From contig OZ026599.1 in NCBI GenBank assembly GCA_964020085.1, positions 29,171,033 to 29,235,032 on the forward strand: a stretch of DNA of 64,000 bases. Reading direction: 5' to 3'. Shown one piece after another: positions 1 to 64,000 of this stretch. The DNA is from Micromussa lordhowensis. Lineage: Eukaryota; Cnidaria; Anthozoa; Scleractinia; Lobophylliidae. Below the pieces are notes generated by a model. That model was not told the DNA's origin. It did no database searches and was given only the letters and a program-made list of their open reading frames with translations. The translations under genes and the position numbers were made by a program. Within the stretch, counting starts at the first letter, position 1. Every line of letters begins with the position of its first letter.

Positions 1-660
1 AATTTGACATAGCTCGGCTCCACGGGCTTTTTGAGAGGCGCGGTTTGCAGCAAACTATTGTGCTAGGTTGGCACTTTAAGGAAATGCTTGTTACGACATG
101 ATGGCATTCGCGCCAGGGTGTTTTTTTTGGCCTTCTTTTTGCAAGGGGTTTGGCCTGCTCCCAACTTTGCAGAATTTCAGAAAACGCGCGCTGGGGGTCC
201 CCTTGGCAAATTTGACATAGCTCGGCTCCACGGGCACTTTTAGAGGCGCGGTTTGCAGCAAAATGTTCTACTAGGTTGGCACTTTAAGGAAATCTTAGTT
301 AGGACATGATGACATTCGCGCCAGGGTGTTTTTTTTTGGCCTTCTTTTTGCAAGAGTTTGACCTGCTCCCAACTTTGCAGAATTTCAGAAAACGCCCGCT
401 GGGGGTCCCCTTGGCAAATTTGACATAGCTTGGCTCCACGGGCACTTTTAGAGGCGCGGTTTGCAGCAAAATGTTGTGCTAGGTTGGCACTTTAAGGAAA
501 TCCTAGTTAGAACATGATGGCATTCGCGCCAGGGTGTTTTTTCTGGCCTTCTTTTTGCAGGAGTTTGACCTGCTCCCAACTTTGCAGAATTTCAGAAAAC
601 GCACGCTGGGGGTCCCCTTGGCAAATTTGACATAGCTCGGCTCCACGGGCACTTTTAGAG
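1..660. repeat. Satellite array, left flank (207-bp monomers)
   Basis: About 3.2 tandem copies of the same ~207-bp monomer that fills the right side of the window. The landmark AATTTGACATAGCTCGG recurs at 1, 209, 417 and 625. The monomer is interrupted at 660 by the Polinton and resumes in register at 22668, so the element landed inside one monomer. No gene is seen here. Confidence 0.97.
655..660. repeat. Target-site duplication, left copy
   Basis: TTAGAG directly abuts the first base of the left TIR and is repeated exactly at 22662-22667 after the right TIR. A 6-bp duplication is the standard Polinton insertion signature. Removing the element and one copy restores an uninterrupted satellite monomer. 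Confidence 0.95.
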
Positions 661-833
661 AGTAGTACAGTACGCGCCTCTGGGTCATAACCAATCAGAG
701 AGCAGGATTGATACCACGTGACCAAAATGGACCAATCAGAATGCAGCTAGCACATTCCATTCTCACATTCCATTCCAGCGCCATCTTGAATACCGAGTGC
801 GCTACTGGGGCCGAGTCGCGCCTGCGCACAACA
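661..833 (+). repeat. Left terminal inverted repeat (173 bp)
   Basis: Read against the reverse complement of 22489-22661, I see one mismatch (GATTGATACC on the left, GATTAATACC on the right). Similarity stops sharply after ACAACA at 833. In protein-primed systems such as adenovirus the ends are the replication origins, so this should be an origin end; that is inference from the family. Confidence 0.95.
691..828. promoter_or_regulatory. Host-type transcription-factor cluster in the TIR
   Basis: The left TIR contains two CCAATCA boxes (691-697, 732-738; NF-Y type), an E-box CACGTG at 715-720 (USF/MiT type), CCATCTTG at 781-788 (reverse of the YY1 core CAAGATGG) and a GCGCCTGCGCA stretch near 818-828 whose reverse matches the NRF1 core TGCGCANGCGC. 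The same cluster is present inverted in the right TIR. It resembles a CpG-rich animal housekeeping promoter, or the factor-binding part of an adenovirus-like origin. No clear gene starts just inside either TIR. Confidence 0.55.
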
Positions 834-899
834 GACAAAACGGATATGATTTTAAAATTGATTTTATTTACAATATTTACATATGAACAAACACCTATG

Positions 900-927
900 T
901 TTACACATGTCGTCTTGACTTACTCGA
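900..927 (+). repeat. 28-bp direct repeat, copy 1
   Basis: The 28 bases from TTTACACATG to TTACTCGA are repeated exactly at 1208-1235. The two copies bracket the short Rep-like ORF at 1035-1226. The second copy supplies the last codons and stop of that ORF. Confidence 0.9.
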
Positions 928-1034
928 TTACGATGGGTAGTGAGTTATAGTCTTAGTCTGCGATATCAAGTCATGGGCATCGTTTACGATGTAAAGAGAA
1001 CGATCCCCTATATACATTCCATGTAAGAGAAGTG

Positions 1035-1226
1035 ATGTATAAAGATGATGGAGAGCCGGTAAAAAAGAAACCAACAGAAGAGATTGTAAGAAGAATCGCT
1101 GAAGGAGATAGTCGAAGACGACTACTACAAGACTTCCCTTCTCTTCATCAAGTGATATACAAACAACTTGAGAATCATCCAGTCAAATATGAAGAGTCCT
1201 TAGACAGTTTACACATGTCGTCTTGA
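1035..1226 (+). pseudogene. Short ORF, possible remnant of a Rep-like protein
   Basis: A 63-aa reading frame from ATG 1035 that stays open upstream to at least about 960 without another good start. The stretch Y-K-D-D-G-E-P, then K-K-K, then E-I-V-R-R-I-A-E-G-D-S and L-x-x-D-F-P-S-L resembles the region after the HUH endonuclease domain of CRESS-type Rep proteins (KDG, then I..G.S...l...FP). No HUH motif is present, so if the resemblance is real this is only a fragment. It ends inside a 28-bp direct repeat and has no TATA box nearby. The family link is a weak guess from pattern; it may be non-coding debris. Confidence 0.25.
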
Positions 1227-1235
1227 CTTACTCGA
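1208..1235 (+). repeat. 28-bp direct repeat, copy 2
   Basis: Exact copy of 900-927. After it the sequences diverge (ATTACGATGG at copy 1, AAATGTTGGAG at copy 2), so this is an isolated short duplication or an insertion footprint, not part of a longer repeat. Confidence 0.9.
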
Positions 1236-1242
1236 AAATGTT

Positions 1243-1297
1243 GGAGAAGAAGAAGCAGCAGCAACAGTAGCAACAGCAGCAACAACAACAACAACAT
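1243..1297 (+). repeat. GAA/CAG/CAA trinucleotide microsatellite
   Basis: An imperfect trinucleotide run changing from GAAGAAGAAG through CAGCAGCAAC to CAACAACAAC. It joins directly to the polymerase gene fragment at 1300. In the + frame it could code Glu/Gln, but a TAG codon and frame changes make it non-coding as it stands. Confidence 0.85.
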
Positions 1298-1299
1298 AT

Positions 1300-1365
1300 G
1301 GGTACGATGACTACATGATCCTTGAAGAACTCTATAAACATCATGTTACAATCCTGAATTTCATT
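1300..1365 (+). pseudogene. Inverted, diverged fragment of a Polinton PolB gene
   Basis: The + strand reads Gly-Tyr-Asp-Asp-Tyr-Met-Ile-Leu-Glu-Glu-Leu-Tyr-Lys-His-His-Val-Thr from 1300, about 22 codons in all. It lines up with the Exo II region of the resident polymerase (GYDGYLILEELYRQHVT, residues 486-502 of the 1270-aa form). The resident gene is on the opposite strand at about 3.7 kb. Many third codon positions differ, so this is not a fresh copy of the resident gene but a piece of a related polymerase or an old duplication. No flanking polymerase sequence is seen. Confidence 0.7.
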
Positions 1366-1419
1366 TCTATTAAAAATTGTATAAACCTATAAAAAAGTAA
1401 TAAAAAACATTTGTTTCAT

Positions 1420-4400
1420 TCATTGTTTGTATCCATAGGGATAAGATTTAAAAGTGTTCATGTCTAAGATGCGTTTGTCGAAGACCAACTTGTACTGTTT
1501 GTCTTGTTCCACGGTCTTGATCTTCTTGGTGGCTGCCTCTCGTACGATTTTATGAGGATTGTTTAATGTTAAAGTACGTGTTTCGTTTTCAGGTTCTAAA
1601 ATTTCAGTTAGAACCAAGTCTTTCATACTTGTGAAATTCAGGACTTGTTGCCCTCGGGTGTTGAGTGTGAATCCTCTGACTTTACAACAGGTTTCTCCAT
1701 TTTTGGTAACATAGGCGTAATTCTTGGGTCCAGCTGCTACAAATTCTTGAATATGATCCCCTTCTTGTAACTCCGAGGTGAATTCTCCCAAGTAGTTTCC
1801 AACAGTAATACAGGTTTGACCAGGTTTCCATACGTACACCACTGAATCTGTGTCAAAGTACAATACCTGTTCTTGTAATTGGTCTAATGCCTCATAGAGT
1901 TTGAGTCTTGCGTAACATGTTGTGAAACAGGCAATGAAAATGTTCACATTGATTTGAATGGGATCACACTCTTGCTGAAATGAATGAAATATTTCTACCA
2001 TTTCTTCATTCATAATTTCAATCCGGTGAATGAGTTGACTGTCATCTTGTAGGATCTGAAAAAAAAGGTCAGGTTTGTCACAAGTAGTTACTTGCGTGAG
2101 ATTGGATCGTTGTCCAAACTTGCCCCAGAATGAATTTAACATCAATTTTGCCAGTTGTCGTTTTCCAGGATTTTTACAGATTTTCTGTGGTTCGAGTTGA
2201 ATCTTTTCATGCTTTTGGTAATCAGTCACATACTTGGCTCGATCTTCCTCTGTTTGACATTCACCAGGCCATCCTGAAGCTTCCTGCTTTAACTTTAAGA
2301 AGGTGTCAATGTATTTTCTGAAAAGATCTGTGGATTTTTCTTTAAAGTGCCATACTTCGTAAATGTACTTTATTGTATAGCCTTTGTCAATGGCTTTGTT
2401 CAATTCTGGAGTGCACCAAGTACCTGTTAGAGTTCTTTCCTCAAGAGTGTGATTGCAATGCATGTTTCGTTCGCGTATGGGTTTGACTGATTCTGTTTCC
2501 ACACATGTTCTACACAGAGGAAATGTTAGTTTTTTTCCTTGCCTGTATGGCAATACAGGGTGATAGAGTTCATAGGGTGGAAGAATGTCACATTTGATTA
2601 CACCAAAGTAGCGGTCGATATTTGTTGTCTTGGGTTGATCAATGAATTCTGGATGACCAATGGGATATTCCATATTCTTGTTCGCCCATGGATAAAGTGA
2701 TGTCACATCCATGTAATGGATTTCTTCGTCCTCTTTCACCTTGTGATGAAGCCATATTGCATTGGTGCGTCCACCGAAAAAGGCATCCCGTGGATTCAAT
2801 GCAGTGGTCAACTTTAATTTGGAAACAAAGTTTCCAATGTCTTGATTGTTTTTTTTGAGATCATTCCATTGACATTCCCACATTTCAATCACGGTATAGC
2901 CTAGCTCTTGAAGTTTTTCTACTTTTTGTTTCGTTTGCAACCTGACCATGTGCATGGATTTATTGTTGTGCTTGGGGTGATTTTGTTGACGATTTGGAAA
3001 GCATTCAAGACAACCATGGTAAAAGCACCCCTGAAATTCATACACTGTTTTGGTTTGCTCGTCGTAGCCATCCACTAAAAAGTCATTGAAAGCTCCATGT
3101 TTGAGACGCCTTTCACCGCGGTTCCTGGCATGCGCTATTCGAGGGGTTTGTTCTTCATGTTTTAGTTTATTTTCTTCCCAATACAACCATTCGAGGGCAA
3201 TCATGGATTGAATATGTGCGGGTCTCCACCCGTACATAGGTTCAATGGCAATTTTGTTTTCTGGCATCCAGTTTCTTCGGTAGGCCACATTACACGCCGA
3301 GGCAATGGTGATGCAGTGACGCATAGGATTGAATCCAATCATAGCTTTAAATTCTCTTTGAAAATTCATACACCCTTCTTTGAGAAGGCGCACGTCTGAT
3401 TGACAATACGTCAACAGTTCTTGTTGAAAGTCAAACATGTAATTGGCTTTGACTTTACTTTCATGCCATTTCAAAAATTCCTCTCGCTTGCTGGGAGACA
3501 TGCCGTCAGGGTCGTAGTAGTGGACGTCTGGAATGGGTCCTTTGTAATTCTGATTTTCTACCGTGTTGAAAAAATGTGGGAAGAATCCTTTCTTCAGTTC
3601 TTTCAAACCAAATGTTTTGGGAAAGTTTGCCAATGCCATAGGAAAAAAATTCATTGAATCAATGAATTTCACATTGGGTAATTGAGCACTGAGAATCTTG
3701 GCTCCTGTTACAATTAGGTTGAGGTTGGTCACATGCTGTCTATAAAGTTCCTCCAAGATGAGGTATCCATCATAGCCTTTGAAATTGTGTGCCACAACAA
3801 TAACTTTCTCTATGTCTTCTTGATTGGCAACGGAATGCACCCATTTCAGGAATTCTTCTAAACAGGTATCTCCATAAAACGAGTGTTTTTCACCATCTTG
3901 ATCAGTTTCTGCACAAACGAGATTGGCAATGTGATTTCCCGTGTCTTGTCTGGCTTCAATGTCAAAATAAACAAATACAGGATGTGTTTCGTTTTCATCA
4001 TCGTACGCATCTTCATCTAAGTCAGAGCATTGAATGTAACACTTGTGTTGTTGTAAGTTCACTGTTTTTTTACATGAAAGACATTCATTTTCACCACATA
4101 CATGCTTTCTATTTTTGTTTTTTCCACATTCTGAACATAGTTTGTGTGATTGACACAGACTCTTCTTTTTATGATGATCAGCTGATTGTCCACTGGCAGT
4201 ACGTATCAAATGGTTTGTTTGACAAATGGCACCGTAAAATCGTCGATTGCAATAAGTGCATTTGATTTCTGGGACTTCATTTAATTTTCTTTTAAAATCA
4301 TCACAGTCAACTTGGTGGCAGGCAAAGCACTTTTTTCCATTACAGTTGTGTTCTTTTATATTGTCGTGAAAGTATCCTCTTTCACAGCTTAAACAAAAAT

Positions 4401-5232
4401 AATTTTTTGAAAAAAACCCTGCTAGAGAAGTAATGACATCAAAGTGGGCATCATGCATCAACAGCATAAGTTGCTTCTGTCGTTCAGGACCTTTGTACAC
4501 GATACTATGTCCATGTTCAGCAGAAATAACTATGATTTGATAATCATTTAAGATTGCTTGAAATTGTGCGATTTCTTTGAGTCCACATGGTCCTATAGTG
4601 ACACCAGCTTGCGAATGTAATTCTCTTGCTTGCGTTTCTTGACTTTCACGTCCTCTCTTTATGTTATTATATTCAGTGCTGTTGTCTACTTTCGCTCGGG
4701 CTGTTACCAGAGCTCGAGCACAACAAAGTTCATCTTTGTTTTGGATGACGATGACACTTTGTTTCTTTTTAAGTAATTCGGTGTAGTTGTCCATGCCGAA
4801 TTTCCATCTTCTTTTTCCTGTACCAGGTTCTGGCATTTTAACGTGTGTGATATCTAATTGTAAAGTGTCATCCACTTCAAAGTTTTCGTTCGAGTTCAAC
4901 ATTTTTGAAATTTGATTCAAAATTTGTCTCGAAACCCCCATGGTGTCTCTCCAACCACTCACACTGACAGGTGCTGAAGTGTGAGCACTTCGTAAGCGAT
5001 TCGAACTCAAATAAAGTTGAATTCTATCATGATCTGGCAAGTCTTCTATCAAATTGTCTATGGCATCTGTCAATCCTTCTTCAAATTCTCTTACTATGTT
5101 AGCATGTCTTGTAGGTCGTGTTTCTGGTGGGTTGGTCACACGTAGATGATAAGAGGTTCTTCTCAATCCATAGCTTCTTGCTGTTCTGTCTCGGAATTGT
5201 TCTAAATTGAACTTGAAAAAACGATTAGCCAT
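1420..5232 (-). CDS. PolB: Protein-primed family B DNA polymerase (pPolB)
   Basis: This is the replicative polymerase of the element, about 1270 aa. With numbering from the start chosen here, the zinc-binding N-terminal zone has many Cys/His pairs at about 280-400. The 3'-5' exonuclease motifs are FDIEA near 424, HNxxGYD near 482-488 and YCQSD near 609-613. A PD-(D/E)XK/Vsr-like insert follows (D near 721, EFQGCFYHGC near 732-741). Polymerase motifs are A, DVTSLYP near 842-848; B, KLMLNSFWGKFG near 1029-1040; and C, YFDTDS near 1126-1130. All catalytic acidic residues are present. The frame runs 31 codons further upstream to ATG 5325, but a TATA box (CTATAAAAC, 5279-5287 reversed) lies inside that extension. 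The downstream start AAGATGG at 5232 is 47 nt beyond the box, so I prefer it. The partner at the other side of the promoter is the 180-aa gene at 5451. Confidence 0.95.
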   Translation of the reverse strand: MANRFFKFNLEQFRDRTARSYGLRRTSYHLRVTNPPETRPTRHANIVREFEEGLTDAIDNLIEDLPDHDRIQLYLSSNRLRSAHTSAPVSVSGWRDTMGVSRQILNQISKMLNSNENFEVDDTLQLDITHVKMPEPGTGKRRWKFGMDNYTELLKKKQSVIVIQNKDELCCARALVTARAKVDNSTEYNNIKRGRESQETQARELHSQAGVTIGPCGLKEIAQFQAILNDYQIIVISAEHGHSIVYKGPERQKQLMLLMHDAHFDVITSLAGFFSKNYFCLSCERGYFHDNIKEHNCNGKKCFACHQVDCDDFKRKLNEVPEIKCTYCNRRFYGAICQTNHLIRTASGQSADHHKKKSLCQSHKLCSECGKNKNRKHVCGENECLSCKKTVNLQQHKCYIQCSDLDEDAYDDENETHPVFVYFDIEARQDTGNHIANLVCAETDQDGEKHSFYGDTCLEEFLKWVHSVANQEDIEKVIVVAHNFKGYDGYLILEELYRQHVTNLNLIVTGAKILSAQLPNVKFIDSMNFFPMALANFPKTFGLKELKKGFFPHFFNTVENQNYKGPIPDVHYYDPDGMSPSKREEFLKWHESKVKANYMFDFQQELLTYCQSDVRLLKEGCMNFQREFKAMIGFNPMRHCITIASACNVAYRRNWMPENKIAIEPMYGWRPAHIQSMIALEWLYWEENKLKHEEQTPRIAHARNRGERRLKHGAFNDFLVDGYDEQTKTVYEFQGCFYHGCLECFPNRQQNHPKHNNKSMHMVRLQTKQKVEKLQELGYTVIEMWECQWNDLKKNNQDIGNFVSKLKLTTALNPRDAFFGGRTNAIWLHHKVKEDEEIHYMDVTSLYPWANKNMEYPIGHPEFIDQPKTTNIDRYFGVIKCDILPPYELYHPVLPYRQGKKLTFPLCRTCVETESVKPIRERNMHCNHTLEERTLTGTWCTPELNKAIDKGYTIKYIYEVWHFKEKSTDLFRKYIDTFLKLKQEASGWPGECQTEEDRAKYVTDYQKHEKIQLEPQKICKNPGKRQLAKLMLNSFWGKFGQRSNLTQVTTCDKPDLFFQILQDDSQLIHRIEIMNEEMVEIFHSFQQECDPIQINVNIFIACFTTCYARLKLYEALDQLQEQVLYFDTDSVVYVWKPGQTCITVGNYLGEFTSELQEGDHIQEFVAAGPKNYAYVTKNGETCCKVRGFTLNTRGQQVLNFTSMKDLVLTEILEPENETRTLTLNNPHKIVREAATKKIKTVEQDKQYKLVFDKRILDMNTFKSYPYGYKQ

Positions 5233-5278
5233 CTTCTCCTTCTTATTCAAATGTGATTTTTTTGAAGATTGTCGACCT

Positions 5279-5415
5279 GTTTTATAGTATATATTTGTAC
5301 CATGTGACCTATCACGTGACCTCATATTGAGAATGGGGGATACCCCCCCATCCCCTCAGTAGGTCATGTGACCCTATGACGTAGACATCACGTGTTATAT
5401 TATTCTTTATATAAG
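5279..5415. promoter_or_regulatory. Divergent promoter 1 (E-box/CRE-like modules, two TATA boxes)
   Basis: Lies between PolB (-) and the 180-aa gene (+). TATA boxes are CTATAAAAC (reverse of 5279-5287) and CTTTATATAAG (5405-5415). Between them is module 1 (about 5310-5359: CATGTG, CACGTG and a G5/C7 palindrome-like tract) and module 2 (about 5362-5402: GTCATGTGAC, TGACGTAG, CACGTG). Both modules recur in the promoter at 17055-17193, with module 1 inverted and module 2 direct. The CACGTG/CACATG sites are typical of bHLH-ZIP factors (USF/MiT), and TGACGTAG resembles a CRE half-site. Confidence 0.8.
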
Positions 5416-5450
5416 TATGTAAGTAGTTGACTTCACCGCTTTAATTGAAG

Positions 5451-5993
5451 ATGGGTAGTTTTGTAGATGTTCAGCAAGAAGTGAGAAGAAGTGGGGTCAC
5501 TATTGAAGAAGCGATCGATAGCTTAAATGTAGAATGGATCAATCGAATGGAATCCAATGATATACCCATCAAAGATCTTTTGGTAGGAAGAACCATCATG
5601 TACCATTTTTCACACACGAGCCAATTGCAGATAATGATTCACGAGATCTACTTGTTCATGGATCAAGAGCGGGAAAATTGGACGCGGTCTAAACGTCGTT
5701 ACCGTCGGATTGAGAAGGTTTTCGCTATGACGCTGTTCCACGCTATCTGTGCAATAAGAAAGAATTTAATTTGGAACTTGGGGGTAAAACCTCCTGTGGA
5801 TCGAGCAACATTTTTGAGGTTGATGCTCTGTTTCACGTTTGAACCTTTTGTCAATCATTTGAACATACGTCAGAGAAAGAAAGCGAAGCGATATGTCAAT
5901 CATATTAAACTTTATTTTCAAGAGTTCAACAAGTTTGAACAAAATGTAATGAAAAGAATGCTTGACGAACAGGACGAATTAATTAATATTTAA
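5451..5993 (+). CDS. Unknown 180-aa protein
   Basis: I do not recognise a family. The start is ATG 5451 in the context GAAGATGGG, 35 nt after the TATA box CTTTATATAAG (5405-5415). The protein begins MGSFVDVQQEV and looks largely alpha-helical and basic in the middle (E-N-W-T-R-S-K-R-R-Y-R-R-I, then a hydrophobic helix with F-A-M-T-L-F-H-A-I). It ends with charged helices. No signal peptide, Cys/His cluster or nucleotide-binding motif is seen. It shares its promoter with PolB and so may be expressed with the replication functions. It converges on the GRF-finger gene, from which only 44 nt separate it. Confidence 0.8.
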   Translation: MGSFVDVQQEVRRSGVTIEEAIDSLNVEWINRMESNDIPIKDLLVGRTIMYHFSHTSQLQIMIHEIYLFMDQERENWTRSKRRYRRIEKVFAMTLFHAICAIRKNLIWNLGVKPPVDRATFLRLMLCFTFEPFVNHLNIRQRKKAKRYVNHIKLYFQEFNKFEQNVMKRMLDEQDELINI

Positions 5994-6037
5994 GATCAGC
6001 GACACTCTTTACAAAAAAGTGTAAATGGTTTTTTTCA

Positions 6038-6751
6038 TTAAACTTGGTTGAACTTTTCTTGTAGTCGTTGAGTTCTTATTGTAAAAGGGACATCAGCCCA
6101 CTGAAAAAAGCGACATCCATCATTATCCCTACAAGCGAAATAGGGCCTTTCAAAGTTACTTGCAGATTTACTGACACGCAGTGAAGCTTGATTGTTGCAT
6201 TCACATTTGATTGCTCCTTGTAGTTTCTTGTACACTGCATGAATCTTTGTGTGGATAATGTTCATGTAAGGTATTATCTCATCAATGTCAGTGAATAATC
6301 CACAAGGTACCAGCTGGCACTTCACGTATGTTTTCTTGTTAGATCTGGCCTCAAAGGTGCTGAGGTTCACTTGGTGGAATGGACACACATTGATATCATA
6401 TTGTTTCACTTCCGAGAATGTCAATCTTGGAGCTGGAATGATTGGTGGTGGTGTGATGTGTGTGGTAACTGCTGTATTGGGTGGACCAGAAATCATTTCA
6501 TCCAGTAAATTGACTATGGCTTGCTCATGTTCAAAGTCGAGTGATGGAAGAAATGTGTCTGTGGTGACTAATGGTAACGGTTCTTCTACCACACTCAATG
6601 GAATGGTGGTTGTTGTTGGTGTTTCTGCTTTCTTTAAAGATGGATGACTTTCTTCTTCTTTTTTACTTCTTTTGATTTTTTTTTTCTTCTCTTTTTCAAC
6701 GGGGGGCATAGTCTCTACCAATCTTTTCATCGCTGACAATGATTTACTCAT
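6038..6751 (-). CDS. GRF-type zinc-finger protein
   Basis: A 237-aa protein. Residues 1-45 are rich in Lys/Glu/Ser with a K-K-K-K-I-K-R-S-K-K cluster that could be a nuclear signal; 45-110 is a Thr/Pro-rich linker. A first Cys/His group (C123-P-F-H126, then Y-V-K-C145 and C150) is followed by a clear GRF finger at 183-220: C183-x-C185, a YFAC207 stretch, C213 and the hallmark FFQWAD at 215-220. In known proteins (APE2, NEIL3, TOP3A) GRF fingers bind single-stranded DNA, so a role in replication or repair of the element is likely. The upstream Cys/His group looks like a degenerate second copy of the fold. The gene overlaps the stop of the preceding gene by ATGA (6748-6751), suggesting one bicistronic transcript. 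Confidence 0.85.
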   Translation of the reverse strand: MSKSLSAMKRLVETMPPVEKEKKKKIKRSKKEEESHPSLKKAETPTTTTIPLSVVEEPLPLVTTDTFLPSLDFEHEQAIVNLLDEMISGPPNTAVTTHITPPPIIPAPRLTFSEVKQYDINVCPFHQVNLSTFEARSNKKTYVKCQLVPCGLFTDIDEIIPYMNIIHTKIHAVYKKLQGAIKCECNNQASLRVSKSASNFERPYFACRDNDGCRFFQWADVPFTIRTQRLQEKFNQV

Positions 6752-7410
6752 CTTGAATCCCGCATCGAAGAGAGCGAACTGAGGTCTGACATCGATTTAT
6801 ATGTGCTAGATTGTTTCCCGATAGACATTGTTGGCGTCATATCAATTTCATCCAATCCGCGCCAGTACGAGCAATCGATTGATTGACATCTTGACCAATT
6901 GAATATGTCATCAATGTCTTGGTGAATGAATCCTAAGAGCTCATAAGTGAATACCATACCTTGTTTGTTGAATGACACGATTTCTGTCAAGATTGCTTCC
7001 GTCATCTTTTCAGAAGACATCATTTTTCTGACAAATTCACAATCTTCTTCATTCCAGGGAGTATGCATTATACCATACTCAATCAACATTTTCTTCCATG
7101 TGTCATAGATCTCGTCAAATTTCAATCTTTGTAATCCTCTCCAAATTTTGTGCTGTAACTCAGTTGCTTGTTGAATGCTTTCTATGGAAAAAACAGCATG
7201 GTTTTTTGGTTCAAGGTCTTCTTTACTGTGAATGACTTTTAGGATAGCCATGATCCAATATTTCTTCCATTGAGTTTCATGTAAACTATTATAAAAGGCG
7301 CTTCTGTATACTATACCCCCATCTCTTCGTATAGGTTCTTCTGTGTCAACAAAAATGGGTTTTTTAAAAGGTTCTTCAAAATGACACATGGTTGGAGTAG
7401 AATTACCCAT
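6748..7410 (-). CDS. Unknown 220-aa protein
   Basis: No family recognised. The frame is open to ATG 7494, but a CTATAAAACG box (reverse of 7441-7450) lies inside that stretch. ATG 7410 (MGNSTPTMCHF) follows the box by about 30 nt and is chosen. The protein is mixed charged and helical with several Trp (W-K-K-Y-W, I-W-R-G-L-Q-R, W-S-R-C, Y-W-R-G-L) and a Ser-rich tail (S-D-L-S-S-L-S-S-M). No membrane segment is seen. Its stop overlaps the start of the GRF-finger gene (ATGA), so the two are likely co-expressed. It is divergent from the integrase unit. Confidence 0.8.
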   Translation of the reverse strand: MGNSTPTMCHFEEPFKKPIFVDTEEPIRRDGGIVYRSAFYNSLHETQWKKYWIMAILKVIHSKEDLEPKNHAVFSIESIQQATELQHKIWRGLQRLKFDEIYDTWKKMLIEYGIMHTPWNEEDCEFVRKMMSSEKMTEAILTEIVSFNKQGMVFTYELLGFIHQDIDDIFNWSRCQSIDCSYWRGLDEIDMTPTMSIGKQSSTYKSMSDLSSLSSMRDSR

Positions 7411-7440
7411 GTAATAAGAAATAAAAATAAAAAAATCATT

Positions 7441-7502
7441 CGTTTTATAGCATTCAGTGAAGTCAATCAAATGTGATTGACAGTTCGTATACATATAAAA
7501 AA
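7441..7502. promoter_or_regulatory. Compact divergent promoter with two TATA boxes
   Basis: CTATAAAACG on the - strand (7441-7450 reversed) faces the 220-aa gene. CATATAAAA on the + strand (7492-7500) faces the 118-aa/integrase/minor-capsid unit. The boxes are only about 40 bp apart. The interval contains TCAATCA and TGATTGACA motifs but none of the E-box modules found at the other two divergent promoters. Confidence 0.6.
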
Positions 7503-7544
7503 ATGGTATGGTATGTTGTTATTCAATTCATGTTTGCTGTTATT

Positions 7545-7901
7545 ATGGCACGAGTGAAGAATACTACGAAGGAGTGGATGTGGAAACGTATTTGGAATGG
7601 TATGGATGGTGATAGTGTTTACTCGGTTTGGAAAAATGAGGAGGATGATTCTACAGTGATTTTGTTTGATCCTAAAGCAGTTTTTACAGACCAAATACAA
7701 GATACTACATCAGAGTTCACTATGTATCATTTTATTGCTCACATGGAAAACATGCGGATGAAGTTACCAGAAGAAGATTTTATCAATCACAAAGAATGGG
7801 TATTTAACAAGTACCCAAACAAGGTTCCCACTTTTAGGCAACTTCTTAGAGGATTAGTTAATTGTTTGTTGACCTGTGTGGCTAGATCGTTTTTAAGATG
7901 A
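7545..7901 (+). CDS. Unknown 118-aa protein, first ORF of the integrase unit
   Basis: No family recognised. The frame is open further upstream, but the TATA box at 7492-7500 makes ATG 7545 (ATTATGGCA, MARVKNTTKEWMW) the best start, 44 nt after the box. An in-frame ATG at 7503 is too close to it. The protein is basic at the N-terminus and acidic/aromatic in the middle, and has a hydrophobic C-terminal segment (L-V-N-C-L-L-T-C-V-A). Its TGA overlaps the integrase ATG (ATGA, 7898-7901), so translation of the two may be coupled. Confidence 0.7.
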   Translation: MARVKNTTKEWMWKRIWNGMDGDSVYSVWKNEEDDSTVILFDPKAVFTDQIQDTTSEFTMYHFIAHMENMRMKLPEEDFINHKEWVFNKYPNKVPTFRQLLRGLVNCLLTCVARSFLR

Positions 7902-8980
7902 GTGCTAAAAAGAAGAAAAGATTGGATACATTACAAAGAAAAGTGATGAAAGTTTACTATGACCCGGCAAATCCTGGTAGTTATGGCGGAGTGGATCGAT
8001 TGAGAAAAGCTACAGGATTATCACTGAAAAAAATACAACCTATTTTGAGACGAAACTTAACTTACACTCTTCACAAGCCCGTACGGCGCAAGTACAGCAC
8101 GAATCCTACAGTTGCTTTATCCATCGATCATCAATGGGCAGCAGATTTAGTAGACATCAAGAATCTCAGTAAAGAAAATAAAGGATTCAAGTATTTACTA
8201 ACTGTGATTGACGTATTGAGTAAGTACGCATGGGTGGTTCCATTAAAGAACAAGACAGGTGCAGAACAAAAACGTGGATTTGAGTCTATTTTGAAAGAAG
8301 GACGTAAACCTATTCAACTTCAAACAGACAAAGGTAGTGAATTTTACAACAAGACATTTCAAGCTTTTTTAAAAGACCAAGGTATTCATCATTTCAGTAC
8401 TCAAGGTGAAACCAAAGCATCGACTGTAGAACGATTTAACAGAACCCTAAAAGAACGGATGTATCGTGCTTTCACAGCCAACAACACTCTAAAATACTTG
8501 TGGATGTTACCTGACCTTGTCAAGAGTTATAATGCGTCCGTTCATGGTTCTATTAAAATGGCACCAGAAAATGTGAACATGTCCAATGATGAAAAAGTTT
8601 GGAAAACCTTGTACAAGAAAAAACTAAGTCAACGTCCCGTGTATAAATTCTTGCCTGGAGATAAAGTGAGAATCAGTAAAGTGAAACGCACATTCAAAAA
8701 AGGCTATCTACCAGGTTGGACAGAAGAAATCTTTATTATTGATCGTATTCTAAATTTACCAGTACCAGCGTACCGAATAAAAGAATACGATGAAACGCCC
8801 GTGGAAGGTGCATTTTACGAACCAGAATTGCAAAAAGTCAATATAAAAGAAGATGATTTTTTCAGAATTGAAAAAGTATTAAAGCGACGCGGTGATAAAG
8901 TTCTCGTTCAATGGAAAGGTTGGCCTAGTAAGTACAACAGCTGGATTGAGCGTAAGCAACTGGTATTACCACCATTATGA
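7898..8980 (+). CDS. INT: Retroviral-type integrase with C-terminal chromodomain
   Basis: A 360-aa protein that inserts the replicated element and makes the 6-bp target duplication. N-terminal residues 1-60 are basic and helix-turn-helix-like; the rve catalytic core spans about 70-230. The catalytic triad is D83 (WAADLVDI), D144 (LQTDKGSEF) and E178 (STVERFNRTLKER), with 33 residues between the last two. A basic SH3-like segment (K-F-L-P-G-D-K-V-R-I) follows, then a chromodomain at about 321-352 with W339, W342 and W349 (VQWKGWPSKYNSW). Chromodomains of other mobile-element integrases recognise methylated histone tails, which fits the heterochromatic satellite insertion seen here. The gene is joined to its neighbours by ATGA overlaps on both sides. 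Confidence 0.97.
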   Translation: MSAKKKKRLDTLQRKVMKVYYDPANPGSYGGVDRLRKATGLSLKKIQPILRRNLTYTLHKPVRRKYSTNPTVALSIDHQWAADLVDIKNLSKENKGFKYLLTVIDVLSKYAWVVPLKNKTGAEQKRGFESILKEGRKPIQLQTDKGSEFYNKTFQAFLKDQGIHHFSTQGETKASTVERFNRTLKERMYRAFTANNTLKYLWMLPDLVKSYNASVHGSIKMAPENVNMSNDEKVWKTLYKKKLSQRPVYKFLPGDKVRISKVKRTFKKGYLPGWTEEIFIIDRILNLPVPAYRIKEYDETPVEGAFYEPELQKVNIKEDDFFRIEKVLKRRGDKVLVQWKGWPSKYNSWIERKQLVLPPL

Positions 8981-10098
8981 CTTTTACTATAACATTACCA
9001 AGTGACGCAAGTACCAGTATCTTTCCAGATAATAAAACCAATAACTACAAAGTCAAACTGGTCAATGAAATTCGATTAACAGAAGATGATTGGGAAGTGG
9101 CACTTCAAACGATTTCATTTCCAGACACAGAATCAGTGCTTAAAAGTTCCCTGCTTGGAAAGTATCCGTTTGTACAAAAGGTAGTTACACACTTTTCTGG
9201 TACATTCGGCGAAAACGCTGATGGTTCACCTAATCTTGAAGATCCAATTGGTTTGGCTAATAATGCATTTTATGTACGTGAGTCTCTTTTGGATCTAGCA
9301 GACAACCCAGTCAGAGATGGATTGTCATTTTGGAAAAAGATAATTCAAAGGACCAACTATGAATTCAATACCGGTCTACAACCTGACGAATTATTTACCA
9401 ATGTCACTGGGGATACAGGAATGCCTACTTACAAATGGGTGGAACGTGGAAATCAATTTGATTTGATGATAGACAATGACTCACTTCATTTATTAAATGA
9501 AGGTTCTTACACAGACATTAGTCTACCCTTAGCAGAGGCTTTTGGATTAGTCAAAGAAGCTCGTGATAGAGCTGGAAATACTTTCTGGATTCTCGGTGAA
9601 TCCATTGAACTAATACATACTACTAAGCGAGGACCTAAAGTACCGGATCCTGCAGCATATGGTGTGGTAGAGGTCCCTGGAAATCGTCGTGGAAGGTTTT
9701 GGAAAGTGATGACAAACGTTTCGACGATTTTAGGTGAGAGACAAGATTATCTAAGACTTTATGGATTTTGTAATTGGTACATCACAGACATCAATTCCAA
9801 TTTCGAGAGAATCTTTGGAAATGAAACTCGAACATTGTTCATTTACACCGACGTCGCTCAACCACAGATCGTGGGTGGAAAGCAAACAGACATGATCAGA
9901 GAAGTCGTGTACACTAACAAGTTTAAAGGGCGTAGTCAATTTGAACCGTTACATTTACAGTTCATTCCCATCAGAAAGAACGTCTTTGACACCATTGAAG
10001 TAGCTGTTAGTGAAGCAGATGGGCAATTAGCGGATATTAGAGGTGGTTCAACAATTTTGACATTACTATTCAAACGGAGAAGTGAAAAATTGCTATAA
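8977..10098 (+). CDS. mCP: Minor capsid protein (penton-type)
   Basis: A 373-aa protein matching the Polinton/adintovirus minor capsid family. The N-terminus has the family-like LPSDAS...FPDNKTNNYKVKL and DDWEVALQTISFP. The C-terminus has FIPIRKNVFDTIEVAVSEADG followed by a strand-rich end. It is expected to form the five-fold vertices of the particle with a jelly-roll fold. The start overlaps the integrase stop (ATGA, 8977-8980). The stop codon TAA is itself part of the CTATAAAA box of the next gene. No internal breaks are seen. The assignment rests on sequence pattern, length and position. Confidence 0.85.
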   Translation: MTFTITLPSDASTSIFPDNKTNNYKVKLVNEIRLTEDDWEVALQTISFPDTESVLKSSLLGKYPFVQKVVTHFSGTFGENADGSPNLEDPIGLANNAFYVRESLLDLADNPVRDGLSFWKKIIQRTNYEFNTGLQPDELFTNVTGDTGMPTYKWVERGNQFDLMIDNDSLHLLNEGSYTDISLPLAEAFGLVKEARDRAGNTFWILGESIELIHTTKRGPKVPDPAAYGVVEVPGNRRGRFWKVMTNVSTILGERQDYLRLYGFCNWYITDINSNFERIFGNETRTLFIYTDVAQPQIVGGKQTDMIREVVYTNKFKGRSQFEPLHLQFIPIRKNVFDTIEVAVSEADGQLADIRGGSTILTLLFKRRSEKLL

Positions 10099-10100
10099 AA
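10093..10100 (+). promoter_or_regulatory. CTATAAAA promoter box overlapping a stop codon
   Basis: CTATAAAA at 10093-10100 contains the last Leu codon and TAA stop of the minor capsid gene. It sits 36 nt before the ATG of the 192-aa gene. The same box recurs at 11429, 15017, 17677 and 21422 at similar distances from start codons, which supports a TATA role. Confidence 0.7.
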
Positions 10101-10136
10101 AGAAGAAGATACAGGATTACGATATTATTTGAAATC

Positions 10137-10715
10137 ATGGCCTTCATGTGTCGATTTTCAGACCAATCTTCCCATTTTTTCAAAGTACCGAGTACACGTC
10201 CATTCAGAAAAGGACCTTTTTTTCAAACCATTTTAGGATTAGATCGTTTACGCGTTAAGCGCATTGAAGGAGAACTCGCTCTTCCATTATACCACGGTCA
10301 AAAGCAGGATTGGATTCAACATTATTATGGACCCACACAAAATCAACGACTTTACTATGTGCAGAATGTACCAGAGACAATCCTGGAAGATGTGTTTCAG
10401 TTTTTACTGTTACTTCATTGGATCTCATGCAGTGACATTCCAATACCATTTGTAGGCCAAAAAGCTGTTCGATTCGTTTCTTCGTTACAGAAACGATTGT
10501 TAGAAATCAAAGAAGTCATGGGGTCCTTTGATACATCACTTCAACAACGAGACTACCTGATGAATCAATGGCACATGTTCAGAGATGTAGGGCAAGCATT
10601 AATCTTGAACGGAAAACAACTAAAAGATGTTATGAAGGCATTTGAAAAAAGAGATGAATTCTTTTATATTTACATTTCATACATTGTAAGTTTATTCTTG
10701 GAGAAGTTAAAATAA
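10137..10715 (+). CDS. Unknown 192-aa protein
   Basis: No family recognised. The start is ATG 10137 (AATCATGGCC). The protein has a basic N-terminal third (F-R-K-G-P-F-F, L-D-R-L-R-V-K-R) and a Gln/Tyr-rich stretch (H-Y-Y-G-P-T-Q-N-Q-R-L-Y-Y). A hydrophobic helix follows (F-Q-F-L-L-L-L-H-W-I), and the C-terminal end is strongly hydrophobic (F-F-Y-I-Y-I-S-Y-I-V-S-L-F-L) and could be a membrane anchor. It stands alone in its transcription unit, between its own TATA box and an AATAAA that overlaps its stop, inside the virion gene block. A particle-associated or membrane role is possible but unproven. Confidence 0.8.
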   Translation: MAFMCRFSDQSSHFFKVPSTRPFRKGPFFQTILGLDRLRVKRIEGELALPLYHGQKQDWIQHYYGPTQNQRLYYVQNVPETILEDVFQFLLLLHWISCSDIPIPFVGQKAVRFVSSLQKRLLEIKEVMGSFDTSLQQRDYLMNQWHMFRDVGQALILNGKQLKDVMKAFEKRDEFFYIYISYIVSLFLEKLK

Positions 10716-10723
10716 AAAATAAA
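10711..10723 (+). terminator. Overlapping AATAAA polyadenylation signals
   Basis: Two AATAAA hexamers (10711-10716 and 10718-10723) overlap and follow the stop codon of the 192-aa gene; the first includes the TAA stop. They lie about 25 nt before the next TATA box, so transcript end and new start are packed together. Confidence 0.6.
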
Positions 10724-10744
10724 CGTTTCATGTTATTGTGGTAT

Positions 10745-10756
10745 GAGTATATAAGG
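10745..10756 (+). promoter_or_regulatory. TATA box (GAGTATATAAGG) of the small basic protein unit
   Basis: TATATAAGG lies 56 nt before ATG 10812, with a T-rich stretch and an A-rich leader between. No other start-proximal box is seen for this two-gene unit. Confidence 0.6.
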
Positions 10757-10811
10757 CGATTAATAAAGTCACTTCTCATTATTTTTTTTGTAAACGTAAA
10801 AAAAGAGAATC

Positions 10812-11084
10812 ATGAGAGGTGGTGCATTGCGACTGTATAAACCAAATGGTGGTCAAAGAGGGCGAGGACTTGGTGGTGTCCTTCGAAAAGCAGGGACGAA
10901 TTATCTAAAAAATTTAATAGTAACTAAATTGAAAAGAACTGCCAAAAGAAAAGGTCGACAACTCTTGTCTTCTGCTGGACGGAAAGTATCCAGATTATTG
11001 ACTGGTCAATCGGGTGGAGCATTTTACAATAAAAGGCGAAGACGACGTCCACGTAGACGAAGAGTTGATATATTTCAGTACTGA
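10812..11084 (+). CDS. Small basic virion core-like protein (90 aa)
   Basis: An Arg/Lys/Gly-rich protein beginning MRGGALRLYKPNGG and ending with the run K-R-R-R-R-R-P-R-R-R-R-R before a short tail. MRGG-A at 1-5 matches the adenain consensus (M/I/L)XGG-X. QSGG-A at 66-70 matches the Q-x-G-G-x pattern shared with three neighbouring proteins. Composition and possible cleavage sites recall the adenovirus core precursors (pVII/mu type). A DNA-condensing virion core role processed by the element's protease is inferred. Its TGA overlaps the next ATG (TGATG at 11082-11086). Confidence 0.75.
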   Translation: MRGGALRLYKPNGGQRGRGLGGVLRKAGTNYLKNLIVTKLKRTAKRKGRQLLSSAGRKVSRLLTGQSGGAFYNKRRRRRPRRRRVDIFQY

Positions 11085-11428
11085 TGGATTACCAGTTGAG
11101 AAGTCAAGGTATTGTACCCACAGTGAGTTTCAGAAATCCATACCGTAATGTAGGATTAGCTATGAGAAGAACCGCTATGACAAGGCGTAAACAGAAAGGA
11201 GGTCAATTTACTTTGTTTTCACCAAGTTTAGTGGCTGCTTCCAAAAAATTAATACGTCAACGAAAACAAAGACGAAGGAAAAGAAGACAAAAAGGAGGTA
11301 ACGTTTTTCTGGGTGCTGCAAAGATGGGGTATAAATTGGGTAAACAAAAAGATTATAAACGGATGGGATTAACTGGTGCAGCGCAAAGTAGTTATCGACG
11401 AATTCCAGAGCCGTGGTTATATCAATAG
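11084..11428 (+). CDS. Small basic virion core-like protein (114 aa) with two QKGG sites
   Basis: A very basic protein with R-K-Q-K-G-G-Q at 35-41 and R-R-Q-K-G-G-N at 67-73, each followed by an aromatic or hydrophobic residue within three positions. The peptide between the sites includes R-Q-R-K-Q-R-R-R-K-R-R. Cleavage at both would release a short basic peptide, much as adenovirus mu is released. The role is inferred from composition, neighbours and site pattern. It starts inside the stop of the previous ORF (TGATG), and its own stop is directly followed by the capsid gene's CTATAAAA box. Confidence 0.75.
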   Translation: MDYQLRSQGIVPTVSFRNPYRNVGLAMRRTAMTRRKQKGGQFTLFSPSLVAASKKLIRQRKQRRRKRRQKGGNVFLGAAKMGYKLGKQKDYKRMGLTGAAQSSYRRIPEPWLYQ

Positions 11429-11439
11429 CTATAAAAAGG
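11429..11439 (+). promoter_or_regulatory. CTATAAAAAGG promoter box of the major capsid gene
   Basis: Begins at the base after the TAG stop (11426-11428) and lies 39 nt before the chosen capsid ATG at 11479. It supports that ATG over any earlier in-frame codon. Confidence 0.7.
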
Positions 11440-11478
11440 AAAAAAGAGACTTTTGCAACATTCATTTTTATTGACGAG

Positions 11479-12900
11479 ATGGCACAACCCATTCCAGCCC
11501 ACGAGGCATCCGGTCAAACCGAAAATGCCGTTTTGGACCTTTTCACGGTTCCTGCAACGGATACATCCATTCACAGTTACAGGATGGTGACCATTGATCC
11601 TACAAGCCGTAGCATTAATCCAGTGGAATTCAATATTCCTGGAGGTCGTGATTACATAGATCTTTCACGAAGCTATTTTAAAATGGAATTAAAATTGCTC
11701 GAAGGTGGTGGGGGCAATATTGCGGATGCAACAAACACGTGGCTAGCATCTAATGCGTTTCATACAATCATCAAACAACCCTCAGTTTATCTCAATGGCA
11801 CTTTGATCACAGAGCAGACCGACACGTATGCGTACAAAGCGTACTTGGAGACCATCCTAAATTATGACAAAGAAGCCGCTGAAACCTACTTGGAACCGCA
11901 AGGATTCTACTCAGCCTTGGATCACACACCGGAAATAACCGCAACCAATATTGACACTGCAGCCAATGGAGGAAATGGTCATGCTGACTATGTAGCATTG
12001 AGTTCTGAAGCCAAAAAAGCGTTCGTCAATGCGTTTAAGTTGAAAAATAGAATTAAAGATGGAAAAACCCTTCAATTGCTTGGGAAGCCACATATTGACA
12101 TTTTCCAAGTGCGGCGTTTATTGGTGCCTTCAGTGGATCTCAAGATGCGGTTCACATTGAATGAACCGTCCTTCTTCTGCAACGGTATTGTAAATACCGC
12201 TCAACTAACTCAGGAGAATTTCAAAATGGAGTTCATCGCTTGCCTTGTAAGAGTCAGATCTGACAAGTTCAATGACATCTCAGAAATGAGATTGAGGCAA
12301 ATGAAATCTGTGTATTACCCAACAGTGCGATCAGAAATCAGATCATTCACCATCCCAACCAATACCCGTACTTGGGAAGAAACAGACATCTTCAATGGAC
12401 GTATTCCAGATCGTACCATAGTAGGATTAGTGCACCAAAATGCATACAATGGTGGTTACAAATGGAATCCATTCTCATTCCAAAAGTTTGGAATTAAAAA
12501 TATTAAACAAATCATTGAAGGGGAAGAATATCCCGATGAAGCCCTAGAAATGAATCATGACAATGGTCAACTAGACATGGAAGGCTATTACCGCCTGATT
12601 ACAGCTGGTTGTCTGAATGAAAATGGAAGAAGTATGTTAGGTTACGAGCATTGGGGACAAAACAAAAACACTACATTGTTCATGTGGAATAATGTGGCTT
12701 CAGGCTGTCAAGAAAGTGATGACCTTAACCCACGACAACAAGGACGGTTAAAGATCTACTTGCAATTGGGGGCTAATGTCAATCATGGCATCACTGTCAT
12801 TATTTATGGTGAATTTGAAAACATGTTGGAAATAAAACCCACCGGCAGTGTGCAATACGACATTTACAGGCAACAGATGATAGTGGGTAGAGTGGATTGA
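11479..12900 (+). CDS. MCP: Major capsid protein (double jelly-roll)
   Basis: A 473-aa protein from ATG 11479 (GAGATGGCA, MAQPIPAHEAS). It carries the N-terminal signature of Polinton major capsid proteins: LDLFTVPATDTSI, then NPVEFNIPGGRDYIDLSRSYF. A strand-rich body follows, with WLASNAFHTIIKQPSVYLNGT in the first barrel region and a C-terminal strand (INHG-type, ITVIIYGEFENMLEI). Length agrees with double-jelly-roll capsids of this group (about 450-500 aa). It forms the hexon-like trimers of the particle. The gene has its own TATA box and is followed 12 nt later by the protease gene. Confidence 0.93.
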   Translation: MAQPIPAHEASGQTENAVLDLFTVPATDTSIHSYRMVTIDPTSRSINPVEFNIPGGRDYIDLSRSYFKMELKLLEGGGGNIADATNTWLASNAFHTIIKQPSVYLNGTLITEQTDTYAYKAYLETILNYDKEAAETYLEPQGFYSALDHTPEITATNIDTAANGGNGHADYVALSSEAKKAFVNAFKLKNRIKDGKTLQLLGKPHIDIFQVRRLLVPSVDLKMRFTLNEPSFFCNGIVNTAQLTQENFKMEFIACLVRVRSDKFNDISEMRLRQMKSVYYPTVRSEIRSFTIPTNTRTWEETDIFNGRIPDRTIVGLVHQNAYNGGYKWNPFSFQKFGIKNIKQIIEGEEYPDEALEMNHDNGQLDMEGYYRLITAGCLNENGRSMLGYEHWGQNKNTTLFMWNNVASGCQESDDLNPRQQGRLKIYLQLGANVNHGITVIIYGEFENMLEIKPTGSVQYDIYRQQMIVGRVD

Positions 12901-12912
12901 AAAAACAAAGAC

Positions 12913-13458
12913 ATGGAATTCATACCATTTTCCACCACTCAATTGGAGTATCTTGCTAAGGACGATCCCATACTGAAACCGATTTTTAAAGGAGTCTTCG
13001 CCTCCGATCAATTACCTCAAAAACCAGAATTTATCAAACCTTGTGCCTACATTGTGAACACGGATCCCATTAAGGAAGTTGGTAGTCACTGGTTTGGTAT
13101 CTACACGGAACAAGGCAAATGTGAAGTGATGGACAGTTACGGAGTACCATTAAATTGGTACAGTCGATCCTTGGTCGTACCTTGGGTGATGGATAATTGG
13201 GAAAGCATATCAAGCAACGCCAAATCATTACAAGAACTAAATTCGAATTCATGCGGACAATACGCATTGATGTATCTCAAGTACCGATGTCGTGATAAAA
13301 GCATGGAAGATTTTACTGGGCTGTTCAGCAACGATTATGTGGCAAACGATCATAAAGTGGGGAACATGATTAAAAAAGAAATTAAACAGAGTTTAAAAGA
13401 TATTGCTTATTTACCATGTCAACAGTATAATTTTACCTGTTGTTATATTGATATATAA
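12913..13458 (+). CDS. PRO: Adenain-like cysteine protease
   Basis: A 181-aa maturation protease. Catalytic residues are in the adenain order: H59 (GSHWFGIY), D74 (MDSYG) and C114 (NSCGQYALMYL), with Q107 seven residues before the Cys as in adenain (oxyanion hole). It should cut core and capsid precursors at GG-type sites, and candidates are visible in the small basic proteins next door. The start is ATG 12913, 12 nt after the capsid stop with no own TATA box visible, so it probably shares the capsid transcript. Its stop codon TAA forms part of a TATATAA box for the ATPase. Confidence 0.95.
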   Translation: MEFIPFSTTQLEYLAKDDPILKPIFKGVFASDQLPQKPEFIKPCAYIVNTDPIKEVGSHWFGIYTEQGKCEVMDSYGVPLNWYSRSLVVPWVMDNWESISSNAKSLQELNSNSCGQYALMYLKYRCRDKSMEDFTGLFSNDYVANDHKVGNMIKKEIKQSLKDIAYLPCQQYNFTCCYIDI

Positions 13459-13460
13459 AC
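13450..13460 (+). promoter_or_regulatory. TATATAA box overlapping the protease stop
   Basis: ATATATAAAC includes the last Ile codon and TAA of the protease gene. It lies about 37 nt before ATG 13497 of the ATPase. This is the same stop-plus-TATA arrangement as at 10093. Confidence 0.55.
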
Positions 13461-13496
13461 AAGCAAAATCATTAAAAAATTAATTTATTGTACATC

Positions 13497-14144
13497 ATGA
13501 GTGTCTGTGAGTCTTTTATGTTCCGAAGCCCTTGCAGCATATTGGTGGTGGGACCATCCAGTAGTGGAAAAACCGTATTCGTGGAACGCTTGTTACGAGA
13601 AAGAAACCAATTCTTTCACGGGAACACCTCTAAAGTTTATTATTGTTACGGAGCCTGGCAAGATAAATTTCATGGAATGAAACAGCGAGGCATACGATTT
13701 CATAAAGGCATTCCAACTGTCGAAGACATTCATAAATGGTTCAATGGGGGAGGAGTACTGATATTAGATGACTTGATGGATGAAGGTGGGAATGATAAGA
13801 CTATCTTGGATCTATTTACGAAACATTCTCATCACAATAATGTAACAGTACTATATCTCTGTCAAGACATGTTCCCACCAGGAAAATATGCCAAAACCAT
13901 CTCTAGAAATGCACATTACATCGTGGCGTTTAAAAATCCAAGAGATCAATTGGGGGTAAAAAATATGGTGTTACAAGCTTATCCTAGTGATTGGGAAGAT
14001 GTCTTAGGAGTATATAGGGACGCCACAAGTCGGCCTTATGGCTATCTCATATTCGACTTTCATCCTAATAGTGACGACGAGAAAAGACTGATAGCCAATA
14101 TATTACAAGGAGAAGGCTTTACTACCACTTATACCTCATCATGA
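13497..14144 (+). CDS. ATP: FtsK/HerA-type genome-packaging ATPase
   Basis: A 215-aa protein expected to pump the genome into the capsid. Walker A is GPSSSGKT at 19-26 with K25. Walker B is GVLILDD with D91/D92. A downstream VLYLCQD segment gives the sensor-type polar residue. Length and motif spacing fit the A32-like ATPases of Polintons. ATG 13497 (CATCATGAGT) is chosen because the frame has no ATG further upstream and the TATATAA box lies about 37 nt before it. It overlaps the next ORF by ATGA (14141-14144). Confidence 0.95.
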   Translation: MSVCESFMFRSPCSILVVGPSSSGKTVFVERLLRERNQFFHGNTSKVYYCYGAWQDKFHGMKQRGIRFHKGIPTVEDIHKWFNGGGVLILDDLMDEGGNDKTILDLFTKHSHHNNVTVLYLCQDMFPPGKYAKTISRNAHYIVAFKNPRDQLGVKNMVLQAYPSDWEDVLGVYRDATSRPYGYLIFDFHPNSDDEKRLIANILQGEGFTTTYTSS

Positions 14145-14676
14145 GTGCTAAAAGTAGTACCGACAATGAAATTCAACGCTACAATACGACGTTTTACAAT
14201 CAAGCGCAAGCCCAAGGTTTTGATGTCGACAGCATACTGGATAGAGAATATCCATCCCCATTATCTCCAGTATCTCCTTCATATGGTCGCTATGACATTG
14301 ATATAATATTTGAGCGAATGACACAATCTCCAAAAACATCAACACCAAAGAGCTCTACTCCAAAAACATCAACACCAAAGAGCTCTACTCCAAAAGCACC
14401 AACATCAGGATCATCACCTGCGGGTGTGGGTTCACCTTCCCCCATTCCCCTATCTGCCTCATTTTATGGATCAGGACCTTCCCCTTCATTGCGTTCAACA
14501 CCTCCAATTTCACCTTCAATATGGCAAAGACCGTTACGGCAAGTTAGAAAAAGAAGAGCGGTTCCAACATCACCTCCACCTATCACACCTCCTAGCACAC
14601 CGCGTGGAAGACCCTCCAAAGCCTTGAGAAGAGGAGGGGGTAGACGAAGACGTGGTGGCCCCGGCCGCGGCCCACC

Positions 14677-14732
<56 letters not shown>

Positions 14733-15013
14733 GCGGCAGTGGTGGTGGTGGCAGTGGTGGTGGTGGTGGTCCAGGTGGTAGTGGAGGTAGTAATGGATCA
14801 AGACGAAGTGACGATACACCCACAAGTAGTGTTAGACGTCGTTATCGTCAACAAGATTTACTACGAGAATTACAAAGACTTCAACAGCAAAACATTCAAA
14901 AAATGCAAGGAAGGCAAATTTCAGGAGTTACACACACCAATACCATCACCACGACCTACAAAGATGGTGGAAGACCTAGTGTAACACGTTCGAGTAATTC
15001 ATTCTCACCATAG
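14141..15013 (+). CDS. Low-complexity Ser/Pro/Gly-rich protein (290 aa)
   Basis: No family recognised. In order: an ordered-looking start (1-60), a Ser/Thr/Pro region with an 18-residue TPK repeat block (about 65-86), a Pro-rich segment, a basic patch (R-Q-V-R-K-R-R, 133-139) and a second basic patch (A-L-R-R-G-G-G-R-R-R-R-G-G). Then follow a nearly pure Gly tract (about 180-218) coded by GGC/GGT repeats and a polar helix, possibly coiled coil (D-L-L-R-E-L-Q-R-L-Q-Q-Q, 239-250). The tail is Thr/Ser-rich. It could be a tegument-like or phase-separating virion protein, but that is only a suggestion. It starts within the ATPase stop (ATGA), so the two are likely co-translated. Confidence 0.75.
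14330..14389 (+). repeat. Two exact 30-bp tandem repeats in coding sequence
   Basis: The unit CCAAAAACATCAACACCAAA plus GAGCTCTACT occurs at 14330-14359 and again at 14360-14389, followed by a partial third copy. Being a multiple of three it keeps the frame and lengthens the Ser/Thr/Pro/Lys segment. Confidence 0.9.
14678..14794 (+). repeat. GGC/GGT trinucleotide expansion coding polyglycine
   Basis: Dense GGC repeats pass into GGT/GGC and AGT codons, giving an almost uninterrupted Gly tract in the 290-aa protein. This is the most GC-rich stretch of the element and likely to vary in length between copies. Confidence 0.9.
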
Positions 15014-15016
15014 ATA

Positions 15017-15025
15017 CTATAAAAA
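15017..15025 (+). promoter_or_regulatory. CTATAAAAA promoter box
   Basis: Lies four bases after the TAG stop of the Gly-rich gene and 39 nt before ATG 15064. Between them an earlier ATG at about 15030 opens a short overlapping reading frame, and a T-rich tract ending in CAG precedes the main ATG. Confidence 0.65.
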
Positions 15026-15063
15026 CAACATGACTATCAATTTTTTTAAAATATTTTTTCAGC

Positions 15064-15378
15064 ATGGATAGAATCAAGAGACAAGTACCATTTTTACGTG
15101 CGATTGTATCTGCTAGTGAACGGAATAGAAGAAGAGATTTACTCAAACATGCAAACAAAGATCAAATTAATGCCATCAGTGAAATCACACTCAATCTGCT
15201 ACGAAACAACATTCCTGTGTCACCAATTACCATGGCCAAACTTCGTCCGTTTCGAAATACATTACGACGTGTTGGAAAACGAAGCGTATCCCTTAAAAAG
15301 CGACGACAAGCCCTTATAAATCAGAAAGGTGGACGCTTTTGGTCTGGTTTGGGTACTATTGTAAAAAATTGTTGTTAA
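15064..15378 (+). CDS. Small basic virion-type protein (104 aa) with NQKGG site
   Basis: The pattern (helical N-terminal half with R-R-R-D-L-L-K-H-A, I-S-E-I-T-L-N-L-L, a basic middle, then L-I-N-Q-K-G-G-R-F-W near 84-93) recalls small conserved proteins found in many Polintons and related elements, whose function I cannot name with confidence. The QKGG-R at 87-91 fits the same candidate protease site as in the two basic proteins at 10812 and 11084. The hydrophobic tail after it (W-S-G-L-G-T-I-V) would then be released or exposed. A virion structural or core role is inferred. It is followed after 7 nt by the next ORF. Confidence 0.75.
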   Translation: MDRIKRQVPFLRAIVSASERNRRRDLLKHANKDQINAISEITLNLLRNNIPVSPITMAKLRPFRNTLRRVGKRSVSLKKRRQALINQKGGRFWSGLGTIVKNCC

Positions 15379-15385
15379 CAACAAG

Positions 15386-16024
15386 ATGTCAAAATACCGT
15401 AAAATGTACATGATCCCTGCGGAGGATCCCGAAATGGTGAGTTGGTTCAAAGGAAAATTAACTGAAGACCCTACCTTGGACACAGCTGCCAAACTATCGG
15501 CTAAAAAATTACGTATTTTGAAAAATCCAAGAATGTCAAGCGCTGAAAAACAAAGTTTGGTACAACAAATCAATCCGAAACTTCAAGCTTTGATCAAAAG
15601 GATGCGCCAATTACCACCAGGAATTAGCTCAGCAGTAGGAATGATGGAAGAAGATGAAGATGAAGATCTCATCACACCAGTACAACAGAAATTATTACAA
15701 CGTATTCTGAAAACAGTGACTCCAGCTAGAGCCACATCTGTGAAAACAGAACCCGTAACGCCAATGACAGAAACTCCAAAGAAAAAACCTCGAATAAGTC
15801 GCAAACAATTGGCATCAGAATTACCTTTCTTCGAAGAGCCTATTATAGAACAACCCACTCTGGAAGAAACAATTAAAAAAACATTAAGGAAATCTCGAAA
15901 ACGAGTTGGTCAAAAAAGGCGTGAGCCAGCACCTCTCCGAAGGCTTAAAAGGGCTGAAGGATGGGAATCTTGGGAGCCATTAGGAGGTGAGACAAGAAAA
16001 CGATTATTTCCATCTTCTACGTGA
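15386..16024 (+). CDS. Basic/acidic virion-type protein (212 aa), function unknown
   Basis: Begins MSKYRKMYMIPAEDPEM, followed by L-T-E-D-P-T-L-D-T-A-A-K-L and I-L-K-N-P-R-M-S. I recall this style of N-terminus from other Polintons but cannot assign a function. An acidic run (M-E-E-D-E-D-E-D) near 87-94 is followed by Pro/Thr-rich and Lys/Arg-rich segments, with a basic patch R-K-S-R-K-R-V-G-Q-K-R-R. A PLGG-E motif at 198-202 is a weaker candidate cleavage site. Seven nt separate it from the ORF before and six from the PLA2 gene after, so the three probably share one transcript from the box at 15017. Confidence 0.75.
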   Translation: MSKYRKMYMIPAEDPEMVSWFKGKLTEDPTLDTAAKLSAKKLRILKNPRMSSAEKQSLVQQINPKLQALIKRMRQLPPGISSAVGMMEEDEDEDLITPVQQKLLQRILKTVTPARATSVKTEPVTPMTETPKKKPRISRKQLASELPFFEEPIIEQPTLEETIKKTLRKSRKRVGQKRREPAPLRRLKRAEGWESWEPLGGETRKRLFPSST

Positions 16025-16030
16025 ACAATT

Positions 16031-16396
16031 ATGGTTAGAGGAAGAAAACGAGCACCACGACGAGTATACAAACAATGGGGAGGAAGAAAAAAAGGATTCG
16101 ATATTCAAAAGATGATTGAAAAGACAGGAATTGAATTTCATTGGCCTGGATATCAATACATGGGACCTGGTACCAAACTAAAAAAACGTCTAGCACGTGG
16201 AGATCCAGGCATCAACCGTCTCGACCGTATTGCCAAGCAACATGACATTGATTATTCAAGAGCAAAATCTTTACAGGACAAATGGAAAGCAGACACAAAA
16301 ATGATCAAAGCCATTGATCAATTACCAGGCAAAAAAAAAATAACAGAACGTGTTGTTAAAAATATCATGAAAGCTAAGAAACGATTAAAATTGTAA
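16031..16396 (+). CDS. PLA2: Parvovirus-like phospholipase A2 protein (121 aa)
   Basis: The calcium loop YMGPGTKL (43-50) and the catalytic helix with H71-D72 (AKQHDIDYSRA) match the phospholipase A2 domain of parvovirus VP1 unique regions, which frees the incoming particle from endosomes. Intermediate residues D58-P-G-I-N and L-D-R also fit. The protein has a basic start (M-V-R-G-R-K-R-A-P-R-R), then Q15-W-G-G-R19, which follows the Q-x-G-G-x pattern and may be a protease site releasing the enzyme domain. Related domains are known in adintoviruses and other Polintons. It is the last ORF of the 15064-16396 unit. Confidence 0.9.
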   Translation: MVRGRKRAPRRVYKQWGGRKKGFDIQKMIEKTGIEFHWPGYQYMGPGTKLKKRLARGDPGINRLDRIAKQHDIDYSRAKSLQDKWKADTKMIKAIDQLPGKKKITERVVKNIMKAKKRLKL

Positions 16397-16420
16397 AATC
16401 AACATTTTTTTTATTAAAAC

Positions 16421-16472
16421 ATTGTTGTACGTAAAAAATCAATTGTTGTACGTAAAAAACAATTGTTGTACA
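16421..16472. repeat. Three short tandem repeats between convergent genes
   Basis: ATTGTTGTACGTAAAAAA occurs twice and a third, partial ATTGTTGTAC copy follows, in the gap between the PLA2 gene (+) and a RING gene (-). An ATTAAA on the + strand and TTTTTTATTAAA read on the - strand as AATAAA lie just before, so the gap probably holds both transcript ends. Confidence 0.75.
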
Positions 16473-16520
16473 AGCATTGATCTACATTAAAAGCATTGCA
16501 AAAAAGTTCCTTGCTGTCTT

Positions 16521-17018
16521 TCATTCTTGATTAACATATCTTGAACGACACAAATCACTCCATATATTCGCATGATAGTGTGTAACTAAATAGTTCGTGA
16601 TGGCACGCATGCGAGCCAAAGTCTGCTCCTTGTTACACCCCAGGAACATCACATCGGAGGTATTAGAGGTTACGTTCCACATTTCACCATAAAAATAGCC
16701 ATCGTTACCTCTCCATAAAGGACGATCACCCCATGCAGCTTTAGCGGCTCTCATAAACACGCGATCCTCGTAGAAAGGTTTGGACTCCATGGCGTTCTTG
16801 TAGTTGGAAACCATAATGTCAAAATTAACGCTGTTGATCCTGGTACGGCAGTAAGGGCATGTGATATCTGAGAAAGATTTGGTCTGCAGCTGTGTATGAA
16901 ACCACCGATCAATACAATTGTAATGAATCGGTTGTTGACAACAGGCGCTACTTGCTTCTGTGGTTGGGTAGAAGCAGATGATGCAATCGTCTTCTCCACT
17001 CGACATTGCGACACTCAT
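16521..17018 (-). CDS. RING-finger protein (165 aa), probable E3 ubiquitin ligase
   Basis: The RING domain is at the N-terminus. With numbering from ATG 17018, ligands are C12-x2-C15, C26-C27, H32-x2-C35 and C54-x2-C57, with the CCxxxxHxxCxxxW pattern (CCQQPIHYNCIDRW) usual in viral RINGs. The rest, with several Trp (A-A-W-G-D-R-P-L-W-R-G-N) and a C-terminal helix, is not recognised and may bind substrate. The frame is open six codons further upstream but has no ATG there. ATG 17018 lies about 40 nt beyond a CTATAAAG box (17056-17063 reversed). It is divergent from a second RING gene with the same finger pattern, so the pair may be an old duplication. Confidence 0.85.
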   Translation of the reverse strand: MSVAMSSGEDDCIICFYPTTEASSACCQQPIHYNCIDRWFHTQLQTKSFSDITCPYCRTRINSVNFDIMVSNYKNAMESKPFYEDRVFMRAAKAAWGDRPLWRGNDGYFYGEMWNVTSNTSDVMFLGCNKEQTLARMRAITNYLVTHYHANIWSDLCRSRYVNQE

Positions 17019-17054
17019 ACTAATAATGATGTTCAATCCCCCAAAATCGCCTTA

Positions 17055-17193
17055 GCTTTATAGTAAATAAAAACGTCATGTGACACTATGACGTAGACAT
17101 CACGTGGTCATATTAGGGGGATGGGGGGGTATCCCCCCTTCTCAATATGAGATCACGTGATAGGTCACATGACCTTAATAAATCCTATATAAG
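17055..17193. promoter_or_regulatory. Divergent promoter 2, built from the same modules as promoter 1
   Basis: Lies between the two RING genes. TATA boxes are CTATAAAG (-, 17056-17063) and CTATATAAG (+, 17185-17193). Module 2 (GTCATGTGAC, TGACGTAG, CACGTG; about 17074-17115) is in the same orientation as at 5362-5402. Module 1 (G/C tract, then CTCAATATGAG, TCACGTGAT and GTCACATGAC; about 17116-17174) is inverted relative to 5310-5359. Module 1 therefore faces PolB there and the RING cassette gene here. Confidence 0.8.
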
Positions 17194-17258
17194 AAGTAAA
17201 CCACCTTTGGAGATCATTTTCACAATTGTACGAAAACTCATTACGCTGAAAAACAAGA

Positions 17259-17696
17259 ATGGCTGGCCGTCAGAGTAAAAGACTTCGTCTGGAAGCACCT
17301 GAAATTCTACAAACCACTTTTCAATGTTTCATTTGTCATGGCACTTCATACACTTGCGATATGGGTACCATGCAGCTAGCCTGCTGTAAAAACTTTGTGC
17401 ATCAACGATGTCAAGCTCGATGGCAAGCTGAAGGAAGAAACTGTGGAATGTGTCGAGGATCCTTAACAACTGATGTGGTACTCAGCGCAGGTGAATCCAA
17501 TCCGATTCGATCAGAAGACATTGACATTCCTACGGATTCTCTAAACTTTGACGAGATCACCCATGAAGTCTTGTCCATGTCCCGCGAACAAGTGATTGCC
17601 AGATTGAGGGAATTATTGCAATCTGAAGAGTTAGAAGAACAACTACAACGTGTAAGTATTTTCTTCTTCTTTATCCCTATAAAAAAGTGGATCTAG
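17259..17696 (+). CDS. RING-finger head exon of an alternatively spliced cassette gene
   Basis: ATG 17259 (AAGAATGGC) starts a basic N-terminus (R-Q-S-K-R-L-R-L) and a RING: C23-x2-C26, C42-C43, H48-x2-C51, C62-x2-C65 (ACCKNFVHQRCQARW). Helical residues follow to L129-Q-R131. At 17652 the frame meets GTAAGT exactly after 131 complete codons (phase 0). Unspliced, the frame adds 14 codons and stops at 17696, making 145 aa. Spliced, it can join any of 11 downstream modules that all start in phase 0 after an AG. I therefore read it as a shared E3-ligase head with exchangeable C-terminal domains. The RING call is firm; the splicing is inferred from sequence. Confidence 0.85.
   Translation: MAGRQSKRLRLEAPEILQTTFQCFICHGTSYTCDMGTMQLACCKNFVHQRCQARWQAEGRNCGMCRGSLTTDVVLSAGESNPIRSEDIDIPTDSLNFDEITHEVLSMSREQVIARLRELLQSEELEEQLQRVSIFFFFIPIKKWI
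17652..17657 (+). promoter_or_regulatory. Consensus 5' splice donor GTAAGT
   Basis: CGT|GTAAGT follows codon 131 of the RING frame. In a scan of 17259-20979 I found no other GTAAGT; other GTs have weak contexts (for example GTGAGG, GTAATT, GTGGGG). One strong donor followed by many acceptors is the basis for the alternative-acceptor model. Confidence 0.75.
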
Positions 17697-17733
17697 ACCT
17701 TTTTTAAAAATATTTTTTTAAAAATTTTTTCAG

Positions 17734-17940
17734 ATGAGCACTATAGAATTATCTACAGTGTTTGCATTCAGAAGATTTATAGAACAAGTGGGGATACAAT
17801 ACATTTGGATGCAATACAGTGATACAACTATTAGCTTTCGATTAGCCAATAATTATGAAGACATTCTTAATTTCTCATCTAATGCTGTTATAAGATTTAG
17901 TAGACATTTACTCCCTATTTTACTAGCTCTCTTTTACTAG
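17734..17940 (+). CDS. Cassette module A (alternative C-terminal exon)
   Basis: Opens in phase 0 directly after a long T/A tract ending TTTTTTCAG (17731-17733 is CAG) and runs 68 codons to TAG. It begins MSTIELSTVFAFRRFIEQV, then a strand S-F-R-L-A, Y-E-D-I-L and a hydrophobic end L-L-P-I-L-L-A-L. It starts with ATG, and CTATAAAAAA (17677-17686) lies 47 nt upstream, so it might also be expressed alone. It is a close paralogue of module B. Confidence 0.65.
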   Translation: MSTIELSTVFAFRRFIEQVGIQYIWMQYSDTTISFRLANNYEDILNFSSNAVIRFSRHLLPILLALFY

Positions 17941-17958
17941 CTCTTAAATTTTTTTCAG

Positions 17959-18153
17959 ATGAACACTATAGAATTATTTACAGTGTTTGCATTCAGAAGA
18001 ATTATAGAGCAAGTGAGGAATTACATACAGCAACAATACAGTGATGCAACTTTTAGCTTTCGATTAGCCGATGGTTATGAAGATATTTTTAATCAATCTA
18101 ATACTGTTCTAAGTATTCATTTACTCCCTCTTTTACTAGCTCTTATAAATTAA
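17959..18153 (+). CDS. Cassette module B, recent paralogue of A
   Basis: Phase-0 opening after TTTTTTTCAG (CAG 17956-17958), 64 codons. It begins MNTIELFTVFAFRRIIEQV and matches module A over its whole length apart from small gaps in the middle, with the same end (L-L-P-L-L-L-A-L). The A/B pair shows that the array grows by tandem exon duplication. It also begins with ATG, but no TATA box lies just before it. Confidence 0.65.
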   Translation: MNTIELFTVFAFRRIIEQVRNYIQQQYSDATFSFRLADGYEDIFNQSNTVLSIHLLPLLLALIN

Positions 18154-18163
18154 TTTTTTTCAG

Positions 18164-18481
18164 TTCAGTCATCGTCAAGCTAGATTAGCTTGGATTTATG
18201 CATGGTGTATAGACCAACTAAATGAGCAAAGACCTGCACATCAAGTACACTTTATAATTGGAAATAACGATTTCCGTGATGTTGCAAATATGATCAGTGC
18301 AAGACTAACAGGAAGATCTCTCATTCGATATTTTAATACATCTGTTATTGATTTTGATCATTTTTGTATTAGTTATCATCAAATAATTTCAATAACTTCC
18401 ACTGTAGAAGAACTCGAAAGAACTATCAAAACTATTCATAGTAATGAAGTGTTTGCTGAACTCTTTTCTTTAGTTCGATGA
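18164..18481 (+). CDS. Cassette module C
   Basis: Phase-0 opening after AATTTTTTTCAG (CAG 18161-18163), 105 codons. It begins FSHRQARLAWIYAW. Pattern: helix, strand V-H-F-I-I-G-N-N-D, helix V-A-N-M-I-S-A-R-L, strand V-I-D-F-D-H. No ATG near its start, so it needs splicing to be translated from its beginning. Its last codons (CTTTTCTTTAG) contain the acceptor of module D. Confidence 0.65.
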   Translation, partial: FSHRQARLAWIYAWCIDQLNEQRPAHQVHFIIGNNDFRDVANMISARLTGRSLIRYFNTSVIDFDHFCISYHQIISITSTVEELERTIKTIHSNEVFAELFSLVR

Positions 18482-18785
18482 TCAAGATCGAGCAGCTTTG
18501 TTACTCTATAAACGTGCATTAACAAGGATGGATCCTTTTAGACAAGAATATCGTGTGAATCCACAAATCATATTTGTTAATACCAGGACTTATGGATCTC
18601 ACATTTTCAATAACATGGTGCAACATCTAACAATACAACATCGTTACATTCCTGTCTCAGTTATTGAATTTGAACACCCTCCCACCTATTATAATAATAA
18701 TCAGATCATATTGTCATGGTATAAAGATTTCAGAGCATACTATGATAATCAAATCAGTAGATTCAGTACACCACTTTTTCTTTAA
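18474..18785 (+). CDS. Cassette module D
   Basis: Phase-0 opening after CTCTTTTCTTTAG (TAG 18471-18473), in a different frame from the end of C, which it overlaps by 8 nt. 103 codons beginning FDDQDRAALLLYKRAL. Pattern: helix, strand Q-I-I-F-V-N-T, helix N-M-V-Q-H-L, strand V-S-V-I-E-F-E-H. The first ATG is 16 codons in. Confidence 0.65.
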   Translation, partial: FDDQDRAALLLYKRALTRMDPFRQEYRVNPQIIFVNTRTYGSHIFNNMVQHLTIQHRYIPVSVIEFEHPPTYYNNNQIILSWYKDFRAYYDNQISRFSTPLFL

Positions 18786-18816
18786 TTTTCTTTAATTTTT
18801 AATTTTAATTTTTCAG

Positions 18817-19107
18817 TGCACCCTGAGAGAACAAAGATGTCTATGCATTTACTATATTCATTTATGTAATTTACGCGTGAACAACTACCTTGTGCTCGTT
18901 ATGGGAGAGCAGAATTTTATCACATTGATTGATCGAATTACCGATAAGGTTACTGTTACGGACGAGATCTCAATTGACTTTCATCCTATACAATACTCAG
19001 GTGCTCCATATTTTATTTTTTTTCATAATCAAATGCGATTCGACACCTATGGGTTAATCATGGGTCACACGAGATCAGACTTTCATTACTCATGGCATCA
19101 TGAGTAA
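18817..19107 (+). CDS. Cassette module E
   Basis: Phase-0 opening after a T/A-rich tract ending TTTTTCAG (CAG 18814-18816), 96 codons beginning CTLREQRCLCIYYIHL. A strand Y-L-V-L-V-M-G, helix L-I-D-R-I-T-D, strand I-S-I-D-F-H and strand Y-F-I-F-F-H follow the array's usual order. The Cys-rich start is unlike the other modules. Confidence 0.6.
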   Translation, partial: CTLREQRCLCIYYIHLCNLRVNNYLVLVMGEQNFITLIDRITDKVTVTDEISIDFHPIQYSGAPYFIFFHNQMRFDTYGLIMGHTRSDFHYSWHHE

Positions 19108-19158
19108 TGAATTAATCAACGTGATAGACTTAAATCTTTCTATTCTTAATTTTTATAG

Positions 19159-19434
19159 TTCATTCAAGGTTCACCATGGAAATTATTACGTGTGATTCAT
19201 AAATTGAGACACTACCCTTCTTGGGAAGAAGAGGAACAAGAAGAAGATCATTTTAGGTCCTGGACTAGACCAATTTTAAACTATGACATCTTTTGTAGAG
19301 ATCAAACTGTCGATTTTTTCCCAATATTACAAAATCTGACCCGGAAATTCATTGACGATTTAACTTTCGAGTTTGAAGTTCATTATTATAATACTACCAA
19401 TAATTTTAAAGCTTGGCTTTTTGTTAATTACTAA
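19159..19434 (+). CDS. Cassette module F
   Basis: Phase-0 opening after TTAATTTTTATAG (TAG 19156-19158), 91 codons beginning FIQGSPWKLLRVIHKL. It has an acidic insert (W-E-E-E-E-Q-E-E-D), then the strand-helix-strand pattern T-V-D-F-F-P, L-T-R-K-F-I and F-E-F-E-V-H-Y. The only early ATG-like start is weak. Confidence 0.6.
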   Translation, partial: FIQGSPWKLLRVIHKLRHYPSWEEEEQEEDHFRSWTRPILNYDIFCRDQTVDFFPILQNLTRKFIDDLTFEFEVHYYNTTNNFKAWLFVNY

Positions 19435-19454
19435 AGTTTTTTTATTTTTTTTAG

Positions 19455-19832
19455 TTTCCTTTTCGATTCTACAATCCACAACAAGTGAAACAGATCATAA
19501 AAACAATAATAGCCTTTGAAACAGGACCTGATATGAATTTGCAAGATCAAGCATTAGCAAGAAGAAGCCATCTTGTATTAGGACGGCGTAGATTTCATAT
19601 TGTTCTACGCGGTGGCTCCAATAACATTTCTCATTGTAAAAACCATATGAAAGATTTCATTCATTTTTTAAATCCTTTTCGTTTTTTTTTGTCATTGGAA
19701 TATCACACAGGATATTTTGATGATGAAGTCTACGAATTTGCTCACTTTGAACTTTCCTCATTCAGTCACAAATACAATCTATTTAATCAAACTTTCAATC
19801 ACTACAAAAGAAAATACACTTCATTTTCTTAA
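19455..19832 (+). CDS. Cassette module G
   Basis: Phase-0 opening after a run of T ending TTAG (19451-19454), 125 codons, the longest module. It begins FPFRFYNPQQVKQIIKTI; the PFR start is shared with I and K. A strand F-H-I-V-L-R-G-G-S, helix H-M-K-D-F-I-H-F-L and strand F-F-L-S-L-E-Y-H follow. Confidence 0.65.
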   Translation, partial: FPFRFYNPQQVKQIIKTIIAFETGPDMNLQDQALARRSHLVLGRRRFHIVLRGGSNNISHCKNHMKDFIHFLNPFRFFLSLEYHTGYFDDEVYEFAHFELSSFSHKYNLFNQTFNHYKRKYTSFS

Positions 19833-19853
19833 AAAATCATTTTATTTTTTCAG

Positions 19854-20189
19854 TTTGAATACACAGTACAAGTACAAGATCTAAGAAGAATGTTAACATT
19901 TATTCTAAATCATACCTTACATAATGAATACCTTGACTCCGACAGAAATCGCATTGTGTTCTATCTTAATGGACATGTACGTAATCGATATCAACGAGAT
20001 ATGTCAAGGCTCGCACAATTTATTTTACCTTTACATGTAGCATTTTATCTAACCCAAATGGGGAAACTATGTTTCATTTTTTCAGCAGCTGATGAAACTG
20101 CACCTGATTGGCTCCCAATCAATAAATATTGTTTAACATCATGTACTTACAATCACACTGATTTTCATGATTACAGACATTTTCATTGA
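19854..20189 (+). CDS. Cassette module H
   Basis: Phase-0 opening after TTTTATTTTTTCAG (CAG 19851-19853), 111 codons beginning FEYTVQVQDLRRMLTFIL. A strand R-I-V-F-Y-L-N-G-H, helix D-M-S-R-L-A-Q-F-I and strands H-V-A-F-Y-L and L-C-F-I-F-S follow. It ends in a His/Tyr-rich tail. Confidence 0.65.
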   Translation, partial: FEYTVQVQDLRRMLTFILNHTLHNEYLDSDRNRIVFYLNGHVRNRYQRDMSRLAQFILPLHVAFYLTQMGKLCFIFSAADETAPDWLPINKYCLTSCTYNHTDFHDYRHFH

Positions 20190-20222
20190 ATATAAAAAAG
20201 TTGATGCATGGTATTTTTTTAG

Positions 20223-20549
20223 CTCCCTTTCAGATTTCATGGAGGAAACATTTTATTCACCAAGGGAAACCTACTACCTAAAATCATAAATGAAATCATG
20301 ACTTGGGATCAATGGTCAGCCACCCTATCTAATAATTTAATAGTTCGATTTTATTTTTTAATAGTAGGTCCAAGAAATGGACCTATAAATAACGACATGC
20401 ATCAATTTTTTAATCTTTTAAGATTACCATTTCGTTATAAAATAAGAATCATTTGGAATCCTATTTCAATCTTAGGGGATGGTTGGATGGTATATAATGT
20501 AGAACGCATTTTGATAACATGTAACTCTCTCTCGTTATTTTTCAGTTAA
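20223..20549 (+). CDS. Cassette module I
   Basis: Phase-0 opening after GTATTTTTTTAG (AG 20221-20222), 108 codons beginning LPFRFHGGNILF. A second AG (CTTTCAG) 10 nt on would break the frame. Strand I-V-R-F-Y-F-L-I-V-G-P-R, helix D-M-H-Q-F-F-N-L-L and strand Y-K-I-R-I-I-W fit the array pattern well. Its last codons and stop (TTTTTCAGTTAA) contain the acceptor of module J. Confidence 0.65.
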   Translation, partial: LPFRFHGGNILFTKGNLLPKIINEIMTWDQWSATLSNNLIVRFYFLIVGPRNGPINNDMHQFFNLLRLPFRYKIRIIWNPISILGDGWMVYNVERILITCNSLSLFFS

Positions 20550-20647
20550 CCTTAGAAAGAAGATTACGATATGCTAGATTTAGACTTAACTTACGTCTAA
20601 TACGAGACGGTTACGGACACTTTGTACGAATCAATAACCCCTTTTAA
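20546..20647 (+). CDS. Cassette module J, short or truncated
   Basis: Phase-0 opening after TATTTTTCAG (CAG 20543-20545), only 33 codons (LTLERRLRYARFRLNL, then I-R-D-G-Y-G-H-F-V-R-I-N-N-P-F). It overlaps the end of module I in another frame. It may be a broken module keeping only the first helix and strand, or a short working tail. Confidence 0.45.
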   Translation, partial: LTLERRLRYARFRLNLRLIRDGYGHFVRINNPF

Positions 20648-20664
20648 AATACTATTTTTTACAG

Positions 20665-20979
20665 TTGCCTTTCAGAATTCATCATATTAAAAATTTACAC
20701 AGATGTATTTGCCAAACACTTTTACGTGCCATTAATGATCCTAGAGGTGTCACTTTACATATTTACATAAACATGTTAGGACCTAGAACTAGACAGTTTA
20801 CTCAAGGTTCAATTTCAATGTCATTAGCAATGCACCATGTACATTACCTTTTACAATGTATGTTTATGCCTTGTCGTTATTCTATTCATTTATGCTGTGT
20901 TCCTCGCGGTAATACACTTTTCATTGCGGATTATCAAGTGTTATTCTATTGTATTCAAAAAGTGGAGACGACACATTAA
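20665..20979 (+). CDS. Cassette module K, last of the array
   Basis: Phase-0 opening after ACTATTTTTTACAG (CAG 20662-20664), 104 codons beginning LPFRIHHIKNLHRCIC. A strand T-L-H-I-Y-I-N-M-L-G-P-R, helix L-A-M-H-H-V-H-Y-L-L and strands Y-S-I-H-L-C and T-L-F-I-A follow; L-G-P-R is shared with module I (V-G-P-R). The next feature is the GTATAAAAA box at 20986. No AATAAA follows K before it, so the transcript end is uncertain. Confidence 0.65.
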   Translation: MPFRIHHIKNLHRCICQTLLRAINDPRGVTLHIYINMLGPRTRQFTQGSISMSLAMHHVHYLLQCMFMPCRYSIHLCCVPRGNTLFIADYQVLFYCIQKVETTH

Positions 20980-20985
20980 AAAATT

Positions 20986-20994
20986 GTATAAAAA
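20986..20994 (+). promoter_or_regulatory. GTATAAAAA promoter box
   Basis: Lies seven bases after the stop of module K and 38 nt before ATG 21032. Same form and spacing as the other TATA boxes. Confidence 0.6.
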
Positions 20995-21031
20995 CCATTT
21001 GTGTGTAGCGTCTTCAATTTATTTTTTCATC

Positions 21032-21232
21032 ATGGCACAAGCAGATGGAATGCTTACAGCGTTCAAACAATCCTATTCAGAAATTTTAACCCACATTGAA
21101 AGTATACAAATTCACTTGCAAGAAATAGAAGAAGAATTCCTTGAATTGGAATCCATCCTAGAGGAGGTAAATCAAAGAATCATTATGCAAAGAAAAAATG
21201 ATCCTGGTGTTGGTAGTAGCAATGGTGAATGA
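21032..21232 (+). CDS. Small coiled-coil protein (66 aa)
   Basis: Starts at ATG 21032 (CATCATGGCA, MAQADGMLTAF). Most of it is an acidic amphipathic helix with heptad-like spacing (I-L-T-H-I-E-S-I-Q-I-H-L-Q-E-I-E-E-E-F-L), so a coiled coil is likely. The frame is open upstream through hydrophobic codons, but these overlap module K and precede the TATA box. Function is unknown. A +1-frame ORF overlaps its end. Confidence 0.7.
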   Translation: MAQADGMLTAFKQSYSEILTHIESIQIHLQEIEEEFLELESILEEVNQRIIMQRKNDPGVGSSNGE

Positions 21233-21410
21233 TCGCAACTTGAAAATGGGGAAAGTAATGTCAGTATTGCCACACATCCACGAACGACTAAAACCAAAAA
21301 AAGAAGAAGACAAAGAATGGTTATTCAAATCCAATCAAAAGAAAAAAACAAGTTGGTTAACTAAGGGATTGAAATGTCACAAAAATGAACGAGTGATTGA
21401 CAGTGATTGA
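21222..21410 (+). CDS. Possible small basic ORF (62 aa), +1 to the preceding gene
   Basis: Starts at ATG 21222 inside the last codons of the coiled-coil gene, in the +1 frame (the frame is open from 21198). It is Lys-rich (R-L-K-P-K-K-E-E-D-K-E-W, Q-K-K-K-T-S-W). There is no TATA box of its own and no recognised family. It could be a downstream cistron, an alternative C-terminus reached by frameshift, or chance. Confidence 0.35.
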   Translation: MVNDRNLKMGKVMSVLPHIHERLKPKKEEDKEWLFKSNQKKKTSWLTKGLKCHKNERVIDSD

Positions 21411-21421
21411 CACCGCATAAA

Positions 21422-21430
21422 CTATAAAAT
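21422..21430 (+). promoter_or_regulatory. CTATAAAAT promoter box
   Basis: Lies 39 nt before ATG 21469 and just after a small GTGATTGACA direct duplication (about 21392-21411). Confidence 0.6.
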
Positions 21431-21468
21431 CAGGATACATTTTTTTTCCTACACATTCATTGAGCATC

Positions 21469-21810
21469 ATGGCCCCATGCGAGGTAACTGATTTATGCCA
21501 GAACAATTTGAAAGAAGACAAAAAAAGGGAAGAGAATGAAGAATCTATCTCTTTATCAGTATTGATTCAACTAGTAGTCAATACAATCCTTTCCGAAGAA
21601 AAAATGGACATTGAACTAAAAATGCTCAAGTACAGGAACAACTTATCTGACAAAATCTTATCCATGAGTGAGGAAGAGCATAAAAAGAAGCCAAATCTTA
21701 AAGGATTCTTTGAAAGTTTCAGAGCTGGATGGGATATCTGGAAAAAGGATGATGAAGATAAAGAAGAAGCTTCCTTTAACGCCTTCCACAGCAGCATGTG
21801 TAAAGATTGA
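21469..21810 (+). CDS. Unknown acidic helical protein (113 aa)
   Basis: Starts at ATG 21469 (CATCATGGCC, MAPCEVTDLCQNN). It is strongly charged and helical with Glu/Lys-rich parts (K-E-D-K-K-R-E-E-N-E-E-S) and a motif G-F-F-E-S-F-R-A-G-W-D-I-W. No family recognised. From 21668 a second frame (+1) is open beneath it and continues 253 nt beyond its stop, so the gene may be frame-shifted, spliced or overlapping. Confidence 0.65.
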   Translation: MAPCEVTDLCQNNLKEDKKREENEESISLSVLIQLVVNTILSEEKMDIELKMLKYRNNLSDKILSMSEEEHKKKPNLKGFFESFRAGWDIWKKDDEDKEEASFNAFHSSMCKD

Positions 21811-22063
21811 AACATTGAGAAAGTATGATCCCACAGACATGTGTGAACTTGATAAACAAGTTTTGGATGGAATTATTCAAGAGTACTGGAATAGACCAGA
21901 AACAATGTCTTTTGATACATTCTTCTTTTCTGAATACTTTTTGGATGATTTTACCAAAAAAGAAATCATATACATGGATATCAATGGCGATATACCATTT
22001 CAATTGATTTATTTTCCTCAAGATGATAAAGAGTTCGCAGCAGCTAGAAATGACACTAAATAG
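21749..22063 (+). CDS. Overlapping +1-frame ORF (104 aa), possible 3' part of a split gene
   Basis: ATG 21749 (AAGGATGATGAAG) starts a Lys-rich run and then a better-folded-looking acidic/aromatic sequence (M-C-E-L-D-K-Q-V-L-D-G-I-I-Q-E-Y-W, F-F-F-S-E-Y-F-L-D-D-F, I-Y-M-D-I-N-G-D-I-P-F). It overlaps the 113-aa gene by 62 nt from this ATG; the frame is open from 21668. Start and independence are uncertain. An ATTAAA about 30 nt after its TAG could end the transcript. Confidence 0.55.
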   Translation: MMKIKKKLPLTPSTAACVKIETLRKYDPTDMCELDKQVLDGIIQEYWNRPETMSFDTFFFSEYFLDDFTKKEIIYMDINGDIPFQLIYFPQDDKEFAAARNDTK

Positions 22064-22138
22064 TTCCACTTTATTTGTAAATGTGTTATTTACATTAAAT
22101 ATCTGTAAAAAACATATTGTGTTGTTTCATATTTTTTT

Positions 22139-22146
22139 AAAAAAAA
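22139..22146 (-). terminator. RNA polymerase III terminator (T8) after the tRNA-like gene
   Basis: Eight A on the + strand are eight T on the - strand, beginning at the base right after the tRNA discriminator position. A run of four or more T is the normal Pol III stop signal. Confidence 0.75.
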
Positions 22147-22219
22147 TGCCACAGTGAGGATTCGAACCCCAACCTCAATGGCCACAACATTGCGTGCTAA
22201 CCATTAACACTACTGTAGC
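22147..22219 (-). tRNA. tRNA-His (anticodon GTG) or tRNA-His-like gene, 73 nt
   Basis: Read on the - strand, GCTACAG pairs with the 3' CTGTGGC (one G-T) to make the 7-bp acceptor stem. A-box-like GTTAATGGTTAGCAC forms the D arm, and CAATG/CATTG form a 5-bp anticodon stem around the 7-base loop TTGTGGC with anticodon GTG (His). A T arm with GGTTCGAATCC (B box) has 5 bp including one G-T. The discriminator is A, CCA is not encoded, and a T8 terminator follows at once. Layout resembles animal tRNA-His. The D arm is somewhat unusual, so it may be a tRNA-derived element rather than a working tRNA. Confidence 0.8.
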
Positions 22220-22222
22220 TTT

Positions 22223-22271
22223 TCAGTAAGCTCAATGGTCGAATAATCCACTTGACCATCAAGCTCACTGA
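22223..22271. repeat. Imperfect inverted repeat (18-bp arms) upstream of the tRNA-like gene
   Basis: TCAGTAAGCTCAATGGTC (22223-22240) pairs with GACCATCAAGCTCACTGA (22254-22271) with three mismatches around a 13-base loop. It begins three bases before the 5' end of the tRNA-like gene on the - strand. Purpose unknown. Confidence 0.8.
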
Positions 22272-22488
22272 AGGATTTGCTCAAACATTTAACATTATGT
22301 ATGGTAATATATGGTATGAATTCGTTACAAAAAGAAGTGAGGTCAAGTGTCAAGACAGGTGCGTGTTACAATTGCTCCCGCGCCCAGGAAGATAATCCTG
22401 TCTTTCCGGACCTCACACTTATCATCCATTTTTTTCATGTCTATATAGGATTCAACTGATATTTTTGCCTCCTTGTGGTAGTCCGATT
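22272..22488. other. Right subterminal region without a clear gene
   Basis: I see no convincing gene between the hairpin and the right TIR. A loose inverted pair (GAGGTCAAGTGTCAAGACAGG near 22340 and CCTGTCTTTCCGGACCTC near 22397) could fold. The short open frames here lack TATA boxes and good composition. Confidence 0.6.
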
Positions 22489-22661
22489 TGTTGTGCGCAG
22501 GCGCGACTCGGCCCCAGTAGCGCACTCGGTATTCAAGATGGCGCTGGAATGGAATGTGAGAATGGAATGTGCTAGCTGCATTCTGATTGGTCCATTTTGG
22601 TCACGTGGTATTAATCCTGCTCTCTGATTGGTTATGACCCAGAGGCGCGTACTGTACTACT
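22489..22661 (-). repeat. Right terminal inverted repeat (173 bp)
   Basis: Inverted copy of 661-833 ending TACTGTACTACT at 22661, with one mismatch. Similarity begins at TGTTGT (22489). It contains the same CCAAT boxes, E-box, YY1-like and NRF1-like motifs in inverted order. Confidence 0.95.
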
Positions 22662-22667
22662 TTAGAG
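22662..22667. repeat. Target-site duplication, right copy
   Basis: TTAGAG, identical to 655-660, followed directly by GCGCGGTTTGCAG, the normal continuation of the satellite monomer. Confidence 0.95.
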
Positions 22668-23472
22668 GCGCGGTTTGCAGCAAAATGTTGTGCTAGGTTG
22701 GCACTTCAAGGAAATCCTAGTTAGGACATGATGGCATTCGCGCAAGGGTGTTTTTTCTGGCCTTCTTTTTGCAGGAGTTTGACCTGCTCCCAACTTTGCA
22801 GAATTTCAGAAAACGCGCGCTGGGGGTCCCCTTGGCAAATTTGACATAGCTCGGCTCCACGGGCACTTTTAGAGGCATGGTTTGCAGCAAAATGTTGTGC
22901 TAGGTTGGCACTTCAAGGAATTTTTAGTTAGGACATGATGGCATTCGCGCCAGGTTTTTTTTTGGCCTTCATTTTGCAGGAGTTTGACCTGCTCCCAACT
23001 TTGCAGAATTTCAGAAAAGGCGCGCTGGGGGTCCCCTTGGCATATTTGACATAGCTCGGCTCCACGGGCATTTTTAGAGGCGCGGTTTGCAGCAAAATGT
23101 TGTGCTAGGTTGGCACTTGAAGGAAATGTTAGTTAGGACATGATGGCATTCGCGCCAGGGTGTTTTTCCTGGCCTTCTTTTTGCAGGAGTTTGAGCTGCT
23201 CCCAACTTTGCAGAATTTGAGAAAACGCGCGCTGGGGGTCCCCTTGACAAATTTGACATAGCTCGGCTCCACGGGCACTTTTAGAGGCGCGGTTTGCAGC
23301 AAAATGTTGTGCCAGGTTGGCACTTCAAGAAAATTTTAGTTAGGACATGATGGCATTCGCGCCAGGGTGTTTTTTCTGGCCTTTTTTTTGCAGGAGTTTG
23401 ACCTGCTCCCAACTTTGCAGAATTTCAGAAAACGCGCGCTGGGGGTCCCCTTGGCAAATTTGACATAGCTCG

Positions 23473-23512
23473 GCTCCACGGGCACTTTTAGAGCTCCACG
23501 GGCACTTTTAGA
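23473..23512. repeat. 20-bp tandem duplication within a monomer (shared with 27.2 kb)
   Basis: GCTCCACGGGCACTTTTAGA is doubled here and again near 27,219-27,258, inside matching neighbouring monomers. The two regions are 3,746 bp apart and come from one segmental duplication of part of the array. Confidence 0.75.
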
Positions 23513-26500
23513 GGCGCGGTTTGCAGGAAAATGTTGTGCTAGGTTGGCACTTCAAGGAAATTCTAGTTAGGACATGATGGCATTCGCGCCAGGGTGTTTT
23601 TTCTGGCCTTCTTTTTGCAGGAGTTTGACCTGCTCCCAACTTTGCAGAATTTCAGAAAACGCGCGCTGGGGGTCCCCTTGGCAAAATTGACATAGCTCGG
23701 CTCCACGGGCACTTTTAGAGGCGTGGTTTGCAGCAAAATGTTGTGCTAGGTTGGCACTTTAAGGAAATCGTAGTTAAGACATGATGGCATTCGCGCCAGG
23801 GTGTTTCTTTGGCCTTCTTTTTGCAGGAGTTTGACCTGCTCCCAACTTTGCAGAATTTCAGAAAACGCGCGCTGGGGGTCCCCTTGGCAAATTTGACATA
23901 GCTCGGCTTCACGGGCACTTTTAGAGGCGCGGTTTGCAGCAAAATGTTGTGCTAGGTTGGCACTTGAAGGAAATTTAAGTTACGACATGATGGCATTCGC
24001 GCCAGGGTGTTTTGTTTTAGCCTTCTTTTTGCAGGAGTTTGACCTGCTCCCAACTTTGCAGAATTTTAGAAAACGCGCGCTGGGGGTCCCCTTGGAAAAT
24101 TTGACATAGCTCGGCTCCACGGGCACTTTTAGAGGCGCGGTTTGCAGCAAAATGTTGTGCTAGGTTGGCACTTTAAGGAAGTTCTAGTTAGGACATGATG
24201 GCATCCGCGCCAGGGTGTTTTTACTGGCCTTCTTTTTGCAGGAGTTTGACCTGCTCCCAACTTTTCAGAATTTCAGAAAACGCGCGCTGGGGGTCCCCTT
24301 GGCAAATTTGACATAGCTCGGCTCCACGGGCACTTTTAGAGGCGCAGTTTGCAGCAAAATGTTGTGCTAGGTTGGCACTTCAAGGAAATCCTAGTTACGA
24401 CATGATGGTATTCGCGCCAAGGTGTTTTTTCTGGCCTTCTTTTTTCAGGAGTTTGACCTGGTCCCAACTTTGCAGAATTTCAGAAAACGCGCGCTGGGGG
24501 TCCCCTTGGCAAATTTGACATAGCTCGGCTCCACCGGCACTTTTAGAGGCGCGGTTTGCAGCAAAATGTTGTGCTAGGCTGGCACTTTAAGGAAATTGTA
24601 GTTAGGACATGATGGCATTCGCGCCAGGGTGTTTTTTCTGGCCTTCTTTTTGCAGGAGTTTGACCTGCTCCCAACTTTGTAGAATTTCAGAAAACGCGCG
24701 CTGGGGGTCCCCTTGGCAAATTTGACATAGCTCGGCTCCTCGGGCACTTTTAGAGGCGCAGTTTGCAGCAAAAAGTTGTGTTACGTTCGCACTTCAAGGA
24801 AATTGTAGTTAGGACATGATGGAAATTCGCGCCAGGGTGTTTTTTCTGGCCTTCTTTTTTCAGGAGTTTGACCTGCTCCCAACTTTGCAGAATTTCAGAA
24901 AACGCGCGCTGGGGGTCCCCTTGGCAAATTTGACATAGCTCGGCTCCACGGGCACTTTTAGAGGCGTGGTTTGCAGCAAAATGTTGTGCTAGGTTGGCAC
25001 TTGAAGGAAATTTTAGTTAGGACATGATGGCATTCGCGCCAGGGTGTTTTTTCTGCCCTTGTTTTTGCAGGAGTCTGACGTGCTCCCAACTTTGCAGAAT
25101 TTCAGAAAACGCGCGCTGAGGGTCCCCTTGGCAAATTTGACATAGCTCGGCTCCACGGGCACTTTTAGAGGCGCGGTTTGCAGCAAAATGTTGTGCTAAG
25201 TTGGCACTTGAAGGAAATTTTAGTTAGGACATGATGGCATTCGCGGCAGGGTGTTTTTTCTGGCCTTCTTTTTGCAGGAGTTTGACCTGCTCCCAACTTT
25301 GCAGAATTTCAGAAAACGCGCGCTGGGGGCCCCCTTGGCAAATTTGACATAGCTCGGCTCCACGGGCACTTTTAGAGGCGCGGTTTGCAGCAAAATGTTG
25401 CGCTAGGTTGGCACTTTACGGAAATCGTAGTTAGGACATGATGGAAATTCGCGCCAGGGTGTTTTTTCTGGCCTTCTTTTTGCAGGAGTTTGACCTGCTC
25501 CCAACTTTGCAGAATTTCAGAAAAGGCGCTTTGGGGGTCCCCTTGGCAAATTTGACATAGCTCGGCTCCACGGGCACTTTTAGAGGCGCGGTTAGCAGCA
25601 AAATGTGGTGCTAGGTTGGCACTTTAAGGAAATTCTAGTTAGAACATGATGGCATTCGCGCCAGGGTGTTTTTTCTGGCCTTCTTTTTGCAGGAGTTTGA
25701 CCTGCTCCCAACTTTGCAGAATTTCAGAAAAGGGGCGCTGGGAGTCCCCTTGGCAAATTTGACATAGCTCGGCTCTACGGGCACTTTTAGAGGCGCGGTT
25801 TGCAGCAAAATGTTGTGCTAGGTTGGCACTTGAAGGAAATTTTAGTTAGGACATGATGGCATTCGCGCCAGGGTGTTTTTTCTTGCCTTCTTTTTGCAGG
25901 AGTTTGACCTGCTCCCAACTTTGCAGAATCTCAGAAAACGCGCGCTGGGGGTCCCCTTGGCAAATTTGACATAGCTCGGCTCCACGGGCACTTTTAGAGG
26001 CGCGGTTTGCAGCAAAATGTTGTGCTAGGTTGGCACTTCAAGGAAGTCCTAGTCACGACATGATGGCATTCGCGACAGGGTGTTTTTATTGGCCTTCTTT
26101 TTGCAGGAGTTTGACCTGCTCCCAACTTTGCAGAATTTCAGAAAACGCGCGCTGGGGGTCCCCTTGGCAAATTTGACATAGCTCGGCTCCACGGGCACTT
26201 TTAGAGGCGCGGTTTGCAGCAAAATGTTGTGCTAGGTTGGCACTTTAAGGAAGTCCTAGTTAGGACATGATGGCATTCGCGCCAGGGTGTTTTTACTGGC
26301 CTTCTTTTTGCAGGAGTTTGACCTGCTCCCAACTTTGCAGAATTTCAGAAAACGCGCGCTGGGGGTCCCCTTGGCAAATTTGACATAGCTCGGCTCCACG
26401 GGCACTTTTAGAAACGCGGTCTGCAGCAAAATGTTGTGCTAGGTTGGCACTTTAAGGAAATCGTAGTTAGAACATGATGGCATTCGCGCAAGGGTGTTTT

Positions 26501-29500
26501 TTCTGGCCTTCTTTTTGCAGGCGTTTGACCTGCTCCCAACTTTGCAGAATTTCAGAAAACGCGCGCTGGGGGTCCCCTTGGCAAATTTGACATAGCTCGG
26601 CTCCACGGGCACTTTTAGAGGCACGGTTTGCAGCAAAATGTTGTGCTAGGTTGGCACTTCAAGGAATTTTTAGTTAGGACATGATGGCATTCGCGCCAGG
26701 TTTTTTTTTGGCCTTCATTTTGCAGGAGTTTGACCTGCTCCCAACTTTGCAGAAATTCAGAAAAGGCGCGCTGGGGGTCCCCTTGGCATATTTGACATAG
26801 CTCGGCTCCACGGGCATTTTTAGAGGCGCGGTTTGCAGCAAAATGTTGTGCTAGGTTGGCCCTTGAAGGAAATTCTAGTTAGGACATGATGGCATTCGCG
26901 CCAGGGTGTTTTTCCTGGCCTTCTTTTTGCAGGAGTTTGAGCTGCTCCCAACTTTGCAGAATTTCAGAAAACGCGCGCTGGGGGTCCCCTTGGCAAATTT
27001 GACATAGCTCGGCTCCACGGGCACTTTTAGAGGCGCGGTTTGCAGCAAAATGTTGTGCCAGGTTGGCACTTCAAGAAAATTTTAGTTAGGCCATGATGGC
27101 ATTCGCGCCAGGGTGTTTTTTCTGGCCTTCTTTTTGCAGGAGTTTGACCTGCTCCCAACTTTGCAGAATTTCAGAAAACGCGCGCTGGGGGTCCCCTTGG
27201 CAAATTTGACATAGCTCGGCTCCACGGGCACTTTTAGAGCTCCACGGGCACTTTTAGAGGCGCGGTTTGCAGCAAAATGTTGTGCTAGGTTGGCACTTCA
27301 AGGAAATTCTAGTTAGGACATGATGGCATTCGCACCAGGGTGTTTTTTCTGGCCTTCTTTTTGCAAGAGTTTGACCTGCTCCCAACTTTGCAGAATTTCA
27401 GAAAACGCGCGCTGGGGGTCCCCTTGGCAAATTTGACATAGCTCGGCTCCACCGGCACTTTTAGAGGCGCGGTTTGCAGCAAAATGTTGTGCTAGGCTGG
27501 CACTTTGAGGAAATGTTAGTTAGGACATGATGGCATTCGCGCCAGGGTGTTTTTTCTGGCCTTCTTTTTGCAGGAGTTTGACCTGCTCCCAACTTTGTAG
27601 AATTTCAGAAAACGCGCGCTGGGGGTCCCCTTGGCAAATTTGACATAGCTCGGCTCCTCGGGCACTTTTAGAGGCGCGGTTTGCAGCAAAAAGTTGTGTT
27701 ACGTTCGCACTTCAAGGAAATCGTAGTTAGGACGTGATGGAAATTCGCGCCAGGGTGTTTTTTCTGGCCTTCTTTTTTCAGGAGTTTGACCTGCTCCCAA
27801 CTTTGCAGAATTTCAGAAACGCGCGCTGGGGGTCCCCTTGGCAAATTTGACATAGCTCGGCTCCACGGGCACTTTTAGAGGCGCGGTTTGCCGCAAAATG
27901 TTGTGCTAGGTTGGCACTTGAAGGAAATTTTAGTTAGGACATGATGGCATTCGCGCCAGGGTGTTTTTTCTGCCCTTGTTTTTGCAGGAGTCTGACGTGC
28001 TCCCAACTTTGCAGAATTTCAGAAAACGCGCGCTGAGGGTCCCCTTGGCAAATTTGACATAGCTCGGCTCCACGGGCACTTTTAGAGGCGCGGTTTGCAG
28101 CAAAATGTTGTGCTAGGTTGGCACTTCAAGGAAGTCCTAGTCACGACATGATGGCATTCGCGACAGGGTGTTTTTACTGGCCTTCTTTTTGCAGGAGTTT
28201 GACCTGTCGCCAACTTTGCAGAATTTCAGAAAACGCGCGCTGGGGGTCCCCTTGGCAAATTTGACATAGCTCGGCTCCACGGGCACTTTAAGAGGCGCGG
28301 TTTGCAGCAAAATGTTGTGCTAGGTTGGCACTTCAAGGAAATTTTAAGTAGGACATGATGGCATTCGCGCCAGGGTGTTTTTTCTTGCCTTCTTTTTGCA
28401 CGAGTTTGACCTGCTCCCAACTTTGCAGAATCTCAGAAAACGCGCGCTGGGGGTCCCCTTGGCAAATTTGACATAGCTCGGCTCCACGGGCACTTTTAGA
28501 GGCGCGGTTTGCAGCAAAATGTTGTGCTAGGTTGGCACTTCAAGGAAGTCCTAGTCACGACATGATGGCATTCGCGACAGGGTGTTTTTACTGGCCTTCT
28601 TTTTGCAGGAGTTTGACCTGCTGCCAACTTTGCAGAATTTCAGAAAACGCGCGCTGGGGGTCCCCTTGGCAAATTTGACATAGCTCGGCTCCACGGGCAC
28701 TTTAAGAGGCGCAGTTTGCAGCAAAATGTTGTGCTAGGTTGGCACTTCAAGGGAATTTTAGTTAGGATATAATGGCATTCGCGCCAGGGTGTTTTTTCTG
28801 GCCTTCTTTTTGCAGGAGTTTGACCTGCTCCCAACTTTGCAGAATTTCAGAAAACGTGCGCTGGGGGTCCCCTTAGCAAATTTGACATAGCTCGGCTCCC
28901 CGGGCACTTTTAGAGGCGCGGTTTGCAGCAAAATGTTGTGCTCGGTTGGCACTTCAAGGAAATTTTAGTTAGGACATGATGACATTCGCGCCAGGGTGTT
29001 TTTTTTGGCCTTCTTTTTGCAGGAGTTTGACCTGCTCCCAACTTTGCAGAACTTCAGAAAACGCGCGCTGGGGGTCCCCTTGGCAAATTTGACATAGCTC
29101 GGCTCCACGGGCACTTTTAGCGGCGCAGTTTGCAGCAAAATGTTGTGCTAGGTTGACACTTTAAGGAAATTTAAGTTAGGACATGATGGAATTCGCGCCA
29201 GGGTGTTTTTTCTGGCCTTCTTTTTGGAGGAGTTTGACCTGCTCCCAACTTTGCAGAATTTTAGAAAACGCGCGCTGGGGGTCCCCTTGGCAAATTTGAC
29301 ATAGCTCGGCTCCACGGGCACTTTTAGAGGCGCGGTTTGCAGCAAAATGTTGTGCTAGGTTGGCACTTTAAGGAAATTTTTGTTAGGACATGATGGCGTT
29401 CGCGCCAGGGTAATTTTTCTGGCCTTCTTTTTGCAGGAGTTTGACCTGCTCCCAACTTTGCAGAATTTCAGAAAACGCGCGCTGGGGGTCCCCTTGGCAA

Positions 29501-30159
29501 ATTTGACATAGCTCGGCTCCACGGGCACTTTTAGAGGCGCGGTTTGCAGCAAAATGTTGTGCTAGGTTGGCACTTTAAGGAAATCTTAGTTAGGACATGA
29601 TGGCATTCGCGTCAGGGTGTTTTTTCTGGCCTTCTTTTTGCAGGAGTTTGGCCTGCTCTCAACTTTACAGAATTTCAGAAAACGCGCGCTGGGGGTCCCC
29701 TTGGCAAATTTGACATAGCTCGGCTCCACGGGCACTTTTAGAGGCGCGGTTTGCAGCAAAATGTTGTGCTAGGTTGGCACTTTAAGGAAATTTTTGTTAG
29801 GACATGATGGCATTCGCGTCAGGGTGTTTTTTCTGGCCTTCTTTTTGCAGGAGTTTGACCTGCTCCCAACTTTACAGAATTTCAGAAAACGCGCGCTGGG
29901 GGTCCCCTTGGCAAATTTGACATAGCTCGGCTCCACGGGCACTTTTAGAGGCCCAGTTTGCAGCAAAATGTTGTGCTAGGTTAGCACTTTAAGGAAATTG
30001 AAGTTAGAACATGATGGCATTCGCGCCAGGGTCTTTTTTCTGGCCTTCGTTTTGCAGGAGTTTGACCTGCTCCCAACTTTGCAGAATTTCAGAAAACGCG
30101 CGCTGGGGGTCCCCTTGGCAAATTTGACATAGCTCAGCTCCACGAACACTTTTAGAGGC

Positions 30160-33100
30160 GCGGTTTGCAGCAAAATGTTGTGCTAGGTTGGCACTTTAAG
30201 GAAATTCTAGTTAAGACATGATGGCATTCGCGCCAGGGTGTTTTTTCTGGCCTTATTTTTGCAGGAGTTTGACCTGCTCCCAACTTTGCAGAATTTCAGA
30301 AAACGCGCGCTGGGGGTCCCCTTGGCAAATTTGACATAGCTCGGCTCCACGGGCACTTTTAGAGGCGCGGTTTGCAGCAAAATGTTGTGCTAGGTTGGCA
30401 CTTTAAGGAAATTTTAGTTAGGACATGATGGCGTTCGCGCCAGGGTAATTTTTCTGGCCTTCTTTTTGCAGGAGTTTGACCTGCTCCCAACTTTGCAGAA
30501 TTTCAGAAAACGCGCGCTGGGGGTCCCCTTGGCAAATTTGACATAGCTCGGCTCCACGGGCACTTTTAGAGGCGCGGTTTGCAGCAAAATGTTGTGCTAG
30601 GTTAGCACTTCAAGGAAATCTTAGTTAGGACATGATGGCATTCGCGCCAGGGTGTTTTTTCTGGCCTTCTTTTTGCAGGAGTTTGACCTGCTCCCAACTT
30701 TGCAGAATTTCAGAAAACGCGCGCTGGGGGTCCCCTTGGCAAATTTGACATACCTCGGCTCCACGGGCACTTTTAGAGGCGCAGTTTGCAGCAAAATGTT
30801 GTGCTAGGTTGACACTTTAAGGAAATTTAAGTTAGGACATGATGGCATTCGCGCCAGGGTGTTTTTTTTGGCCTTCTTTTTGCAGGAGTTTAACCTGCTC
30901 CCAACTTTGCAGAATTTCAGAAAACGCGCGCTGGGGGTCCCCTTGGCAAATTTGACATAGCTCGGCTCCACGGGCACTTTTAGAGGCGCAGTTTGCAGCA
31001 AAATGTTGTGCTAGGTTAGCACTTTAAGGAAATCGTAGTTACGACATGATGGCATTCGCGCCAGGGTGTTTTTTCTGGCAATCGTTTGGCAGGAGTTTGA
31101 CCTGCTCCCAACTTTGCAGAATTTCAGAAAACGCGCGCTGGGGGTCCCCTTGGCAAATTTGACATAGCTCAGCTCCACGAACACTTTTAGAGGCGCGGTT
31201 TGCAGCAAAATGTTGTGCTAGGTTGGCACTTTAAGGAAATTTTAGTTAAGACATGATGGCATTCCCGCCAGGGTGTTTTTTCTGGCCTTCGTTTTGCAGG
31301 AGTTTGACCTGCTCCCAACTTTGCAGAATTTCAGAAAACGCGCGCTGGGGGTCCCCTTGGCAAATTTGACATAACTCGGCTCCACGGGTATTTTTAGAGG
31401 CGCGATTTGCAGCAAAATCTTGTGCTAGGTTGGCACTTTAAGGAAATGTTAGTTAGGACATGATGACATTTGCGCCAGGGTGTTTTTTCTGGCCTTCTTT
31501 TTGGAGGAGTTTGACCTGCTCCCAAATTTGCAGAAGTTCAGAAAACGCGCGCTGGGGGTCCCCTTGGCAAATTTGACATAGCTCGGCTCCACGGGCACTT
31601 TTAGAGGCGCGGTTTGCAGCAAAATGTTGTGCTAGGTTGGCACTTTAAGGAAATTTTAGTTAGGACATGATGGCGTTCGTGCCAGGGTAATTTTTCTGGC
31701 CTTCTTTTTGCAGGAGTTTGACCTGCTCCCAACTTTGCAGAATTTCAGAAAACGCGCGCTGGGGGTCCCCTTGGCAAATTTGACATATCTCGGCTCCACG
31801 GGCACTTCTAGAGGCGCGGTTTGCAGCAAAATGTTGTGCTAGGTTGGCACTTTAAGGAAACGTTAGTTAGGACATGATGGCATTCGTGTCAGGGTGTTTT
31901 TTCTGGCCTTCTTTTTGCAGGAGTTTGACCTGCTCTCAACTTTACAGAATTTCAGAAAACGCGCGCTGGGGGTCCCCTTGGCAAATTTGAAATAGCTCGG
32001 CTCCACGGGCACTTTTAGAGGCCCAGTTTGCAGCAAAATGTTGTGCTAGGTTAGCACTTTAAGGAAATCGTAGTTAGAACATGATGGCATTCGCGCCAGG
32101 GTGTTTTTTCTGGCCTTCGTTTTGCAGGAGTTTGACCTGCTCCCAACTTTGCAGAATTTCAGAAAACGCGCGCTGGGGGTTTCCTTGGCAAATTTGACAT
32201 AGCTCAGCTCCACGAACACTTTTAGAGGCGCGGTTTGCAGCAAAATGTTGTGCTAGGTTGGCACTTTAAGGAAATTTTAGTTAAGACATGATGGCATTCG
32301 CGCGAGGGTGTTTTTTCTGGCCTTCTTTTTGGAGGAGTTTGACCTGCTCCCAACTTTGCAGAATTTCAGAAAACGCGCGCTGGGGGTCCCCTTGGCAAAT
32401 TTGACATAGCTCAGCTCCACGAACACTTTTAGAGGCGCGGTTTGCAGCAAAATGTTGTGCTAGGTTGGCACTTTAAGGAAATTCTAGTTAAGACATGATG
32501 GCATTCGCGCCAGGGTGTTTTTTCTGGCCTTATTTTTGCAGGAGTTTGACCTGCTCCCAACTTTGCAGAATTTCAGAAAACGCGCGCTGGGGGTCCCCTT
32601 GGCAAATTTGACATAGCTCGGCTCCACGGGCACTTTTAGAGGCGCGGTTTGCAGCAAAATGTTGTGCTAGGTTGGCACTTTAAGGAAATTTTAGTTAGGA
32701 CATGATGGCGTTCGCGCCAGGGTAATTTTTCTGGCCTTCTTTTTGCAGGAGTTTGACCTGCTCCCAACTTTGCAGAATTTCAGAAAACGCGCGCTGGGGG
32801 TCCCCTTGGCAAATTTGACATAGCTCGGCTCCACGGGCACTTTTAGAGGCGCGGTTTGCAGCAAAATGTTGTGCTAGGTTAGCACTTCAAGGAAATCTTA
32901 GTTAGGACATGATGGCATTCGCGCCAGGGTGTTTTTTCTGGCCTTCTTTTTGCAGGAGTTTGACCTGCTCCCAACTTTGCAGAATTTCAGAAAACGCGCG
33001 CTGGGGGTCCCCTTGGCAAATTTGACATACCTCGGCTCCACGGGCACTTTTAGAGGCGCAGTTTGCAGCAAAATGTTGTGCTAGGTTGACACTTTAAGGA

Positions 33101-34713
33101 AATTTAAGTTAGGACATGATGGCATTCGCGCCAGGGTGTTTTTTTTGGCCTTCTTTTTGCAGGAGTTTAACCTGCTCCCAACTTTGCAGAATTTCAGAAA
33201 ACGCGCGCTGGGGGTCCCCTTGGCAAATTTGACATAGCTCGGCTCCACGGGCACTTTTAGAGGCGCAGTTTGCAGCAAAATGTTGTGCTAGGTTAGCACT
33301 TTAAGGAAATCGTAGTTACGACATGATGGCATTCGCGCCAGGGTGTTTTTTCTGGCAATCGTTTGGCAGGAGTTTGACCTGCTCCCAACTTTGCAGAATT
33401 TCAGAAAACGCGCGCTGGGGGTCCCCTTGGCAAATTTGACATAGCTCAGCTCCACGAACACTTTTAGAGGCGCGGTTTGCAGCAAAATGTTGTGCTAGGT
33501 TGGCACTTTAAGGAAATTTTAGTTAAGACATGATGGCATTCCCGCCAGGGTGTTTTTTCTGGCCTTCGTTTTGCAGGAGTTTGACCTGCTCCCAACTTTG
33601 CAGAATTTCAGAAAACGCGCGCTGGGGGTCCCCTTGGCAAATTTGACATAACTCGGCTCCACGGGTATTTTTAGAGGCGCGATTTGCAGCAAAATCTTGT
33701 GCTAGGTTGGCACTTTAAGGAAATGTTAGTTAGGACATGATGACATTTGCGCCAGGGTGTTTTTTCTGGCCTTCTTTTTGGAGGAGTTTGACCTGCTCCC
33801 AAATTTGCAGAAGTTCAGAAAACGCGCGCTGGGGGTCCCCTTGGCAAATTTGACATAGCTCGGCTCCACGGGCACTTTTAGAGGCGCGGTTTGCAGCAAA
33901 ATGTTGTGCTAGGTTGGCACTTTAAGGAAATTTTAGTTAGGACATGATGGCGTTCGTGCCAGGGTAATTTTTCTGGCCTTCTTTTTGCAGGAGTTTGACC
34001 TGCTCCCAACTTTGCAGAATTTCAGAAAACGCGCGCTGGGGGTCCCCTTGGCAAATTTGACATATCTCGGCTCCACGGGCACTTCTAGAGGCGCGGTTTG
34101 CAGCAAAATGTTGTGCTAGGTTGGCACTTTAAGGAAACGTTAGTTAGGACATGATGGCATTCGTGTCAGGGTGTTTTTTCTGGCCTTCTTTTTGCAGGAG
34201 TTTGACCTGCTCTCAACTTTACAGAATTTCAGAAAACGCGCGCTGGGGGTCCCCTTGGCAAATTTGAAATAGCTCGGCTCCACGGGCACTTTTAGAGGCC
34301 CAGTTTGCAGCAAAATGTTGTGCTAGGTTAGCACTTTAAGGAAATCGTAGTTAGAACATGATGGCATTCGCGCCAGGGTGTTTTTTCTGGCCTTCGTTTT
34401 GCAGGAGTTTGACCTGCTCCCAACTTTGCAGAATTTCAGAAAACGCGCGCTGGGGGTTTCCTTGGCAAATTTGACATAGCTCAGCTCCACGAACACTTTT
34501 AGAGGCGCGGTTTGCAGCAAAATGTTGTGCTAGGTTGGCACTTTAAGGAAATTTTAGTTAAGACATGATGGCATTCGCGCGAGGGTGTTTTTTCTGGCCT
34601 TCTTTTTGGAGGAGTTTGACCTGCTCCCAACTTTGCAGAATTTCAGAAAACGCGCGCTGGGGGTCCCCTTGGCAAATTTGACATAGCTCGGCTCCACGGG
34701 CACTTTTAGAGGC
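30160..34713. repeat. Two near-identical 2,277-bp (11-monomer) higher-order repeats
   Basis: Diagnostic monomer variants recur at exactly 2,277-bp spacing: the CTGGCAATCGTTTGGCAGG variant near 31,075 and 33,352; GCGTTCGCGCCAGGGTAATT at 30,431 and 32,708; TGAAATAGCTCGG near 31,987 and 34,264. A rearranged third copy runs on to about 36.2 kb, with one monomer lost and one gained. Confidence 0.9.
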
Positions 34714-37700
34714 GCGGTTTGCAGCAAAATGTTGTGCTAGGTTGGCACTTTAAGGAATCTTTAATTAGGACATGATGGCGTTCGCGCCAGGGTAATTTTT
34801 CTGGCCTTCTTTTTGCAGGAGTTTGACCTGCTCCCAACTTTGCAGAATTTCAGAAAACGCGCGCTGGGGGTCCCCTTGGCAAATTTGACATAGCTCGGCT
34901 CCACGGGCACTATTAGAGGCGCGGTTTGCAGCAAAATGTTGTGCTAGGTTAGCACTTCAAGGAAATCTTAGTTAGGACATGATGGCATTCGCGCCAGTGT
35001 GTTTTTTCTTGCCTTCTTTTTGCAGGAGTTTGACCTGCTCCCAACTTTGCAGAATTTCAGAAAACGCGCGCTGGGGGTCCCCTTGGCAAATTTGAAATAG
35101 CTCGGCTCCACGGGCACTTTTAGAGGCGCGGTTTGCAGCAAAATGTTGTGCTAGGTTGGCACTTTAAGGAAATTTTAGTTAGGACATGATGGCATTCGCG
35201 CCAGGGTGTTTTTTCTGGCGTTCTTTTTGCAGGAGTTTGACCTGCTCCCAACTTTGCAGAATTTTAGAAAACGCGCGCTGGAGGTCCCCTTGGCAAATTT
35301 GACATAGCTCGGCTCCACGGGCACTTTTAGAGGCGCGGTTTGCAGCAAAATGTTGTGCTAGGTTAACACTTTAGGGAAATTTTTGTTAGGACATGATGGC
35401 ATTCGCGCCAGGGTGTTTTTTTTGGCCTTCTTTTTGCAGGAGTTTAACCTGCTCCCAACTTTGCAGAATTTCAGAAAACGCGCGCTGGGGGTCCCCTTGG
35501 CAAATTTGACATAGCTCGGCTCCACGGGCACTCTTAGAGGCGCAGTTTGCAGCAAAATGTTGTGCTAGGTTAGCACTTTAACGAAATCGTAGTTACGACA
35601 TGATGGCATTCGCGCCAGGGTGTTTTTTCTGGCCTTTGTTTTGCAGGAGTTTGACCTGCTCCCAACTTTGCAGAATTTCAGAAAACGCGCGCTGGGGGTC
35701 CCCTTGGCAAATTTGACATAGCTCAGCTCCACGAACACTTTTAGAGGCGCGGTTTGCAGCAAAATGTTGTGCTAGGTTGGCACTTTAAGGAAATTTTAGT
35801 TAAGACATGATGGCATTCGCGCCAGGGTGTTTTTTCTGGCCTTCGTTTTGCAGGAGTTTGACCTGCTCCCAACTTTGCAGAATTTCAGAAAACGCGCGCT
35901 GGGGGTCCCCTTGGCAAATTTGACATAACTCGGCTCCACGGGCATTTTTAGAGGCGCGATTTGCAGCAAAATGTTGTGCTAAATTGGCACTTTAAGGAAA
36001 TGTTAGTTAGGACATGATGACATTTGCGCCAGGGTGTTTTTTCTGGCCTTCTTTTTGGAGGAGTTTGACCTGCTCCCAACTTTGCAGAATTTCAGAAAAC
36101 GCGTGCTGGGGGTCCCCTTGGCAAATTTGACATAGCTCGGCTCCACGGGCACTTTTAGAGGCGCGGTTTGCAGCAAAATGTTGTGCTAGGTTGGCACTTT
36201 AAGGAAATTTTAGTTAGGACATGATGGCATTCGCGCGAAGGTGTTTTTTCTGGCCTTATTTTTGCAGGAGTTTGACCTGCTCCCAACTTTGCAGAAGTTC
36301 AGAAAACGCGCGCTGGGGGTCCCCTTGGCAAATTTGACATAGCTCGGCTCCACATGCACTTTTAGAGGCGCGGTTTGCAGCAAAATGTTGTGCTAGGTTG
36401 GCACTTTAAGGAAATTTTAGTTAGGACATGATGGCGTTCGTGCCAGGGTTGTTTTTCTGGCCTTCTTTTTGCAGGAGTTTGACCTGCTCCCAACTTTGCA
36501 GAATTTCAGAAAACGCGCGCTGGGGGTCCCCTTGGCAAATTTGACATAGCTCGGCTCCACGGGCACCTTTAGAGGCGCGGTTTGCAGCAAAATGTTGTGA
36601 TAGGTTAGCACTTCAAGGAAATTTTAGTTAGGACATGATGGCATTCGCGCCAGGGTGTTTTTTTTGGCCTTCTTTTTGCAGGAGTTTGACCTGCTCCCAA
36701 CTTTGCAGAATTTCAGAAAACGCGCGCTGGGGGTCCCCTTGGCAAATTTGACATAGCTTGGCTCCACGGGCACTTTTAGAGGCGCGGTTTGCAGCAAAAT
36801 GTTGTGCTAGGTTGGCACTTTAAGGAAATCTTTAATAAAACATGATGGCATTCGCGCCAGGGTGTTTTTTCTGGCCTTATTTTTGCAGGAGTTTGACCTG
36901 CTCCCAACTTTGCAGAATTTCAGAAAACGCGCGCTGGGGGTACCCTTGGCAAATTTGACATAGCTCGGCTCCACGGGCACTTTTAGAGGCGCGGTTTGCA
37001 GCAAAATGTTGTGCTAGGTTAGCACTTCAAGGAAATTTTAGTTAGGACATGATGGCATTCGCGACAGGGTATTTTTTCTGGCCTTCTTTTTGCAGGAGTT
37101 TGACCTGCTCTTAACTTTGCAGAATTTCAGAAAACGCGCGCTGGGGGTTCCGTTGGCAAATTTGACATAGCTCGGCTCCACGGGCACTTTTAGAGGCGCG
37201 GTTTGCAGCAAAATGTTGTGCTAGGTTGGCACTTCATGAAAATCGTAGTTAGGACATGATGGCATTCGCGCCAGGGTTTTTTTTTCTGGCCTTCTTTTTG
37301 CAAGAGTTTGACCTGCTCCCAACTTTGCAGAATTTTAGAAAACGCGCGCTGGGGGTCGCCTTGGCAAATTTGACATACCTCGGCTCCACGGGCACTTTTA
37401 GAGGCGCAGTTTGCAGCAAAATGTTGTGCTAGGTTGACACTTTAAGGAAATTTAAGTTAGGACATGATGGCATTTGCGCCAGGGTGTTTTTTCTGGCCTT
37501 CTTTTTGCAGGAGTTTGACCTGCTCCCAACTTTGCAGAATTTCAGAAAACGCGCGCTGGGGGTCCCCTTGGCAAGTTTGACATAGCTCGGCTCCACGGGC
37601 ACTTTTAGAGGCGCGGTTTGCAGCAAAATGTTGTGCTAGGTTGCCACTTCAAGAAAATCTTAGTTAGGACATGATGGCATTCGCGCCAGGGTGTTTTTTC

Positions 37701-38989
37701 TGGCGTTCTTTTTGCAGGAGTTTGACCTGCTCCCAACTTTGCAGAATTTCAGAAAACGCGCGCTGGGGGTCCCCTTGGCAAATTTGATATAGCTCGGCTC
37801 CACGGGCACTTTTAGAGGCGCGGTTTGCAGCAAAATGTTGTGCTTGGTTGGCACTTCAAGGAAATTTTAGTTAGGACATGATGGCATTCGCGCCAGGGTG
37901 TTTTTTTCTGGCCTTCTTTTTGCAGGAGTTTGACCTGCTCCCAACTTTGCAGAATTTCAGAAAACGCGCGCTGGGGGTCCCCTTGGCAAATTTGACATAG
38001 CTCGGTTCCACGGGCACTTTTAGAGGCGCGGTTTCTAGCAAAATGTTGTGCTGGGTTTACACTTTAAGGAAATTATAGTTAAGACATGATGGCATTCGCG
38101 CCAGGGTAGTTTTTCGTGCCTTCTTTTTGCAGGAGTTTGACCTGCTCCCAACTTTGCAAAATTTCAGAAAACGCGCGGTGGGGGTCCCCTTGGCCAATTT
38201 GACATAGCTCGGCTCCACGGGCACTTTTAGAGGCGCGGTTTGCAGCAAAATGTTGTGCTAGGTTGGCAATTCAAGCAAATTCTAGTTAAGACATGATGGC
38301 ATTCGCGCCAGGGTGTTTTTTCTGGCCTTCTTTATGCAGGAGTTTGACCTGCTCCCAACTTTGCAGAATTTCAGAAAACGCGCGCTGGGGGTCCCCTTGG
38401 CAAATTTGACATAGCTCGGCTCCACGGGCACTTTTAGAGGCGCGGTTTGCAGCAAAATGTTGTGCTAGGTTGGCACTTTAAAGAAATTGTAGTTAGGACA
38501 TGATGGCAATCGCGCCAGGGTGTTTTTTTTGGCCTTCTTTTGGCAGGAGTTTGACCTGCTCCCAACTTTGCAGAATTTCAGAAAACGCGCGCTGGGGGTC
38601 CCCTTGGCAAATTTGACATAGCTCGGCTCCACGGGCACTTTTAGAGGCGCGGTTTGCAGCAAAATGTTGTGCTAGGTTGGCACTTAAAGGAAATGCTAGT
38701 TAAAACATCATGGCATTCGCGCCAGGGTGTTTTTTCTGGCCTTCTTTTTGCAAGAGTTTGACCTGCTCCCAACTTTGCAGAATTTTAGAAAACGCGCGCT
38801 GGGGGTCGCCTTGGCAAATTTGACATACCTCGGCTCCACGGGCACTTTTAGAGGCGCAGTTTGCAGCAAAATGTTGTGCTAGGTTGACACTTTAAGGAAA
38901 TTTAAGTTAGGACATGATGGCATTTGCGCCAGGGTGTTTTTTCTGGCCTTCTTTTTGCAGGAGTTTGACCTGCTCCCAACTTTGCAGAA

Positions 38990-41900
38990 TTTCAGAAAAC
39001 GCGCGCTGGGGGTCCCCTTGGCAAATTTAACATAGCTCGGCGCCACGGGCACTTTTAGAGGGGCGGTTTGCAGCAAAATGTTGTGCTAGGTTGGCACTTC
39101 AAGGAAATGTTAGTTAGGACATGATGGCATTCGCGCCAGGGTGTTTTTTCTGGCCTTCTTTTTGCAGGAGTTTGACCTGCTCCCAACTTTGCAGAATTTC
39201 AGAAAACGTGCGCTGGGGGTTCCCTTGGCAAATTTGACATAGCTCGGCTCCACGGGCACTTTTAGAGGCGCAGTTTGCAGCAAAATGTTGTGCTAGGTTG
39301 GCACTTCAAGGAAATTTTAGTTAGGAGATGATGGCATTCGCGCCAGGGTGTTTTTTTCTGGCCTTCTTTTTGCAGGAGTTTGACCTGCTCCCAACTTTGC
39401 AGAATTTCAGAAAACGCGCGCTGGGGGTCCCCTTGGCAAATTTGACATAGTTTGGCTCCACGGGCACTTTTAGAGGCGCGGTTTGCAGCAAAATGTTGTG
39501 CTAGGTTGGCACTTTAAGGAAATCCTAGTTAGGACATGATGGCATTCGCGCCAGGGTGTTTTTTCTGGCCTTCTTTTTGCAAGAGTTTGACCTGCTCCCA
39601 ACTTTGCAGAATTTCAGAAAACACGCGCTGGGGGTCCCCTTGGCAAATTTGACATAGCTCGGCTCCACGGGCACTTTTAGAGGCGCAGTTTGCAGCAAAA
39701 TGTTGTGCTAGGTTGGCACTTTAAGGAAATTGTAGATAGGACATGATGGCATTCGCGCCAGGGTGTTTTTTCTGGCCTTCTTTTTGCAGGAGTTTGACCT
39801 GCTCTCAACTTTGCAGAATTTCAGAAAACGCGCGCTGGGGGTCCCCTTGGAAAATTTGCCATAGCTCGGCCCCACGGGCACTTTTAGAGGCGCGGTTTGC
39901 AGCAAAATGTTGTGCTAGGTTGGCAATTTAAGGAAATTTTAGTTAGGACATGATGGCATTCGCGCCAGGGTGTTTTTTCTGGCCTTCTTTTTGCAGGAGT
40001 TTGACCTGCTCCCAACTTTGCAGAATTTCAGAAAACGCGCGCTGGGGGTCCCCTTGGCAAATTTGACATAGCTCGGCTCCACGGGCACTTTTAGAGGCGC
40101 GGTTTGCAGCAAAATGTTGTGCTAGGTGGGCACTTTAAGAAAATTTTAGTTATGAGATGATGGCATTCGCGCCAGGGTGTTTTTTCTGGCCTTCTTTTTG
40201 CAGGAGTTTAACCTGCTCCCAACTTTGCAGAATTTCAGAAATCGCGCGCTGGGGGTCCCCTTGGCAAATTTGACATAGCTCGGCTCCACGGGCACTTTTA
40301 GAGGCGCGGTTTGCAGCAAAATGTTGTGCTAGGTTGGCACTTTAAGAAAATTTAGGTTGCGACATGATGGCATTCGCGCCAGGGTGTTTTTTCTGGCCTT
40401 CTTTTTGCAGGAGTTTGACCTGCTCCCAACTTTGCAGAATTTCAGAAAACGCGCGCTGGGGGTCCCCTTGGCAAATTTAACATAGCTCGGCGCCACGGGC
40501 ACTTTTAGAGGGGCGGTTTGCAGCAAAATGTTGTGCTTGGTTGGCACTTTAAGGAAATCTTAGTTAGGACATGATAGCATTCGCGCCAGGGTGTTTTTTC
40601 TGGCCTTCTTTTTGCAGGAGTTTGACCTGCTCCCAACTTTGCAGAACTTCAGAAAACGTGCGCTGGGGGTTCCCTTGGCAAATTTGACATAGCTCGGCTC
40701 CACGGGCACTTTTAGAGGCGCGGTTTGCAGCAAAATGTTGTGCTAGGTTGGCACTTCAAGGAAATTTTAGTTAGAAGATGATGGCATTCGCGCCAGGGTG
40801 TTTTTTTCTGGCCTTCTTTTTGCAGGAGTTTGACCTGCTCCCAACTTTGCAGAATTTCAGAAAACGCGCGCTGGGGGTCCCCTTGGCAAATTTGACATAG
40901 TTTGGCTCCACGGGCACTTTTAGAGGCGCGGTTTGCAGCAAAATGTTGTGCTAGGTTGGCACTTTAAGGAAATTGTAGTTAGGACATGATGGCATTCGCG
41001 CCAGGGTGTTTTTTCTGGCCTTCTTTTTGCAGGAGTTTGACCTGCTCCCAACTTTGCAGAATTTCAGAAAACGCGCACTGGGGGTTCCCTTGGCAAATTT
41101 GACATAGCTCGGCTCCACGGGCACTTTTAGAGGCGCGGTTTGCAGCAAAATGTTGTGCTAGGTTGGCACTTCAAGGAAATCTTAGTTGAGACATAATGGT
41201 ATTCGCGCCAGGGTGTTTTTTCTGGCCTTCTTTTTGCAGGAGTTTGACCTGCTCCCAACTTTGCAGAATTTCAGAAAACGCGCGCTGGGGGTCCCCTTGG
41301 CAAATTTGACATAGCTCGGCTCCACGGGCACTTTTAGAGGCGCAGTTTGCAGCAAAATGTTGTGCTAGGTTAGCACTTCAAGGAAATTTTAGTTAGGACA
41401 TGATGGCATTCGCGCCAGGGTGTTTTTTCTGGCCTTCTTTTTGCAGGAGTTTGACCTGCTCCCAACTTTGCAGAATTTCAGAAAACGCGCGCTGGGGGTC
41501 CCCTTGGCAAATTTAACATAGCTCGGCTCCACGGGCACTTTTAGAGGCGCAGTTTGCAGCAAAATGTTGTGCTAGGTTGGCACTTTAAGGAAATTCTAGA
41601 TAGGACATGATGGCATTCGCGCCAGGGTGTTTTTTTCTGGCCTTCTTTTTGCAGGAGTTTGACCTGCTCTCAACTTTGCAGAATTTCAGAAAACGCGCGC
41701 TGGGGGTCCCCTTGGAAAATTTGCCATAGCTCGGCCCCACGGGCACTTTTAGAGGCGCGGTTTGCAGGAAAATGTTGTGCTAGGTTGGCAATTTGAGGAA
41801 ATTTTAGTTAGGACATGATGGCATTCGCGCCAGGGTGTTTTTTCTGGCCTTCTTTTTGCAGGAGTTTGACCTGCTCCCAACTTTGCAGAATTTCAGAAAA

Positions 41901-44900
41901 CGCGCGCTGGGGGTCCCCTTGGCAAATTTGACATAGCTCGGCTCCACGGGCACTTTTAGAGGCGCGGTTTGCAGCAAAATGTTGTGCTAGGTGGGCACTT
42001 TAAGGAAATTTTAGTTACGAGATGATGGCATTCGCGCCAGGGTGTTTTTTCTGGCCTTCTTTTTGCAGGAGTTTAACCTGCTCCCAACTTTGCAGAATTT
42101 CAGAAATCGCGCGCTGGGGGTCCCCTTGGCAAATTTGACATAGCTCGGCTCCACGGGCACTTTTAGAGGCGCGGTTTGCAGCAAAATGTTGTGCTAGGTT
42201 GGCACTTTAAGGAAATTTTAGTTGCGACATGATGGCATTCGCGCCAGGGTGTTTTTTCTGGCCTTCTTTTTGCAGGAGTTTGACCTGCTCCCAACGTTGC
42301 AGAATTTCAGAAAACGCGCGCTGGGGGTCCCCTTGGCAAATTTAACATAGCTCGGCGCCACGGGCACTTTTAGAGGGGCGGTTTGCAGCAAAATGTTGTG
42401 CTAGGTTGGCACTTTAAGGAAATCTTAGTTAGGACATGATGGCATTCGCGCCAGGGTGTTTTTTCTGGCCTTCTTTTTGCAGGAGTTTGACCTGCTCCCA
42501 ACTTTGCAGAACTTCAGAAAACGTGCGCTGGGGGTTCCCTTGGCAAATTTGACATAGCTCGGCTCCACGGGCACTTTTAGAGGCGCGGTTTGCAGCAAAA
42601 TGTTGTGCTAGGTTGGCACTTCAAGGAAATTTTAGTTACGAGATGATGGCATTCGCGCCAGGGTGTTTTTTTCTGGCCTTCTTTTTGCAGGAGTTTGACC
42701 TGCTCCCAACTTTGCAGAATTTCAGAAAACGCGCGCTGGGGGTCCCCTTGGCAAATTTGACATAGTTTGGCTCCACGGGCACTTTTAGAGGCGCGGTTTG
42801 CAGCAAAATGTTGTGCTAGGTTGGCACTTTAAGGAAATCGTAGTTAGAACATGATGGCATTCGCGCCAGGGTGTTTTTTCTGGCCTTCTTTTTGCAGGAG
42901 TTTGACCTGCTCCCAACTTTGCAGAATTTCAGAAAACGCGCGCTGGGGGTTCCCTTGGCAAATTTGACATAGCTCGGCTCCACGGGCACTTTTAGAGGCG
43001 CGGTTTGCAGCAAAATGTTGTGCTAGGTTGGCACTTCAAGGAAATCCTAGTTGAGACATAATGGCATTCGCGCCAGGGTGTTTTTTCTGGCCTTCTTTTT
43101 GCAAGTGTTTGACCTGCTCCCAACTTTGCAGAATTTCAGAAAACGCGCGCTGGGGGTCCCCTTGGCAAATTTGACATAGCTCGGCTCCACGGGCACTTTT
43201 AGAGGCGCAGTTTGCAGCAAAATGTTGTGCTAGGTTGGCACTTCAAGGAAATTTTAGTTAGGACATGATGGCATTCGCACCAGGGTGTTTTTTCTGGCCT
43301 TCTTTTTGCAGGAGTTTGACCTGCTCCCAACTTTGCAGAATTTCAGAAAACGCGCGCTGGGGGTCCCCTTGGCAAATTTGACATAGCTCGGCTCCACGGG
43401 CACTTTTAGAGGCGCAGTTTGCAGCAAAATGTTGTGCTAGGTTGGCACTTTAAGGAAATTCTAGATAGGACATGATGGCATTCGCGCCAGGGTGTTTTTT
43501 TCTGGCCTTCTTTTTGCAGGAGTTTGACCTGCTCTCAACTTTGCAGAATTTCAGAAAACGCGCGCTGGGGGTCCCCTTGGAAAATTTGCCATAGCTCGGC
43601 CCCACGGGCACTTTTAGAGGCGCGGTTTGCAGCAAAATGTTGTGCTAGGTTGGCAATTTGAGGAAATTTTAGTTAGGACATGATGGCATTCGCGCCAAGG
43701 TGTTTTTTCTGGCCTTCTTTTTGCAGGAGTTTGACCTGCTCCCAACTTTGCAGAATTTCAGAAAACGCGCGCTGGGGGTCCCCTTGGCAAATTTAACATA
43801 GCTCGGCGCCACGGGCACTTTTAGAGGGGCGGTTTGCAGCAAAATGTTGTGCTAGGCTGGCACTTCAAGGAAATCTTAGTTAGGACATGATGGCATTCGC
43901 GCCAGGGTGTTTTTTCTGGCCTTCTTTTTGCAGGAGTTTGACCTGCTCCCAACTTTCCAGAACTTCAGAAAACGTGCGCTGGGGGTTCCCTTGGCAAATT
44001 TGACATAGCTCGGCTCCACGGGCACTTTTAGAGGCGCGGTTTGCAGCAAAATGTTGTGCTAGGTTGGCACTTTAAGGAAATTTTAGTTAGGAGATGATGG
44101 CATTCGCGCCAGGGTGTTTTTCTCTGGCCTTCTTTTTGCAGGAGTTTGACCTGCTCCCAACTTTGCAGAATTTCAGAAAACGCGCGCTGGGGGTCCCCTT
44201 GGCAAATTTGACATAGTTTGGCTCCACGGGCACTTTTAGAGGCGCGGTTTGCAGCAAAATGTTGTGCTAGGTTGGCACTTTAAGGAAATCCTAGTTAGGA
44301 CATGATGGCATTCGCGCCAGGGTGTTTTTTCTGGCCTTCTTTTTGCAGGAGTTTGACCTGCTCCCAACTTTGCAGAATTTCAGAAAACGCGCGCTGGGGG
44401 TTCCCTTGGCAAATTTGACATAGCTCGGCTCCACGGGCACTTTTAGAGGCGCGGTTTGCAGCAAAATGTTGTGCTAGGTTGGCACTTCAAGGAAATCCTA
44501 AATAAGACATAATGGCATTCGCGCCAGGGTGTTTTTTCTGGCCTTCTTTTTGCAGGAGTTTGACCTGCTCCCAACTTTGCAGAATTTCAGAAAACGCGCG
44601 CTGGGGGTCCCCTTGGCAAATTTGACATAGCTCGGCTCCACGGGCACTTTTAGAGGCGCAGTTTGCAGCAAAATGTTGTGCTAGGTTGGCACTTTAAGGA
44701 AATTTAAGTTAGGACATGATGGCATTCGCGCCAGGGTGTTTTTTCTGGCCTTCTTTTTGCAGGAGTTTGACCTGCTCCCAACTTTGCAGAATTTCAGAAA
44801 ACGCGCGCTGGGGGTCCCCTTGGCAAATTTGACATAGCTCGGCTCCACGGGCACTTTTAGAGGCGCGGTTTGCAGCAAAATGTTGTGCTAGGTAGGCACT

Positions 44901-46000
44901 TTAAGGAAATTTTAGTTACGAGATGATGGCATTCGCGCCAGGGTGTTTTTTCTGGCCTTCTTTTTGCAGGAGTTTAACCTGCTCCCAACTTTGCAGAATT
45001 TCAGAAATCGCGCGCTGGGGGTCCCCTTGGCAAATTTGACATAGCTCGGCTCCACGGGCACTTTTAGAGGCGCGGTTTGCAGCAAAATGTTGTGCTAGGT
45101 TGGCACTTTAAGGAAATTTTAGTTGCGACATGATGGCATTCGCGCCAGGGTGTTTTTTCTGGCCTTCTTTTTGCAGGAGTTTGACCTGCTCCCAACTTTG
45201 CAGAATTTCAGAAAACGCGCGCTCGGGGTCCCCTTGGCAAATTTAACATAGCTCGGCGCCACGGGCACTTTTAGAGGGGCGGTTTGCAGCAAAATGTTGT
45301 GCTAGGTTGGCACTTCAAGGAAATCTTAGTTAGGACATGATGGCATTCGCGCCAGGGTGTTTTTTCTGGCCTTCTTTTTGCAGGAGTTTGACCTGCTCCC
45401 AACTTTGCAGAATTTCAGAAAACGTGCGCTGGGGGTTCCCTTGGCAAATTTGACATAGCTCGGCTCCACGGGCACTTTTAGAGGCGCGGTTTGCAGCAAA
45501 ATGTTGTGCTAGGTTGGCACTTGAAGGAAATTTTAGTTAGGAGATGATGGCATTCGCGCCAGGGTGTTTTTTTCTGGCCTTCTTTTTGCAGGAGTTTGAC
45601 CTGCTCCCAACTTTGCAGAATTTCAGAAAACGCGCGCTGGGGGTCCCCTTGGCAAATTTGACATAGTTTGGCTCCACGGGCACTTTTAGAGGCGCGGTTT
45701 GCAGCAAAATGTTGTGCTAGGTTGGCACTTTAAGGAAATGCTAGTTAGGACATGATGCCATTCGCGCCAGGGTGTTTTTTCTGGCCTTCTTTTTGCAGGA
45801 GTTTGACCTGCTTTCAACTTTGCAGAATTTCAGAAAACGCGCGCTGGGGGTCCCCTTGGCAAATTTAACATAGCTCGGCGCCACGGGCACTTTTAGAGGG
45901 GCGGTTTGCAGCAAAATGTTGTGCTAGGTTGGCACTCCAAGGAAATGGTAGTTAGGACATGATGGCATTCGCGCCAGGGTGTTTTTTCTGGCCTTCTTTT
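38990..46000. repeat. Second higher-order zone with 7- and 9-monomer spacing
   Basis: The marker variant AACATAGCTCGGCGCCACGG with GAGGGGCGG recurs at about 39,030, 40,480, 42,345, 43,797, 45,246 and 45,867. The spacings are about 1,450, 1,864, 1,451, 1,450 and 620 bp, i.e. 7, 9, 7, 7 and 3 monomers. Neighbouring variants (GATGATGG after TTAGTTAGGA, CATAGTTTGGCTCC) travel with it. Confidence 0.75.
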
Positions 46001-49000
46001 TGCAGGAGTTTGACCTGCTCCCAACTTTGCAGAATTTCAGAAAACGTGCTCTCGGGGTTCCCTTGGCAAATTTGACATAGCTCGGCTCCACGGGCACTTT
46101 TAGAGGCGCGGTTTGCAGCAAAATGTTGTGCTAGGTTGGCACTTTAAGGAAATTCTAGTTAATACATGATGGCATTCGGGCCAGGGTCTTTTTTTTGGCC
46201 TTCTTTTTGCAGGAGTTTGACCTGCTCCCAACTTTGCAGAATTTCAGAAAACGTGCTGGGGGTCCCCTTGGCAAATTTGACATAGCTCGGCTCCACGGGC
46301 ACTTTTAGAGGCGCGGTTTGCAGCAAAATGTTGTGTTAGATTGGCACTTCAAAGAAATCTAAATTAGGACATGATGGCATTCGCGCCAGGGTGTTTTTTC
46401 TGGCCTTCTTTTTGCAGGAGTTTGACCTTCTCCTAACTTTGCAGAATTTCAGAAAACGCGCGCTGGGGGTCTCCTTGGCAAATTTGACATAGCTCGGCTC
46501 CGCGGGCACTTTTAGAGGCGCGGTTTGCAGCAAAATGTTGTGCTAGGTTGGCACTTGAAGGAAATTTTAGTTAATACATGATGGCATTCAGGCCAGGGTG
46601 TTTTTTCTGGCCTTCTTTTTGCAGGAGTTTGACCTGCTCCCAACTTTGCAGAATTTCAGAAAACGCGCGCTGGGGGTCCCCTTGGCAAATTTGACATAGC
46701 TCGGCTCCACGGGCACTTTTAGAGGCGCGGTTTACAGCAAAATGTTGTGCTAGGTTAGCACTTTAAGGAAATTTTAGTTAGCACATGATGGCATTCGCGC
46801 CAGAGTGTTTTTTCTAACCTTCTTTTTGCAGGAGTTTGACCTGCTCCCAACTTTGCAGAATTTCAGAAAACGCGCGCTGGGGGTCCCCTTGGCAAATTTG
46901 ACATAGCTCGGCTCCACGGGCACTTTTAGAGGCGCGGTTTGCAGCAAAATGTTGTGCTAGGTTGGACCTTTAAAGAAATCTAAATTAGGACATGATGGCA
47001 TTCGCGCCAGGGTGTTTTTTCTGGTTTTCTTTTTGCAGGAGTTTGACCTGCTCCTAACTTTGCAGAATTTCAGAAAACGCGCGCTGGGGGTCTCCTTGGA
47101 AAATTTGGCATAGCTCGGCTCCACGGGCACTTTTAGAGGCGCGGTTTGCAGCAAAATGTTGTGCTAGGTTGGCACTTTAAGGAAATTTTAGTTAATACAT
47201 GATGGCATTCGGGCCAGGGTGTTTTTTTTGGCCTTCTTTTTGCAGGAGTTTGACCTGCTCCCAACTTTGCAGAATTTCAGAAAACGTGCTGGGTGTCCCC
47301 TTGGCAAATTTGACATAGCTCGGCTCCACGGGCACTTTTAGAGGCGCGGTTTGCAGCAAAATGTTGTGCTAGGTTAGCACTTTAAGGAAATTTTAGTTAG
47401 CACATGATGACATTCGCGCCAGAGTGTTTTTTCTAACCTTCTTTTTGCAGGAGTTTGACCTGCTCCCAACTTTGCAGAATTTCAGAAAACGCGCGCTGGG
47501 GGTCCCCTTGGCAAATTTGACATAGCTCGGCTCCACGGGCACTTTTAGAGGCGCGGTTTGCAGCAAAATGTTGTGCTAGGTTGGACCTTTAAAGAAATCT
47601 AAATTAGGACATGATGGCATTCGCGCCAGGGTGTTTTTTCTGGTTTTCTTTTTGCAGGAGTTTGACCTGCTCCTAACTTTGCAGAATTTCAGAAAACGCG
47701 CGCTGGGGGTCTCCTTGGAAAATTTGGCATAGCTCGGCTCCACGGGCACTTTTAGAGGCGCGGTTTGCAGCAAAATGTTGTGCTAGGTTGGCACTTTAAG
47801 GAAATTCTAGTTAATACATGATGGCATTCGGGCCAGGGTGTTTTTTTTGGCCTTCTTTTTGCAGGAGTTTGACCTGCTCCCAACTTTGCAGAATTTCATT
47901 GCAAAATGCACTTTTAGAAGCGCGGTTTGCAGCAAAATGTTGTGCTAGGTTGGCACTTCAAGAAAATGCTAAATACGACATGATGGCATTCGCGCCAGGG
48001 TGTTTTTTCTGGTTTTCTTTTTGCAGGAGTTTGACCTGCTCCTAACTTTGCAGAATTTCAGAAAACGCGCGCTGGGGGTCTCCTTGGAAAATTTGGCATA
48101 GCTCGGCTCCACGGGCACTTTTAGAGGCGCGGTTTGCAGCAAAATGTTGTGCTAGGTTGGCACTTTAAGGAAATTCTAGTTAATACATGATGGCATTCGG
48201 GCCAGGGTGTTTTTTTTGGCCTTCTTTTTGCAGGAGTTTGACCTGCTCCCAACTTTGCAGAATTTCAGAAAACGTGCTGGGGGTCCCCTTGGCAAATTTG
48301 ACATAGCTCGGCTCCACGGGCACTTTTAGAGGCGCGGTTTGCAGCAAAATGTTGTGTTAGGTTGGCACTTTAAAGAAATCTAAATTAGGACATGATGGCA
48401 TTTGCGCCAGGGTGTTTTTTCTGGCCTTCTTTTTGCAGGAGTTTGACCTTCTCCTAACTTTGCAGAATTTCAGAAAACGCGCGCTGGGGGTCTCCTTGGC
48501 AAATTTGACATAGCTCGGCTCCACGGGCACTTTTAGAGGCGCGGTTTGCAGCAAAATGTTGTGCTAGGTTGGCACTTCAAGGAAATTTTAGTTAATACAT
48601 GATGGCATTCGGGCCAGGGTGTTTTTTCTGGCCTTCTTTTTGCAGGAGTTTGACCTGCTCCCAACTTTGCAGAATTTCAGAAAACGCGCGCTGGGGGTCC
48701 CCTTGGCAAATTTGACATAGCTCGGCTCCACGGGCACTTTTAGAGGCGCGGTTTACAGCAAAATGTTGTGCTAGGTTGGCACTTCAAGGAAATGTTAGTT
48801 AATCTATGATGGCATTCGCGCCAGGGTGTTTTTTCTGGCCTTCTTTTTGCAGGAGTTTGACCTGCTCCCAACTTTGCAGAATTTCAGAAAACGCGCGCTG
48901 GGGATCCCCTTGGCAAATTTGACATAGCTCGGCTCCACGGGCACTTTTAGAGGCGCGATTTGCAGCAAAATGTTGTGCTATGTTGGCACTTCAAGGAAAT

Positions 49001-49399
49001 CGTAGATAGGACATGATGGCATTCGCGCCAGGGTGTTTTTTCTGGCCTTCTTTTTGCAGGAGTTTGACCTGCTCCCAACTTTGCAGAATTTCAGAAAACG
49101 CGCGCGGGGGGTCCCCTTGGCAAATTTGACATAGCTCGGCTCCACGGGCACTTTTAGAGGCGCGGTTTCCAGCAAAATCTTGTGCTAGGTTGGCACTTTA
49201 AGGAAATCTTAGTTACGAGATGATGGCATTCGCGCCAGGGTGTTTTTTCTGGTCTTCTTTTTGCAGGAGTTTGACCTGCTCCCAACTTTGCAGAATTTCA
49301 CAAAACGCGCGCTGGGGGTCCCCTTGGCAAATTTGACATAGCTCGGCTCCACGGGCACTTTTAGAGGCGCGGTTTGCAGCAAAATGTTGTGTTTGGTTG

Positions 49400-50640
49400 G
49401 CACTTCAAGGAAATTTTAGTTAGGACATGATGGCATTCGCGCCAGGGTGTTTTTCCTGCACTTCTTTTTGCAGGAGTTTGACCTGCTCCCAACTTTGCAG
49501 AATTTCAGAAAACGCGCGCTGGGGGTCCTCTTGGCAAATTTGACATAGCTCGGCTCCACGGGCACTTTTAGAAGCGCGGTTTGCAGCAAAATGTTGTGCT
49601 AGGTTGGCACTTCAAGAAAATGCTAAATACGACATGATGGTATTCGCGCCAAGGTGTTTTTTCTGGCCTTCTTTTTGCAGGAGTTTGAACTGCTCCCAAC
49701 TTTGCAGAATTTGAGAAAACGCGCGCTGGGGGTCCCCTTGGCAAATTTGACATAGCTCGGCTCCACGGGTACTTTTAGAGGCGCGGTTTGCAGGAAAATG
49801 TTGTGCTAGGTTGGCACTTGAAGGAAATTTTTGTTAATACATAATGGCATTCGCACCAGGGTGTTTTTTCTGGCCTTCTTTTTGCAGGAGTTTGACCTGC
49901 TCCCAACTTTGCAGAATTTCAGAAAACGCGCGCTGGGGGTCCCCTTGGCAAATTTGACATAGCTCGGCTCCACGGGCACTTTTAGAGGCGCGGTTTGCAG
50001 CAAAATGTTGTGTTTGGTTGGCACTTCAAGGAAATTTTAGTTAGGACATGATGGCATTCGCGCCAGGGTGTTTTTCCTGCACTTCTTTTTGCAGGAGTTT
50101 GACCTGCTCCCAACTTTGCAGAATTTCAGAAAACGCGCGCTGGGGGTCCTCTTGGCAAATTTGACATAGCTCGGCTCCACGGGCACTTTTAGAAGCGCGG
50201 TTTGCAGCAAAATGTTGTGCTAGGTTGGCACTTCAAGAAAATGCTAAATACGACATGATGGTATTCGCGCCAAGGTGTTTTTTCTGGCCTTCTTTTTGCA
50301 GGAGTTTGAACTGCTCCCAACTTTGCAGAATTTGAGAAAACGCGCGCTGGGGGTCCCCTTGGCAAATTTGACATAGCTCGGCTCCACGGGTACTTTTAGA
50401 GGCGCGGTTTGCAGGAAAATGTTGTGCTAGGTTGGCACTTGAAGGAAATTTTTGTTAATACATAATGGCATTCGCGCCAGGGTGTTTTTTCTGGCCTTCT
50501 TTTTGCAGGAGTTTGACCTGCTCCCAACTTTGCAGAATTTCAGAAAACGCGCGCTGGGGGTCCCCTTGGCAAATTTGACATAGCTCGGCTCCACGGGCAC
50601 TTTTAGAGGCGCGGTTTGCAGCAAAACGTTGTGCTAGGTT
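49400..50640. repeat. 621-bp (3-monomer) tandem higher-order repeat
   Basis: Monomers with GTTTGGTTGGCACTTC, TTTTTCCTGCACTTC and TGCTAAATACGACATG occur in the same order at about 49.4-50.0 kb and again 621 bp later. A similar 621-bp repeat is seen at about 51.05 and 51.67 kb (TTACTTAGGACATGATGG, GAGTTTGTTCTGC), and a 619-bp one at about 46.96 and 47.58 kb. Confidence 0.8.
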
Positions 50641-53600
50641 GGCACTTCAAGAAAATGGTAGTTAGGACATGATGGCATTCGCGCCAGGGTGTTTTTCCTG
50701 CACTTCTTTTTGCAGGAGTTTGACCTGCTCCCAACTTTGCAGAATTTCAGAAAACGCGCGCTGGGGGTCCCCTTGGCAAATTTGACATAGCTCGGCTCCA
50801 CGGGCAGTTTTAGAGGCGCGGTTTGCAGCAAAATGTTCTGCTAGGTTGGCACTTCAAGGAAATTGTAGTAAGAACATGACGGCATTCACGCCAGGGTGTT
50901 TTTTCTGGCCTTCTTTTTGCAGGAGTTTGACCTGCTCCCAACTTTGCAGAATTTCAGAAAACGCGCGCTGGGGGTCCCCTTGGCAAATTTGACATAGCTC
51001 GGCTCCACGGGCACTTTTAGAGGCGCGGTTTGCAGCAAAATGTTGTGCTAGGTTGGGACTTTAAGGAAATTTTACTTAGGACATGATGGTATTCGCGCCA
51101 GGGTGTTTTTTCTGGCCTTTTTTTTGCAGGAGTTTGTTCTGCTCCCAACTTTGCAGAATTTCAGAAAACGCGCGCCGGGGGTCCCCTTAGCAAATTTGAC
51201 ATAGCTCGGCTCCACGGGCACTTTTAGAGGCGCGGTTTGCAGCAAAACGTTGTACTAGGTTGGCACTTCAAGAAAATGGTAGTTAGGACATGATGGCGTT
51301 CGCGCCAGGGTGTTTTTTCTTGCCCTCTTTTTGCAGGAGTTTGACCTGCTCCCAACTTTGCAGAATTTCAGAAAACGCGCGCTGGGGGTCCCCTTGGCAA
51401 ATTTGACATAGCTCGGCTCCACGGGCACTTTTAGAGGCGCGGTTTGCAGCAAAATGTTCTGCTAGGTTGGCACTTTAAGGAAATTGTAGCAAGAACATGA
51501 CGGCATTCACGCCAGGGTGTTTTTTCTGGCCTTCTTTTTGCAGGAGTTTGACCTGCTTCCAACTTTGCAGAATTTCAGAAAACGCGCGCTGGGGGTCCCC
51601 TTGGCAAATTTGACATAGCTCGGCTCCACGGGCACTTTTAGAGGCGCGGTTTGCAGCAAAATGTTGTGCTAGGTTGGGACTTTAAGGAAATTTTACTTAG
51701 GACATGATGGTATTCGCGCCAGGGTGTTTTTTCTGGCCTTTTTTTTGCAGGAGTTTGTTCTGCTCCCAACTTTGCAGAATTTCAGAAAACGCGCGCTGGG
51801 GGTCCCCTTAGCAAATTTGACATAGCTCGGCTCCACGGGCACTTTTAGAGGCGCGGTTTGCAGCAAAATGTTGTGCTATGTTGGCACTTGTAGGAAATTC
51901 TAGTTAGGACATGATGGCATTTGCGCCAGGGTGTTTTTTCTGGCCTTCTTTTTGCAGGAGTTTGACCTGCTCCCAACTTTGCAGAATTTCAGAAAACGCG
52001 CGCTGGGGATCCCCTTGGCAAATTTGCATAGCTCGGCTCCACGGGCACTTTTAGAGGCGCGGTTTGCAGCAAAATGTTGTGCTATGTTGGCACTTGAAGG
52101 AAATTCTAATTAGGACATGATGGCATTCGCGCCAGGGTGTTTTTTCTGGCCTTCTTTTTGCAGGAGTTTGACCTGCTTCCAACTTTGCAGAATTTCAGAA
52201 AACGCGCGCTGGGGGTCCCCTTGGCAAATTTGACATAGCTCGGCTCCACGGGCACTTTTAGAGGCGCGGTTTGCAGCAAAGTGTTGTGCTAGGTTGGCAC
52301 TTTAAGGAAATTCTTGTTAGGACATGATGGTATTCGCGCCAGGGTGTTTTTTCTGGCCTTCTTCTTGCAGGAGTTTGACCTGCTCCCAACTTTGCAGAAT
52401 TTTAGAAAACGCGCGCTGGGGGTCCCCTTGGCAAATTTGACATAGCTCGGCTCCACGGGCACTTTTAGAGACGCGATTTGCAGCAAAATGTTGTGCTAGG
52501 TTGGCACTTCAAGGAAATTCTAGTTAGGACATGATGGTATTCGCGCCAGGGTTTTTTTTCTGGCCTTGTTTTTGCAGGAGTTTGACCTGCTCCCAACTTT
52601 GCAGAAATTCAGAAAACGCGCGCTGGGGGTCCCCTTGGCAAATTAGACATAGCTCGGCTCCACGGGCACTTTTAGAGGCGCGGTTTGAAGCAAAATGTTG
52701 TGCTAGGTTGGCACTTCAAGAAAATTTTAGTCAGGACATAATGGCATTTGCGCCAGGGTGTTTTTTCTGGCCTTCTTTTTGCAGGAGTTTGACCTGCTCC
52801 CAACTTTGCAGAATTTCAGAAAACGCGCGCTGGGGGTTCCCTTGGCAAATTTGACATAGCTCGGCTCCACGGCCACTTTTAGAGGCGCGGTTTGCAGCAA
52901 AATGTTGTGCTAGGTTGGCACTTTAAGGAAATTCTAGTTACGACATGATGGCATTCGCGCCAGGGTGTTCTTTCTGGCCTTCTTTTTGCAGGAGTTTGAC
53001 CTGCTCCCAACTTTGCAGAATTTCAGAAAACGCGCGCTGGGGGTCCCCTTGGCAAATTTGACATAGCTTGGCTCCACGGGCACTTTTAGAGGCGCGGTTT
53101 GCAGCAAATTGTTGTGCTAGGTTAGCACTTTAAGGAAATTTTAGTCAGGTTATGATGACATTCTCGCCAGGGTTTTTTTTCTGGCCTTATTTTTGCAGGA
53201 GTTTGAGCTGCTCTTAATTTTGCAGAATTTCAGAAAACGCGCGCTGGGGGTCCCCTTGGCAAATTTGACATAGCTCGGCTCCACGGGCACTTTTAGAGGC
53301 GCGGTTTGCAGCAAAATGTTCTGCTAGGTTGGCACTGCAAGGAAATTGTAGTTAGGACATGATGGCATTCGCGCCAGGGTGTTTTTTCTGGCCTTCTTTT
53401 TGCATAAGTTTGACCTGCTCCCAACTTTGCAGAATTTCAGAAAACGCGCGCTGGGGGTCCCCTTGGCAAATTTGACATAGCTCGGCTCCACGGGCAGTTT
53501 TAGAGGCGCGGTTTTCAGCAAAATGTTGTGCTAGGTTGGCACTTGAAGGAAATTTTAGTTAGGACATGATGGCATTCGCGCCAGGGTGTTTTTTCTGGCC

Positions 53601-56600
53601 TTCTTTTTGCAGGAGTTTGACCTGCTCCAAACTTTGCAGAATTTCAGAAAACGCGCGCTGGGGGTCCCCTTGGCAAATTAGACATAGCTTGGCTCCACGG
53701 GCACTTTTAGAGGCGCGGTTTGCAGCAAAATGTTGTGCTAGGTTGGCACTTCTAGGAAATGCTAGTCAGGACATGATGGCATTTGTGCCAGGGTGTTTTT
53801 TCTGGCCTTCTTTTTGCAGGAGTTTGACCTGCTCCCAACTTTTCAGAATTTCAGAAAACGCGCGCTGGGGGTCCCCTTGGCAAATTTGACATAGCTCGGC
53901 TCCACGGGCACTTTTAGAAGCGCGGTTTGCAGCAAAATGTTGTGCTAGATTGGCACTTTAAGGAAATTTTAGTTACGACATGATGGCATTCGCGCCAGGG
54001 TGTTCTTTCTGGCCTTCTTTTTGCAGGAGTTTGACCTGCTCCCAACTTTGCAGAATTTAGAAAACGCGCGCTGGGGGTCCCCTTGGAAAATTTGACATAG
54101 CTCGGCTCCACGGGCACTTTTAGAGGCGCGGTTTGCAGCAAAATGTTGTGTTAGGTTTGCACTTCAAGGAAATCTTAGTTAGGACATGATGGCGTTCGCG
54201 CCAGGGTGTTTTTTTTGGCCTTCTTTTTGCAGGAGTTTGACCTGCTTCCAACTTTGCAGAATTTCAGAAAACGCGCGCTGGGGGTCCCCTTGGCAAGTTT
54301 GACATAGCTCGGCTCCACGGGCACTTTTAGAGGCGCGGTTTGCAGCAAAATGTTGTGCTAGGTTGGCACTTCAAGGCAATTTTAGTTAGGACATGATGGC
54401 ATTCGTTCCAGGGTGTTTTTTTCTGGCCTTTTTTTTGCAGGAGTTTGACCTGCTCCCAACTTTGCAGAATTTCAGAAAACGCGCGCTGGGGGTCCCCTTG
54501 GCAAATTTGACATAGCTCGGCTCCACGGGCACTTTTAGAAGCGCGGTTTGCAGCAAAATGTTGTGCTAGGTTGGCACTTTAAGGAAATCGTAGTTAGGAC
54601 ATGATGGCATTCGCGCCAGGGTGTTTTTTCTGGCCTTTTTTTGCAGGAGTTTGACCTGCTCCCAACTTTGCAGAATTTCAGAAAACGCGCGCTGGGGGTC
54701 CCCTTTGCAAATTTGACATAGCTCGGCTCCACGGGCACTTTTAGAGGCGCGGTTTGCAGCAAAATGTGGTGCTAGGTTGGCACTTCAAGGAAATCTTAGC
54801 TAGGACATGATGGCATTCGCGCCAGGGTGTTTTTTCTGGCCTTATTTTTGCAGGAGTTTGACCTGCTCCCAACTTTGCAGAATTTCAGAAAACGCGCGCT
54901 GGGGGTCCCCTTGGCAAATTTGACATAGCTCGGCTCCACGGGCACTTTTAGAGGCGCGGTTTGCAGCAAAATGTTGTGCTAGGTTGGCACTTGAAGGAAA
55001 TTATCGTAAGGACATGATGGCATTCGCGCCAGGGTGTTTTTTCTGGCCTTCTTTTTGCAGGAGTTTGACCTGCTCCCAACTTTGCAGAATTTCAGAAAAC
55101 GCGCGCTGGGGATCCCCTTGGCAAATTTGACATAGCTCGGCTCCACGGGCACTTTTAGAGGCGCGGTTTGCAGCAAAATGTTGTGCTAGGTTGGCACTTC
55201 AAGACAATTTAGTTAGGACATGATGGCATTCGCGCCAGGGTGTTTTTTCTGGCCTTCTTTTTGCAGGAGTTTGACCTGCTCCCAACTTTGCAGAATTTCA
55301 GAAAACGCGCGCTGGGGGTCCCCTTGGCAAATTTGACATACCTCGGCTCCACGGGCACTTTTAGAGGCGCGGTTTGCAGCAAAATGTTGTGCTAGGTTGG
55401 CACTTTAAGGCAATCTTAGTTAGGACATGATGGCATTCGCGCCAGGGTGTTTTTTTTGGCCTTTTTTTTGCAGGAGTTTGACCTGCTCCCAACTTTGCAG
55501 AATTTCAGAAAACGCGCGCTGGGGGTCCGCTTGGCAAATTTGACATAGCTCGGCTCCACGGGCACTTTTAGAGGCGCGGTTTGCAGCAAAATGTTGTGCT
55601 AGGTTAGCACTTCAAGGAAATTGTAGTCAAGACATAATGACATTTGCGCCAGGGTGTTTTTTTCTGCCTTCTTTTTGCAGGAGTTTGACCTGCTCCCAAC
55701 TTTGCAGAATTTCAGAAAACGCGCGCTGGTGGTCCCCTTGGCAAATTTGACATAGCTCGGCTCCACGGGCACTTTTAGAGGCGCGGTTTGCAGCAAAATG
55801 TTGTGCTAGGTTGGCACTTTAAGGAAATCCTAGTTAACACATGATAGCATTCGCGCCAGGGTGTTTTTTTTGGCCTTCTTTTTGCAGGAGTTTGACCTGC
55901 TCCCAACTTTGCAGAATTTCAGAAAAGGCGCGCTAGGGGTCCCCTTGGAAAATTTGACATAGCTCGGCTCCACGGGCACTTTTAGAGGCGCGGTTTGCAG
56001 CAAAATGTTGTGCTAGGTTGGCACTTCAAGGAAATGTTGGTTAAGACATGATGGCATTCGCGCCAGGGGGTTTTTTCTGGCCTTCTTTTTGCAGGAGTTT
56101 GACCTGCTCCCAACTTTGCAGAATTTCAGAAAACGCGCGCTGGGGGTCCCCTTGGCAAATTTGACATAGCTCGGCTCCACGGGCACTTTTAGAGGCGCGG
56201 TTTGCAGCAAAATGTTGTGCTAGGTTGGCACTTGAAGAAAATGGTAGTTAGGACATGATGGCGTTCGCGCCAGGGTGTTTTTTCTGGCCTTCTTTTTGCA
56301 GGAGTTTGACCTGCTCCCAACTTTGCAGAATTTCAGAAAACGCGCGCTGCGGGTCCCCTTGGCAAATTTGACATAGCTCGGCTCCACGGGCACTTTTAGA
56401 GGCGCGGTTTGCATCAAAATGTTGTGCTGGGTTGGCACTTGAAGGAAATTTTAGTTAAAACATGATGGCATTCGCGTTAGGGTGTTTTTTCTGGCCTTCT
56501 TTTTGCAGGAGTTTGACCTGCTCCCAACTTTGCAGAATTTTAGAAAACGCGCGCTGGGGGTCCCCTTGGAAATTTGACATAGCTCGGCTCCACGGGCACT

Positions 56601-59600
56601 TTTAGAGACGCGATTTGCAGCAAAATGTTGTGCTAGGTCGGCACTTCAAGGAAATTCTAGTTAGGACATGATGGTATTCGCGCCAGAGTGTTTTTTCTGG
56701 CCTTCTTTTTGCAGCAGTTTGACCTGCTCCCAACTTTGCAGAATTTCAGAAAACGCGCGCTGGGGATCCCCTTGGCAAATTTGACATAGCTCGGCTCCAC
56801 GGGCACTTTTAGAGGCGCGGTTTGCAGCAAAATGTTGTGCTATGTTGGCACCTCAAGGAAATTCTAGTTAGGACATGATGGCATTCGCGCCAGGGTATTT
56901 TTTCTGGCCTTCTTTTTGCAGGAGTTTAACCTGCTCCCAACTTTGCAGAATTTCAGAAAACGCGCACGGGGGGTCCACTTGGCAAATTTGACATGGCTCG
57001 GCTCCACGGGCACTTTTAGAGACGCGACTTGCAGCAAAATGTTGTGCTAGGTTGGCACTTGAAGGAAATTCTAGTTAGGACATGATGGTATTCGCGCCGG
57101 GGTGTTTTTTTTGGCCTTCTTTTTGCAGGAGTTTGACCTGCTCCCAACTTTGCAGAATTTCAGAAAACGCGCGCTGGGGGTCCCCTTGGCAAATTAGACA
57201 TAGCTCGGCTCCACGGGCACTTTTAGAGGCGCGGTTTGCAGCAAAATGTTGTGCTAGGTTGGCACTTGAAGGAAATTTTAGTCAGGTTATGATGGCATTC
57301 TCGCCAGGGTGTTTTTTCTGGCCTTATTTTTGCAAGCGTTTGACCTGCTCTTAATTTTGCAGAATTTCAGAAAACTCGCGCTGGGGGTCCCCTTGGCAAA
57401 TTTGACATAGCTCGGCTCCACGGGCACTTTTAGAGGCGCGGTTTGCAGCAAAATGTTGTGCTAGGTTGGCACTGCAAGGAAATCGTAGTTAGGACATGAT
57501 GGCATTCGCGCCAGGGTGTTTTTTTTGGCCTTCTTTTTGCAGGAGTTTGACCTGCTCCCAACTTTGTGGAATTTCAGAAAACGCGCGCTGGGGGTCCCCT
57601 TGGCAAATTAGACATAGCTCGGCTCCACGGGCACTTTTAGAGGCGCGGTTTGCAGCAAAATGTTGTGCTAGGTTGCCACTTTAAGGAAATGCTAGTCAGG
57701 ACATGATGGCATTTGCGCCAGGGTGTTTTTCCTGGCCTTCTTTTTGCAGGAGTTTGACCTGCTCCCAACTTTGCAGAATTTCAGAAAACGCGCGCTGGGG
57801 GTCCCCTTGGCAAATTTAACATAGCTCGGCTCCACGGGCATTTTTAGAAGCGCGGTTTGCAGCAAAATGTTGTGCTAGGTTGGCACTTCAAGGCAATTTT
57901 AGTTAGGACATGATGGCATTCGCGCCAGGGTGTTTTTTTTGGCCTTCGTTTTGCAGGAGTTTGACCTGCTCCCAACTTTGCAGAATTTCAGAAAACGCGC
58001 GCTGGAGGTTCCCTTGGCAAATTTGACATAGCTCGGCTCCACGGGAACTTTCAGAGGCGCGGTTTGCAGCAAAATGTTGTGCTTGGTTGGCACTTCAAGA
58101 AAATTTTAGTTAGGTCATGATACCATACGCGCCAGGTTGTTTTTTCTGGCCTTCTTTTTGCAGGAGTTTGACCTGCTCCCAACTTTGCAGAATTTTAGAA
58201 AACGCGCGCTGGGGGTCCCCTTGGAAAATTTGACATAGCTCGGCTCCACAGGCACTTTTAGAGACGCGATTTGCAGCAAAATGTTGTGCTAGGTTTGCAC
58301 TTCAAGGAAATTTTAGTTAGGACATGATGGTATTCGCGCCAGGGTGTTTTTTTTGGCCTTCTTTTTGCAGGAGTTTGACCTGCTCCCAACTTTGCAGAAT
58401 TTCAGAAAACGCGCGCTGGGGGTCCCCTTGGCAAATTAGACATAGCTCGGCTCCACGGGCACTTTTAGAGGCGCGGTTTGCAGCAAAATGTTGTGCTAGG
58501 TTGGCACTTGAAGGAAATGGTAGTCAGAACATGATGGCATTTGCGCCAGGGTGTTTTTTTTGGCCTTCTTTTTGCAGGAGTTTGACCTGCTCCCAACTTT
58601 GCAGAATTTCAGAAAACGCGCGCTGGGGGTCCCCTTGGAAAATTTGACATAGCTTGGCTCCACGGGCACTTTTAGAGGCGCGGTTTGCAGCAAAATGTTG
58701 TGCTAGGTTGGCACTTTAAGGAAATTTTAGTCAGGTTATGATGGCATTCTCGCCAGGGTGTTTTTTCTGGCCTTATTTTTGCAAGAGTTTGACCTGCTCT
58801 TAATTTTGCAGAATTTCAGAAAACGCGCGCTGGGGGTCCCCTTGGCAAATTTGACATAGCTCGGCTCCACGGGCACTTTTAGAGGCGCGGTTTGCAGCAA
58901 AATGTTGTGCTAGGTTGGCACTGCAAGGAAATCTTAGTTAGGACATGATGGCATTCGCGCCAGGGTGTTTTTTCTGGCCTTCTTTTTGCAGGAGTTTGAC
59001 CTGCTCCCAACTTTGCAGAATTTCAGAAAACGCGCGCTGGGGGTCCCCTTGGCAAATTGGACATAGCTCGGCTCCACGGGCAGTTTTAGAGGCGCGGTTT
59101 TCAGCAAAATGTTGTGCTAGGTTGGCACTTGAAGGAAATTTTAGTTAGGACATGATGGCATTCGCGCCAGGGTGTTTTTTTTGGCCTTCTTTTTGCAGGA
59201 GTTTGACCTGCTCCAAACTTTGCGGAATTTCAGAAAACGCGCGCTGGGGGTCCCCTTGGCAAATTAGACATAGCTCGGCTCCACGGGCACTTTTAGAGGC
59301 GCGGTTTGCAGCAAAATGTTGTGCTAGGTTGGCACTTCAAGGAAATGCTAGTCAGGACATGATAGCATTTGCGCCAGGGTGTTTTCCTGGCCTTCTTTTT
59401 GCAGGAGTTTGACCTGCTCCCAACTTTGCAGAATTTCAGAAAACGCGCGCTGGGGGTCCCCTTGGCAAATTTAACATAGCTCGGCTCCACGGGCATTTTT
59501 AGAAGCGCGGTTTGCAGCAAAATGTTGTGCTAGGTTGGCACTTTAAGGAAATGTTAGTTAGGACATGATGGCATTCGCGCCAGGGTGTTTTATCTGGCCT

Positions 59601-62600
59601 TCTTTTTGCAGGAGTTTGACCTGCTCCCAACTTTGCAGAATTTCAGAAAACGCGCGCTGGGGGTCCCCTTGGCAAATTTGACATAGCTTGGCTCCACGGG
59701 CACTTTTAGAAGCGCGGTTTGCAGCAAAATGTTGTGCTAGGTTGGAACTTTAAGGAAATTTTAGTCAGGTCATGATGGCATTCGCGCCAGGTTGTTTTTT
59801 CTGGCCTTCTTTTTGCAGGAGTTTGACCTGCTCCCAACTTTGCAGAATTTCAGAAAACGCGCGCTGGGGATCCCCTTTGGCAAATTTGATATAGCTCGGC
59901 TCCACGGGCACTTTTAGAGGCGCGGTTTGCAGCAAAATGTTGTGCTAGGTTGGCACTTGAAGGAAATTCTAGTTAGGCTATGATGGCATTCGCGCCAGGG
60001 TGTTTTTTTTGGCCTTCTTTTTGCAGGAGTTTGACCTGCTCCCAACTTTGCAGAATTTCAGAAAACGCGCGCTGGGGGTCCCCTTGGCAAATTTGACATA
60101 GCTCGGCTCCACGGGCACTTTTAGAGGCGCGGTTTGCAGCAAAATGTTGTGCTAGGTTGGCACTTCAAGGAAACGTTAGTCAAAACATGATGGCATTTGC
60201 GCCAGGGTGTTTTTTTTGGCCTTCTTTTTGCAGGAGTTTGACCTGCTCCCAACTTTGCAGAATTTCAGAAAACGCGCGCTGGGGGTCCCCTTGGCAAATT
60301 TGACATAGCTTGGCTCCACGGGCATTTTTAGAGGCGCGGTTTGCAGCAAAATGTTGTGCTAGGTTGGAACTTTAAGGAAATTTTAGTCAGGTCATGATGG
60401 CATTCTCGCCAGGGTGTTTTTTCTGGCCTTATTTTTGCAGGAGTTTGACCTGCTCTTAATTTTGCAGAATTTCAGAAAACGCGCGCTGGGGGTCCCCTTG
60501 GCAAATTTGACATAGCTCGGCTCCACGGGCACTTTTAGAGGCGCGGTTTGCAGCAAAATGTTGTGCTAGGTTGGCACTGCAAGGAAATCGTAGTTAAGAG
60601 ATGATGGCATTCACGCCAGGGTGTTTTTTCTGGCCTTCTTTTTGCAGGAGTTTGACCTGCTCCCAACTTTGCAGAATTTCAGAAAACGCGCGCTGGGGGT
60701 CCCCTTGGCAAATTTGACATAGCTCGGCTCCACGGGCATTTTTAGAGGCGCGGTTTTCAGCAAAATGTTGTGCTAGGCTGGCACTTGAAGGAAATTTTTG
60801 TTAGGACATGATGGCATTCGCGCCAGGGTGTTTTTTTTGGCCTTCTTTTTGCAGGAGTTTGACCTGCTCCCAACTTTGCAGAATTTCAGAAAACGCGCGC
60901 TGGGGGGCCCTTGGCAAATTTGACATAGCTCGGCTCCACGGGAACTTTCAGAGGCGCGGTTTGCAGCAAAATGTTGTGCTTGGTTGGCACTTTAAGGAAA
61001 TTTTAGTTAGGACATGATGGCATTCGCGCCAGGTTGTTTTTTCTGGCCTTCTTTTTGCAGGAGTTTGACCTGCTCCCAACTTTGCAGAATTTCAGAAAAC
61101 GCGCGCTGGGGGTCCCCTTTGGCAAATTTGATATAGCTCGGCTCCACGGGCACTTTTAGAGGCGCGGTTTGCAGCAAAATGTTGTGCTAGGTTGGCACTT
61201 GAAGGGAATTCTAGTTAGGACATGATGGCATTCGCGCCAGGATGTTTTTTTTGGCCTTCTTTTTGCAGGAGTTTGACCTGCTCCCAACTTTGCAGACTTT
61301 CAGAAAACGCGCGCTGGGGGTCCCCTTGGCAAATTTGACATAGCTCGGCTCCACGGGCACTTTTAGAGGCGCGGTTTGCAGCAAAATGTTGTGCTAGGTT
61401 GGCACTTCAAGAAAACGTTAGTCAAAACATGATGACATTTGCGCCAGGGTGTTTTTTTTGGCCTTCTTTTTGCAGGAGTTTGACCTGCTCCCAACTTTGC
61501 AGAATTTCAGAAAACGCGCGCTGGGGGTCCCCTTGGCAAATTTGACATAGCTCGGCTCCACGGGAACTTTCAGAGGCGCGGTTTGCAGCAAAATGTTGTG
61601 CTTGGTTGGCACTTCAAGGAAATTTTAGTTAGGACATGATGGCAGTCGCGCCAGGGTGTTTTTTTTGGCCTTCTTTTTGCAGGAGTTTCACCTGCTCTCA
61701 ACTTTGCAGAATTTCAGAAAACGCGCGCTGGGGGTCCCCTTGGCAAATTTGACATAGCTCGGCTCCACGGGCACTTTTAGAGGCGCGGTTTGCAGCAAAA
61801 TGTTGTGCTAGTTTGGCGCTTCAAGGAAATTGTAGTTAAGACATGATGGCATTTGGGCCAGGGTGTTTTTTCTGGCCTTCTTTTTGCAGGAGTTTGACCT
61901 GCTCCCAACTTTGCAGAATTTCAGAAAACGCGCGCTGGGGGTCCCCTTGGCAAATTTGACATAGCTCGGCTCCACGGGCACTTTTAGAGGCGCGGTTTGC
62001 AGCAAAATGTTGTGCTAGGTTGGCACTTTAAGGAAATTCTAGTTAAGACATGATGGCATTCGCGCCAGGGTGTTTTTTTCTGGCCTTCTTTTTGCAGGAG
62101 TTTGACCTGCTCCCAACTTTGCAGAATTTCAGAAAACGCGCGCTGGGGGTCCCCTTGGCAAATTTGACATAGCTCGGCTCCACGGGCACTTTTAGAGGTG
62201 CGGTTTGCAGCAAAATGTTGTGCTAGGTTGGCACTTTGAGGAAATTGTAACTAGGACATGATGGCATTCGCGCGAGGGTGTTTTTTCTGGCCTTCTTTTA
62301 GCAGGAGTTTGACCTGCTCCCAACTTTGCAGAATTTCAGAAAACGCGCGCTGTAGATCCCCTTGGCAAATTTGACATAGCTCGGCTCCCCGGGCACTTTT
62401 AGAGGCGCGGTTTGCAGCAAAATGTTGTGCTAGGTTGGCACTTTAAGGAAATGCTAGTTAGGACATGATGGCATTCGCGCCAAGGTGTTTTTTTTGGCCT
62501 TCTTTTTGCAGGAGTTTGACCTGCTCCCAACTTTGCAGAATTTCAGAAAACGCGCGCTGGGGGTCCCCTTGGCAAATTTGACATAGCTCGGCTCCACGGG

Positions 62601-64000
62601 CACTTTTAGAGGCGCGGTTTGCAGCAAAATGTTGTGCTAGGTTGGCCCTTGAAGGAAAATATAGTTAGGACATGATGGCATTCGCGCAAGGGTGTTTTTT
62701 TCTGGCCTACTTTTTGCAGGAGTTTGACCTGCTCCCAACTTTGCAGAATTTTAGAAAACGCGCGCTGGGGGTTCCCTTGGAAAATTTGACATAGCTTGGC
62801 TCCACGGGCACTTTTAGAGACGCGATTTGCAGCAAAATGTTGTGCGAGGTTGGCACTTCAAGGAAAGTCTAATTAGGACATGATGGTATTCGCGCCAGGG
62901 TGTTTTTTACGGCCTTCTTTTTGCAGGAGTTTGACCTGCTCCCAACTTTGCAGAATTTCAGAAAACGCGCGCTGGGGGTCCCCTTGGCAAATTTGACATA
63001 GCTTGGCTCCACGAGCACTTTTAGAGGCCCGGTTTGCAGCAAAATGTTGTGCTAGGTTGGCACTTTCAGGAAATTGTATTTACGACATGATGGCATTCGC
63101 GCCAGGGTGTTTTTTTCTGGCCTTCTTTTTGCAGGAGTTTGACCTGCTCCCAACTTTGCAGAATTTCAGAAAACGCGCGCTGGGGGTCCCCTTGGCAAAT
63201 TTGACATAGCTTGGCTCCACGAGCACTTTTAGAGGCGCGGTTTGCAGCAAAATGTTGTGCTAGGTTGGCACTTTAAGGAAATTTTAGTCAGGTCATGATG
63301 GCATTCTCGCCAGGGTGTTTTTTCTGGCCTTCTTTTTGCAGGAGTTTGACCTGCTCTTAATTTTGCAGAATTTTTGAAAACGCGCGCTGGGGGTCCCCTT
63401 GGCAAATTTGACATAGCTCGGCTCCACGGGCACTTTTAGAGGCGCGGTTTGCAGCAAAATGTTGTGCTAGGTTGGCACTTTAAGGAAATGCTAGTCAGGA
63501 CATGATGGCAATTGCGCCAGGGTGTTTTTTCTGGCCTTCTTTTTGCAGGAGTTTGACCTGCTCCCAACTTTGCAGAATTTTAGAAAACGCGCGCTGGGGG
63601 TCCCCTTGGCAAATTTGACATAGCTCGGCTCCACGGGCACTTTTAGAGGCGCGGTTTGCAGCAAAATGTTGTGCTAGGTTGGCACTTTAAGGAAATGCTT
63701 GTCAGGACATGATGGCAATTGCGCCAGGGTGTTTTTTCTGGCCTTCTTTTTGCAGGAGTTTGACCTGCTCCCAACTTTACAGAATTTTAGAAAACGCGCG
63801 CTGGGGGTCCCCTTGGCAAATTTGACATAGCTCGGCTCCACGGGCACTTTTAGAGGCGCGGTTTGCAGCAAAATGTTGTGCTAGGTTGGCACTTCAAGGA
63901 AATGCAAGTCAGGACATGATGGTATTTGTGCCAGGGTGTTTTTTCTGCCCTTTTTTTGCAGGAGTTTGACCTGCTCCCAACTTTGCAGAATTTCAAAAAA

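Follow-up and report, generated by a model that had tools for sequence, protein, structure and literature searches.

Analysis of a 64,000-nt stretch of Micromussa lordhowensis DNA (GCA_964020085.1, contig OZ026599.1, positions 29,171,033 to 29,235,032, forward strand), hereafter the window, indicated that a Polinton element in it probably carries a single early-type RING gene, encoding a putative ubiquitin ligase, in which one donor would be spliced in cis to about 11 alternative tails. A candidate common exon with a donor was found, followed by several in-phase candidate exons, each with an acceptor and a stop, which is the arrangement of a common-part/variable-part gene. At the level of sequence, this reading is supported by coding modules as a set, a conserved donor and acceptors, the phase match, the boundary between head and tail, and relatives with one and two tails; splicing, nested transcripts, ligase activity and targets are what we infer from these. 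Coordinates are listed in Table 1.

Table 1. Features of the Polinton and its proposed RING gene (window positions; module coordinates include the stop codon)
Feature	Position	Strand	Remarks
Polinton element	661-22661	.	Basis: terminal inverted repeats, flanking TTAGAG and core genes
Terminal inverted repeats	661-833 and 22489-22661		173-nt arms, 99% complementary
Flanking TTAGAG, both sides of Polinton	655-660 and 22662-22667
Second RING gene	16524..17018	-	Divergent, single ORF; PF13639, 9e-6, 26.3 bits vs cut-off of 27.3
Upstream block	17117..17207	+	Inverted copy, 82%, of 5265-5355 ahead of DNA polymerase gene
RING head exon	17259..17651	+	ATG 17259, 131 codons, phase 0 at end
Proposed splice donor GTAAGT	17652..17657	+	Common to all modules
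m01	17734..17940	+	68 aa; acceptor TTTTTTCAG; donor-like GTGGGG at 17788
m02	17959..18153	+	64 aa; acceptor TTTTTTTCAG; donor-like GTGAGG at 18013
m03	18164..18481	+	105 aa
m04	18474..18785	+	103 aa; weaker tract; 8-nt overlap with m03; P0008
m05	18817..19107	+	96 aa; P0009
m06	19159..19434	+	91 aa; no ATG codon
m07	19455..19832	+	125 aa; P0005, marked as the window's own
m08	19854..20189	+	111 aa; P0007 at 91%; P0006 marked as the window's own
m09	20223..20549	+	108 aa; LPFR start
m10	20546..20647	+	33 aa (short); no ATG codon; 4-nt overlap with m09
m11	20665..20979	+	104 aa; LPFR start; P0010

Predicted genes of the kinds by which Polintons/Mavericks are recognized (DNA polymerase B, integrase, adenovirus-like protease and packaging ATPase) were all found in the element. 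In the Pfam search, the core genes matched DNA_pol_B_2 (8e-47), rve (2e-12) and Pox_A32 (7e-6), and the protease matched Peptidase_C48 (8e-6) and, under the cut-off, Peptidase_C5 (0.0065); a Chromo match beside rve in the integrase (1e-4) was also under the cut-off. Two ORFs, 11464-12897 and 8980-10098, gave no Pfam match and are, by position only, candidates for the major and minor capsid proteins. No relatives were found when IMG/VR, GTDB genomes and phage records were searched with the RING head, when IMG/VR was searched with the 11464 ORF, or when phage records were searched at the DNA level.

The RING frame of the original prediction, 131 codons reaching GTAAGT at 17652, was verified. A profile of the head alignment (A1, 5 sequences) matched 21 distinct PDB sequences at E ≤ 0.1, the best being RLIM (2e-4); 20 of them are named as RING E3s, RING finger proteins or APC/C subunit 11, and one is named only EL5. 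Residues C23, C26, C42, C43, H48, C51, C62 and C65 were invariant across the 5 sequences and would be the eight zinc ligands, by our own assignment of their roles, with RING-like spacing (C-x2-C, C-C-x4-H-x2-C, C-x2-C). The single-sequence Pfam match of the head was weak (0.013, under the cut-off); the head is identified as a RING by its profile only, and as a ubiquitin ligase it is putative.

The GTAAGT at 17652 was identical in 13 of 13 copies (the window copy and 12 further copies of the element in the same genome), and the codons V-S directly followed the head in all four database relatives, with identity down to 46%. On a simple donor matrix, this donor ranked 4th of 152 GTs; higher scores went to sites in m02, in m01 and, at 17491 in phase 1, within the head, and weaker donor-like sites were present in m05, m07, m08, m09 and m11. 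The absence of any other donor from the array holds for GTAAGT only, the one at 17652 being the sole occurrence within 17001-21100; donor-like sites are present in m01 and m02. These occupy matching places in two homologous modules and are in phase 0 (CAA/GTGAGG at 18013 in 12 of 12 copies; CAA/GTGGGG at 17788 in 11 of 12, with GTGAGG in L018), and so leave room for m01 and m02 to act, perhaps additionally, as internal cassettes, the head being joined to their 5′ part (ending IEQ) and this to a later module, with only the later ones terminal. We consider this quite improbable, since m02 showed 3 synonymous and 0 nonsynonymous changes along its full length and P0002, whose end is homologous to m01, retains an open m01/m02 homologue of similar length. 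A constitutive chain of exons, already doubted in the original prediction, is likewise thought unlikely because its own stop ends every module, although weak donor-like sites inside some modules (e.g., 19977 in m08, CAT/GTACGT, phase 0) leave it a little room.

The eleven predicted module starts were exact: each lies in phase 0 right after a pyrimidine-rich YAG and leads to a stop of its own. When the plus strand of 17652-20979 was searched with a tight acceptor rule (T5-N0-2-YAG), 12 sites were obtained, 10 of which were module starts, m04 being missed; at these 10 the longest frame was phase 0 (10 of 12, binomial p 5e-4). Nine of the 12 sites opened at least 60 codons, compared with a mean of 0.04 and a maximum of 1 in 1000 dinucleotide shuffles. 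As controls, the remaining 18.7 kb of the element's plus strand had 4 tight sites, none opening 60 codons, and the minus strand of the whole element had 17, two of which opened at least 60 codons (22102, 108 codons; 2055, 211 codons). A looser rule gave 18 sites including all 11 starts, with 11 opening at least 60 codons versus at most 3 by shuffling; among these 11, the site at 17941 begins no module but reads into m02. Support from codon usage was modest: frame 0 was the best plus frame in 10 of the 11 modules, but 10 of the 11 had negative scores, and a reverse frame scored higher in four or five.

It is conceivable that each module has a promoter of its own and that its transcript is joined in trans to the head exon, as described for mod(mdg4) (PMC12692577). 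TATA-like words were present within 60 nt ahead of 4 of the 11 modules (17678, m01; 18144, m03; 20191, m09; 20491, m10), but such words are frequent in AT-rich sequence, the spacers between successive modules (10-51 nt or negative) leave promoters little room, and the block shared with the DNA polymerase gene, which contains TATATAAG at 17186, was found ahead of the RING head. Trans-splicing is considered very unlikely.

Donor and acceptors were kept across the 12 further copies, although an unchanged AG among such close copies is, taken alone, weak evidence. The pooled omega-like ratio was 0.47 in the proposed frame, versus 1.15 and 0.93 in the other two, which points to purifying selection on the modules as a pooled set in the proposed frame alone. 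Individually, m01 (2.75), m03 (1.25) and m08 (0.90) gave no clear purifying selection. Counting one module in one copy as a cell, 101 of 124 cells were clean. The comparison of copies proposed earlier as a check for drifting acceptors and internal stops thus found the acceptors and most frames kept, but a few module copies broken: m01 in L015, m05 in L016 and L020, and m04, by an insertion, in L009; L017 is without m09-m11. Such losses, together with selection that is uneven between modules and copies usable in the selection test that numbered only 3 of 12 for m05 and for m07, would fit a decaying array with one or few tails in use. We give this little credence in view of the pooled selection and the proportion of clean cells; moreover, a 9-nt deletion in m05 (six copies) and small insertions in m07 left the open length about unchanged.

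As predicted, most modules lack an ATG at the start, only m01 and m02 having it at the acceptor; in seven others the first ATG is at codon 13 to 43. The modules may instead be separate small genes, each translated from a start codon of its own, with the RNA unspliced or polycistronic; the tracts that look like acceptors would then be AT-rich spacers. P0005-P0010 were indeed called from starts inside or at modules, with P0007 from a start ahead of one. Since coding ahead of the first ATG is explicable by splicing only, these codons were tested separately in the nine modules not starting with ATG; the ratio of 0.59 (13 synonymous, 24 nonsynonymous) was not significant (p 0.13), yet stops were absent there in 78 of 78 clean cells. 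Separate genes are, in addition, difficult to reconcile with m06 and m10, with the 12 codons of m08 preceding its ATG that P0007 retains, with the concentration of pyrimidine-YAG tracts at module starts and with the joining of head and tail in L031, and we regard them as improbable.

The joining in L031, a distant relative, is within a single unspliced ORF, and the position of the window donor coincides with the head/tail boundary of this protein. In the unspliced RING and tail proteins (L031 and P0011-P0015), the RING head is 36% identical to that of the window and resembles it in the N-terminus and the linker helix. Two other distant relatives, L035 and L037, have the RING and two tails that are homologous to each other, with an acceptor preceding the second; their donors were chosen by eye, a second GTACG is in a different phase in each, and L035 has further GT sites. 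These elements suggest a series from one unspliced tail (L031) to two tails (L035, L037) and to eleven in the window. The predicted use of one donor with many acceptors gains from the copies, the in-frame selection and the unspliced and two-tail relatives; its weaker side is the room for cassettes in m01 and m02.

No relation was detectable by sequence between the window modules and the tails of L031, L035 and L038. Within the array, homology was strong for m01-m02 and suggestive for m07-m09, m09-m11 and m03-m04; the remaining pairs were not clearly above shuffles, and common descent for most pairs is not established by sequence. In leave-one-out profiles, m03 gave p 0.01-0.02 in 3 of 3 alignments and m07 was strong in 1 of 3, with little else. 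Nothing above the cut-off was found in Pfam (9 of 11 modules searched), module profile A2 had no PDB match up to E 1, and PHROGs returned just two single weak matches (best 0.012). A helix-strand pattern common to the modules is an impression by eye. Among the copies, m08 varies, with a hotspot at 19951-20100.

In the preferred cis-splicing model, one promoter would give a pre-mRNA spanning 17.2-21.0 kb, and the donor at 17652 would be joined to one of about 11 acceptors. Whichever module is chosen, its stop would end translation, and later modules would become 3′ untranslated sequence, so that no module would need its own donor or poly(A) site; ATTAAA at 20975, at the end of m11, may be the shared poly(A) signal of the array. 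The tails would bind differing targets for ubiquitination, and the repertoire would become more varied as modules duplicate, diverge and are exchanged among copies. We lean, with some reserve, toward the fuller reading of a splicing-generated RING repertoire with a fixed head and about 11 substrate domains, which would have arisen from one tail through two and in which single tails, such as m08, would change or be swapped among the copies.

If the isoforms exist, a candidate ubiquitin ligase family would be packed by splicing into 3.7 kb of a 22-kb mobile element, which would be a compact viral analogue of the diversity made by Dscam, directed at many host or competitor proteins. The tails would be ready probes for the host proteins such elements deal with, and, with relatives that have one, two and eleven tails, ideas on how large alternative-exon arrays originate could be tested over a short time scale. 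No report of splicing in a Polinton RING gene was found in the literature at the level of titles and abstract starts.

In insects, lola, mod(mdg4) and Dscam splice a common part to one of many variable exons, and the proposed gene resembles them in this, here by sequence alone. All three belong to the host and encode BTB or Ig domains; Dscam uses internal cassettes and mod(mdg4) trans-splicing. The proposed gene differs in lying within a mobile element, in its RING head, in its spacers of 10-51 nt and in lacking an AATAAA for each module. One donor is also paired with several acceptors in the early regions of adenoviruses and of papillomaviruses/polyomaviruses, which make overlapping, 3′ co-terminal RNAs; adenoviruses are considered relatives of Polintons. 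The proposed gene shares this pairing, but the viral regions have few, usually unrelated variable parts, whereas about eleven tails follow a single RING head in the window. L031 and P0011-P0015 differ in having one tail in the same ORF, which makes splicing unnecessary and is not detectably similar to the window tails. The element resembles Polintons/Mavericks in its DNA polymerase B, integrase, cysteine protease, ATPase, terminal inverted repeats and 6-bp duplication; with a proposed spliced RING gene, it would contrast with intact vertebrate Mavericks, which are described as intronless (PMC8097293).

The head, a 131-codon RING exon (17259-17651, plus strand), its proposed splice donor (GTAAGT, 17652) and all 11 candidate alternative C-terminal exons (modules m01-m11) lay exactly where the original prediction had placed them. 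On the plus strand of the module array (17652-20979), a tight acceptor rule (T5-N0-2-YAG) gave 12 sites, 10 of them module starts; at these 10 the longest frame was always in phase 0, bearing out the predicted phase-0 opening behind a pyrimidine-rich AG. At least 60 codons were open behind 9 of the 12 sites, against a maximum of 1 in 1000 dinucleotide-preserving shuffles. As controls, the remaining 18.7 kb of the plus strand had 4 tight-rule sites, none opening 60 codons, and the element's minus strand had 17, 2 of which opened at least 60. A looser rule gave 18 sites, including the 11 module starts; 11 of the 18 opened at least 60 codons (maximum 3 in shuffles), one of which, 17941, was not a module start. 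Codon scores were low: frame 0 was the best of the three plus frames in 10 of the 11 modules, and a reverse frame exceeded it in four or five.

A DNA search of the same genome (580.8 Mb, 1383 contigs) gave 14 matches spread over 13 places, one of them the window, and approximately 4 kb from each of the 12 other copies (L009-L020) was compared. The donor context (CAACGT/GTAAGT) and the open head were identical in 13 of 13 copies, window included. Of 132 cells (one module in one copy), 124 were locatable; a 1.6-kb insertion in m04 pushed five L009 cells outside the compared stretch, and three L017 cells were absent because similarity stops at 20155. By script, AG directly preceded the module in 123 of the 124; the sole exception was m04 of L009, which carries the insertion and whose tract was found in the other alignment. 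Length was the same and the frame open in 101 cells; the other 23 included a 9-nt deletion in m05 (six copies) and small m07 insertions, with open length approximately unchanged, and broken cells: m01 in L015, m05 in both L016 and L020, and m04 in L009. The predicted conservation held for the acceptors and most frames, a few cells being broken. L009 is another copy, approximately 47 kb from that of the window and inversely oriented; its insertion, bounded by a 17-bp repeat of 18521-18537, is probably a nested mobile element. In L018, L019 and L020, m02 is preceded by an additional tract that contains a second acceptor-like site and an m03-like start.

For selection, each distinct codon change relative to the window was counted once over the 101 clean cells. 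The pooled modules showed 52 synonymous and 79 nonsynonymous changes against a neutral expectation of 3.22 nonsynonymous per synonymous, an omega-like ratio of 0.47 (binomial p 5e-5); read in frames +1 and +2, the same differences gave 1.15 and 0.93. The head gave 0.31. Single modules, with few changes each, gave 2.75 (m01), 0 (m02), 1.25 (m03), 0.39 (m04), 0.18 (m05), 0.58 (m06), 0.10 (m07), 0.90 (m08), 0.31 (m09), 0.50 (m10) and 0.24 (m11), the m05 and m07 values resting on 3 of 12 copies. In nine copies (L009, L017 and L020 dropped), gap cells were far commoner in spacers (214 vs 2333 compared) than in modules (174 vs 27231) or head (0 vs 3537), and the AG bases showed 0 changes in 198 cells. 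Taken together, the modules thus have, at the level of sequence, the pattern of coding DNA in the acceptor-predicted frame. Nine modules do not begin with ATG; in these, the codons upstream of the first ATG, the part explained by splicing only, had no stops in 78 cells and a ratio of 0.59 (13 synonymous, 24 nonsynonymous, p 0.13), in the right direction and not significant.

In L010, L012, L014 and L015, m08 had 17-19 base differences from the window, 13-14 of them within 19951-20100, whereas other 150-base bins of the array differed by 0-4 in these copies; L011 and L013 had 1-2 across the whole module. In L010 the changes divide into 4 synonymous and 13 nonsynonymous. The pattern looks like exchange or fast change of one module.

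The block at 17117-17207, with TATATAAG at 17186, is an inverted 82% copy of one upstream of the DNA polymerase gene; the head and polymerase genes may therefore be under common control. Among poly(A)-like words, AATAAA occurs once in the array (20121) and ATTAAA at 20686 and 20975, a placement more in keeping with a common 3′ end near 20975 than with a separate end for each module. A single donor would yield nested 3′ co-terminal isoforms, and the features seen would suffice for such splicing. Both m01 and m02 contain phase-0 donor-like sites kept in the copies, which makes their role in the mechanism less certain.

The head profile matched 21 PDB sequences at E≤0.1 (best RLIM, 2e-4); 20 are named as RING E3s, RING finger proteins or APC/C subunit 11, and one only as EL5, a RING protein. 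As a single sequence, the head matched Pfam weakly (0.013). By family, the head would be a ubiquitin ligase and the tails would bind its targets.

The window contains one Polinton, placed within a 207-bp satellite array (approximately 200 copies) that forms both flanks (1-654 and 22668-64000). A Pfam search gave zero matches for the ORFs taken as capsid genes. In two distant relatives with two-tailed RING genes (L035, L037), the phospholipase A2-like gene, read by eye, seemingly comes after the RING gene and runs in the opposite direction, a gene order therefore unlike that of the window.

Features of the Polinton
Feature	Position	Strand	Remark
Terminal inverted repeats	661-833 and 22489-22661		99% complementary
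Flanking duplication TTAGAG			Both sides
DNA polymerase B	1420-5202	minus	Pfam
Integrase with chromodomain	7895-8977		Pfam; chromodomain sub-threshold
Ulp1-type protease	12910-13455		Pfam
Pox_A32-type ATPase	13497-14141		Pfam
ORF	14144-15013	plus	Long glycine run, S/P-rich repeats
Phospholipase A2-like gene	16028-16393		Pfam
Second RING gene	16524-17018	minus	Divergent from head gene; intergenic region 17019-17258 common to both
tRNA-His (GTG) gene	22147-22219	minus	Close to right end; ARAGORN and Rfam

One common part with alternative exons is a design known from lola, mod(mdg4) and Dscam; DNA tumour viruses and adenoviruses have a simpler form. Intact vertebrate Mavericks are described as without introns (PMC8097293). 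A literature search that took in few subscription papers, and not the main adintovirus paper, turned up no account of such a gene in a Polinton. Since the design is known elsewhere and, as far as this search went, its occurrence in a Polinton appears new, the arrangement is taken to be a new form of the known common-part/variable-part design.
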